From a virus, in IMG/VR virus record IMGVR_UViG_3300007734_000624, positions 1-35,667 of that record: a stretch of DNA of 35,667 nt. The stretch is one strand, 5' to 3'. The notes below the pieces were generated by a model that worked only from the letters and a program-made list of their open reading frames with translations, did no database searches and had not been told where the DNA came from. Of this stretch, positions 1 to 35,667 are shown one piece after another (position 1 is the stretch's first letter; the number at the start of each line of letters is the position of its first letter). The position numbers and the translations under genes were made by a program.

Positions 1-622
1 CGACGGAGATGATACGCGAACCCAGCTTGATGATGTCAAGCAGGTCGAGCAGGTCGCGATGGAGGTCTGCGAGGCATGCGTAGCGTTCGTCCTCCTCGTT
101 GTTCTCCGCCTCCACCATGCAGTCGACCGTGTCGGAGATCACATGGTCGAGAGCTGGGATGAAGCGGCTCTGGCAGAGAGGTCCGAATGTCGGGATCGGC
201 TTGTCGCCGAGCCACTCCTCTGCCGTCGCGATCATGTGCGCGAGCTTGTCAATCACGACCGTATCGGCGTACTTCGACTGCGCTCCATCGTCGTCTCCGT
301 TCGAGGAGCAGTCTCCGACCTCGGCCATCAATGCGCCGTTAGCGGTCTCTAGCGCCTCCGCGTACTCGGTCGCGCGCGCGCGGTCCATCTCGAGCGTGAC
401 GAACGCCATGCCATCGTTGCGTATGCGGATCGTGTCGTTTCTCGGCACGAAGTGCTCCATGCGGTTCACCGCGCGGATGAGCTGGTGCGTGAAGGCAGCG
501 AACTGCGCCTTCGTGATCCCGTGGTCCCACACCTGCTGCGTCGCCGCCTCGAGCGCGGCCAGCGTCTTCTCGAATACCTGCTCGGGCTCTGCGTCTGGAT
601 CGATTGAAAGCTTGATGTCCAT
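1..622 (-). CDS. Hypothetical early phage protein, C-terminus cut by window edge
   Basis: Reading from the ATG at 622 on the minus strand, the frame stays open for 207 codons and runs off the left edge, so the C-terminus is missing. The protein begins MDIKLSIDPD and looks helical and rather acidic, with an EENNEEDE stretch near residues 170-180. I recognise no domain. The start is supported by a GGGAG ribosome-binding site followed by the GAGTCAAC box shared by the early genes, and by a small hairpin (636-650) just upstream. The stop of the preceding gene is at 680, leaving a 57-base gap. It is the last visible member of the early/replication block. Confidence 0.75.
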   Translation of the reverse strand, partial: MDIKLSIDPDAEPEQVFEKTLAALEAATQQVWDHGITKAQFAAFTHQLIRAVNRMEHFVPRNDTIRIRNDGMAFVTLEMDRARATEYAEALETANGALMAEVGDCSSNGDDDGAQSKYADTVVIDKLAHMIATAEEWLGDKPIPTFGPLCQSRFIPALDHVISDTVDCMVEAENNEEDERYACLADLHRDLLDLLDIIKLGSRIISV

Positions 623-679
623 GTTGACTCTCCCAGCGGATCGGCTCCGCTCGGCCTGCGGCGACATGCCGCCCTGATA

Positions 680-1141
680 CTACGGTCGCATGCGCGCCGT
701 CACAACCACCACCGCCTGCCTCGGCCAGTCCGATACGCGAGGCGGAAGCTGCCTGTCCGAGATCCAGCCTGCCGTGCGTAGCTCGCGGACCACGGCTGCG
801 ATCTCATCCCTCGGGCGGGACTCGAGCCAAGCTCGGCACTCCGCCTCGTCCCTCTCCAGCTCGGCAAGCAGGTTCTCCGCCTGCCTCTCCTGCCTCGGCC
901 TTGCCGTGCTCCTCTCTCCCGTGTTCGCAATCCGCTTGTAGATGTCGAGCAGCTCCGCGATTCGGAAGACCGTCGAGCTGCTCTCGCATCGGTACTCGTC
1001 GATCGCGGCATCGAGCCACCGCATGTTGAGCGACGACAGTCTGGTCGCGATCAAGGCACGCTCGGCATCCGTTGGCTCGAACCGAGGCCAGAGGCCGTTG
1101 ACCTTCACGCGGATGTCGTCCCATGTCGGCTTCACATCCAT
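680..1141 (-). CDS. Hypothetical protein of the replication block (153 aa)
   Basis: Complete 153-residue protein whose ATG at 1141 overlaps the end of the replication-initiator-like gene by 10 bases. The N-terminal part (about residues 5-70) has the pattern WPRFEPTDAERAL followed by WLDAAIDEY, a layout seen in small phage proteins encoded next to replication genes. The middle (about 75-110) is highly charged. The conserved place beside a DnaD/DnaT-like gene suggests a helper of replication, for instance a helicase-loader-type role, but no catalytic motif (no Walker A) is visible, so this is inference from context only. Confidence 0.8.
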   Translation of the reverse strand: MDVKPTWDDIRVKVNGLWPRFEPTDAERALIATRLSSLNMRWLDAAIDEYRCESSSTVFRIAELLDIYKRIANTGERSTARPRQERQAENLLAELERDEAECRAWLESRPRDEIAAVVRELRTAGWISDRQLPPRVSDWPRQAVVVVTARMRP

Positions 1142-1599
1142 CCGTTCGCTCCCTTGCGCCGCGCGCCCTTCTCTCCTCTCTCTCCCTTCTTCTCTTCTCT
1201 ACTCTTCTCTTCTCTGGTAACCAGTTCGGAACCATCGGATGGTTTCAGCGTGGTGTCCTTCCTCATCCGATGCCGTGCGACGGCCGCGCTGACCTGCATG
1301 CGCCGCTTCGCGGTCTGCCCGTTGTGCTCGTCGTACTTGAGGAGCCTGACTCCGTTCGGTTTGACCTCGGCCCACTCGATGCCGATCATGGCATTGACGA
1401 AGCCAGACATGCCGACCATCTCGTCGATGCCCTCCTCGGTCACCAGCTTCAGGAGGCCATCGACGCTGTGCGCGTCGGCGTAGCTCCAGACCTCGACAAG
1501 CCCGCCGAGCACCTGCTGCTTGCTTGCCTTCAGCTGCCGAGCCATGAACATCACCCGAGGATCGGAGATGAGGTTGGTCCGTACCTTTATCCAGCTCAC
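1132..1599 (-). CDS. Replication-initiator-like protein (DnaD/DnaT-type N-terminal winged helix)
   Basis: 155 residues from a GTG at 1599. Its first bases overlap the upstream stop as GTGA, with GGAGG six bases before. The N-terminal 90 residues (MSWIKVRTNLISDPRV...) have the pattern typical of phage replisome organisers: a winged-helix region with DPRV, VLGGLVEVWSYAD and a final VRLLKYDEHNGQTAKRR. A basic linker follows, then a tail built from E, K, R and G (EEKSREEKKGERGEK) encoded by a nearly pure purine tract (1166-1215). In lambda-type phages the origin lies inside the initiator gene, so this tract is a candidate origin element. Family assignment rests on pattern recognition; the exact family is unsure. 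Confidence 0.75.
   Translation of the reverse strand: MSWIKVRTNLISDPRVMFMARQLKASKQQVLGGLVEVWSYADAHSVDGLLKLVTEEGIDEMVGMSGFVNAMIGIEWAEVKPNGVRLLKYDEHNGQTAKRRMQVSAAVARHRMRKDTTLKPSDGSELVTREEKSREEKKGERGEKGARRKGANGWM
1166..1215. repeat. 50-bp polypurine/polypyrimidine tract inside the replication gene
   Basis: On the plus strand 49 of 50 bases are pyrimidines, with a single A at 1201; the coding (minus) strand is therefore almost pure purine, built from AGAGAAG-type repeats. It encodes the charged tail of the replication-initiator-like protein. Such tracts can form triplex or be easily unwound. A role as an origin element is inference. Confidence 0.7.
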
Positions 1600-2006
1600 G
1601 ACGAGCCTCCCATCCGACGGGCCATGATGACCCGCACGGCAGAGCGTGCGAGGTCGAACCTCACGATAGGATCGACGAGCTCCCAGACGATCTCGAGCGC
1701 CTTGACCGTCTGGAGATCCAGCTCGTAGCGCCTGACCACTCGGGATCGGACGACACGCGCGAAGCTCTTGCCCATCGGTGAATCGGTCGTGCAGCGGCTG
1801 CTGCCCTCGGTGCACATGAGGTCGAGCACGATGCCGACGAGCACGAGCTGCCGAGGGAGATCGGACTCGGCCGCGAGCATCTCCGCGACATCGAAGGCCT
1901 CGGAGATCGCGATCGAATGGAACGGGCTGCCTCCGCGCGGGAGGGCCATGCGGATCGCATGGCCCTCGAGCGGACCTTCTCCCAGCTCAGAAGCCGAGGT
2001 CTTCAT
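1596..2006 (-). CDS. Hypothetical protein between ERF and replication gene (136 aa)
   Basis: Complete 136-residue protein. Its start overlaps the end of the ERF gene by 20 bases and its TGA overlaps the GTG of the replication gene (GTGA), so it is translated as part of the recombination-replication cluster. It has a mixed alpha/beta look with one cysteine pair region (CTEGSSRC, about 65-72) and an arginine-rich C-terminal half. I do not recognise the family. Position suggests a role in DNA metabolism. Confidence 0.75.
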   Translation of the reverse strand: MKTSASELGEGPLEGHAIRMALPRGGSPFHSIAISEAFDVAEMLAAESDLPRQLVLVGIVLDLMCTEGSSRCTTDSPMGKSFARVVRSRVVRRYELDLQTVKALEIVWELVDPIVRFDLARSAVRVIMARRMGGSS

Positions 2007-2775
2007 CGTCCGCCTCCTTCGCCTGCGCGTTCAGCAGCTGCGGTGTCCGTCCCTCTGGCATCGAGAGTCGCATCGAGCACTCCTTGCCCTGAAGGCCAGA
2101 CACATCTCCAGCAGAGCGTGCGACGACCGCATCGAACCGTCCCGCGTCGGCATCGATGGTCACCATCGTGTAGTCGGCCCCGCCGACCGTCTTCGTGAAG
2201 ACACGAGCGACCCGAGCCGTGAGGTCCGTCTCCTTCGCCTGCGGCGGCTTCGGCTGCTCCGCCTTCGGAGCTGGGGCGATCCTCTGGTTGAGCTCGGAGA
2301 CGGCGGTCGGGCGTTCCTGCCGCTTGAAGCCTGCCTGCGCCTTCGTGTCGTCCCTGCGATCCATCGACGCATCCTCGTCCTCGCGAGGAAGGAGCAGCAG
2401 GTCTCGGAGGAAGTACCCGAGCGAGGTCGTCAACGCTCCAGCAAGCGCCTTGTCGATCGGCCGACCCTTCTCGACGACGACGATCCACGGGATCGAGTAG
2501 GAGAGCTTCTCGCTCGAGGATGGATGCGCAAGCACGAATGTGCTCGTCACGGTCTGGCCGTCCTGCGAGAGCTGCCAGCCGTCGCGATGAAGGGAGAGCC
2601 CAGCTCGGTGCAGGGCGGCTCGGCATGCGCCGATCATCTGCTCGCTCGAGGTGTAGCGGTACTTGTGGAAGCTGTTCGTCGAGTCCTTGCCGACCGACTC
2701 GAGTCCCTGCTGGGCATCGAGGAGAGCGTGCTGGATGCTCGCCGTGCGCGGAGCGTCTTCGTTGGTCTTCTTCAT
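1987..2775 (-). CDS. erf: ERF-family single-strand DNA annealing protein
   Basis: 262 residues. The N-terminal 150 residues carry the ERF signature: an early helix (IQHALLDAQQGLESVGKD), NSFHKYRYTSSEQM, then WQLSQDGQTVTSTFVLAHPSS and ALTTSLGYFLRDLLLLP. ERF proteins anneal complementary single strands in phage recombination and genome circularisation. After a proline/lysine-rich linker (about 165-190) there is an OB-like beta region (about 192-250) and an acidic tail ending DDEDLGF, as expected for a site that contacts partner proteins. The ATG at 2775 shares one base with the TGA of the exonuclease gene, with GGGAG upstream. Exonuclease plus annealase is the standard two-component recombination pair. 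Confidence 0.88.
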   Translation of the reverse strand: MKKTNEDAPRTASIQHALLDAQQGLESVGKDSTNSFHKYRYTSSEQMIGACRAALHRAGLSLHRDGWQLSQDGQTVTSTFVLAHPSSSEKLSYSIPWIVVVEKGRPIDKALAGALTTSLGYFLRDLLLLPREDEDASMDRRDDTKAQAGFKRQERPTAVSELNQRIAPAPKAEQPKPPQAKETDLTARVARVFTKTVGGADYTMVTIDADAGRFDAVVARSAGDVSGLQGKECSMRLSMPEGRTPQLLNAQAKEADDEDLGF

Positions 2776-3563
2776 CACTCGGCTCCCTTCTCGAATGCGT
2801 AGCTCGGCATCGCAAGCATCCTCACCTGCGGGTCGTACCCATGCCACTCGTGGCTGTCCTCGCAGCGGTAGTAGTCGACGACGAGCTGCTCGACGATCGG
2901 CCGCATGCGCTCCATGTCCTCGTCGGTGAATGCGTAGAGGCCGACCAGATACGGAGCCGCCTTCTCGCACGCGATCATCACCGTCGCCCCATCGACGATG
3001 CCGTTCTGCTCGGCGATCATGCGGTAGAAGCACATCTGCAACAGGTATCCGAAGTCGCACGCCGCCTTGCGGAATGCGTACGGCGATGCCGAGATGCATG
3101 TCTTGATGTCGAGGAGCAGTCCTCCAGCAGAGGCCGCATCGAGGCGGCACTTGGCTGGGAGGCCAGCGATCTCACCAGTCAGGACATGCTCCCTCAGCTC
3201 GCACATGCCGAGCAGCGTGCCTGCCGAGGTGTCGAGCACCGAGCTGCGCATCGCCTCGATGGCAGCAGCCTCTCCCTCGTCGATCACGCCCTTGCCAGCT
3301 GCCAGAGCAGCGAACGCCTCCGCCGCCTCCTTGCCGACCTTCGTGCGCCTGTCGAAACGCGGAGAGACGACCCAGTCGCTCTCGAATGCGTCTGGGGTGA
3401 GGATGCGGCAATGCAGCGCACGGCCGAAGCGGAGCGCATCCGAGTCCTCGTCTGGCCCTCGTGAAAGCTTCTGCCGCAGATGGGCAGGGGTTGACTTGAA
3501 CAGCACCTTGAGGTGGCTGGCCCGCACGCCTGCGAGCTTGTTGTAGTCCTCTTCCGAAATCAT
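2775..3563 (-). CDS. RecE-like PD-(D/E)XK exonuclease
   Basis: 262 residues, starting at 3563 with AGGAG and the GAGTCAAC early-gene box. It matches the PD-(D/E)XK exonuclease family of RecE/DUF3799 type: LRFGRALHCRILTPDAF (about residues 45-61) supplies the conserved histidine region, LDAASAGGLLLDIKTC (about 147-162) holds the D...DxK catalytic core, and FGYLLQMCFYR (about 175-185) is the conserved QxxxY-like helix. The enzyme should resect double-stranded ends to expose single strands for the ERF protein encoded directly downstream. Length and order fit a phage recombination module. Confidence 0.85.
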   Translation of the reverse strand: MISEEDYNKLAGVRASHLKVLFKSTPAHLRQKLSRGPDEDSDALRFGRALHCRILTPDAFESDWVVSPRFDRRTKVGKEAAEAFAALAAGKGVIDEGEAAAIEAMRSSVLDTSAGTLLGMCELREHVLTGEIAGLPAKCRLDAASAGGLLLDIKTCISASPYAFRKAACDFGYLLQMCFYRMIAEQNGIVDGATVMIACEKAAPYLVGLYAFTDEDMERMRPIVEQLVVDYYRCEDSHEWHGYDPQVRMLAMPSYAFEKGAE

Positions 3564-3609
3564 GTTGACTCCTGCGGCCGTGCCGCGTTGCAGACGGAAT
3601 GCCTGCGGA

Positions 3610-3635
3610 GAGGCCGCGCGCACGCGCGCGGCCTC
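3610..3635. repeat. Strong GC hairpin between two early genes
   Basis: Perfect 11-bp inverted repeat (3610-3620 with 3625-3635, four-base loop) between the stop of the coiled-coil gene at 3647 and the start of the exonuclease gene. There is no T-run on either side, so it is not a classical terminator. It could stabilise or process the early mRNA. Confidence 0.7.
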
Positions 3636-3646
3636 ACCTCCAGCAC

Positions 3647-3955
3647 TCACGGGTGGTCCTTGAACGGCGGACGATCGCAGAGATAGTCCCAGCCGTACTC
3701 GCGTGCGATGTCCTTCCATGCCTGCGCGACATGGTCCTTCATGCGGTCCTCGGCCACGAATGCGCAGAGCTCGAACCTAGCGGCATCCCGCTCCTCCAAG
3801 AAGCGGGTCCGCAGGATCTCCTCGCGCTCGACCGCACGCATGAGCTCGTCGACCTTCTTCTCCAGCTCCTCCAGACGATCCGCCGCTTCGCGAAGCGTCA
3901 CGACCTGATTAAGGTCGCAGGGCAGCTGCCGAATCTCGTTTGCCAGATTGACCAT
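3647..3955 (-). CDS. Small coiled-coil hypothetical protein (102 aa)
   Basis: Residues about 15-65 form a charged heptad-like helix (REAADRLEELEKKVDELMRAVE...), typical of a coiled coil. The C-terminal part has aromatic residues (YGWDYLCDRPPF). I chose the ATG at 3955 rather than the in-frame ATG at 3976 because AAGGAGTCGGAC precedes it, matching the early-gene ribosome-binding box, and because the bases around the upstream ATG form the usual pre-SD hairpin (GCGGCA/TGCCGC). Function unknown. Confidence 0.72.
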   Translation of the reverse strand: MVNLANEIRQLPCDLNQVVTLREAADRLEELEKKVDELMRAVEREEILRTRFLEERDAARFELCAFVAEDRMKDHVAQAWKDIAREYGWDYLCDRPPFKDHP

Positions 3956-4000
3956 GTCCGACTCCTTCTGCGGCATCTCCTGCCGCTGGGTGAATGGAGA

Positions 4001-4020
4001 CTGGGGGCTTGCGCCCCCAG
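4001..4020. repeat. Intergenic hairpin with GNRA-type loop
   Basis: Eight-base perfect stem (4001-4008 with 4013-4020). On the transcribed minus strand the loop is GCAA, a stable tetraloop. It lies between the DUF3085-like gene (stop 4052) and the next start (3955). No T-run follows, so I read it as an mRNA-stabilising or processing element rather than a terminator. Confidence 0.65.
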
Positions 4021-4051
4021 CCTCCGCATTGGGGGAAAAGATTCATCGATT

Positions 4052-4414
4052 CTACGCATCGGGGCCGAGCATTGCCAGACTCATGTCCGACTCGGTCAGC
4101 TTGACGATGAGCGAGAAGCCTCGGCTCACAAGCCGTCCCATGTGCGCGAGGTCCTTCGTCGGGATGTCGATCCGCTCGACGAAGTCGTCGCCGCCGACCA
4201 GCTCCCGCGCTCGATCCCAGACATTACAGTCGAGCTTCGGGTCGAAGCCGTCCGCGTACGCGACGCAGATGCGTCCGATGGAACCAGCGACCAGATAGAT
4301 GCCCTCGTCCTTCACGAGCCCGATCTTGGTGTTGGTCCTGAGTGCGGCAGCGATCACATCCTCGAGCTGCTTGCCTGCCTTGAATGTGAGGTTTGCGGTG
4401 TAGATGTCTTGCAT
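4052..4414 (-). CDS. DUF3085-like hypothetical protein
   Basis: 120 residues. The central part carries GLVKDEGIYLVAGS, VAYADGFDP and DRARELVGGDDFVE, a succession I associate with the DUF3085 family of phage and plasmid proteins; biochemical function is unknown. The start at 4414 has GAGGAGG nine bases before it. It lies in the early block downstream of a 105-residue protein gene (stop 4428), leaving 13 bases between. Assignment is from memory of the motif and should be tested by profile search. Confidence 0.75.
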   Translation of the reverse strand: MQDIYTANLTFKAGKQLEDVIAAALRTNTKIGLVKDEGIYLVAGSIGRICVAYADGFDPKLDCNVWDRARELVGGDDFVERIDIPTKDLAHMGRLVSRGFSLIVKLTESDMSLAMLGPDA

Positions 4415-4427
4415 GGCTTGGTCCTCC

Positions 4428-4745
4428 TCAGAGCGTGTAGTCGTGAAATCGGTCGCGGAACCCGAGAGCGAGCTGGACTCCGCCGTATGTCAGGCGGCCG
4501 CCCTTCGTGCGGACGAACCGACGCATGAAGCCTTCGGGGTCCTCCTCGAAGCGCCAGACCTGCTGGTCGGTCATGCCGCCACGATCGACGCGCTCCGCCT
4601 TGTCGTCCCTCGTCAAGACCACGCGGACCTTGCCCTTGTTCGGTCCCGTCTTGTAGGGGATCACTCGGCAGACGGTGGCGGGATACCGATCGGTCGCGTA
4701 GCAGATGGTCGCTCCGTCTCCGACCTTGACTTCGTCGATGTTCAT
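4428..4745 (-). CDS. Hypothetical early protein (105 aa)
   Basis: 105 residues, starting at 4745 with AAGGAGG eight bases upstream; the ATGA overlaps the stop of the DUF7249-like gene. The N-terminal part (VGDGATICYATDRYPATVCRV) resembles a small phage protein family of unknown function with a conserved GxGATIC..TDR..ATV beta-strand motif. The rest is basic and mixed. Context suggests an early accessory protein expressed together with its neighbours. Confidence 0.78.
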   Translation of the reverse strand: MNIDEVKVGDGATICYATDRYPATVCRVIPYKTGPNKGKVRVVLTRDDKAERVDRGGMTDQQVWRFEEDPEGFMRRFVRTKGGRLTYGGVQLALGFRDRFHDYTL

Positions 4746-5071
4746 GCCACACCTCCTTCGCGCTCCTTGCGCTCGGTCCTCGGTTCCTCGATGAGCTCGA
4801 AGAAGAGCTCGACCCAGTTCGCATCGTCGAATCGTTCGCCGTCGGGCGTGAAGAACTGGGTGATCTCTCCGCCTCGGATCGGCTCGAGGTAATACTGCCG
4901 CACCTCCAGCTCGCGGATCGTCTCCTCGATGCGGTCCTTGAAGCCCCGCCATCCGCAGCAGCGGATGTCGTCGATGACCTGCTCCAGCAGGTCGGCCCAG
5001 TCCTCGCGAAGCCAGAGAGCGACATTCCAAGTCGCGCGATTGGTCCAGCCGTTGCATTCTTCGCGTTCCAT
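4742..5071 (-). CDS. DUF7249-like hypothetical protein (NGWTNRATWNVALW motif)
   Basis: 109 residues. It opens with CNGWTNRATWNVALWLRED, a motif found at the start of a widespread family of small phage proteins (DUF7249-type) of unknown function. The rest is acidic and helical. The start at 5071 has AAGGAGTCAGTC directly before it, the early-gene box, preceded by a small hairpin. The 3' end overlaps the next start by four bases (ATGA). Confidence 0.78.
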   Translation of the reverse strand: MEREECNGWTNRATWNVALWLREDWADLLEQVIDDIRCCGWRGFKDRIEETIRELEVRQYYLEPIRGGEITQFFTPDGERFDDANWVELFFELIEEPRTERKEREGGVA

Positions 5072-5097
5072 GACTGACTCCTTTGCCGTAGTCGGCG

Positions 5098-5313
5098 TTA
5101 CTTGACCGTGACCCAGAGCATGACCGTGCGGAGGAGATGGTTGTAGTCTCCCGCCATCGCCTCGTTGAAGAAGGCATCCCGCTCGGCCTTCTCGACCCCG
5201 TGAGCTTGGAGCGCCTTCGCGACTCGGCCGAGGATGGCGAATGCGTTGCCATCCTGACCGACGAGCTTGACCTCGATCGCGGGGTATTTCGTCGCCTTCG
5301 TGTTCGTCTTCAT
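5098..5313 (-). CDS. Small hypothetical early protein (71 aa)
   Basis: 71 residues starting MKTNTKATKYPAIEVKLVG. A central strand-turn-strand (VKLVGQDGNAFAILGRVAKAL) resembles short phage proteins whose conserved core reads GxDGNAFxIxGxVxxAL. Function unknown. It is preceded by one of the four conserved promoter-leader modules (5314-5398), so it likely heads a transcription unit running to the left edge. Confidence 0.78.
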   Translation of the reverse strand: MKTNTKATKYPAIEVKLVGQDGNAFAILGRVAKALQAHGVEKAERDAFFNEAMAGDYNHLLRTVMLWVTVK

Positions 5314-5398
5314 TGCTTGACTCCTGCGCGGATCGGCTCCGCTTTGCCGTCGGTCTCCCGACATCTGAATCATGGACTCGAATCGGATGATGTCACCA
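5314..5398 (-). promoter_or_regulatory. Conserved promoter-leader module, copy 1
   Basis: Minus-strand promoter: -35 GTGACA at 5391-5396 and -10 CATGAT at 5369-5374, spaced by 16. It is followed by hairpin 1 (GTCGG/CCGAC, 5349-5362), hairpin 2 (GCGGA/TCCGC, 5328-5342) and AGGAGTCA before the ATG at 5313. The same layout recurs at 6227, 33300 and 34711. Hairpin 1 here differs in sequence from the other copies but keeps pairing, which argues for an RNA structure. Confidence 0.75.
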
Positions 5399-5405
5399 GA
5401 CACCA

Positions 5406-5720
5406 TCAAAGATTTGCGTTGATGAGCTCCTTCTTCAGCCACTCGGGGAAGTCGTCTGCGCCATCGTCTGGCATGATGACGCAATCACCGACGATGACAT
5501 CGAAGCAGCCGATGTGCTCCTGCGCAAGCTTCGTGGCGAGCGTGTTGACGGGCAGGTCTTGGAGCTTGCCCTCCTCGTTGCAGTAGAGCCAGAAGCAGCC
5601 ACGCCTGTCCGCCACGCGGATCGCCTCGGCGTATCCGCCGACCGCCTGCTGGATCTCGCGGAGGCCCGTCTTGAGCATGAGCCTCGTCTTGCCGTTGGTC
5701 GTGATCTTGAATGCGTTCAC
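5406..5720 (-). CDS. DUF3846-like hypothetical protein
   Basis: 104 residues from a GTG at 5720 whose bases overlap the upstream TGA (GTGA), with AAGGAGG upstream. Residues about 20-75 show the DUF3846 pattern: IQQAVGGYAEAIRV, YCNEEGKLQDLPVN, ATKLA and DVIVGDCV. This family is common in phages and mobile elements and has no known function. It is coupled to the 64-residue gene before it and ends just before promoter module 1. Confidence 0.82.
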   Translation of the reverse strand: MNAFKITTNGKTRLMLKTGLREIQQAVGGYAEAIRVADRRGCFWLYCNEEGKLQDLPVNTLATKLAQEHIGCFDVIVGDCVIMPDDGADDFPEWLKKELINANL

Positions 5721-5911
5721 TTGACACCTCCTTCGTTGGCCGCCTGCTCGGCCTCGAGCTGGGCGACGCGCTCGTCTGCCAGCTTGGCCATGCATGCGAG
5801 GTTCTCGATTGCCGTCTGCCGTCCGCACGGCGTTCCCCGCTCGATGAGAGCCACGAGCATCGGGACCGTCGTCTCCCATGTCATCTTGATCGTGATCGTT
5901 TCGGCTGCCAT
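5717..5911 (-). CDS. Small hypothetical early protein (64 aa)
   Basis: 64 residues, mainly helical, with ALIERGTPCGRQTAIENL in the middle and a charged C-terminal helix. The start at 5911 carries GGAGTCAGTC immediately upstream and a GCGGC/GCCGC hairpin before that. The 3' end overlaps the next gene by GTGA. No family recognised. Confidence 0.75.
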   Translation of the reverse strand: MAAETITIKMTWETTVPMLVALIERGTPCGRQTAIENLACMAKLADERVAQLEAEQAANEGGVK

Positions 5912-5947
5912 GACTGACTCCGTTTCTGCGGCTCTGCGCCGCGTGCG

Positions 5948-6226
5948 TTAGGCCTTCGCCGCTTGGATCTTCTTCCAGAGCCGCGTGCGCAGGACTTGGA
6001 GGGTCGTCGCACGGTCCTGAAGCTCCTGCCGCATGAGGAGCATGCCCTCCGCAGCATCGACGGGCATGCGGTTCAGCACGATGTCGTCCGTCTCGCGGAG
6101 CTTCTTGTCCATCGCATCGAACGCCGCGAGGAACACCTCGTGCCGTGCGACGACCTCCTCGTACCGTGCCACGAGCTCCGCATGCGCGACCTCGGGCATC
6201 TGGACCTGCTGGATGATCTTGGCCAT
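5948..6226 (-). CDS. Helical hypothetical early protein (92 aa)
   Basis: 92 residues, nearly all helix (VARYEEVVARHEVFLAAFDAMDKKL; MRQELQDRATTLQVLRTRLWKKI), likely a coiled-coil or small adaptor protein. It is the first gene after promoter-leader module 2 (6227-6317), so it heads the left early transcription unit. The start at 6226 is fixed by AAGGAGTCAGTC directly before it. Function unknown. Confidence 0.78.
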   Translation of the reverse strand: MAKIIQQVQMPEVAHAELVARYEEVVARHEVFLAAFDAMDKKLRETDDIVLNRMPVDAAEGMLLMRQELQDRATTLQVLRTRLWKKIQAAKA

Positions 6227-6317
6227 GACTGACTCCTTCGCGGATCGGCTCCGCTTGGCCGTCGAGAGGACTTCTCTCGACATGGGAATCATCGGACATA
6301 TCCCGATGATTTCACCA
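6227..6317 (-). promoter_or_regulatory. Conserved promoter-leader module, copy 2
   Basis: -35 GTGAAA at 6310-6315, -10 GATGAT at 6288-6293 (spacer 16), then hairpin 1 (GTCGAGAG/CTCTCGAC, 6261-6281), a GCGGA/TCCGC hairpin, and AAGGAGTCAGTC before the ATG at 6226. It lies next to three degenerate 21-bp repeats (6320-6375) that could be operators. Confidence 0.78.
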
Positions 6318-6319
6318 CC

Positions 6320-6375
6320 ATTGCCCGAGGATTCCCAAAGATTTCCCGAGATTGCCCAAACCCCCGAGAATCGCC
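6320..6375. repeat. Three degenerate 21-bp tandem repeats upstream of an early promoter
   Basis: On the plus strand 6320-6340 and 6341-6361 align as ATT(G/T)CCCGAG(G)ATT(C/G)CCCAAA(G/C), followed by a shorter third copy (CCCGAGAATCGCCC). They sit just upstream of the -35 box of promoter module 2. They resemble operator or iteron arrays. A regulator binding there is inference. Confidence 0.55.
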
Positions 6376-6437
6376 CTAGAGACGCTCGGAAATCGGGGCA
6401 GGGCAGATAGGGGTCCAAGCCATCCGAACGCCTCCCA

Positions 6438-6455
6438 GAGGCGGGAAACCGCCTC
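6438..6455. repeat. Hairpin with GAAA loop before the plus-strand gene
   Basis: Seven-base perfect stem (6438-6444 with 6449-6455). On the plus strand the loop is GAAA, a GNRA tetraloop. It lies 20 bases before the plus-strand ATG at 6476. Without a T-run it is more likely a leader structure than a terminator. The rest of 6318-6475 contains only the repeats and no gene that I can see. Confidence 0.5.
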
Positions 6456-6475
6456 CCTGCCGTATCCTGCGCCCC

Positions 6476-6841
6476 ATGCCCATCCCGCCACCCCATCGGG
6501 GAGCGGCCGAGGCGGCGGAGCTCCTGCGGCTGGTGTCGGCAGCTGGGGCGATGCTGGCAATGGAGCCGCAGTCCCCAGCTCTCCGCGCGGCCGCGAGGGA
6601 GAAGCTCCGCCGCCTAGGCCTCGAGCGGAACAGCCTGCGCATGCTCATGCGGATCGTCGCTGCCAGCTCACGAGCTGGAGCCCTGCACTCGAGGCCCGCA
6701 ATCCGATTCGACGGCAGGCCAGACGATCCGCTTGCCACGATCGACGCGCTGACCGTCGCGCACGACATCGAGCTCGACTCGAGCAGGCGCAGAGGCATTG
6801 CGTACTGCCTCTCCACCACCATCGTCTCGGTCACACGATGA
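6476..6841 (+). CDS. Possible lone plus-strand gene (121 aa), function unknown
   Basis: Open frame of 121 residues on the plus strand, convergent with the tail gene and overlapping its end by 11 bases. The translation looks protein-like: an alanine/leucine-rich helix (EAAELLRLVSAAGAML), a basic segment (LRRLGLERNSLRMLMRIV) and an acidic region (DPLATIDALTVAHDIELD), with about 11% acidic residues. The opposite frame (6376-6834) is serine/arginine/glycine-rich and poor in acidic residues, as expected for a shadow. No clear ribosome-binding site precedes the ATG at 6476, so the start is unsure. Its place between the early and late blocks would suit a regulator. If it is not real, 6227-6830 holds no gene. 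Confidence 0.45.
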   Translation: MPIPPPHRGAAEAAELLRLVSAAGAMLAMEPQSPALRAAAREKLRRLGLERNSLRMLMRIVAASSRAGALHSRPAIRFDGRPDDPLATIDALTVAHDIELDSSRRRGIAYCLSTTIVSVTR

Positions 6842-8201
6842 GCGCATCCGAGATGTTCGGAGCTGCCGAGTTCGGCAGCACGACTCCGTTCCCGTACAAG
6901 TCGTACGAACGGTCGAAGCTCTTATTGAACTTGCCCTCGAAGTTGTTCGTGACGAGCAGGCGCAGCGAGTCGTTGACGACGAAGTTCGTGCTGCCTGCGA
7001 CGATGGTCAGGCCGACCCCGCCTTCAGCGATCTGCCGCATCTCGTTCACCACCAGCTCGTCAATGTAGAAGATGCCGCCTGCGCTCGCCGCGGTCGTGAG
7101 CTTGATGCCGACATACACCGAGCTAGGCAAGGCAAGCGGAGCTCGGAACGGGATCGTCTTCAGTCCGTAGGTCGTGCCTGTCGTGTACGGGACATCGACA
7201 TACGATGTCGCCGAGAGCAGCGTGCCAGCTGAATCGCAGAGGCAGATACGGAGGTTGCCCGCTGTGATGCCTGCGCTCGTGCGGCAGTAGACCGAGAGGA
7301 GATAGAGACGGTCGGCAACGAGCGTTGCAGGCGTGCCGTCCACAGATCCCATCTGCTGCCGTATCTGGGTCAGGTTCGCTGCGTCGCCGACGAACTTGAG
7401 CGCGCTCGAGCCGCGATAGGTCACGCTTGTCTCTTGAAGGTAGTGCGTGCCAGCCGTGCCGACCACCGACTCCCATCCATCGGGCAGGTTGCTCGTGAAG
7501 TTCGCAAAGTTCGAGTTGCGCATCATGTTCTCGTAGCGTGCGCCGTTGTCGACTCCAGCATGGACCGCGGCCATCGTCATGCGGGTACCGCTGCCAGCTG
7601 GCCAGCGGTAGTCGAGGTTCGGGTACGAAGCCCAGCCTCGGATCTCGAAGCGTTCCTCTCCCGCACGCATCATGCCGTCCTGCGCATCTTGAATGCAGCG
7701 TGCCTCGAGTCGTTCGGAGCGCGCGCAGGGATACTGCGTGCCTCCAGCGGACATCGAGTTCGGAGGAAGCTCGGAGAACACCAGCGTGCCGTTGCCCGTG
7801 TTCGTTCCCGTGGTGACCGCGCTCTTCGAGATCGTCGTGCGGTTCACGGTCTTCGCGTCCGCGACCATCTCCCTGTTGAGGTAGAGCAGCGCCTGAGGCA
7901 CGGTCTTCTCTGGGAGCACGCCGCGCGTGCTCACGAGGCTGTCGGCGTAGCAGGTCTCGACGAGGGTCGCCTGCGCTGCGGAGTTCAGGTCGTTCAGGAT
8001 CTGCCCAGTCTGGACGAGGCGGCTCTCGATCGACGCAACGAGGCTTGCGATCATGTAGAAGTCGGCATCGGTGTACTCGGCCTGAAGGGCGAGCAGTCGC
8101 GTCTTCAGGTCGCTCTGGTGCGTCTTCACCGCATCCATCATGCCGAAGATTTTGCCGAGCCGAGTGAAGAGTCCATTCGTGCCATCATAGGTGAGTGCCA
8201 T
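6831..8201 (-). CDS. Tail-associated structural protein (456 aa)
   Basis: 456 residues, last gene of the late block. Residues 1-90 (MALTYDGTNGLFTRLGKIFGMMDAV...) form a helical module that I have seen at the start of virion proteins in phages of uncultured bacteria. Residues about 215-375 look like a carbohydrate-binding-type beta-sandwich (MRNSNFANF..LPDGWESV, GSSALKFVG, YLLSVYCRTSAG, FYIDELVV), and the C-terminal 70 residues are beta-rich. This is compatible with a tail-tip or receptor-binding protein. The start at 8201 has AAGGAG and overlaps the preceding gene by 17 bases. Confidence 0.75.
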   Translation of the reverse strand: MALTYDGTNGLFTRLGKIFGMMDAVKTHQSDLKTRLLALQAEYTDADFYMIASLVASIESRLVQTGQILNDLNSAAQATLVETCYADSLVSTRGVLPEKTVPQALLYLNREMVADAKTVNRTTISKSAVTTGTNTGNGTLVFSELPPNSMSAGGTQYPCARSERLEARCIQDAQDGMMRAGEERFEIRGWASYPNLDYRWPAGSGTRMTMAAVHAGVDNGARYENMMRNSNFANFTSNLPDGWESVVGTAGTHYLQETSVTYRGSSALKFVGDAANLTQIRQQMGSVDGTPATLVADRLYLLSVYCRTSAGITAGNLRICLCDSAGTLLSATSYVDVPYTTGTTYGLKTIPFRAPLALPSSVYVGIKLTTAASAGGIFYIDELVVNEMRQIAEGGVGLTIVAGSTNFVVNDSLRLLVTNNFEGKFNKSFDRSYDLYGNGVVLPNSAAPNISDALIV

Positions 8202-8466
8202 TGCCTTGCTCCTTGTCGCCTGTCATCGGCGCAATCTGGTTGAGTGCCTTGATCCGTTCCCCGCATCCGCAGTTCGGCGCGATGGCATTCACGGCCTGCG
8301 CGACTCCGATCGTCGACAGAACTCGGTGAACGACATCCCCAGCTCCCCGCAGGGGTCCGACATAGAACTTGCACGAGCTGCACCGCTCCTCCGTTGCGTC
8401 TCCTCCTCCAGCGAAAGGAGAGACGCACTTGCCGTTCCTGTGCTTGAGGCATTCAAGGGAACACAA
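8185..8466 (-). CDS. Small cysteine-rich protein (93 aa)
   Basis: 93 residues with seven cysteines: C2, C6, C14, C29, C32 and a CGC near 66-68. The spacing (CxxxC, CxxC, CGCGERIKALNQIAP) suggests two metal-binding or disulphide knots. The C-terminal CGCGxRxxxLN motif recurs in small phage and prophage proteins of unknown function. It overlaps both the 280-residue cysteine-rich gene (14 bases) and the 456-residue tail gene (17 bases), so it is made with them. Confidence 0.7.
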   Translation of the reverse strand: MCSLECLKHRNGKCVSPFAGGGDATEERCSSCKFYVGPLRGAGDVVHRVLSTIGVAQAVNAIAPNCGCGERIKALNQIAPMTGDKEQGNGTHL

Positions 8467-9295
8467 TGTTTGAGCTCCCCGTGTTCGCGTAGGTCGTGCC
8501 GTTCAGCTCTCGGAAGCAGTTCCCGACCTTGCCGACGACAAATCCGTTGGTAGCTTCGCCGAAGTGACCCTGCGCGCATCCGTTCTCGATTGATCCGCAG
8601 ATGAAGTCCTGCTGATTGAGAGAGCAGCCTCCTCTTGCCTGACAGCTGACCCCGTGATAAATGCCGACAGAGATCGTCTGGACGCAAGGCTCTCCAGTCT
8701 GCTCTGGGTTGCATGCGCAGTTCAGGAGCTCAGACAGATACGAAGCGTTGTTGTCGGTTCCTCCGAGAGCGTACGACCATCCCGCGTATGCGAGGCATCC
8801 GCCGCCAAAGGTATTGCAGCAGGTCCCCTGCTGGACCTTGTAGGTGCTGCAACCCAGCAGTCCATTGACTGAACTCGAGAACGACCCATTCGCACGCGAA
8901 GTCTCGACAAGCGAAGCGCATGATTGATCGATGTCGCAGTAGCTGAATGTCACGATCTCGAACTGCGATGTCATCGTTCCAGAGCAGACATATCGGTCGA
9001 AGCCGAACTGGCCTCCGTCGCCGCTGGGAGTTCCATCATCGTTTTGGTTCCATCGACGGAGCACGCCCTGCGCCTGCCACGAGAAATGCCCATCGATCAC
9101 TTGATATGTCCCGTTGCACTCGGCATTGATGCTGACCTGACTCGTGGTGCACGAGCCGTAGATGTTGCACCTGCGCGGCCAGTTGGCATCGTTCGCTCCG
9201 AAGCAATGGGCGAAATATCCGCTGGCCTGACCGAGGCCTCCGCATCCTCCATCCCAGCTAGCGCCGCAGCAGCATGATGCACGCCGAGATGTCAC
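8453..9295 (-). CDS. Cysteine-rich tail-region protein (280 aa, 23 Cys)
   Basis: 280 residues with 23 cysteines by my count (about 8%), starting at a CCC triplet (residues 8-10) and spread through the chain (GTCCNTFGGGC, LNCACNPEQTGEPC, CQARGGCSLNQQDFICGSIENGC). It is also rich in glycine, serine, asparagine and aromatic residues and has no obvious signal peptide. It lies among tail-tip genes and is coupled to the preceding gene by ATGA. The composition suggests a disulphide- or metal-stabilised extracellular virion protein. I recognise no family. Confidence 0.72.
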   Translation of the reverse strand: MTSRRASCCCGASWDGGCGGLGQASGYFAHCFGANDANWPRRCNIYGSCTTSQVSINAECNGTYQVIDGHFSWQAQGVLRRWNQNDDGTPSGDGGQFGFDRYVCSGTMTSQFEIVTFSYCDIDQSCASLVETSRANGSFSSSVNGLLGCSTYKVQQGTCCNTFGGGCLAYAGWSYALGGTDNNASYLSELLNCACNPEQTGEPCVQTISVGIYHGVSCQARGGCSLNQQDFICGSIENGCAQGHFGEATNGFVVGKVGNCFRELNGTTYANTGSSNIVFP

Positions 9296-9654
9296 GGCAG
9301 CTCGCTCGCGTAGATGTGGATGGTGACCGAGCTTGCGATCGACGCGAGGACATGGATCGACTCGCCTGCGATCATCGGTATCTCGGAGTCGATGATCGTG
9401 GTCGAGTACGCGGGCAGCTGGAGGTCGTACACGATCGCGTTCCGCTGGGCAGGCGTGTCCTTCTGCTGGACATGGTGGATCCTGACCGTGGTCCTCGTCG
9501 CTCCTCCGTTCACCATCCAGATGCTTGTGACCCGTGCGCTGCGGACATTCGGAGTCTCGTACGCGATGCGGATTGCCGTGCCAGCGATGAGCTGGGAGAC
9601 GAGACGGGGAGATGCCTCTGGACGGGTGAGCTGGTTGGTTGGGTACGCGCTCAT
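9292..9654 (-). CDS. Small beta-rich virion protein (120 aa)
   Basis: 120 residues. After about 30 residues the chain is a series of beta strands (ARVTSIWMVNGG, TTVRIHHVQQ, NAIVYDLQLPAYSTTIIDSEIPMIAGESIHVLAS, TIHIYASELP), a pattern common in small phage tail or capsid accessory proteins with a beta-sandwich fold. Start (9654) and stop (9292) both overlap neighbours by ATGA. Likely a tail component; exact role unknown. Confidence 0.75.
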   Translation of the reverse strand: MSAYPTNQLTRPEASPRLVSQLIAGTAIRIAYETPNVRSARVTSIWMVNGGATRTTVRIHHVQQKDTPAQRNAIVYDLQLPAYSTTIIDSEIPMIAGESIHVLASIASSVTIHIYASELP

Positions 9655-10451
9655 GGAGTGTTCCCGCAGGTGATGATTAGGCCGTTGGGCATCGAGAACC
9701 ACATGATGCCGTTGAGAGGCGATAGGAGCTGCATTGCCACCACGACTCCGTTCTCGATGGCGGCTGGCCGTTCGGACGCATTCGCTGGTCCAGAGCCGCC
9801 GACTCCCGACACGCCGAGGCGCTCTGCTCCATTGAAGGCTGGACCCCATCCCGTGTTCGTGCTGCCGAAGTTGCCGTACTTCGCTCCCGTGAATGTCGAC
9901 CAGCTGTAGCCGTTCGACGCTCGGAGATCGACCTGCTGCCACGAGTAGGTCCATCGCCACGGGATGTTCTGGGCATCGTGCTCCCAGACTTGGTTGCCCG
10001 TGATGCGCGCGGCAAAGACATCCGTGCCAGAGGAGACGCTGCTCACGACCGCCCATATCTGCTTGCCGTCCGCACGCTGCGTGCTGCGGAGTAGAGCGAC
10101 CGTGCCAGCAGGTAGTGGAGTCTGCGCTGCCCCGCCGAATGGAGGAGGAACGAAGGCAGGCTGGAAATCCGCACTCGTCGAAGCCTCGCTCTTGCGCCCG
10201 CCCTCCATCGTCTCCCACTCGACGAGAGCGCCGATGCTCGGTGCCTGCTTGGCCTGCACCTCTTCCCACTCCATCGCCCCGTTCGATACTGGGTTGCCGA
10301 TCTTGGCATAGAGGAATCCCTGCCGTGCGTATGAGGAGGTGTTGTCGCCGACCGTGAGCGGACGCAGCTTGTCCAGCAGGTCGAATGCCTCGTTCATATG
10401 CGAGTATTCGAGGTTGCCGATGCGGCCAGATGTGAAGCGTGGCAGGTCCAT
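9651..10451 (-). CDS. Tail protein (266 aa), function unknown
   Basis: 266 residues. It starts MDLPRFTSGRIGNLEYSHMNEAFDLLDKLRP, an N-terminal module seen in phage tail-tip proteins, followed by a small-residue-rich stretch with a GTVALLRSTQRADGKQIWAVVSS beta hairpin and a C-terminal glycine/asparagine-rich region (GAKYGNFGSTNTGWGPAFNG). It sits between two other tail genes, six bases after the previous stop. Assignment as tail component is from gene order. Confidence 0.72.
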   Translation of the reverse strand: MDLPRFTSGRIGNLEYSHMNEAFDLLDKLRPLTVGDNTSSYARQGFLYAKIGNPVSNGAMEWEEVQAKQAPSIGALVEWETMEGGRKSEASTSADFQPAFVPPPFGGAAQTPLPAGTVALLRSTQRADGKQIWAVVSSVSSGTDVFAARITGNQVWEHDAQNIPWRWTYSWQQVDLRASNGYSWSTFTGAKYGNFGSTNTGWGPAFNGAERLGVSGVGGSGPANASERPAAIENGVVVAMQLLSPLNGIMWFSMPNGLIITCGNTP

Positions 10452-10457
10452 GATTGG

Positions 10458-11357
10458 TCACCAGTTCGAGGAGATGGCATCGAACGAGATGAACTCGGGG
10501 AACGGCTGTCGCCAGTACACACGAGTCGCTCGAGTCTGCCCGTCTGTCTTCTTCTCGGTCGCGATCTCCCGAGTCGCATTGCGCATCGGGTACTGGATGA
10601 GATGGTAGTCCTTCGCCTCTTGGATCTTGTGCTGGATCGAGTAGAGGTTCACCCCGATGCGGCGGACGGACGCTCCCAGATACAACGCCATGCCAGTCGG
10701 GATGCCCTGCCAAGTCGCGCTGTTGCGGCAGCCACGGGCGGCTCGGGCATTGGTGTAGATGGCTGGCAGTCCGCCCACCGACTCGACGGTCTCGGAGATG
10801 TTGATGTCGGTGGTCAGGCGCAGCACCGATACGGGCTCTCCCCATACATCGATCTGCCGACCCCGAGTCGTCGCGGTGATGATGTTCGCGCTCTCGTTCG
10901 ATCCGACCCGTCCGTCGGTCGGATAGTTTGGATTCTCCCACCATGCATCGACGAAGCCAGCGGACAGGTCGAGGGTCCACTCGACATAGTTGGGCTCGTT
11001 CGGCTGGAGCGTCGTGCCAGAGATGAAGCTGTTCTTGTAGTTCCAGACGACGGTCCAGAAGTCCGTGCCGCTCACGCGCTCGAGGTTGTACGAATGGGCG
11101 TACGCATTCGCCGTCTCGGGGAACAGGTCGCCCTGAGCTGGGAGATACTGCTCGTCCCACACATCTCCGATCGGCATGACATATCCCGTCGAAGCGGAGC
11201 CGAACAGCGCCGTCACATCGGTCGGGTTGAGCAGGCCAGACATTCCATTTGCCGAGTCCCAGACCTTGAAGGTCCTGCTTGCGGAAACCTTGCCACCCTC
11301 CTTCGAGTAGGTGCGGCTTCCCAGCTGCTCGGTGATCTTGATGACAGGAACCGCCAT
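10458..11357 (-). CDS. Tail protein encoded after the tape measure (299 aa)
   Basis: 299 residues, beta-rich, starting MAVPVIKITEQLGSRTYSKEG. The gene directly downstream of a tape-measure gene in siphoviruses usually encodes a distal tail or baseplate component, and this is my inferred role. There is a tryptophan-rich middle (FWTVVWNYKNSF, VDAWWENPNYP). The start shares a base with the stop of the tape-measure gene (TAATG), so translation is coupled. Confidence 0.72.
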   Translation of the reverse strand: MAVPVIKITEQLGSRTYSKEGGKVSASRTFKVWDSANGMSGLLNPTDVTALFGSASTGYVMPIGDVWDEQYLPAQGDLFPETANAYAHSYNLERVSGTDFWTVVWNYKNSFISGTTLQPNEPNYVEWTLDLSAGFVDAWWENPNYPTDGRVGSNESANIITATTRGRQIDVWGEPVSVLRLTTDINISETVESVGGLPAIYTNARAARGCRNSATWQGIPTGMALYLGASVRRIGVNLYSIQHKIQEAKDYHLIQYPMRNATREIATEKKTDGQTRATRVYWRQPFPEFISFDAISSNW

Positions 11358-12589
11358 TACAGAATGCCTCCCGTGCCGACCTTCTCGGCTGTCTTCTCTG
11401 TCGCTCTCATCGTCCGTGTCTGGACCTCGCGCTGCATCGAGCTCGGATACGGATCGAACCTGAATGCTCCGAGCGCGGTGCTTGCCGAATCTGGAGAAGC
11501 AGCGGCCGCCTGCTTGACGGCCTTAGACACCTTCATGTCTGCGATGTTCTGTTCGAGGCGGAACTTCTCGCGGATGGCATTCGCCTCCTCCTCCGACTGT
11601 GCGCTGCGAAGCGCCTTCTCGAGCGCGAGGTTGCGGAGGTTCTTGTCGAGCGTCTTGTCGATTGCCTGCTGCTCCTCCTCCGTCTTGCCGAGCGATTCCT
11701 TCGCGGCATCCGCCTTCAGCTTCATCACCGCAAGCTCATCCTCGGCGGACTGGAGGCTGCTTGCCGCAGCCTTGGCATCGGCATCCGCCTTGTCCTTCGC
11801 CTCCTTGTCGGCCTTGTCCTTGAGCGCGGCCTGCTGCTTGTCGTACGCATCGAGCGCCGCGTATGTCTCGTCCTCGAGCGCGGTGATCTTCTTGGCATGG
11901 ATGAGATCGATGAGCTGGCGCTGCTTCTCGTCGTCGACCTTGGACTTCTCCCACTCCTTGTCGCGGAACATCTGCATCGCCTTGCCCTGCGCGTCGATGA
12001 TGATCTTCTCGCGGTCGGATGCATCCTCCTTGCGTCGGGATATTTCGTTTACCAGAGCAAGCGACTCCTTCTGCTTCTCCAGCTCGAGATTGATGCCAGT
12101 CTGCTTCTTCTCGTCTGCGGCGCGGGCAGCTGCGGACTTGACCCGCATGTCCATCATCCTGATGCCTTCGTCGATCTTCGCGATGTCCGCCTTGCTCGCT
12201 CCTCCGTAGATCCAATTCCACAGGCTCTCTCCGACGGCCTGACCAGCATTGATGAATGCGCCTGCGTACGGGAGCGACTTGAGGACATCTCCGAACTTGT
12301 CCTGCCAAGACTTGTCGGAACGCCATGCGTCGGCAAATGCATTCGCCACGCTCGAGGCCATTGCGGGGCCGAGCATCGCACCCATCTTCGCACCGAGCTT
12401 GCCCGCGAACTCGTCCGACCACGAAGACTTGAGCTTGCTACTGAATCCCTCGGTGAACTTCGCGCCCGCAGACTTGGCAGCGTCGTCCATCTTCTTCTCG
12501 ACGACCTGCGATGCCTTCTCCATCTGCGCTTCGAGCTTCTCGAGTCGCGCGACGATTTCGATATACACCGAGCCTGCTGCTTCAGCCAT
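11357..12589 (-). CDS. Short tape-measure-like protein (410 aa)
   Basis: 410 residues from the ATG at 12589, preceded by GGAGG; the in-frame ATG at 12601 lacks a ribosome-binding site. It opens with a helix (VYIEIVARLEKLEAQMEKASQVVEKKM), then a hydrophobic glycine/alanine stretch (about 65-125: GAKMGAMLGPAMASSVANAF ... YAGAFINAGQAVG) and a long charged coiled coil (about 140-365). This is the plan of a tape-measure protein, which sets tail length and is ejected with the DNA. It follows the tail chaperones, as expected. The size would correspond to a short tail of roughly 60 nm by the usual rule of about 0.15 nm per residue. Confidence 0.8.
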   Translation of the reverse strand: MAEAAGSVYIEIVARLEKLEAQMEKASQVVEKKMDDAAKSAGAKFTEGFSSKLKSSWSDEFAGKLGAKMGAMLGPAMASSVANAFADAWRSDKSWQDKFGDVLKSLPYAGAFINAGQAVGESLWNWIYGGASKADIAKIDEGIRMMDMRVKSAAARAADEKKQTGINLELEKQKESLALVNEISRRKEDASDREKIIIDAQGKAMQMFRDKEWEKSKVDDEKQRQLIDLIHAKKITALEDETYAALDAYDKQQAALKDKADKEAKDKADADAKAAASSLQSAEDELAVMKLKADAAKESLGKTEEEQQAIDKTLDKNLRNLALEKALRSAQSEEEANAIREKFRLEQNIADMKVSKAVKQAAAASPDSASTALGAFRFDPYPSSMQREVQTRTMRATEKTAEKVGTGGIL

Positions 12590-12806
12590 TGCGACCTCCA
12601 TTCATCCAAGAGTCAACATAGGATCGGCACGGATCGTCGGCGGCTTCCGTTCTCACGAGCTCGCCACGCGAGATCAAGCGCAGGTAGCCGTCGAACTCCC
12701 GCACGGGAAGCGCAAGCGGATCCCCGAGCTGGAGCTTCGATGCGATGAGATGCGCCTCTGCTAGCCGATCGCGATGGCGCTCTTCCGCTGCGATCGGCCG
12801 ATCCAT
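12582..12806 (-). CDS. Tail assembly chaperone, downstream (gpT-like) frame
   Basis: 74 codons in the -1 frame relative to the upstream chaperone gene, overlapping it by 46 bases. The ATG at 12806 has no ribosome-binding site, and the sequence just before it is a TTCAAAATGG run. This suggests that the product is made mainly as a -1 frameshift extension of the 140-residue protein, like lambda gpG-T. The encoded segment (EERHRDRLAEAHLIASKLQLGDPLALPVREFDGYLRLISRGE) resembles the C-terminal part of such fusions, with a conserved short strand-helix unit. It lies directly before the tape-measure gene, as in other siphoviruses. Confidence 0.7.
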   Translation of the reverse strand: MDRPIAAEERHRDRLAEAHLIASKLQLGDPLALPVREFDGYLRLISRGELVRTEAADDPCRSYVDSWMNGGRNG

Positions 12807-13183
12807 TTTGAATCGGTGGCATCCCAGACGAAGCCGACCAGCTGGCAGGCGATGTCAGCGAACTCGTCGGGCGAGATCGACTCGATGAAGTCGAGGGGAA
12901 GCTTCGCGGCACGGGCCGCCTCCTCGATGATCTCGACCGCGCCCTCGGTCTGGAAGCACCAGCGGATGAGCGACGAGGTCAGCATGGCATTCCTGCGTGC
13001 CTCGGTCGCGAGCTCCAGCTGCTTCTCGTAGCCCGCCCCCGCAAGCTTTGCGTCCGCGATCACGGTCGCTGCCGTCCGATGGGCGAGCACCGATTGGAGC
13101 GAGATCATCTGCCGCACGGTCAGCGGCCTCAGGCGGATCTCGCTGTCGCCAGCGTTGAACACGATGTCTCCGATGTCATTCAT
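12761..13183 (-). CDS. Tail assembly chaperone, upstream (gpG-like) frame
   Basis: 140 residues. An N-terminal beta region (DIVFNAGDSEIRLRPLTVRQM) is followed by helices (SVLAHRTAATVIAD, LELATEARRNAMLTSSLIRWCF) and a hydrophobic C-terminal helix. It sits between the tail-tube region and the tape measure, the fixed place of tail assembly chaperones. The last 15 codons overlap the -1 frame that continues into the gpT-like segment. The start overlaps the preceding stop by four bases (ATGA at 13180-13183). Confidence 0.75.
   Translation of the reverse strand: MNDIGDIVFNAGDSEIRLRPLTVRQMISLQSVLAHRTAATVIADAKLAGAGYEKQLELATEARRNAMLTSSLIRWCFQTEGAVEIIEEAARAAKLPLDFIESISPDEFADIACQLVGFVWDATDSKWIGRSQRKSAIAIG
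12803..12812 (-). promoter_or_regulatory. Candidate programmed -1 frameshift site
   Basis: The coding strand reads TTCAAAATGG with zero-frame codons TCA-AAA-TGG. A one-base backward slip on AAA gives TTC-AAA-ATG and enters the gpT-like frame. The Lys tRNA can re-pair perfectly, while the preceding Ser codon cannot, so it is not a canonical XXXYYYZ site. Location and direction of shift match tail chaperone genes. Confidence 0.5.
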
Positions 13184-13404
13184 GGAACTACGATCCTTCT
13201 GTCGCTCATGCGACGGATGTGGATGGCAGCATAGAACGATTCGGGCTGCTTCGTCGATGCGATGGCACGGGCTCGGGCGGACTCCTCCGAGAGCGTCGAT
13301 GGAGAGACGCGCCGATGGAAGCTGGTCCCGTCCTTCTGTATGAAGGAGATGAGCCAGTCATCCGAGGTCGGCACCGCGATCGAAAGAGGGTTGAAGCCGT
13401 TCAC
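13180..13404 (-). CDS. Small hypothetical tail-region protein (74 aa)
   Basis: 74 residues from a GTG at 13404 that overlaps the stop of the tail-tube-like gene as GTGA; a GTG six codons upstream (13422) is the alternative start. Neither has a strong ribosome-binding site. The chain has beta strands (DDWLISFIQKDGTSFHRRV) and a basic C-terminus. Some siphoviruses have a small gene at this place, between tail tube and chaperones. Function unknown. Confidence 0.62.
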   Translation of the reverse strand: MNGFNPLSIAVPTSDDWLISFIQKDGTSFHRRVSPSTLSEESARARAIASTKQPESFYAAIHIRRMSDRRIVVP

Positions 13405-13874
13405 GGGAGCGAGGTCGCCCACACGACGGTCGGGCCATTGCTGTCATTCATCTCGAAGTTCAGGGAGAGCGTGTGGTCCCCGTTCTTGTCGCTGTTGAAG
13501 GCGAAGCTGTTGAACACCGCGTCGAACTGGATCGCCGCGTAGTTGGTCAGGCTCGTCGAGAATGTCGTGGTCGTTCCCGCGGTCGGCGTGTAGCTCCAGA
13601 GCGTGAGCGTGCCGCCTTGAGCGGTCGGAACATTGGATGTGAGAGCGCCGAAGGGAGAGCTGCCAGCTGCTCCAGCTCCGACGACCACTCCGCCTCCGAT
13701 GCTGCCCGTGATGTCCGCGATGCCGAGTCGGCGGGTCTTGCCCGTGTGGCTGAATCCCGTTGTCTCGGTCGAGGTGTACTGGAGCGTGGCCGCCCAGACC
13801 TTCGCGTTGACCTGAAAGTGCGTGGTGGGAAAGGTCACATTCCCATCGTTGCCGACCGCGTAGACGCTTGCCAT
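13401..13874 (-). CDS. Major tail (tube) protein-like
   Basis: 157 residues, beta-rich and rich in T, S, G and A: FQVNAKVWAATLQYTSTETTGFSHTGKTRRLGIADITGSIGG, then YAAIQFDAVFNSFAFNSDKNGDHTLSLNFEMNDSNG. The pattern, a start with simple strands and a C-terminal statement of a small beta protein placed after tail-completion genes, matches short major tail proteins. About 10 bases separate it from the preceding gene. Role is inferred mainly from order. Confidence 0.7.
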   Translation of the reverse strand: MASVYAVGNDGNVTFPTTHFQVNAKVWAATLQYTSTETTGFSHTGKTRRLGIADITGSIGGGVVVGAGAAGSSPFGALTSNVPTAQGGTLTLWSYTPTAGTTTTFSTSLTNYAAIQFDAVFNSFAFNSDKNGDHTLSLNFEMNDSNGPTVVWATSLP

Positions 13875-13884
13875 GTCCTAGCTC

Positions 13885-14289
13885 CTATGAGGTGAGCTGC
13901 CCGCGCAGCTCGTAGATTTCCTGAACCGACCAAGCGTCGTCGTCCTGCGACGGCGAGCCCCGCTGCTTCAGCACGCACGAGATCCTGTCGTACCCTGATG
14001 CGGAGAAGACCGCATTGTCCAGCAGGGTACGCAGATCGTCCTGCGCTGCGTTGAGCCCAGAAGTGGTATCGGCTGAATCGTAGATTGTGAACACGGCGCG
14101 CATGACATGCATGGTCGAGCCGCTGTAGCCCCTCTCGAACCTCTGGGTGCCGACCGTGTAGACGCAGAGAGGCAGCTCGGTGTCAGCTGGGGCGAGGTCG
14201 AGGTACGCCCTGCCTCCCAGCTTGAAGAGGAAGCCCGCACCCGAGGTGGTGTTGATCTTGGTCCAGAGGGCGGCAAGGACGGCATTCAT
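13885..14289 (-). CDS. Tail terminator / tail-completion protein (DUF3168-like)
   Basis: 134 residues starting MNAVLAALWTKINTTSGAGF. The pattern AYLDLAPADTELPLCVYTVG, MRAVFTIYDSADTTSGLNAAQDDLRTLLDNAVF and a C-terminal VQEIYELRGQL matches DUF3168/gp17-type tail-completion proteins, which cap the tail tube at the head end. The start overlaps the gp10-like gene as ATGA. Order (connector, closure, gp10-like, this, tail tube) fits the standard module. Confidence 0.78.
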   Translation of the reverse strand: MNAVLAALWTKINTTSGAGFLFKLGGRAYLDLAPADTELPLCVYTVGTQRFERGYSGSTMHVMRAVFTIYDSADTTSGLNAAQDDLRTLLDNAVFSASGYDRISCVLKQRGSPSQDDDAWSVQEIYELRGQLTS

Positions 14290-14825
14290 CGGCTGACCTG
14301 AACCTCGGGGTACTGCTCTCGGAGTGCTTCCGACATGATCTTCTCGAACTCGGGCTCTGCGGCCGCGAGCGCCTTCGCGATGTACGGGCGGGGAGCCACG
14401 CGGCCGTATCCGCTGTCGATGGCTGCGTAGTGGACAGGCGAGGTCACGATGTATCCGATGCGCGACTCCGAGTAGGAGTGGTACTCCTCGACCTCCGCCA
14501 TCCCTTCCGTGCTCTCTCCCGTGCCTGCCTTGTTCTCGAACTCGCCGTCGAGCTGGTTGATGTTGATGCCCCAGCTCCTGCGGAGAGCTCCCGTGTTCGG
14601 AGCTGGCGACATTCCCACCCTGCTGGCTTGATGGAATCCCTGCGCCCGCTTGTTCCGTCCGCTCTTCTTGCCCTTGCCCACGCGGTAGATGCGTCCCGTG
14701 CCTCTGTAGCTGAGAGTGTCCTTCATCACTCCAGACACGACGAGCATGAATCCGTTGACTCCGCCTCGCACGGTCTTCCTGAACTCGGAGTCGAACTCGG
14801 GGTTCTTGACGAAGCGTGCGCCCAT
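14286..14825 (-). CDS. HK97 gp10-like neck/tail-completion protein
   Basis: 179 residues; the ATG at 14825 shares a base with the preceding stop (TAATG). The N-terminal helix (FVKNPEFDSEFRKTVRGGVNGFMLVVSGVMKDTL), a glycine/lysine-rich loop, TGALRRSWGININQ, and IGYIVTSPVHYAAIDSGYGRVAPRPYIAKALAAAEPEFEKIM follow the gp10-like family, including the conserved YA..I..G...RP..I.KAL pattern. It helps join tail to head. Confidence 0.8.
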   Translation of the reverse strand: MGARFVKNPEFDSEFRKTVRGGVNGFMLVVSGVMKDTLSYRGTGRIYRVGKGKKSGRNKRAQGFHQASRVGMSPAPNTGALRRSWGININQLDGEFENKAGTGESTEGMAEVEEYHSYSESRIGYIVTSPVHYAAIDSGYGRVAPRPYIAKALAAAEPEFEKIMSEALREQYPEVQVSR

Positions 14826-15202
14826 TAGATGGTCTCCAGCGGCAGAGCCTTCTGCGCATCGACAATCGTGTGCGTGTTCTGGAGCCCAGCGACCTGCTGC
14901 ATTTCGTCGGGGATGCGGCATCCAGTCACCGAGTAGACGGACGACTTGCCCGTGGTCGGCGTGTAGATGAGGTCGTCGATGAGGACATCGACCGCTCCAT
15001 CGAAGTAGATGACCGCATCGTTGCGGGTGCTCAGGCGGCCTTCGAGCTTCGTCTCCCTCGACCCGCGCTGCTGGACGAACGCCCTCGTGGTCAGGACCGT
15101 CGAGTAGGTCTTGATCGATGTGCCGTCCGTGCCGCGTGAGTACGCGGCACGCTTCACGAGCACGCCGACTCCGCGCGACTGGATGAGAGAGGACACGCTC
15201 AT
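14825..15202 (-). CDS. Head-closure/head-tail joining protein (125 aa)
   Basis: 125 residues, beta-rich: GVGVLVKRAAYSRGTDGTSIKTYSTVLTTRAFVQQRG, DAVIYFDGAVDVLIDDLIYT, YSVTGCRIPDE. The fold pattern and place between the gp6-like connector and the gp10-like gene match a head-closure protein. The start at 15202 overlaps the previous stop by ATGA. Family is inferred from order and length. Confidence 0.7.
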   Translation of the reverse strand: MSVSSLIQSRGVGVLVKRAAYSRGTDGTSIKTYSTVLTTRAFVQQRGSRETKLEGRLSTRNDAVIYFDGAVDVLIDDLIYTPTTGKSSVYSVTGCRIPDEMQQVAGLQNTHTIVDAQKALPLETI

Positions 15203-16050
15203 CGCCACTTCTTCCATGGTTCGATCATCGTGAAGGCCTCCTGCTCGTATGCCCTGCCAGACTTCAGCGTGTAGCTGTAGTCGCCGAGGCTCTCGGAAGA
15301 GAGCGAGGTGTCGCGGGCTCGGGCGTTGAAGATGCCAGATGCCAGCTGGCGACACGCCTGCTGGATCTCGTACGGCACATCCGCCTGCGCCCAGCCGCCA
15401 GAGTAGTTCAGCAGCAGGGCCATCGGAAGGGTCGACACCCGCTGCCCGTAACCCGAGTACGAGTTCGCGCCGACATGGATCACGCCACGCTCGAGGTCCG
15501 CGATCATCTCGTGCTGCGACTGGTCGACATAGGTGATGGTCGCGGGAGCGTTGATGAGATTGCGTCCCGCAAGCCTGTTCAGGTGACGGCACGGGCAGTT
15601 CTTGGTCAGCGTCGCCTTGAATCCAGTCACGGTGTTGATGTGGGTCACCAGCTCCGATGTGACATCGTGATTCGAGTAGTTCGCGAAGTCGGTCGTCTCC
15701 ACTCCCGTCGATGCGATCCTCTTGAAGATGATGCGATCGGTCTCCACCGTGACCGATGCCATGACATCGGTCGAGACCGTCGACTCGACGACGAAGGCCG
15801 TCGCAGCTCCGAAGCCGAAGAAGTGGATCGACGAGATGGGCGGATTCTTCGCGACCACCACCATGCCGCTGCCCGAGGTCGTCCACTCGAAGTATTCGCG
15901 CTGGATGACCTTCTTGCCGAGGAAGCCCTCGACCTGAGCTGTCGCGGTATTGATCGCCTGCTCCAGCTGGGTGTCGTAGGTCGTGACCGTGATGCCGAGC
16001 GTGGCCTTCAGGTCGGCAAGGGTGATGATGGCGTATGCGTCGAGAGCCAT
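15199..16050 (-). CDS. Head-tail connector (gp6-like) with a long insertion (283 aa)
   Basis: 283 residues. The N-terminal LADLKATLGITVTTYDTQLEQAINTATAQVEGFLGKKVIQREY is typical of gp6-like adaptor proteins that bind the portal. The C-terminal part (VPYEIQQACRQLASGIFNARARD ... ESLGDYSYTL) is the second half of the same fold. Between them, about residues 60-215 form an extra beta domain containing a CPC motif (near 152-154), making the protein longer than the common 100-200 residue connectors. The start is three bases after the stop of the 61-residue gene. Confidence 0.8.
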   Translation of the reverse strand: MALDAYAIITLADLKATLGITVTTYDTQLEQAINTATAQVEGFLGKKVIQREYFEWTTSGSGMVVVAKNPPISSIHFFGFGAATAFVVESTVSTDVMASVTVETDRIIFKRIASTGVETTDFANYSNHDVTSELVTHINTVTGFKATLTKNCPCRHLNRLAGRNLINAPATITYVDQSQHEMIADLERGVIHVGANSYSGYGQRVSTLPMALLLNYSGGWAQADVPYEIQQACRQLASGIFNARARDTSLSSESLGDYSYTLKSGRAYEQEAFTMIEPWKKWR

Positions 16051-16053
16051 AGG

Positions 16054-16239
16054 TCAGGTCCTTGTCGGCTTCATCGGCTTGGTGATGAGCTTCGGAGAGT
16101 CCTCTCGGTCCTTCTTGCCGAGGAGCTCTACGATGCCCTTCGCCTCGAGTTTGACGGCCAGCTCTGGCGTGATGCCGACGAGCGCGCCGACGCGGTGGCC
16201 GTTCCAAGGCTTGCGGATGATGCACGGGGTCGAGCTCAA
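16054..16239 (-). CDS. Small hypothetical head-region protein (61 aa)
   Basis: 61 residues. The core (PWNGHRVGALVGITPELAVKLEAKGIVEL) resembles a short beta-alpha unit found in many phages between capsid and connector genes (pattern W.G...G..V.......A..L...G). Function is unknown. The start overlaps the stop of the methyltransferase-glycosyltransferase gene by four bases (ATGA). Confidence 0.7.
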   Translation of the reverse strand: MSSTPCIIRKPWNGHRVGALVGITPELAVKLEAKGIVELLGKKDREDSPKLITKPMKPTRT

Positions 16240-17402
16240 ACTGGCCTTCCCTTCTCGTGATACTCGGGGAGGTACTGGTGGACGGGCGCGAGGTTCGCGT
16301 CGAGCCAGCTGCCGACGAGCTGGAGATGGCCGATGCGCACGCGAGGCGTGGTCGCGATCTTGAGGCCGTGCTCTGCGGCACGCTTCCAGAACCAGATGTC
16401 GTCATCCATGCGGCCGTCGGACCACTCGCCGTTCTCGTCTGGCTCGCCCTTGAACCACGGGTGGGGGAGCTTGGCAAGAGCCGAGGCTCGGATCATGGTC
16501 AGTCCGAAGTGTCCGAACTGGACTGGCCAGATTAGGTCCCTTAGCCTGTCCCGCCCGATTGCGCTCATCGCCGTACCGTCGGCTTCGGTCGGCTTCACGA
16601 GCAGCTGGTTCCTGTCCCGACCAATCTGGAGCGGGCAGACGACATCGTACTCGGAGGCATCTGCGATCTCGCGGAGCGCGAGGATGTCGATCTCATCGAA
16701 GAGCGAGTCGAAGTCGATGGTGAGGATCCACTCGGGATTTTTCTCCTTGATGATCCGAGTCATGCCGCGCTCGAGGCATTGACCCCAGAAGACTCCTGTC
16801 GTCTTCACGAAGGGCATCTGAAGCGTGCGGCAGGCCTCGGCGGCCGATGCCATCGTCTCGGTCCATGCGATGCGCGGCATCGACATGATGGCGACCGTGT
16901 CCTGCAACATCCGAGCTGGAGGGACATACCTGCCGATCTTGACCGCCTTGAAGTTCAGGGAGATCGGAACGCCAGCGCAGGTCCCCGTCTCTTGAAACTC
17001 GCCCTCGACTCTCAGCCCAGCCATGCCGAGGATTGCCCCGAGCTTCTGCGGGTTGAAGATCGCATGATGCGCATCGTGCTCGTCGGTGTGGCCGCCCATG
17101 AGCCAGCCCTCGATGGGGAAGCCGTCGCTATCTGGGCTGTCGTACGCCTTCAGGATCTTGTCGATGTTCGGCACGGCCACCCAGAGGATGCCGCCGAGCT
17201 TCAACGCTCGAGACCACTCCCTCACGACATCGAGCGTCTCCCTGAACGAGATGTGCTCTAGGACATGGATGGCTCGGATCTCGTCGAGCTGGCCGTCCGC
17301 GATGCCGACGAGCCTGCGCGCGTCGCATCCCTGCTTGATGTCCCATGCGGTGAATCCGTCCTTCAGACGGTCGCCGCATCCGATGTCCAGTTTGGTAACC
17401 AT
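16236..17402 (-). CDS. Methyltransferase-glycosyltransferase fusion (388 aa)
   Basis: Two domains are visible. Residues 1-155: class I SAM-dependent methyltransferase, with LDIGCG (5-10), the acidic D21 region and HVLEHI (46-51) followed by WVAVPN. Residues about 168-388: a GT-A/GT2-like glycosyltransferase with WILTIDFDS (225-233, DxD type D230/D232), VCPLQIGRDRNQLL and MDDDIWFW (332-339) near the C-terminus. It may modify a virion protein or a sugar precursor; the target is unknown. LDIGCG begins at residue 5, so translation must start at the ATG at 17402, which has no ribosome-binding site and directly follows a strong hairpin. Confidence 0.82.
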   Translation of the reverse strand: MVTKLDIGCGDRLKDGFTAWDIKQGCDARRLVGIADGQLDEIRAIHVLEHISFRETLDVVREWSRALKLGGILWVAVPNIDKILKAYDSPDSDGFPIEGWLMGGHTDEHDAHHAIFNPQKLGAILGMAGLRVEGEFQETGTCAGVPISLNFKAVKIGRYVPPARMLQDTVAIMSMPRIAWTETMASAAEACRTLQMPFVKTTGVFWGQCLERGMTRIIKEKNPEWILTIDFDSLFDEIDILALREIADASEYDVVCPLQIGRDRNQLLVKPTEADGTAMSAIGRDRLRDLIWPVQFGHFGLTMIRASALAKLPHPWFKGEPDENGEWSDGRMDDDIWFWKRAAEHGLKIATTPRVRIGHLQLVGSWLDANLAPVHQYLPEYHEKGRPV

Positions 17403-17406
17403 AAGA

Positions 17407-17434
17407 CGAGGGGACGGCTTGCGCCGTCCCCTCG
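17407..17434 (-). terminator. Strong hairpin between decoration and methyltransferase genes (terminator or attenuator)
   Basis: A 12-bp perfect stem (17407-17418 with 17423-17434). On the minus strand the loop is GCAA. It is followed only by TCTT before the ATG at 17402, so it is a weak terminator at best. It likely lowers read-through from the highly expressed capsid/decoration genes or controls the start of the next gene. A TATACT at 17455-17460 could be a -10 box but lacks a convincing -35. Confidence 0.55.
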
Positions 17435-17463
17435 CGGGAGGAGAAGATGTGCCGAGTATAGCC

Positions 17464-17877
17464 TCAGGCGATCTCGTAGAAAGTGCCTGCGTTCTTCGTG
17501 GCCGCAGACGAGATGCCGACGCTTCCCTCTCCGAGCAGCGCGATCATGTCGAGGGTCGCAGTCGATCCGCTGGGGGTGACAGAGACCTTGAGGTATCGCT
17601 TCTTGCCGTTCAGCGGGATCGAGATGGCGGCAAGAATCTGACCAGCAGATGCGTCCGTGTAGGTGAACGCGCTCGTGAGAATCAAGTCGGTGTATGCCGA
17701 GGTCGTGTCTCCATGCTGAACAAGGATGGAGGTCGGCTTGTTCGTGAGGGTCGACGCGATGAGAATCTGTGCGTTGCCGAAGCCCTTGCAGTCGAACGAT
17801 GCCGTGGCGGTTGCGTTCGTTGCGGTGCTCGTGGGGACAAGGCCGTGCAAGACCTTGGTGTTGAACTGGGAGTTCAT
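17464..17877 (-). CDS. Head decoration-like protein (137 aa)
   Basis: 137 residues, rich in T, S and A with regular beta strands (AQILIASTLTNKPTSILVQHGD, AAISIPLNGKKRYLKVSVTPSG). It is encoded directly after the major capsid gene, 15 bases from its stop, with a strong AAAGGAG ribosome-binding site. This is the usual place for a capsid decoration or stabilisation protein, present in hundreds of copies. The role is inferred from position, composition and size. Confidence 0.75.
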   Translation of the reverse strand: MNSQFNTKVLHGLVPTSTATNATATASFDCKGFGNAQILIASTLTNKPTSILVQHGDTTSAYTDLILTSAFTYTDASAGQILAAISIPLNGKKRYLKVSVTPSGSTATLDMIALLGEGSVGISSAATKNAGTFYEIA

Positions 17878-17892
17878 GTGTGGGTCGCTCCT

Positions 17893-19257
17893 TTAGCGGG
17901 TGAACTTGATGATCGCGCCAGCGTTGGTCGAGTCGCCGACATTGCAGCAGTTGATGTCGATGCGCTGGGTGCCCTTGATCGCGATCTCGTCCTGCTCGAA
18001 GGCGTTCAGGGCGGAGTCGCTGGTCTTGACCGACATCTCGCGACGGTCGCCGAAGTACGCGCCGACCGAGAGGTCGCCGAAGTACGCGAGGATCGTGCCG
18101 TCGGCCGTGGTCGAGCTAGCAGGCATGTTCTGGACGAACTCGACCGCGTAGCCGAAGAACCGAGGGTTCATGCCATTCGCGACCTCGACCGAGGTCACGC
18201 CGCCCGACTTCATCGCCACGGCCTCGAACAGCTCGTGGTAGACCGACTTATGGCAGTAAATCTTGGACTTCGGGGAGATCGACCACGCAGGAGCCTTCGC
18301 AAACATCGGGGCGATGGTCGCGGTCGAGGAGCCCGAGAGAGCTCCCACGCCGACTCCAGAGTCGACCACGCCAGCGGAACCGACCGCATTGGCAAGACCG
18401 ACGATGCCGCCGTAGGTCGAGGTGCCGTCGCCGTTGAAGCCAGCGTCGTCTTCCTTCTTCGCGAACTCGTACGCGATCTCGTTCGCGATGTCGTCGCCCA
18501 TGTTGACGATCGCATCCTCCTCCAGCTCGGACGAGATGGTGGTGAGGACCATGAGCTTCTTGGCGACGAGCGTGATGTTCTCGAAGCTCTGCGTGCTCTC
18601 GGTGCCTGCGGTCGTCTCGCCGACCCAGTACGAGGTCAGGCCGTTCTTGCGGCGCGGCACGATGAGCGTGTCGCGGGTCATCGGCTTGATGCCAGCATTG
18701 CGGCGGAACACGCCATACTGCTCGCGCAGGGTGATGATTGCCTCCTCGAACTGCTCGGGAACGAGGAAGCCGCCGTCGGTGTTCACGCCTTCGCTGTGGG
18801 CCTTCGAGATGATGCCGTGCGCGGCGCAGAACGCCTTCGCGCGCGGACGGCCAGCCGCTGCCAGCATGAACTGGCCGAAGCGGTACGCCTCCTCGGCGGA
18901 CTTGAAGTTCTTGACCTTCTTGAACATCTTCCGCGAGACGACATCCGACTGCACGATGCCCTTCGGCACGACGATCGAGTTCATCTCCTTGCGGATGGTC
19001 TCGCGGATCGACTTCGCCAGCTCGGTCGTGTCGACCTGCTTGACTTCGTCGGGAGCGGTCGATGCGCCCATCGGAGCAGCGGCTCCGCCCGAGATGCTGA
19101 TTTCGACGCTCTCGGGATCGACGGGGTTGCCCGCGTCATCGACGAGGCTGACTCCGTTGAGCATAAGGCTCTTCGCGATGAGCACGCCCTGCTCGCCGTG
19201 GCTCTTGGCCGCGAGCTGGAGCTGCTCCTTGAACTTGGTGATGGTGATGGTTTCCAT
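17893..19257 (-). CDS. HK97-like major capsid protein
   Basis: 454 residues. The N-terminal ~165 residues hold the delta/scaffold region, including a helical stretch (TTELAKSIRETIRKEMNSIV and FKKVKNFKSAEEAYRFGQFM). The mature HK97 fold begins around GGFLVPEQFEEAIITLREQYGVFRRNAGIKPM, with later landmarks ISSELEEDAIVNMGDDIANEIAYEFAKKEDDAGFNGDG, YGGIVGLANAV and GTILAYFGDLSVGAYFGDRREMSVKTSD. The N-terminal region would be removed by the protease encoded just upstream. GGAG precedes the start at 19257; the 72-base gap to the protease gene holds no gene. Confidence 0.93.
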   Translation of the reverse strand: METITITKFKEQLQLAAKSHGEQGVLIAKSLMLNGVSLVDDAGNPVDPESVEISISGGAAAPMGASTAPDEVKQVDTTELAKSIRETIRKEMNSIVVPKGIVQSDVVSRKMFKKVKNFKSAEEAYRFGQFMLAAAGRPRAKAFCAAHGIISKAHSEGVNTDGGFLVPEQFEEAIITLREQYGVFRRNAGIKPMTRDTLIVPRRKNGLTSYWVGETTAGTESTQSFENITLVAKKLMVLTTISSELEEDAIVNMGDDIANEIAYEFAKKEDDAGFNGDGTSTYGGIVGLANAVGSAGVVDSGVGVGALSGSSTATIAPMFAKAPAWSISPKSKIYCHKSVYHELFEAVAMKSGGVTSVEVANGMNPRFFGYAVEFVQNMPASSTTADGTILAYFGDLSVGAYFGDRREMSVKTSDSALNAFEQDEIAIKGTQRIDINCCNVGDSTNAGAIIKFTR

Positions 19258-19329
19258 GTCGGTATCTCCGTGCTCTGAAATCAGTCAAGGCCCATCCTCA
19301 AGGCACCATGCCGCCGTAGGGGCCGCCCT

Positions 19330-19995
19330 TCACATCCAGAGCTTGCCGCGCGCCCGAGCGATCTCGGAGCGGACCACGGCATCATAGTCAATCGGCTTGC
19401 TGGTCTTGCGCCTTGCGTCCGCACGCGGAGGCAGGCAGATGTCGATGATGATCTTGCGGGGCTTCTCGTAGTTCAGCCAGCGCATGGCATCGTCCTCCTT
19501 GACCATGCCCTTGCGGATGGCGGAGACGAGGGCAAGCGGGTTCGCCTGAAGCGGCGCGACGCTGATCTCGAAGAGCTTCCACTTGCTGTAGACCGTGTGG
19601 AGCGTATCGCCCCATCGCTTGCGGTCGTCGACCGTCGCCCTTCGGAAGCCGCCCTGTTCGGGCTTGTATCCGATGCTGATGCCCTTCACGATGCCCTGTC
19701 CGACGAGGCTTGCGACGAACTCGGGGAAATAGCTCCCCGAGTATCCGTCGGGCTTCTGCGCGAACTCGAAGTCGCCGACGATCGCGGACGAGCTGCGACG
19801 CAGCTCGGTGCATCGACCGATCGGCAGGGTCGGATCGTGGTTGAACAGCAGGATGGGGTTCGTCTCGTACTCGGTCGCATTCATGCCCTGCGGGATGACG
19901 ACCTCCCCGTCGCTGTCGATGACATCGGTGGTGATCGTGGCGGTGAAGCCCCGAGCGGACGGAGCGAACTTCGCATCGAGTGCCTTGCGCTTCAT
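19330..19995 (-). CDS. HK97-family prohead serine protease
   Basis: 221 residues. It carries the HK97 protease signature: FTATITTDVIDSDGEVVIPQGM near the start, ETNPILLFNHDPTLPIGR with the catalytic His (H53), and GIVKGISIGYKP with the catalytic Ser (S107), then FEISVAPLQANPLALV. It matures the capsid by removing the delta domain. The C-terminal ~60 residues are basic. The start overlaps the MuF gene stop (ATGA). Order portal, MuF, protease, capsid is canonical. Confidence 0.92.
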   Translation of the reverse strand: MKRKALDAKFAPSARGFTATITTDVIDSDGEVVIPQGMNATEYETNPILLFNHDPTLPIGRCTELRRSSSAIVGDFEFAQKPDGYSGSYFPEFVASLVGQGIVKGISIGYKPEQGGFRRATVDDRKRWGDTLHTVYSKWKLFEISVAPLQANPLALVSAIRKGMVKEDDAMRWLNYEKPRKIIIDICLPPRADARRKTSKPIDYDAVVRSEIARARGKLWM

Positions 19996-21086
19996 TCGGT
20001 TGTTCCCTTTGCTTCGTTTGCCTGAAGACGAGCCCGCGCGGAGTCGAGGTGCGACTGGAGGTTGTCGACCAGCTGGGGCATCAAGGCACATCGGCAATGC
20101 GGGTGGAGAGGAGGAGCCCCGACATCCTCGTAGTCGAGGACCATCGTGCCGCCGTCCGCCCCGACGAGCTCGCTGCCCATCGGGAAGAAGGAGTCGCCGA
20201 TGCCGACGCTCTTCTCTCCGTACATGTTCGCGGCCGCCTCGCAGAACTCGCAGGGGTCTGGAGCAAGCAGCCAAGTCTTGCCCGTGACCAGCCCTGTCGA
20301 CTTCCATGCGTCGAGCTCGGATGTCGCGGCGGCCCTTGCGGCCTCTGTCCTCGCGATCATCCGCGCACGAGCTCGAGTCCCTCGCTCCTCGTCTCCTTCG
20401 GACGCGGCCCATGCCTGCACACGCTTGGTCAGCATGCCCGTGTCCTCGCCCATCTCCATGCCGATCCCGAGCAGGGACTTGACCGCGACCTCGGTGTACG
20501 AGTTCACGCCATCCGCAGCCTTGTTCGACAGGCGGGTCGTCGCCCTCTCGACATACGCCATCATCTCCTTCGGCTTCCATCCCAGCTCTGCGACGATCGC
20601 TCGAGAGCCGACCATCTTGCCGAGCGTGTTCATGCCGAGGTCGATGCCGTGCTCGATGCTTCCTCGGATGAATGGGGAGAGCGCCTCGACGAGGTACGGA
20701 TTCCATTCCGCCTTGTCGAGCACCTTCAGGACCTTCTCGACGAGAGCGCCATCGACCGTCGATGCGGACTGGATCTCTTTCACGACCGCATCCACCTGCT
20801 TGCCGAGCACCTTGTCGACCGTCTTCATCCAGCTGCCGAGCAGCTCGTCGTTGACGAGCTTGCCAATTCCTGCCTTGGTCCACATCTCCGACTGCATGAC
20901 CTTTGTGTGATGCCCGCATCCGCATGCATGCTTGGCCTTGAGCTCATCTGGAACTGGTATGCCGTTCTCCTCGGCAACGGCGGCGATGATTGCCGCTCGG
21001 TCTCGATCGTCACCGCCCCAGACCTTTTGATAGGAGTCGGCATAGGCGATCACTTCTTCGATGCTGTTCATCTTGGTCGGAGTCAT
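19992..21086 (-). CDS. MuF-like minor head / head morphogenesis protein
   Basis: 364 residues. The N-terminal ~190 are mainly helical and include CGCGHHTK (about 55-62). Residues about 215-345 form the MuF domain: MLTKRVQAW, ARARMIARTEAARAAATSELDAWKSTG, LAPDPCEFCEAA and the final HPHCRCAL, whose Cys/His set probably binds a metal. MuF proteins are minor capsid proteins near the portal. The start overlaps the portal stop as ATGA. Confidence 0.9.
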   Translation of the reverse strand: MTPTKMNSIEEVIAYADSYQKVWGGDDRDRAAIIAAVAEENGIPVPDELKAKHACGCGHHTKVMQSEMWTKAGIGKLVNDELLGSWMKTVDKVLGKQVDAVVKEIQSASTVDGALVEKVLKVLDKAEWNPYLVEALSPFIRGSIEHGIDLGMNTLGKMVGSRAIVAELGWKPKEMMAYVERATTRLSNKAADGVNSYTEVAVKSLLGIGMEMGEDTGMLTKRVQAWAASEGDEERGTRARARMIARTEAARAAATSELDAWKSTGLVTGKTWLLAPDPCEFCEAAANMYGEKSVGIGDSFFPMGSELVGADGGTMVLDYEDVGAPPLHPHCRCALMPQLVDNLQSHLDSARARLQANEAKGTTE

Positions 21087-23926
21087 TCGGCCACCTTCTT
21101 CGGCTGAGGCCTCGTGTGCGATTTCCGCACGGCGGGCGGCACATTCGGACCATGGAACTTGTCGTAGAGCTTCCAGCATTCGGGAGTCAGCTTGGTCCCC
21201 TTGACAAGCATCTCGTGAGTCACCGCAACGAACTCCAGCCTGTTCGTCCGTCCGTACGGACGGTATCCGCCTGCTGCCGCGATGGCGTTCTCGTCCGCGC
21301 TGAGGGAGACCTTTTGCGATATGAATCCCCTGCTCCAGACATGCTCTCCGCGCGGAGCCGCCGCATGGTGAGCATGCGCAAGCTCGTGAACCATGTTGTC
21401 GACCGACGGACCCGACGCTGGATTGAAGATGATCGCTCCATCCGAATGCCTCCAGTATGCAGCGGCTCCGTCCTGCTTGAAATGCTCGTCCCACATGCGC
21501 TGCGATGGAACGAATACCGCATTCCCTCCAGTCGCTCGAGAGAAGAAGTGACTGGAAGCGACCGCCGCATATGCGACCTGCGCTGCATCTACGGCATCCA
21601 TCTCTACGCCGTCTGGGGTTGCCGACAGGTCGCAGCCAGCTCTCTTAGCAATGGCCGTGTAGACCTTCTGAGCGGCTGCATCCACCTTTGCCTTGAGCGC
21701 GGCTCCGCCGATCCTCTCCGCATCCTGCAAAGCCTTTGCGAGAGGGCGCAACGCATCTACGGGATCTGCGATGGGAAGCCCTTCGTTTGCCGCCTTTGCC
21801 GCATCGTCTATCTGCTTAGTAATCACAGCGCCAGCCTCTGCCAGCTTTGTCTTTACTTCTTGGGGTGCGTCGATCGTGCCGAGTGCCGATGCCATGATGC
21901 CGACATCGGTCTTCAGCAAGGCATGGTCGACATCATCGCCTGACCATCCTCCCTCAGTCGTCGATGGCTTCTTGGACGAGCTGGAAGCATCGGATGATCC
22001 GCCGCCGTCACCGCCTCCGCATTCGTTCCCAGCTTGGAAGCCTCCAGCTACCGTGCCGCAGTTCTTGATCTCCATCGCCGCGGCTGCGATGGAGACTGAG
22101 CTGCCGCATGAACAAGGCGGAGCCGCCTTGCCCGACTGGCACATCTGGAACGCGATCGCGATCGCCTGCTCGTGCGGGTATCCCTCGCCGATGAGCTTGG
22201 AAATCTTGGCAGACACGCACTCCTGAAGCGGGTCAGCTTTCATGCTGATGTCGTTTGCCTTGGTCGGCGTAACCGCGGCGGGTGCAGCTGGAGCTGGAGT
22301 AGCCGAGCTCGGCACGATCGGGCTGAAGATCGAGTCGATGACCGTCTGGGGGATCGACGGGAAGGCCGCTGCCGCGATCGCCCGTGCCGACTCGAGCGGG
22401 AGCTCGCCCGACTTGGCCTGAGCGGCCAGCGTGACGAGAGAGGAAATCTGGGCTCCGTTGAGTGCCGTATTCGCCACGGGCTGCCCAGCCGCAGGCTGGG
22501 GCGCGTCCGTAGGGCTGGGAGGCGTTGCTGGAGCTGGGGAGGGTAGTTGCCCTGCCCCGCCATCGAGGGCTGGGAGCGCATCTCCGCCCGTTCCCTGAGC
22601 TGGCTGGGCTGGCTGCCCTCCGAGGGGCTGGCCGCCCACATGGAGCTTGTCAGCCTCGGGATCGGGGAGAGCGTCCAGACCCTGCTCCTGCCGTGCCTCG
22701 TTCGCGGTCATCCAGCCGCCGCTGACCGCCGCCTGCCGCTCCGCGAGATCCTGCTGCCGATTGCTCGGCACGGGATTGTCGTACGCGAGGATGGCATCGC
22801 CCTCGAGTCCGAACATGGGCAGCAGGCGCTGGTTCAGGATCTCTTCATCCATACGTGCCAGCGGGAGGACCGTCATCTCTCGCCAGCTCGTGAAGCCAGT
22901 CTGCGCCGACGCGAGGTTCGGGTCGTTTGCCTTCAGCATGCTGACAGGCACGCCAAAGACGGCAGCAATCTCCTCGACCACCGCCTCGCGGCCCGTGATG
23001 TCCTTCGGCGGGAACTGGAGCGGCTTCAGGTCGATCTCTTGGTTCGCGATGAGGAAGCTGCCAGACTTCCGCGTACCTTGCAGCTTGTCTTTGAGCTGCT
23101 CCTCGAAGACGGCCATGTCGTCCTCGCTCGCCGCTCCCTTGATGCTGACCAGATAGTCGGGGCGACCTTGGTTCTTGAAGGTCGAGAGGTCCATCTCGTG
23201 AAGCGCCGTGTTTGCCGCAGCGACACCCCATGCCGCCTCAAGCTTGCCCATGCCGTAGAGCAGGTCGCGGGGATTCGGCCGCTTGAAGTGAATCACCTCC
23301 TCGGGGGTGAAGCGCACCTCGGATTCCCTGCTGCGCCCGTAGACATAGCCATCTACGAACCGTTCCTCGCTGGGGATGATGCGGGTCCATTGCGGCGGCA
23401 TCGGATACAGCTGCGACGGCACTCCCATGCTGGGATCGGTCACGACATGCAGGTACGCATTGCCAGTCAGCTCCTGCCACACCACGCGCAGCACGGTCGC
23501 GTCGAATCCGTTCAGCCACGGGTTGCTGACCGAGAGCAGGCGGAGCAGCGGATGGTCGTCGGTGACCTCCTCGAAGTCCGAGCCGATCTCGGCTGCCTTG
23601 CGCATCACCGCGACGCTCGGGCGCATGCGGCCGTCTCCGAGGAGATAGGCCTTCCTCTCGTTCTCGACCCGCCGCGTACGCCAGAGCTTCGTGCGGCTGC
23701 CTCCGTTGCGAATGTAGAGACGCAATGGCAGGGCGGCGACGGCATTCGCGTTGATCGATGCCGCCGCATAGACCCAGCTCGAGAACGAACGCACGCCGAG
23801 CTCGTGGCTGAACGGAGGAGCCGCTCCATCCTTCCCGCTGCCCGAACGCATCACCGCGTGGTTCCATGACCGAGGGGAGGATGCCTTGATTCCGAGGAGC
23901 TTCGCGATGAAAGAGGGTTTCGGCAT
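21083..23926 (-). CDS. Portal protein with C-terminal metalloprotease-like domain (947 aa)
   Basis: The first ~430 residues are an HK97-type portal: SFSSWVYAAASINANAVAALPLRLY (about 47-71), NPWLNGFDATVLRVVWQELTGNAYLHVV (135-162), EEVIHFKRPNPRDLLYGMGKLE (209-230), EEIAAVFGVPVSMLK (318-332). A P/A/G/Q-rich linker follows (430-490), then a CVSAKISKLIGEGYPHEQAIAIAFQMC module (570-596) and a Gly/Ser-rich spacer (620-660). Residues ~665-935 look like a folded domain with HELAH at 847-851 and FVAVTHE at 893-899 downstream (possible third ligand E898). This is about twice the usual portal length. The ATG at 23926 shares a base with the terminase stop. The frame is open throughout, so the fusion is not an obvious sequencing artefact. 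Confidence 0.88.
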   Translation of the reverse strand: MPKPSFIAKLLGIKASSPRSWNHAVMRSGSGKDGAAPPFSHELGVRSFSSWVYAAASINANAVAALPLRLYIRNGGSRTKLWRTRRVENERKAYLLGDGRMRPSVAVMRKAAEIGSDFEEVTDDHPLLRLLSVSNPWLNGFDATVLRVVWQELTGNAYLHVVTDPSMGVPSQLYPMPPQWTRIIPSEERFVDGYVYGRSRESEVRFTPEEVIHFKRPNPRDLLYGMGKLEAAWGVAAANTALHEMDLSTFKNQGRPDYLVSIKGAASEDDMAVFEEQLKDKLQGTRKSGSFLIANQEIDLKPLQFPPKDITGREAVVEEIAAVFGVPVSMLKANDPNLASAQTGFTSWREMTVLPLARMDEEILNQRLLPMFGLEGDAILAYDNPVPSNRQQDLAERQAAVSGGWMTANEARQEQGLDALPDPEADKLHVGGQPLGGQPAQPAQGTGGDALPALDGGAGQLPSPAPATPPSPTDAPQPAAGQPVANTALNGAQISSLVTLAAQAKSGELPLESARAIAAAAFPSIPQTVIDSIFSPIVPSSATPAPAAPAAVTPTKANDISMKADPLQECVSAKISKLIGEGYPHEQAIAIAFQMCQSGKAAPPCSCGSSVSIAAAAMEIKNCGTVAGGFQAGNECGGGDGGGSSDASSSSKKPSTTEGGWSGDDVDHALLKTDVGIMASALGTIDAPQEVKTKLAEAGAVITKQIDDAAKAANEGLPIADPVDALRPLAKALQDAERIGGAALKAKVDAAAQKVYTAIAKRAGCDLSATPDGVEMDAVDAAQVAYAAVASSHFFSRATGGNAVFVPSQRMWDEHFKQDGAAAYWRHSDGAIIFNPASGPSVDNMVHELAHAHHAAAPRGEHVWSRGFISQKVSLSADENAIAAAGGYRPYGRTNRLEFVAVTHEMLVKGTKLTPECWKLYDKFHGPNVPPAVRKSHTRPQPKKVAE

Positions 23927-25137
23927 TAGACGACCTTCAGGATGAGCGGCCTGTGCTTGCGCTTCGCGGCCAACGCAAGTGCGAGGGCGCACACGCCGTC
24001 GTCGTGGCCAGCATTGGCCTCGTACACGACCCGCCCTCCGCTATATCGGAAGCCGAAGCTGTCAAGCTCAGCTCGCAGCCAGCCGTCAGGGTAGCGGATC
24101 TCCCGACCTTGGATCGCAGATGCCAGTCCTTCCATGAGCTGCTGCTTGCTCTGGGAGGTGAATCTCCACCCCTTCACGCCCTTGCATTGCCTCGCGATGT
24201 CCTCGACGATCGGATCGCCCACGCCCGTCGAGTCGATGAATGCCGTCTTGTGGCCGATCATCGACATGATGCGCGTGCGGGTCGCTCCCCAGTCGCCGTG
24301 CCAACGCTCGAGCACGCAGACGGATCCCGATGCATCGAGGCCGCAGACGACCGTCCAGTCGACCGATTTGGCGAGGTCGATGCCGTAGGCCACGGGAGGC
24401 TGCGTACTGAGCTGGCCGATGCACGATCGGATGGCATCGACCCCGAATGGATTCGAGCCATCGTCAGAAGCCTCCGCCATGTAGAGCTCGCGAAATACTG
24501 GCTCGGGGAGAATGGCCTTCGCCTGCTGGATCTCGTCGGACTCGAGGATGCCTCCATCGACGGCATCGAGTGCGGTGAGCTTGTGATACGCCATGTTGGG
24601 CATCCCAGCCTCCGCCATCCGAGCAAGTCGGTAGCACCAGTTCTTCCGACCCTTGACATTGCCGATGATGCGCAGCGGTCCTCGAGTCGCGGTCAAGGTC
24701 GAGCGCACGGCGTTGAATGCCTCCTCTGGGCATCTCGTCGCCTCGTCGATGACCGCCGCCGAGACATCGTCGCCGTAGAGCGTGTCGGGATTGTCCGCCG
24801 ACTTGAACCACATCGTGGCTCCGTTCAGCAGGCGGATCGAGAGCGTGCTCTCGTTCGCGGTCCATGCCACGGCCGTCGGGTCGCTCTCTCGCAGCATCCT
24901 GACCATGCGTGCATATGCGACGGTTTTGGTGACGGAGAAGGTCGGGGCGACCCACCAGTACGCCCCGACCCCGCCGTTCCATGCCTGAGTCAGCAGCCAA
25001 AGCAGGCAGCCAGCCGTCTTGCCGCTCTTCGTCGATGCCTCGATGATGACGATGCGGGCAGGATCGCAGATCGCGGCATGCTGCTTCGGATACAGAGCTG
25101 GAAGCTCTGGAGGAGCGATCGTGATGCCATTAGCCAC
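23926..25137 (-). CDS. terL: Terminase large subunit
   Basis: 403 residues. ATPase: Walker A-like EASTKSGKT (33-41), Walker B AAVIDEA (127-133) with catalytic E132, and the coupling region around LRIIGNVKG (155-163). Nuclease: GIDLAKSVDWTVV (252-264, D254), FIDSTGVGD (300-308, D302) and HDDGVCALALA (378-388). It drives DNA packaging at the portal and cuts the concatemer. Its start overlaps the preceding small gene by 8 bases. Confidence 0.95.
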   Translation of the reverse strand: MANGITIAPPELPALYPKQHAAICDPARIVIIEASTKSGKTAGCLLWLLTQAWNGGVGAYWWVAPTFSVTKTVAYARMVRMLRESDPTAVAWTANESTLSIRLLNGATMWFKSADNPDTLYGDDVSAAVIDEATRCPEEAFNAVRSTLTATRGPLRIIGNVKGRKNWCYRLARMAEAGMPNMAYHKLTALDAVDGGILESDEIQQAKAILPEPVFRELYMAEASDDGSNPFGVDAIRSCIGQLSTQPPVAYGIDLAKSVDWTVVCGLDASGSVCVLERWHGDWGATRTRIMSMIGHKTAFIDSTGVGDPIVEDIARQCKGVKGWRFTSQSKQQLMEGLASAIQGREIRYPDGWLRAELDSFGFRYSGGRVVYEANAGHDDGVCALALALAAKRKHRPLILKVV

Positions 25138-25450
25138 TCGATCCGCCGACCTTCAAGGTGATCGGCAGGAGCTGGATCGAGTCCGTCGGCTTGCCCTCGT
25201 CGAGACGCTCGATGCGGTCGGCCGCCTGCAATGCCGAGAGGTTGTCCCGCTGCATGGCGACGAGGATCTCGACCGCGCGCAGGCGTTCCCTGTCCGACCG
25301 TGCGTTCGCGATCAATCCAGTCACCACGCGCGGCAACTGGTCCATGAGCTCGTCGGGGATGTTCCATCGTCCCTCGATGGCACGGCGGATGAGCCGCGCG
25401 CCTGCGCGCTCGTGCTTCTTCTCGATGATGCGTTTTGCCTTGCGAGTCAT
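25130..25450 (-). CDS. Putative small terminase subunit (106 aa)
   Basis: 106 residues, basic at the N-terminus (MTRKAKRIIEKKHERAGARLIRRA), then helical (PDELMDQLPRVVTGLIANARSDRERLRAVEILVAM). It lies directly before the large terminase and overlaps it by 8 bases, the normal place of the small subunit that recognises packaging sites. No clear helix-turn-helix signature is seen, so identity rests on position. The start overlaps the phosphoribosyltransferase-FolE stop by ATGA, which couples packaging to the modification genes. Confidence 0.6.
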   Translation of the reverse strand: MTRKAKRIIEKKHERAGARLIRRAIEGRWNIPDELMDQLPRVVTGLIANARSDRERLRAVEILVAMQRDNLSALQAADRIERLDEGKPTDSIQLLPITLKVGGSSG

Positions 25451-26355
25451 AGCATCGACAGCAGCTGGGACTTGACGGCTGGATCCTCGGACAAGCAGCC
25501 GTGAAAGCTGCTGGTCACCATCTCGGCATCTGGCTGGCGCACGCCTCGGCAACCCATGCACGAGTGGTGCGCCTTCATCACACACGCGGTCCCAGCCGAG
25601 AAGACCGAACGATGGAGCGTCTCGGCAATCTGCCGAGTGAGCCGCTCCTGAAGCTGTGGCCGCCGCGCGAAGACTTCGACCAGACGGGGAATCTTCGACA
25701 GGCCTACGACCTTGCCCTGCGGCATGTACGCGACCACGGCCGTGCCAGAGAACGGCAGCAGGTGATGCTCGCACATGGAGGTGAAGCGGATGCCGCGCAC
25801 GGTCACCATCTCGTTGTTCGAGTCGGTGAACATCGTGCCGAGGCAGGTGACAGGATTCTCCCGCAGGCCGCCAGTCATTTCTCCGAGCGCCTTGACGACT
25901 CGGCGCGGCGTATCGATCAATCCCTCGCGCAGCGGGTCTTCACCGATGAACTCGAGCAGGCGCACGACCGCATCCTCCGCTCCCGTTCCCTTCTCCCACG
26001 GGAACTTGAGCCAGCTGTCCACGAGGGTGGCATTGGGCGCGCTCTCGAGCGGGGAATGTCCCTTGCGATAGAGCGCGTCAGTGCGCAGCCCTGCCTTGAG
26101 GTACGGCTCCATCGTCCGCCCGCTGTCGACGAGGTCGTCGATGACGAGGATGCGATGCTTCTCCTCGAGCGACACTAGCGACTCGACCGTCTCGTCGGGA
26201 AGCAGGATGCGGCACTTCAGCTGCTTCGCAACGAGCATGGCGGGGATGAGGCCGCCCATCGGCACGCCGAAGACCGCCTCGATCTTGCGGCGCTTGTAGT
26301 GCTCCGCGATCTCCTCGCAGCGGGCCGCGATCTCCGACCACTTCAGCTCGATCAT
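25447..26355 (-). CDS. folE: Phosphoribosyltransferase-GTP cyclohydrolase I (FolE) fusion
   Basis: 302 residues in one frame. Residues 1-120: type I phosphoribosyltransferase, with FGVPMGGLIPAMLVAKQL (29-46) and the PRPP-binding motif RILVIDDLVDSGRTM (68-82), close to GPT/xanthine-guanine types. Residues ~122-302: GTP cyclohydrolase I, with EDAVVRLLEFIGEDPLREGLIDTPRRVVKAL, FTSMCEHHLLPF (C195, H198 as zinc ligands), KVVGLSKIPRLVEVFARRPQLQERLT and HHSCMGCRGV (C266 as third ligand). FolE makes dihydroneopterin triphosphate, the entry to preQ0. The fused domain may supply GMP from free guanine. ATGA overlaps exist at both ends. Confidence 0.93.
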   Translation of the reverse strand: MIELKWSEIAARCEEIAEHYKRRKIEAVFGVPMGGLIPAMLVAKQLKCRILLPDETVESLVSLEEKHRILVIDDLVDSGRTMEPYLKAGLRTDALYRKGHSPLESAPNATLVDSWLKFPWEKGTGAEDAVVRLLEFIGEDPLREGLIDTPRRVVKALGEMTGGLRENPVTCLGTMFTDSNNEMVTVRGIRFTSMCEHHLLPFSGTAVVAYMPQGKVVGLSKIPRLVEVFARRPQLQERLTRQIAETLHRSVFSAGTACVMKAHHSCMGCRGVRQPDAEMVTSSFHGCLSEDPAVKSQLLSML

Positions 26356-26999
26356 CGGACCCTCCAGAGCTTGTGATGCTGAGGGGAGAGCCGCCATTGC
26401 GGGTTCCGCTTCACGAGATCGAGGCACCAAGCGATCGCTCGGGGATCGCTCGATAGCCCGTCGAATGCGGGCGAGATGAGCTGGTGGTCTGCCTTGACCA
26501 TCGTGCGCGGGATCTCCTGCCCGTGTCCCCTGACATACTTGACCTCGTGCGCACGGCGCTGCTTGATCGCGTGCTCGGCGACCTTCGGCGACACCGTGAT
26601 CCAATCGAGCGGCAGAGCGTCGATGTTGACCGATCCGTTTGTCTCGATCGCGAGACGCATGTGGATGGCATGGCAGGCATCGCAGAGCTCTTGGTCGAGC
26701 TGGAGGGCTGGCTCCCCTCCCGTGAAGACGATCCAAGGCGAGTAGCTCTCAAGCCATTCTCCGCCGATGCCGAGCTTGATCGTCTCGACGATCGCGGCAA
26801 CCAGCTCGTCCAGCTTGTAGTCCCTGCCCGACTCGAACTCGGTGTCGCAGTCGAAGCCTCCGATCGACTTCGGACCCGCCTCCTTGGCGCAGCGGAGGTT
26901 GCATCCCGTGAATCGGACGAAGCAGGACATTTCGCCCGCACGCACGCCTTCTCCCTGCGGAGACCAGAAGATTTCGTTTACGCGGTAGTGCCGAGCCAT
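26352..26999 (-). CDS. queE: QueE-like 7-carboxy-7-deazaguanine synthase
   Basis: 215 residues. QueE hallmarks are RVNEIFWSPQGEGVRAG (6-22), FTGCNLRC (30-37), CDTEF (51-55), WIVFTGGEPALQL and LAIETNGS. It is a radical SAM enzyme converting 6-carboxytetrahydropterin to 7-carboxy-7-deazaguanine. The cluster-binding cysteines are unusual: C33, C37 and C51 (CX3CX13C) in place of the common CX3CX2C, with an inserted KEAGPKSIGGFD loop. Starting at 26999 it overlaps queD by 22 bases, with a weak GAGG upstream. It ends in ATGA with the FolE fusion. Confidence 0.9.
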   Translation of the reverse strand: MARHYRVNEIFWSPQGEGVRAGEMSCFVRFTGCNLRCAKEAGPKSIGGFDCDTEFESGRDYKLDELVAAIVETIKLGIGGEWLESYSPWIVFTGGEPALQLDQELCDACHAIHMRLAIETNGSVNIDALPLDWITVSPKVAEHAIKQRRAHEVKYVRGHGQEIPRTMVKADHQLISPAFDGLSSDPRAIAWCLDLVKRNPQWRLSPQHHKLWRVR

Positions 27000-27391
27000 A
27001 TGGCGATGTCCTCGATGGTCGCGACCACGGTCGCGCTGTCTGTTTCCGTGAGTGAGAGCTCAATGACCTCGGGCAGCTTGCCTCGGCATCGAGCGAGAAG
27101 ATAGGCGGCCATGTGCTCCGCGCTCGTCGCGAAGGGAAGAACCACCGCATCTGGCACGGCACGGGCGACGGGGTCGGCCTCGTGCGCGAGCGTGCGATGG
27201 TCCAGCTCATCGAAGATCGGGGACAGCCATCGGTCGATCTCCGCGAAGAGGATGCCAACACCCTTGCCCGTCGGCTTGACCTCGAGCGTGACCTCGACCC
27301 CGTAGCGATGGCCGTGAAGCCGAGAGCACTTGTCGTTCAGCTCGGCATTGCGATGGGCTGCGTAGAAGCGGAAGCGGCGCTTGATCTTCAT
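26978..27391 (-). CDS. queD: QueD, 6-carboxy-5,6,7,8-tetrahydropterin synthase
   Basis: 137 residues. Zinc ligands H13, H26 and H28 are present in AAHR and LHGHRYG, with catalytic C22 (DKCSRLHGH) between. LDHRTL (63-68) gives the Asp/His pair, and TSAEHMAAYL and LTETDSATV complete the family pattern. It converts dihydroneopterin triphosphate from FolE to 6-carboxytetrahydropterin, the QueE substrate. Start overlaps the queC stop as ATGA. Length is normal. Confidence 0.93.
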   Translation of the reverse strand: MKIKRRFRFYAAHRNAELNDKCSRLHGHRYGVEVTLEVKPTGKGVGILFAEIDRWLSPIFDELDHRTLAHEADPVARAVPDAVVLPFATSAEHMAAYLLARCRGKLPEVIELSLTETDSATVVATIEDIAIWLGTTA

Positions 27392-28071
27392 TGCGCGTCT
27401 CCCTCGTCGTCGAGATCGTACGGCGTGTCGTCGTCCACTCCCGCGATCTCGAAGGCCTCGATGCGCTCGACGCAGGTCCCGCATCGCCCGCAATGGATGT
27501 GGGCTCCCTCGTAGCAGCTCCATGTGTGGCGCATGGGGGCATCGATGCGGTCGCCCAGCTCGACGATCTCCGCCTTCGTCTTGTCGAGGAACGGAGCGAG
27601 CAGGCGGAAGTTCTCCGCATTCCAGTTGCCGCTCCTGACGGCCATCTCGAAGTCGGTGCAGAACTCCTCGCGGCAGTCGGGATAGATGGCGTGATCGCCG
27701 CCATGCGCAGCGAAGGCAACGCCGTCGAATCCGATCGCGAGAGCGTGCGCAGCGGCGATGGACAGCATCATCATGTTGCGGTTGGGGACGACCGTCTTCT
27801 TCATCGACGGAGCGGCGTAGTGTCCCTGCGGGACATCGACCGCCTCGTCGGTGAGCGAGCAGTTCGGCAGGAGCTTGGACATCCAAGCCATGTCGATCTC
27901 GATCCGCTCGACCCCGAGGATGGCTGCGACGCTCTTCGCGTAGTCCAGCTCCCGAGCGTGGCGCTGCCCGTAGTTGACCGACAGACCCTTGACCTCGTGA
28001 CCCTCGCGGATCAGCTTCGCGACCAGCACGGTCGAGTCGAGCCCTCCCGACATCAATGCGACGATCCTCAT
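27388..28071 (-). CDS. queC: QueC, 7-cyano-7-deazaguanine (preQ0) synthase
   Basis: 227 residues. The PP-loop ATPase motif SGGLDSTV is at residues 8-15; NYGQRHARELDYAK, VPNRNMMMLSIAAAHAL, GDHAIYPDCREEF and the zinc-binding C186, C194, C197, C200 set (WSCYEG..HCGRCGTC) are all as in QueC. It converts 7-carboxy-7-deazaguanine to preQ0 with ATP and ammonia. There is no glutamine-amidotransferase (GAT) extension, so it should stop at preQ0 formation. ATGA overlaps on both sides. Confidence 0.95.
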   Translation of the reverse strand: MRIVALMSGGLDSTVLVAKLIREGHEVKGLSVNYGQRHARELDYAKSVAAILGVERIEIDMAWMSKLLPNCSLTDEAVDVPQGHYAAPSMKKTVVPNRNMMMLSIAAAHALAIGFDGVAFAAHGGDHAIYPDCREEFCTDFEMAVRSGNWNAENFRLLAPFLDKTKAEIVELGDRIDAPMRHTWSCYEGAHIHCGRCGTCVERIEAFEIAGVDDDTPYDLDDEGDAQ

Positions 28072-28928
28072 GCGGTGACTCCTCGAAGGTGCGAGTTCAT
28101 CATGTCCTGAGCGTATGCGGCATCCCGATACATCCATGCGACCATCGTCTGGTACGCATGCTTGCCAAGTCCATGGCGATAGCGGTACTCATCGACGAAG
28201 GTGAACTCGAAGGACGAGGTGTGCTTCATCGGCAGGCAGTAGCGGAGCGGAGCGGTCGGAGAGCTGGCATCGCAGCTCTCGCACGGCGCGGTGAGGAAGC
28301 TGGGGCAGATGCCGACACCGAGCGCATGGATCCATTCGACGGGCAGGCTCTTGCGCGACTCCTCGATGCGGCGGAGGATCTTGGCCTGCGTGCGCCGATC
28401 GGCTCGGACGAGGTTGCCGATCGCGACTCGGTCGTAGGTCGATGCCAGCTCCTCGAAGTAATCCCACGGGTCGTTGAGCGCATGGAACACGGGGATGGGT
28501 GCGTATCCCAGACCCTCCAGATGCGCTCGGACTTCCCTCTTGCCCTCGACTCCTCCGAGGTCGATCTCGACATATCCCCAGCAGGACGAGCGCATGCGGT
28601 CGATGACCTTCCGCCACTTCACGAGGAAGTCGGCGCTGCCCTCGATCTCGTCGAATCTGGTCTTCACGGCTTGGCTGAACGGCACGCCCATCTTGCGCGA
28701 TGCTTCGACCGCAACGCCGAACACGCCGCTGTCGATGAAGAGCCTGCCGCCGTCGTCGATGAATGCATCGAGCCCGTCGAGATCCTTGTCGCGTGCCATG
28801 TACGGGGCTGCGACGAGCAGGGACTTGTGGCAGCGTCCAGCCGTCGCAAGCGAGTTCTCGAACACCGAGACGAAGAACAGGTGCCGTTCATCCCGCGACC
28901 AGACCCCATCGGTCTTGCGCAGGCTCAT
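28068..28928 (-). CDS. dpdA: DpdA-like DNA guanine transglycosylase (TGT family)
   Basis: 286 residues. TGT/DpdA pattern: LFIDSGVFG (63-71, with D66 in the nucleophile/base-binding region), YVEIDLGG (119-126), PIPVFHALNDPWDYFEELAST (145-164), RVAIGNLVRA (167-176) and EWIHALGVG (198-206). The C-terminal CPSFLTAPCESCD (C208, C216, C219) may bind zinc. DpdA exchanges guanine in DNA for preQ0. No canonical tRNA TGT, QueF or QueA is present and all preQ0 genes are adjacent, which supports a DNA role. The ATG at 28928 overlaps the ParB-like stop (ATGA). Confidence 0.88.
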   Translation of the reverse strand: MSLRKTDGVWSRDERHLFFVSVFENSLATAGRCHKSLLVAAPYMARDKDLDGLDAFIDDGGRLFIDSGVFGVAVEASRKMGVPFSQAVKTRFDEIEGSADFLVKWRKVIDRMRSSCWGYVEIDLGGVEGKREVRAHLEGLGYAPIPVFHALNDPWDYFEELASTYDRVAIGNLVRADRRTQAKILRRIEESRKSLPVEWIHALGVGICPSFLTAPCESCDASSPTAPLRYCLPMKHTSSFEFTFVDEYRYRHGLGKHAYQTMVAWMYRDAAYAQDMMNSHLRGVTA

Positions 28929-29707
28929 CGGATGGGCATCCCGAGCGGGGAGACCTCGATGCCTCGCGCCCGTGCGATTCTGAACATGTATGCCACGGCC
29001 TCTCGGATCGGCTGGAGGAGCAGCAGCTTCCTCGAGTCGCGCTGCGGAGATGCGAGGAGGAACGCCGACGGATACGGCCAGACGGCCTCGATCTCTGGGG
29101 TGAGCAGGCTGCGCCAGATGTGGAGCTCGCGGACGGGATGGCAGACGCAGACGATCGAGTTCCCGATCATCCATGCGCTTCCGAGCTCGGGCAGCTCGTC
29201 GTCCGCCATGTCCTCGTATACGCCCTCGAAGACGGCATCGGCGACCTCTGGGGTGACCTCCTCCGCCTTCTCTGCCAGCTTCTCCAGCTCGGCGGCAAGC
29301 TCGTCGTCGTCGATGCCGAGGATCTCGGTGTCGAAGCCCGACTCTCCCAGCTGGGCAAGCTGGTCGGAGAGCTGCTGCCAGTCCCACTCCGCAAGCTCTG
29401 CGGATCGGTTGTCAGCGATGGCGTACGCCTTCGCCTCGTCGCCGTCTAGCTTGGTGAAGACGACCATCATCTCCAGCCATCCCAGCTCTCGAGCGGCCGC
29501 GAGTGTGGCATTGCCAGCGATGACCGTGCCGTCCTTCTTGGCGACGATCGGCTTCTGCTGACCGAATCGCTCGAGGGACAGCTTCACGGCCTCCAGATTC
29601 CGAGCGTCGTGCTTGCGGACATTCGTCGGATCGTGGCGCAGGTTCTCGATGGGAACGAACACGAAGTCGCCCCCTGACCCCCGACTGTTGCGGTTGCCTC
29701 TGGACAT
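28925..29707 (-). CDS. ParB/Srx-domain protein with possible degenerate methyltransferase tail
   Basis: 260 residues from the ATG at 29707, which has GAGGAGG before it; an ATG at 29782 with GGAG is the alternative. Residues ~14-105 form a ParB/sulfiredoxin-like domain: VPIENLRHDPTNVRKHDARNLEAVKLSLERFGQQKPIV, VIAGNATLAAARELG and YAIADNRSAELAEWD. In phages this domain is often fused to an N6/N4-adenine methyltransferase. Here the region after ~175 aligns loosely with the start of such a domain (GSAWMIGNSIVCVC) but lacks a CGD and has WPYPSAF where DPPY would be expected. It is coupled to dpdA and may help target it. Confidence 0.8.
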   Translation of the reverse strand: MSRGNRNSRGSGGDFVFVPIENLRHDPTNVRKHDARNLEAVKLSLERFGQQKPIVAKKDGTVIAGNATLAAARELGWLEMMVVFTKLDGDEAKAYAIADNRSAELAEWDWQQLSDQLAQLGESGFDTEILGIDDDELAAELEKLAEKAEEVTPEVADAVFEGVYEDMADDELPELGSAWMIGNSIVCVCHPVRELHIWRSLLTPEIEAVWPYPSAFLLASPQRDSRKLLLLQPIREAVAYMFRIARARGIEVSPLGMPIR

Positions 29708-29768
29708 GTATGCCTCCTCGGGGACTCGACCCGATGGGAGTGTCGCAGCGATCTCGTGCCGAGTCAAG

Positions 29769-30476
29769 TCACCGCTGGACATCGATCTCCAGCAGCAGCT
29801 GGTCGATGTACACGCTTCGCGCGGTCGTGCCGACCGACTTCACGATCATCGCCGTGACCGCGGTCGCTTGGCCCGTCCCTGTCGGTATCGAATCGGTTGC
29901 TGCGGTCGAGCGCGTGGCCTTCAGCACTCCGTCGATGTAGAAGAGCGCGACGCTCGCGGCCTTGTTCACGATGACCTCGAAGGTGTGCCATCCCGTATCT
30001 GCGGCGACGCCCGTATCGGTCGCCGTGGTGAGCGTGCCTCCAGATGCGTACGACATGGCCGTCCAGTTGCCAGCTGCGGAGCCGTGCGAGTACGAGAAGT
30101 AGACCCCGTCCGTCGGAAGGGCAGCCGTGCGCACATCATGGAATCCGACATTGACCGTGAAGGTCTGCGCGGCCGTCGAGAGCACGGGGATCTTCAGGGT
30201 GCAGCTCATGCGATGCTCCCTCGTGCCGAACACGATCGCATCGGTCGTGGCGTTGCCAATGCCTGCGCTGGCCGTGGCGCTTGCGGCCGTCGCGGAGTCG
30301 AGCACGCCGACGCGGTTGCCATCGTTGTTCAGGGCGGCGGTCGTGAAGGTGTTCGTGCCGCCCGTGCCGATGTTCGTCCAGTCGGCCGCGGCGTTCATGT
30401 CGCTGAAGAGCACGGCCTTGTCGCGCGGATCGACGACGAACTTCGGGTGGAGGACCTGCGGTACGCCTCGTATCAC
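29769..30476 (-). CDS. LamG/concanavalin-like virion protein (235 aa)
   Basis: 235 residues from a GTG overlapping the previous stop (GTGA). The order SCTLKIPVLSTAAQTFTVNVGFHD, GVYFSYSHGSAAGNW, DTGWHTFEVIVNKAASVALFYIDGVLKATRS and a final YIDQLLLEI follows a jelly-roll of LamG/concanavalin type, which often binds sugars or forms part of tail fibres and capsid spikes. Its place between lysis-type genes and DNA-modification genes is unusual for a structural protein. Confidence 0.75.
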   Translation of the reverse strand: MIRGVPQVLHPKFVVDPRDKAVLFSDMNAAADWTNIGTGGTNTFTTAALNNDGNRVGVLDSATAASATASAGIGNATTDAIVFGTREHRMSCTLKIPVLSTAAQTFTVNVGFHDVRTAALPTDGVYFSYSHGSAAGNWTAMSYASGGTLTTATDTGVAADTGWHTFEVIVNKAASVALFYIDGVLKATRSTAATDSIPTGTGQATAVTAMIVKSVGTTARSVYIDQLLLEIDVQR

Positions 30477-30697
30477 TTCTCGTCCTCGACCCAGCGCGGG
30501 CTCACGATGTAGTAGCCCTCGGGGACTTCAATCTTGTTTGCGGACAGGATCCATTGCCCGTCGACCATCATCCAGACCCGCATCCTTGTCGGCTCCCCGA
30601 TCCGCATCGGGCTCTGGTCTGGGATGAACACCGCCCTGCTGCCGCAGCCAAGCGCGAATGCGAGCACCAGCAGTACGAAGACGGCCACGGTCCACAT
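30473..30697 (-). CDS. Small lipoprotein (74 aa), possible Rz1-like spanin
   Basis: 74 residues. MWTVAVFVLLVLAFALGC is a lipoprotein signal with C18 as the lipidation site (lipobox ALGC). The mature part (VFIPDQSPMRIGEPTRMRVWMMVDGQWI ... VPEGYYIVSP) matches a small phage lipoprotein type often found beside holins. Its start lies inside the upstream gene in another frame, an arrangement shared with Rz/Rz1 spanin pairs. There is no good ribosome-binding site at 30697. The outer-membrane spanin role is inference. Confidence 0.72.
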   Translation of the reverse strand: MWTVAVFVLLVLAFALGCGSRAVFIPDQSPMRIGEPTRMRVWMMVDGQWILSANKIEVPEGYYIVSPRWVEDEK

Positions 30698-30788
30698 CGC
30701 CGTCGACCGCCACGGAGCCGCGCTCCATCCGCCCTTCGAGCCACTTGAACAGGGCAAGAGCGATCTGCGCGACAGCTCGCTCAAACAC
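30528..30788 (-). CDS. Small lysis-region protein with GTG start (86 aa)
   Basis: Starts with GTG at 30788, overlapping the end of the holin-like gene by 8 bases. Residues 1-50 (FERAVAQIALALFKWLEGRMERGSVAVDGDVDRGRLRTAGARIRAWL) look like small proteins encoded after holins in other phages. After residue ~50 the codons lose their GC-rich third position because the overlapping lipoprotein frame takes over, so the C-terminal 36 residues may be non-functional. Possibly the partner of the lipoprotein. Confidence 0.55.
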   Translation of the reverse strand: MFERAVAQIALALFKWLEGRMERGSVAVDGDVDRGRLRTAGARIRAWLRQQGGVHPRPEPDADRGADKDAGLDDGRRAMDPVRKQD

Positions 30789-30981
30789 CTGCTCCCGCCT
30801 GCTCCGAGGTTGTCTTGTTGTCGCGTGCGAAGATGAGGCCGATGCCAGCCATCACCGCCGCGGCGACGGATCCCCAGTCGGCGACCGTGCTGGGATCGTT
30901 GTCGATGGTGCACTTCACCGCCGCAGAGATTGCGACGACGATCGCGAGGATGCCAGTCGTGGTTGTCTTCCAGCTGCTCAT
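30781..30981 (-). CDS. Holin-like membrane protein (66 aa)
   Basis: 66 residues from the ATG at 30981, chosen because GGGAG lies six bases before it; an in-frame ATG at 31029 touching the previous stop has no ribosome-binding site. Two hydrophobic helices are seen (GILAIVVAISAAVKC, about 9-23; VAAAVMAGIGLIFARD, about 40-55) with the conserved sequence WKTTTTG at the start and a C-terminal GLIFARDNKTTSEQAG. This is a common holin-like phage family. It would permeabilise or organise the inner membrane at lysis. Confidence 0.75.
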   Translation of the reverse strand: MSSWKTTTTGILAIVVAISAAVKCTIDNDPSTVADWGSVAAAVMAGIGLIFARDNKTTSEQAGAGV

Positions 30982-31028
30982 GCCTGTCTCCCGTTGTTGG
31001 AGGAAGTCATCGTAGTCGGCCCCGACCA

Positions 31029-31268
31029 TTACGGAGCGTTATAGATGATATAGAGGTCCTTCGCGGTCGTGAGGTTCGCCTGAAGAGTCGAGACTTTGAC
31101 AGGGCCGATGTGGGACCATTGGTTCGCTGGGCAGTAGACGGTGGTGCTGCCGTCGAGCGAGATGGTGTAGTCGGCGGAGGCCCACATCGAGACGGACCAG
31201 ACACCCTGTCTGGATGAATCGACTGCGACCAAGCTGTTCGTGCCGTTGTGAGTCTTGTATCCGATCAT
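31029..31268 (-). CDS. Small beta-rich hypothetical protein (79 aa)
   Basis: 79 residues, all beta-type: NSLVAVDSSRQGVWSVSMWASADYTISLDGSTTVYCPANQWSHIG. It begins with ATG overlapping the previous stop (ATGA) and ends one base into the next possible start (TAATG). No family recognised. A virion accessory role is possible from composition. Confidence 0.7.
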   Translation of the reverse strand: MIGYKTHNGTNSLVAVDSSRQGVWSVSMWASADYTISLDGSTTVYCPANQWSHIGPVKVSTLQANLTTAKDLYIIYNAP

Positions 31269-31528
31269 GGTGTCCTTCTTGGCTCTTCGAGCCGTTCGAT
31301 GCGGGAGCGTAGCTGGTCGAGCTCTCTGTCGTGAGCTGAGTCCTTGGTCGTTGCGGTGATCTGCGCCTTCGTGAGGTCCTGAACGATCGCGCGCAGCTCG
31401 GAGACCCTGCCGCTCGTATCGGTGAGCATCTGCTCACGCCTGCCCATCTCGACCGCGAAGTAGGTCAGGCCGCTCACCAGAGAGATGAGCTGCGTGACCG
31501 AGATCACCCTGTCGATGTTGACGGTCAC
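31265..31528 (-). CDS. Membrane-anchored coiled-coil protein (87 aa)
   Basis: 87 residues from a GTG overlapping the endonuclease stop (GTGA). There is one hydrophobic segment (SVTQLISLVSGLTYFAV, about 10-26) followed by a coiled coil (TSGRVSELRAIVQDLTKAQ ... DRELDQLRSRIERLEE). The plan, one N-terminal membrane anchor and a long periplasmic helix, is like inner-membrane spanins (Rz), and the lysis-type genes follow. Alternatively it is a holin-associated protein. Confidence 0.65.
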   Translation of the reverse strand: MTVNIDRVISVTQLISLVSGLTYFAVEMGRREQMLTDTSGRVSELRAIVQDLTKAQITATTKDSAHDRELDQLRSRIERLEEPRRTP

Positions 31529-31872
31529 AGGAGCGGCCTCTCTCGGGCCGCTGCGAGTTCGCTTGCGAGCTGGACCAGCTTTCCTAGGCGGCACATGACG
31601 ACCCACTCGGTGTCTCCGTTCTCGCGCATGAGCACGAATGGGACATGCGGCTCGACCGCATCCCGCTCCGCCTGTCGCAGGAACTCGAGGGCGGCGATCC
31701 GTTCGCGGAGCTTGACCTCGGCATGGAGCTCGGCATCGGCGGTCTTGAGGTCCGCAGATCCCTCCTTGCCGCTCCTCTGGGCGGCTCGGATGGTCGAGAT
31801 GCCCGTCGCCAGCTGGAACGCCTTGGCGGCCTCCCGCTCTCCGCGTGCGCCTTTGTCTCGTGAGTTCGTCAT
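31525..31872 (-). CDS. PD-(D/E)XK endonuclease (Holliday-junction-resolvase-like)
   Basis: 115 residues. NSRDKGARGEREAAKAF (3-19, E12), DLKTADAELHAEVKLRE (41-57, with D41 and the E52-V-K54 pair) and FLRQAERDA then PFVLMRENG form the PD-(D/E)XK fold of resolvase/VRR-type phage nucleases. It may resolve branched DNA before packaging. It is the first gene after the terminator at 31911-31952. There is no good ribosome-binding site at 31872, only a TATGCT 10 bases before, so the transcript could be nearly leaderless. Confidence 0.78.
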   Translation of the reverse strand: MTNSRDKGARGEREAAKAFQLATGISTIRAAQRSGKEGSADLKTADAELHAEVKLRERIAALEFLRQAERDAVEPHVPFVLMRENGDTEWVVMCRLGKLVQLASELAAARERPLL

Positions 31873-31910
31873 GGCAACAGCATATCGGCACGCTCTGGGG
31901 CATCCATCCG

Positions 31911-31952
31911 CCCCCAAAGAAAGACCGCCTAGGATGCGCTCCTAGGCGGTCT
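31911..31952 (-). terminator. Intrinsic terminator after the 427-residue gene
   Basis: A 13-bp perfect stem (31922-31934 with 31940-31952, five-base loop) followed on the minus strand by TTTCTTT. It ends the transcript of the large early gene (32016-33299) and separates it from the late block. The core of about 30 bases is repeated at 34864-34890. Confidence 0.88.
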
Positions 31953-32015
31953 GGGTTCGGCAGGGCAATCGGCCTGCCTCGTCCGAGGATCGCCGTACGG
32001 GCGATCCCTGCCCTG
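31953..32015 (-). ncRNA. Structured 3' region before the terminator (possible RNA element)
   Basis: Between the stop codon and the terminator stem there are two hairpins (31959-31964 with 31973-31978; 31987-31994 with 32000-32007) and a possible outer stem (31959-31965 with 32006-32012). With the terminator this makes a compact multi-stem RNA of about 100 bases. It could be a 3'-end stabiliser or a small RNA. Evidence is by pairing only. Confidence 0.35.
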
Positions 32016-33299
32016 TCAGCAGAGCTTCGGGCGGGTGATCACGGTCGTCGTGCCGTTCCCGTCTCGGGCGGGCTCGTGAGCCTTGACCGTGGCCTCAAGA
32101 GCGATGCCCTCGCCCTTCTCGACGGCAAGCTGGGCGAGCTCGATGATGGGGGCGACCGTCGTCCAGCACTTGAGCTCGTGGCCGTTCGTGTCGCGGCCGA
32201 GGATCAAGGTCGTCGGGCCGTAGACCCCGTCCATGGTCCGCACGAGCGTGACCCGCATGGTGAGTCGGAGCTTCGTGCCGACAGGAGCCGCCGCCTCGGG
32301 GACCCGCTGCGCCATCGGGAAGGCGGGCCGCTTCATGGCATCCTCTCCGAGCGCCCGCGCGTGAGCTGCGGGCAGGTAGCAGGCGATGCCGAAGGCACGG
32401 GCGTTGACGACTCCCAGCTTCGCGAGCTGGAGGAGGGTCAAGTCCAGCTCTCCGTTCGGCTGGATGGTCTTCGCCCATTCGATGGCAGCCTTCGCACGCT
32501 CGATGATCCGAGGCTCCGCAGCGACCGCGAGCAGCTTCCGCTGGAGCTCGATCGCATCCCGATCAATCAGGCGGGCATCCATGAAGTGGACCGTGGCGGC
32601 CGTGCCACCGTGCTCGGTCTTCTTGCGGTAGCCGCCCTCGACATCCATCGCCGCGAGGGCTCGAGCTACGACCTTCTCCAGCTCATCGACCCAGACCGTA
32701 TCGGCTGCGTCGGGGATGGGGTCGCGATCGAGCGCGGCATCGAGGTCGTTCAGCCACTTCGCCCATTCCAGCTCGCGCACGAGCCTCGTCGGATCGATGC
32801 CAAGATACGGCTGGATGCAGTTGCGACCGACGACGATGACCCGTCCCTCTCCGCGCAGCACGAATGTCTCGGTGCGCTTGCGGATCGTCTGGCAATGGTC
32901 GCAGCACTTGGGCCGCTCGAGGAGCTCGGGCGGCATCGTCTGGTTCGGAGCGACCGTCGGGATCGGACCGTGCTCGGTCCATCCGAGCACGCCGACGAGG
33001 ACCCAGCCGCCGACCTTGACCAGCGTCTTGTCCTCGATCTCCAGCTCGCGGCCTCGGACCTCGAAGACCTTCGCGTCTCGGCACATTCGGACATCCTCGA
33101 GCGGCTTCGGCTCCGCGAAGACCACGACTCCGTCGCGCACGGCGTTCCAGCCGAGGGTCTTCAGCTCGCCCCATCGGAACGCGGGCGCTTCGATGCCGTT
33201 CCGCTTGCACCAGCCCATGCGCTGGGCAAGCCTCTTCTCGACCGTCTCGATCGCGCCCTCGCGGACTTGGATCGTCTTCATCGTCGTGTCGGTTTCCAT
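32016..33299 (-). CDS. Large early protein with CxxC zinc-finger-like motif and OB-like C-terminus (427 aa)
   Basis: 427 residues; the ATG at 33299 is fixed by AAGGAGTCAGTC. Residues ~130-165 hold PKCCDHCQTIRKRTETFVLRGEGRVIVVGRNCIQPYLG, a zinc-ribbon-like motif (CxxC, then a third Cys) found in a class of large uncharacterised phage proteins. The C-terminal ~90 residues (GTKLRLTMRVTLVRTMDGVYGPTTLILGRDTNGHELKCWTT ... ALEATVKAHE) look like an OB-type barrel, suggesting nucleic-acid binding. It is a single-gene unit between promoter module 3 and a strong terminator. Function unknown. Confidence 0.82.
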   Translation of the reverse strand: METDTTMKTIQVREGAIETVEKRLAQRMGWCKRNGIEAPAFRWGELKTLGWNAVRDGVVVFAEPKPLEDVRMCRDAKVFEVRGRELEIEDKTLVKVGGWVLVGVLGWTEHGPIPTVAPNQTMPPELLERPKCCDHCQTIRKRTETFVLRGEGRVIVVGRNCIQPYLGIDPTRLVRELEWAKWLNDLDAALDRDPIPDAADTVWVDELEKVVARALAAMDVEGGYRKKTEHGGTAATVHFMDARLIDRDAIELQRKLLAVAAEPRIIERAKAAIEWAKTIQPNGELDLTLLQLAKLGVVNARAFGIACYLPAAHARALGEDAMKRPAFPMAQRVPEAAAPVGTKLRLTMRVTLVRTMDGVYGPTTLILGRDTNGHELKCWTTVAPIIELAQLAVEKGEGIALEATVKAHEPARDGNGTTTVITRPKLC

Positions 33300-33390
33300 G
33301 ACTGACTCCTTTGCGGATCGGCTCCGCATTGCCTTCGAGAGTCTCCTCTCGACATCTGAATTGTGCCATGAGCTGGAGGGAAAGTCACCC
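33300..33390 (-). promoter_or_regulatory. Conserved promoter-leader module, copy 3
   Basis: -35 GTGACT at 33383-33388, -10 CACAAT at 33360-33365 (spacer 17), hairpin 1 (TCGAGAG/CTCTCGA, 33335-33352), hairpin 2 (GCGGA/TCCGC) and AAGGAGTCAGTC before the ATG at 33299. A terminator lies immediately upstream (33395-33431). Confidence 0.75.
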
Positions 33391-33394
33391 TCCT

Positions 33395-33431
33395 CCTAGA
33401 AGAAAGCGGGAGCTGGCTTGCCAGCTCCCGC
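33395..33431 (-). terminator. Intrinsic terminator after the 102-residue early gene
   Basis: An 11-bp perfect stem (33406-33416 with 33421-33431, loop CAAG on the minus strand) followed by TTTCTTCT. It ends the transcript from promoter module 4 just before promoter module 3 begins. Confidence 0.88.
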
Positions 33432-33449
33432 GAAGATCGCAGGCCGATG

Positions 33450-33758
33450 TCATCCGTCGCAAGTCCCGTCCTCGTTGAGAAACGGCCACCAGCCAGTTTC
33501 GTCGGTGTTGATGTGCTCGGGTGCGAGCACATCAGCGCCGATCCGAGGCTCTGCCTTTGCGATCTTCTCGACGAGGATCCGCATCATCTCGGCCGCGATG
33601 TCATGCTGGACGCAGCCCCACCCCAACATATTGCGATCGGCCCAACCGTTGACCTCGATGATCTCCCGCCCCTCCGCGAGATGGTCGAGGAGGATTCGGC
33701 ACCACTTCTCGACATCGGCGTACATCTCTGGGGTCCAGTTCTTGGTCACGCGTTCCAT
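33450..33758 (-). CDS. Hypothetical early protein (102 aa)
   Basis: 102 residues. The start ATG at 33758 shares one base with the TAA of the preceding gene (TAATG). Residues ~10-70 are helical (MYADVEKWCRILLDHLAEGREIIEVNGWAD ... CVQHDIAAEMMRILVEKIAKAEP); the C-terminus is WWPFLNEDGTCDG. No family recognised. The terminator follows 19 bases after the stop. Confidence 0.75.
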   Translation of the reverse strand: MERVTKNWTPEMYADVEKWCRILLDHLAEGREIIEVNGWADRNMLGWGCVQHDIAAEMMRILVEKIAKAEPRIGADVLAPEHINTDETGWWPFLNEDGTCDG

Positions 33759-34132
33759 TAGCGGCCTCCGTAGATTCGGATGTTGAGTGCTCCGAGGTCG
33801 GCCGCCACGGCGGCGAGCTCGACCCAGTCGTCCAGTTCGGCGGGCGGTATGACTCCGATGTCTCGGAGCGTGCGGGCTCGGCCCAGCATCTCTCCCTTCG
33901 CGATCGGAATGTCGCGGATCCCGACTCCCTTCACCGTCATGCCAAACGCCGCGAGCCACCTAGCGTTGCACAGGAGCTGGTTGATTGCCATCCAGAGCTT
34001 GGTGCGGTTCGGGAGGTCATTCATCGCCTCCCATGCGTCGCGGTGATAGGCGGCGCAGGCATCGTGAAGCGTGTCGAATCGGGTCTTGAGATCGCCCCAT
34101 TGCTTGAGCTGTTCCTGCGTGACTTGCTTCAT
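33758..34132 (-). CDS. Hypothetical early protein (124 aa)
   Basis: 124 residues starting at 34132 with AAGGAGTCAAGCC immediately before and a GC hairpin before that. It is helical with a WEAMNDLPNRTKLWMAINQLLCNARWLAAFGM middle part and a PAELDDWVELAAVAADLGALNIRI end. The stop overlaps the next start by one base. No family recognised. Confidence 0.76.
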   Translation of the reverse strand: MKQVTQEQLKQWGDLKTRFDTLHDACAAYHRDAWEAMNDLPNRTKLWMAINQLLCNARWLAAFGMTVKGVGIRDIPIAKGEMLGRARTLRDIGVIPPAELDDWVELAAVAADLGALNIRIYGGR

Positions 34133-34230
34133 GGCTTGACTCCTTCGCGGCTTCGCCCGCCGCTGGGCTTCATCCCGAGAGGATGGAGTCGGCGGCCCTC
34201 GCTCGAGGGCCGCCCGCTCCGCGCTCTCGC

Positions 34231-34497
34231 TCAGGTCGTGACCGCGAAGAGCTTGCCGAGCTTCGGGTCCTCGCGGTCCCAAGTCGGCTCGCGGCCGCAG
34301 GGCGCATCGTGATACCACCCGCCGTTGTAGCGGCAGTCCTGCCAGCGGACCCACGCATGCGCGATCTCGGCCTCGGCCTCGGTCTTGAACCACATGATCG
34401 CGAAGCAGATGCGCGCGTCGAAGACTGCGGGCTCGGGCATCGGCTTCGCGGGCTGGGGGACTCCGTCCTTGTTCAGCTTGATCTTGACCTTGCGCAT
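34231..34497 (-). CDS. Hypothetical early protein (88 aa)
   Basis: 88 residues. Basic start (MRKVKIKLNKDG), then ARICFAIMWFKTEAEAEIAHAWVRWQDCRYNGGWYHDAPCGREP, a pattern of conserved aromatic residues common in small phage proteins of unknown function. The start at 34497 has GAGAGTCAGCC before it and a GCGGC/GCCGC hairpin. Expressed from promoter module 4. Confidence 0.75.
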   Translation of the reverse strand: MRKVKIKLNKDGVPQPAKPMPEPAVFDARICFAIMWFKTEAEAEIAHAWVRWQDCRYNGGWYHDAPCGREPTWDREDPKLGKLFAVTT

Positions 34498-34536
34498 GGC
34501 TGACTCTCTTTCTGCGGCTCTCTGCCGCGTAGGGGT

Positions 34537-34710
34537 TCACTCTCCGATGATCGCGAGGATGAGGAGCTGGTGCTCGTTCTCGTCCTCGCCCAGACGATTG
34601 ACCGTCTCGACCGTCGCGTGGATCGCGTCGTGCTCGTGTCCCTCGTGGTGACCGTGAGTCCCGATGACCGCGAGGGTGAGACCGACGAGCTGGGCAAGCT
34701 GCTTGTGCAT
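34537..34710 (-). CDS. Small histidine-rich early protein (57 aa)
   Basis: 57 residues from the ATG at 34710, fixed by AGGAGTCAGGA. A hydrophobic N-terminal stretch (LAQLVGLTLAVIG, about 5-17) is followed by a THGHHEGHEHDAIHAT segment with six His, which could bind metal, and an acidic C-terminus. It is the first gene after promoter module 4. Function unknown. Confidence 0.68.
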   Translation of the reverse strand: MHKQLAQLVGLTLAVIGTHGHHEGHEHDAIHATVETVNRLGEDENEHQLLILAIIGE

Positions 34711-34801
34711 TCCTGACTCCTGAACCGATCGGCTCGGCTTGGCCTTCGAGAGGTCTTCTCTCGACATGGGGATCATCGTCCATCCCCAGAGGATTTCACC
34801 A
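34711..34801 (-). promoter_or_regulatory. Conserved promoter-leader module, copy 4
   Basis: -35 GTGAAA at 34794-34799, -10 GATGAT at 34772-34777 (spacer 16), hairpin 1 (TCGAGAG/CTCTCGA, 34746-34764). In hairpin 2 the stem is CCGA/TCGG instead of GCGGA/TCCGC, with changes on both sides. AGGAGTCA precedes the ATG at 34710. Confidence 0.75.
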
Positions 34802-34813
34802 CTCTTTAAAGGG

Positions 34814-34853
34814 AATCCAAGAAAAAAAGCGGGTTTCGTCTCCAAAGACGGCC
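34814..34853 (-). terminator. Second, weaker terminator-like element
   Basis: A CGTCT/AGACG hairpin (34837-34850) within a GGG/CCC outer pairing, followed on the minus strand by a run of seven T at 34822-34828. The stem is short and the T-run is offset by 8 bases. It lies between the main terminator and promoter module 4. The A/T-rich bases could equally act as an upstream element for the promoter. Confidence 0.4.
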
Positions 34854-34890
34854 CATAAAGGAAACCGCCTAGGATGCGCTCCTAGGCGGT
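34854..34890 (-). terminator. Intrinsic terminator after the winged-helix gene
   Basis: An 11-bp perfect stem (34864-34874 with 34880-34890, five-base loop) followed on the minus strand by TTCCTTT. The stem-loop and following bases are almost identical to the terminator at 31922-31952. The rest of 34891-34938 shows nothing else. Confidence 0.85.
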
Positions 34891-34938
34891 CTGGGGGTGG
34901 GGATGGATGGGAAGGGGTCCCCGAGCTGGGAACGCCTC

Positions 34939-35337
34939 CTAGGAGGGCTGGGACGGGCGGGAAGCCGTGCTACCCTGCCGAGCGTCTTGCGCCTCGGGAG
35001 TCGCAGGGAAGCGCCCCGAGGCTTGACGGACCGCTCGGCAGACGATCCGCCGCCTGCCTGAGCTGGAGATCCTCTCCTCGCCCGTCGGCACGACGAGACC
35101 GACCGCGCGGAGCTCGGAGCATCTCTTCCACCAGCAGCTCCGCATGTCGAGCTCGGCTTCGATGGCCGCCTGCTCGTCGGTGAGCCCCAGCTCACCAGCA
35201 CGCATGTACGCGGTGAGCAGGCACGCATGCGCCGTGCTCACTCTCGGGATCGATGCCGCAGCTGCCTTGCTCGTGTCTGGGTCGCATGCGCGCGCACGAG
35301 GTGGGAAGAGATCGAACAGGACGAGCTCGTGCTTCAC
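34939..35337 (-). CDS. Winged-helix-like phage protein (132 aa)
   Basis: 132 residues from a GTG at 35337 overlapping the CsrA-like stop (GTGA), with GGGAGG upstream. The order DPDTSKAAA (20-28), a helix, TDEQAAIEAELDMRSCWWKRCSELRAVGLVVPTGEERISSSGRRRIVCR (53-101) is a common phage winged-helix arrangement in which the helix pair and the SGR wing could bind DNA. A serine/proline-rich tail follows. Probably a small regulator or replication accessory. A terminator follows 48 bases after the stop. Confidence 0.8.
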   Translation of the reverse strand: MKHELVLFDLFPPRARACDPDTSKAAAASIPRVSTAHACLLTAYMRAGELGLTDEQAAIEAELDMRSCWWKRCSELRAVGLVVPTGEERISSSGRRRIVCRAVRQASGRFPATPEAQDARQGSTASRPSQPS

Positions 35338-35540
35338 GACGAGCCTCCCCTCGGAGCTGGCTGTCCCTGCTGGGGCATCTGGGGCATCTCGATCACCCTT
35401 CGGATCGTGATGTCTCGCGGCAGGTCGATCGCGACTCGGATGCGGCGGTCCTTCCGCATTGCGATGTCGATCGTCCCCAGCTGGATGCCGTCTCGCTCGA
35501 GCACGACCTTCTCGTGCTGGTTGACCGTGATCACGAGCAT
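35334..35540 (-). CDS. CsrA-like RNA-binding regulator
   Basis: 68 residues; the ATG at 35540 has AGAGGAGG before it. It aligns with CsrA/RsmA over residues 1-50: MLVIT at the start, then DGIQLGTIDIA and RRIRVAIDLPRDITIRR (32-48), matching the CsrA pattern RIGVNAPKEVSVHR with the key final Arg kept (R48). The first RNA-contact strand is changed: TVN replaces TRR at residues 5-7, so the important Arg6 is lost. CsrA dimers bind GGA motifs near ribosome-binding sites and control translation. It is followed by a Q/P/G-rich tail. Coupled to the winged-helix gene. Confidence 0.62.
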   Translation of the reverse strand: MLVITVNQHEKVVLERDGIQLGTIDIAMRKDRRIRVAIDLPRDITIRRVIEMPQMPQQGQPAPRGGSS

Positions 35541-35562
35541 GATGCCTCCTCTGCGCCGTCCG

Positions 35563-35596
35563 CTCCCGCGCACCGATCGGAGGCGGTGCGCGGGAG
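35563..35596. repeat. 13-bp perfect inverted repeat upstream of the CsrA-like gene
   Basis: Stem 35563-35575 with 35584-35596 and an eight-base loop. In the minus-strand leader of the CsrA-like gene it forms a strong hairpin about 22 bases before the start codon. No T-run follows. It may be a regulatory leader, an operator, or the end of an upstream unit. The remainder to the edge (35597-35667) shows no gene. Confidence 0.6.
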
Positions 35597-35667
35597 GGAG
35601 GCGGGGGAGGCGTGCGACGGACCGCACCCGCAGCTGGCCGCATCTTGCGGCGGTGCCTCCGCTGCGG

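Follow-up and report, generated by a model that had tools for sequence, protein, structure and literature searches.

A viral preQ0 cassette with a phosphoribosyltransferase-FolE fusion and a probable ParB-like partner of a DpdA-type transglycosylase

Which base would the 7-deazaguanine cassette of this virus place in DNA, and which of its proteins would take part? The window analyzed here (i.e., the whole 35,667-nucleotide stretch) carries on its minus strand, at positions 25447 to 28928, a series of overlapping genes for FolE, QueE, QueD, QueC, and a DpdA-type transglycosylase, followed by the terminases. All five genes were open and joined to their neighbors by ATGA or short overlaps, as the initial annotation had described, and all were matched by profiles. 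However, its count of five genes was too low, because a ParB-like open reading frame (29782 to 28925), with a stop codon that overlaps the start of dpdA (ATGA), also belongs to the unit and had been overlooked. Likewise, the FolE label was correct but incomplete, as this gene encodes a two-domain fusion of a phosphoribosyltransferase (PRTase) and FolE. The kind of cassette is already known; the overlooked parts are the PRTase on FolE and a probable DNA-handling partner of DpdA. The features are as follows.

28925 to 29782, minus strand: ParB-like protein, 285 aa; PHROGs ParB/methyltransferase families; ParB domain at residues ~40 to 180, tail at ~200 to 285.
28068 to 28928, minus strand: DpdA-type transglycosylase, 286 aa; phrog_887; D66, D123, H201, and D220.
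27388 to 28071, minus strand: QueC, 227 aa; Pfam QueC, 206 bits, 5e-61; TIGR00364, 4e-56, above the cutoff.
26978 to 27391, minus strand: QueD, 137 aa; Pfam PTPS, 80.5 bits, 1e-22; TIGR03367, E 3e-18, below the cutoff.
26352 to 26999, minus strand: QueE, 215 aa; TIGR04508 (7-carboxy-7-deazaguanine synthase), E 1e-40, below the curated cutoff; conserved Cys.
25447 to 26355, minus strand: XGPRT-like PRTase (residues 1 to 123) plus FolE (124 to 302), 302 aa; Pfam Pribosyltran; GTP_cyclohydroI, 1e-65.
25130 to 25450, minus strand: probable small terminase subunit, 106 aa; precedes terL; conserved with relatives L002, L010, and L011; no family match in Pfam or PHROGs.
23926 to 25137, minus strand: large terminase subunit; Pfam Terminase_6N, phrog_2.

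Among the 35 cassette loci in which terL could be detected, 29 had FolE upstream of it at a distance of at most 1.5 kb. This frequent placement, the co-orientation, and the overlapping genes are what lies behind the earlier proposal that marking may be timed with packaging, a suggestion drawn from gene order. A scan for internal promoters in the cassette found no consensus sites and was uninformative.

Gene calls and matches in Pfam and NCBIfam showed that FolE, QueD, QueE, and QueC form a complete set, which would convert GTP to preQ0, given the enzyme families and the phages with this gene set that have been measured. QueC possesses the SGGLDS loop and the CYEGAHIHCGRCGTC zinc motif, with no GAT (amidotransferase) domain. 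The radical-SAM cluster motif of QueE is CX3CX13C (canonical form, CX3CX2C); its three cysteines align with those of approximately 140 relatives, and the exact spacing is found in 34 of the aligned proteins, including that of the window. Profile searches of the 35.7-kb record detected no DpdC/YaaA-type protein and no phrog_17812. No QueF was found there either, the only candidate being FolE, which has a homologous fold and was rejected. For QueF, DpdC, and GAT-QueC, this record, which may be a fragment (no end repeats were noted), agrees with the claim that no preQ0-processing enzyme is visible.

The sole profile match of the transglycosylase was to phrog_887 ("queuine tRNA-ribosyltransferase," 1e-13); Pfam and NCBIfam gave no match to tRNA-guanine transglycosylases (TGTs), and comparison with solved structures by sequence alone gave nothing useful. 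Its AF2 model, which is of low confidence beyond residue 223, forms a TGT-like TIM barrel and best matches TGT (Z 13.6 over 196 residues); all 50 of the PDB entries listed as matches are TGTs. In the alignment, residues D66, H201, and D220 correspond to D72, H196, and D215 of the 9g DpdA, and the CAjan equivalents also align. The His196 of 9g is the histidine described in the literature as conserved, and it is absent from DpdA2. Across 38 aligned proteins, D66, S67, G68, H201, S218, and D220 were invariant. The catalytic Asp pair (D66 and D220) is present, in a protein modeled with a TGT fold. By analogy with TGTs, Asp220 is the likely nucleophile and Asp66 the likely acid/base; the barrel would cleave selected guanines of the phage DNA at their glycosidic bond, free the base, and put preQ0 in its place.

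A TGT fold could also mean that tRNA is the substrate and that the cassette raises the level of queuosine or preQ0-tRNA in the host instead of marking DNA. We consider this barely plausible, because the window protein aligns with phage DpdA of known DNA function, including at the histidine that DpdA2 lacks, is shorter (286 aa) than solved tRNA TGTs (~350 to 580 aa), and is linked to ParB and the terminases. Gene content like that of the window yields dPreQ0 in CAjan and Rosebush; dPreQ0 represents ~32% and ~28% of G in their DNA, respectively, and is lost in CAjan without dpdA (PMC6884629). The window DpdA is modeled with the fold of TGTs, its key residues align with those of 9g and CAjan, and CAjan depends on DpdA for its dPreQ0; we therefore favor the reading that the cassette likely makes preQ0 and inserts it into phage DNA as dPreQ0. 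With this swap, the six-gene set should hide the phage's own DNA from bacterial defenses.

Besides DNA marking, the locus raises the question of what the PRTase domain contributes. The AF2 model of the fusion (pLDDT 93.6) matched Escherichia coli XGPRT (Z 16.3 over 114 residues) and FolE (Z 25). Residues D73, D74, D77, G79, T81, and W120 were invariant in 40 fusions, and the PRPP signature and the Trp/Pro-Trp-Glu hood, also seen in stand-alone forms, are kept in the fused ones. The domain thus shares its fold, PRPP motif, and hood with Gpt/XGPRT but is shorter, is fused to FolE, and has a predicted activity. Of the 71 FolE-sampled viral cassettes, 34 had it fused to FolE. The fusion was absent from all 78 bacterial folE loci that lie outside cassettes of this kind, including 18 next to host queC/D/E; at least 338 relatives of the fusion were detected in viral contigs. 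We therefore rejected the ideas that the PRTase is a one-off of this contig or a general feature of FolE. The domain is not essential, being absent from approximately half of the viral cassettes sampled by FolE. The phage records examined annotate the fusion simply as GTP cyclohydrolase, and no mention of it was found in the papers searched.

We propose that the PRTase domain recycles the guanine released by DpdA. Each mark frees one guanine and spends one GTP, so that a recycling domain on the first enzyme of the pathway makes metabolic sense. At the rate seen in Rosebush and CAjan (28 to 32% of G), the 22,508 G:C pairs of the record correspond to approximately 6,300 to 7,200 guanines freed per genome copy. 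The XGPRT-like domain would most likely convert this guanine (or host guanine/xanthine) to GMP/XMP, which would return as GTP to FolE.

Two other roles were weighed for this domain. First, it may convert 7-deazaguanines such as preQ0 to nucleotides that the polymerase incorporates, an idea in line with the stand-alone PRTase relative encoded by Campylobacter phages, which were once proposed to use a modified dGTP (PMC6884629). Yet this cassette, like most of those with the fusion, encodes a DpdA. Moreover, the invariant D77 corresponds to the Asp that contacts N7 in purine PRTases (e.g., Gpt), and 7-deazaguanines have no N7. Transglycosylases were reportedly found in all such phages by Cui in 2023, which also counts against this route, and we regard it as highly unlikely. 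Second, the domain may have no catalytic role and instead tune FolE as a sensor of PRPP or a purine nucleotide. It is compact, with most of the segment at residues ~50 to 68 missing from several relatives, and the structural matches also include, at lower Z, PRTase-fold proteins such as PyrR and ppGpp binders. The full PRPP signature and hood of the fused forms, and XGPRT as the best structural match, make a regulator somewhat unlikely, and guanine recycling is the role that we prefer.

The ParB-like gene adjoined dpdA in 68 of the 97 testable related cassettes, and in L065 (one phage) the two proteins occur as a natural single-protein fusion. We infer that the ParB-like protein is probably a DNA-handling partner that helps DpdA hold or choose DNA, although its ParB domain may instead have an unrelated regulatory role. 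With this link, the ParB-like protein becomes a specific candidate for the factor guiding DpdA on DNA. The tail was confined to the window's DpdA clade. Its first half matched a methyltransferase (hhalign E 4e-5 in a single comparison; probability, 71%), and its second half did so weakly (E 0.15). The tail (~200 to 285) may accordingly resemble a shrunken methyltransferase, an origin that we keep as an inference because of the weak second-half match. The tail profile also weakly matched an unrelated ATPase-like open reading frame in L082, and tail scores of this level therefore need care. Phage ParB-DNA methyltransferases (pOW20-A and AcaML1 gp25) similarly have a ParB domain followed by a "GDVWxLGxHRLxC" stretch, whereas the window protein lacks their catalytic core (DPPY and FGGSG motifs). 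Bacterial Dpd systems, which combine DpdA with DpdB (a ParB-like ATPase) and DpdC, likewise pair a ParB-superfamily protein with a preQ0-inserting DpdA (PMC12839542). The window protein is not filed as DpdB, the likeness being one of description (ParB superfamily, next to DpdA), and, unlike bacterial Dpd, the record has no DpdC and no restriction genes among its annotated genes.

The window DpdA is divergent, with its nearest relative showing at best 42% identity over 172 columns. In a quick tree, it fell into a separate (starred) clade of 10, apart from 9g and CAjan, and for this reason we call it DpdA-type and not DpdA1. The partners in this clade were phrog_17812 in eight cases and QueC in two, so that the preferred base may not be preQ0. 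QueC and phrog_17812 never occurred in one locus (67 versus 30 loci), which suggests that the base is chosen by a gene swap; from this exclusivity, the base of a given phage could be predicted by a simple rule. The cassette may thus modify DNA with a final base other than preQ0, either an intermediate (e.g., 7-carboxy-7-deazaguanine) or a preQ0 derivative whose enzyme is supplied by the host or encoded beyond the record. The clade's partners, a possibly incomplete record, and the mixed bases of Vibrio phage nt-1 (PMC6884629) point in this direction, but QueC is intact and inside the operon, and QueF, DpdC, and phrog_17812 are absent from the record. Another final base is thus unlikely, and dPreQ0 remains our preferred reading. 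Overlooked by the initial annotation, the window is a QueC-bearing member of a clade mostly without QueC.

A wider scheme, which we advance tentatively as possible, would comprise a closed purine loop in which XGPRT-FolE recycles the expelled guanine, a ParB protein that descends from a ParB-methyltransferase and now serves DpdA as its DNA-handling partner, and a base set by the QueC/phrog_17812 swap.

Among known phages, mycobacteriophage CRB2 has the order ParB, TGT, queC, queD, queE, and then terS and terL (PMC6392294), which equals that of the window; the order in Bipper is nearly the same. Compared with Rosebush and CRB2, the window is distinguished by the XGPRT-like domain on FolE, a DpdA of a divergent clade, and a ParB with a methyltransferase-like tail. 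The preQ0/G+ clusters of Queuovirinae (CAjan, 9g, and JG054) and similar ones in MMDA13 have the same enzymes and predicted chemistry as the window. These clusters, however, adjoin DNA polymerase genes in a different gene order and, unlike the window, show no ParB-DpdA pair among annotated neighbors. The FolE proteins of 9g and CAjan also differ from that of the window in lacking the PRTase domain, whereas JG054, MMDA13, VpKK5, and others carry the PRTase-FolE fusion under the annotation of GTP cyclohydrolase only.

The window spans 35,667 bases (63% G+C) and is the whole IMG/VR virus record, possibly a fragment of a genome. Almost all of the predicted genes are on the minus strand, including those for an Erf-like annealing protein, an exonuclease VIII-like protein, a portal, a head protease, a major head protein, and a terminase. 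After the gene at 30476-29769, a gapless series of overlapping genes runs from a ParB-like gene to that for the large terminase subunit (TerL).

29782-28925, minus strand, ParB-like protein
28928-28068, minus strand, DpdA
28071-27388, minus strand, QueC
27391-26978, minus strand, QueD
26999-26352, minus strand, QueE
26355-25447, minus strand, phosphoribosyltransferase (PRTase)-FolE fusion
25450-25130, minus strand, probable small terminase subunit (TerS)
25137-23926, minus strand, TerL

Gene predictions confirmed the five genes (FolE, QueE, QueD, QueC, and DpdA) and the coordinates of the initial annotation, which had overlooked that the run includes a ParB-like gene and that the FolE protein has a second domain. 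Profile matches were clear or strong for four of the five cassette enzymes, with DpdA being the weakest by sequence. The radical-SAM motif of QueE (26352-26999) is CX3CX13C, a spacing found in 33 other QueE proteins; elsewhere among the cassettes, the three Cys residues are retained with CX3CX2C or still other spacings.

The profile match of DpdA was to phrog_887 (1e-13). A structure predicted from an alignment of 38 proteins, all from viral contigs, had a mean pLDDT of 82, with the final 60 residues poorly modeled. Foldseek and a second structural aligner concurred that the closest fold was that of tRNA-guanine transglycosylases (TGTs), which made up all 50 entries listed by the aligner (top entry, 1iq8; Z score, 13.6; rmsd, 3.2 over 196 residues), and several of the top viral-model matches were annotated as queuine tRNA-ribosyltransferases. 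D72, H196, and D215 of the 9g DpdA aligned with D66, H201, and D220 of the window protein, and His196 has been named as a conserved residue of 9g-type DpdA (PMC6884629). D66, S67, G68, H201, S218, and D220 were invariant across the 38 proteins. Since D66 and D220 are both aligned and invariant, DpdA does possess the catalytic Asp pair whose absence, according to the initial annotation, would speak against the predicted DNA modification. Two DpdA ORFs per cassette were seen in four related loci (L125, L132, L175, and L189).

The same enzyme set, without an amidotransferase, occurs in phages CAjan and Rosebush, in which preQ0 in DNA (dPreQ0) amounts to ~32% and ~28% of G, respectively; removal of dpdA from CAjan eliminated dPreQ0 and rendered its DNA susceptible to restriction enzymes (PMC6884629). 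Mycobacteriophage CRB2 has the order ParB, TGT, queC, queD, queE, terS, and terL, and its first six genes are similar to those of the B2 subcluster (PMC6392294). In Bipper, the order is ParB-like, TGT, QueD, QueE, FolE, and then terminase. The window cassette thus belongs to a known kind. It is also a movable module inserted directly before terS, given that a related contig (L011) with a terminase 73% identical to that of the window has no cassette genes, and its flanking PDDEXK gene is ~2 kb from TerS, versus ~6 kb in the window. In L011, the site before terS (5679-7588) is occupied by a glycine-rich ORF and others. Of the 35 cassette loci with a recognized TerL, 29 had FolE upstream of it at a distance of ≤1.5 kb. 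This sample is biased by a TerL profile seeded from the window; more generally, the contig-scan samples were chosen by similarity, and their proportions are not population frequencies. Co-orientation, gene overlap, and position before the terminases make late cotranscription plausible.

The ParB-like gene adjoined DpdA in 68 of 97 testable nonredundant cassettes (upstream in 61), and one natural 507-aa protein (L065:8891-10414) combines DpdA (residues 1 to 257; E value, 3e-34) with ParB (residues 279 to 403; 5e-27). In the bacterial Dpd system, the partner of DpdA is likewise ParB-like (DpdB; PMC12839542), and a DpdB homologue was suggested by the CRB2 authors (PMC6392294). An extra tail of ~110 residues on the window ParB was present in 9 of 9 testable members of the window's DpdA clade and in none of the 70 other cassettes with ParB, an association that counts as one event because a single clade is involved. 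In alignments with phage ParB-methyltransferases, the tail matched their beginning (GDVWxLGxHRLxC) and gave a weak match to the C-terminal end; the methyltransferase catalytic core is missing. These alignments suggest that the tail may be a methyltransferase remnant reused with DpdA.

The presence of QueC argues for preQ0 as the inserted base. QueC was found in 67 viral cassettes, and phrog_17812, a family of ~110-aa, weakly QueD-like proteins, took its place in 30 (L002:1358-1678, L037:4490-4855, L110:3408-3749, and 27 others); none had both (chance of exclusion, ~3e-19 assuming independent loci, an assumption that does not hold). Parsimony on a DpdA tree, built quickly and without bootstrap like our other trees, required at least 12 switches between the two. 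Within the window's DpdA clade (n = 10), eight cassettes carried phrog_17812 and two carried QueC, so enzymes of this clade may not be restricted to a single base; dPreQ0, the mark originally predicted, is likely rather than certain. A 7-carboxy-7-deazaguanine decarboxylase was reportedly predicted in phages in 2023; phrog_17812 may be that enzyme or a functional equivalent. Members of the family are also found in Cellulophaga phages phiST, phi13:1, and phi19:2, as well as in PA5oct and other large Pseudomonas phages.

Residues 1 to 123 of the FolE protein form a purine PRTase domain (Pfam Pribosyltran, 4e-9; NCBIfam xanthine PRTase, 3e-11), with Gpt-type enzymes among its PDB sequence matches. 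In an AF2 model (pLDDT, 93.6), this half matched Escherichia coli xanthine-guanine PRTase (Z score, 16.3; rmsd, 2.0 over 114 residues), and residues 124 to 302 matched FolE (Z score, 25). G34, G35, D73, D74, D77, G79, T81, K98, W115, P119, W120, and E121 were invariant in 7 fusions, and G35, D73, D74, D77, G79, T81, and W120 were invariant in 40; these residues correspond to the PRPP motif, base-contacting Lys, and Trp hood of Gpt.

The fusion is common, with at least 338 relatives in viral contigs. Queuovirinae (e.g., JG054 and VpKK5) and MMDA13 have it too, under the sole annotation GTP cyclohydrolase. A stand-alone PRTase gene lies just before folE in Flavobacterium phage immuto and just after it in Brevundimonas phage MaInes. 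In one large phage contig (L064:5857-6999), the fusion is split, with PRTase and FolE encoded by neighboring separate ORFs, and unfused PRTase genes lie a few kilobases from folE in two bacterial genomes, of Acidimicrobiia and Actinotignum (L219:2627-3217 and L239:2844-3452). Only 2 of 80 bacterial-genome folE loci had the fusion, both within viral-type cassettes; it was absent from the remaining 78, 18 of which adjoin host queC/D/E. Viral cassettes numbered 34 with the domain and 37 without it in a sample picked by similarity to an unfused FolE, and the domain state changed at least six times on well-supported branches of the FolE tree. QueC/D/E or DpdA accompanied 99 of 103 fusion loci; the four exceptions each have the fusion no more than ~330 bases from where the available sequence ends. 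The domain tracks cassettes for base exchange in DNA, not preQ0 synthesis in general, which points to the guanine released by DpdA. Recycling of this guanine to GMP, which the PRTase domain would carry out, is our preferred but unproven explanation of the fusion.

Elsewhere in the window, the portal protein (21083-23794) is extended at its C terminus to 903 aa. The long extension contains HELAH at residue 803, which recalls a zinc metallopeptidase; no Pfam match was obtained. Encoded between head genes, a 388-aa protein (16236-17402) has an N-terminal domain resembling methyltransferases, and a stretch at its C terminus is glycosyltransferase-like.
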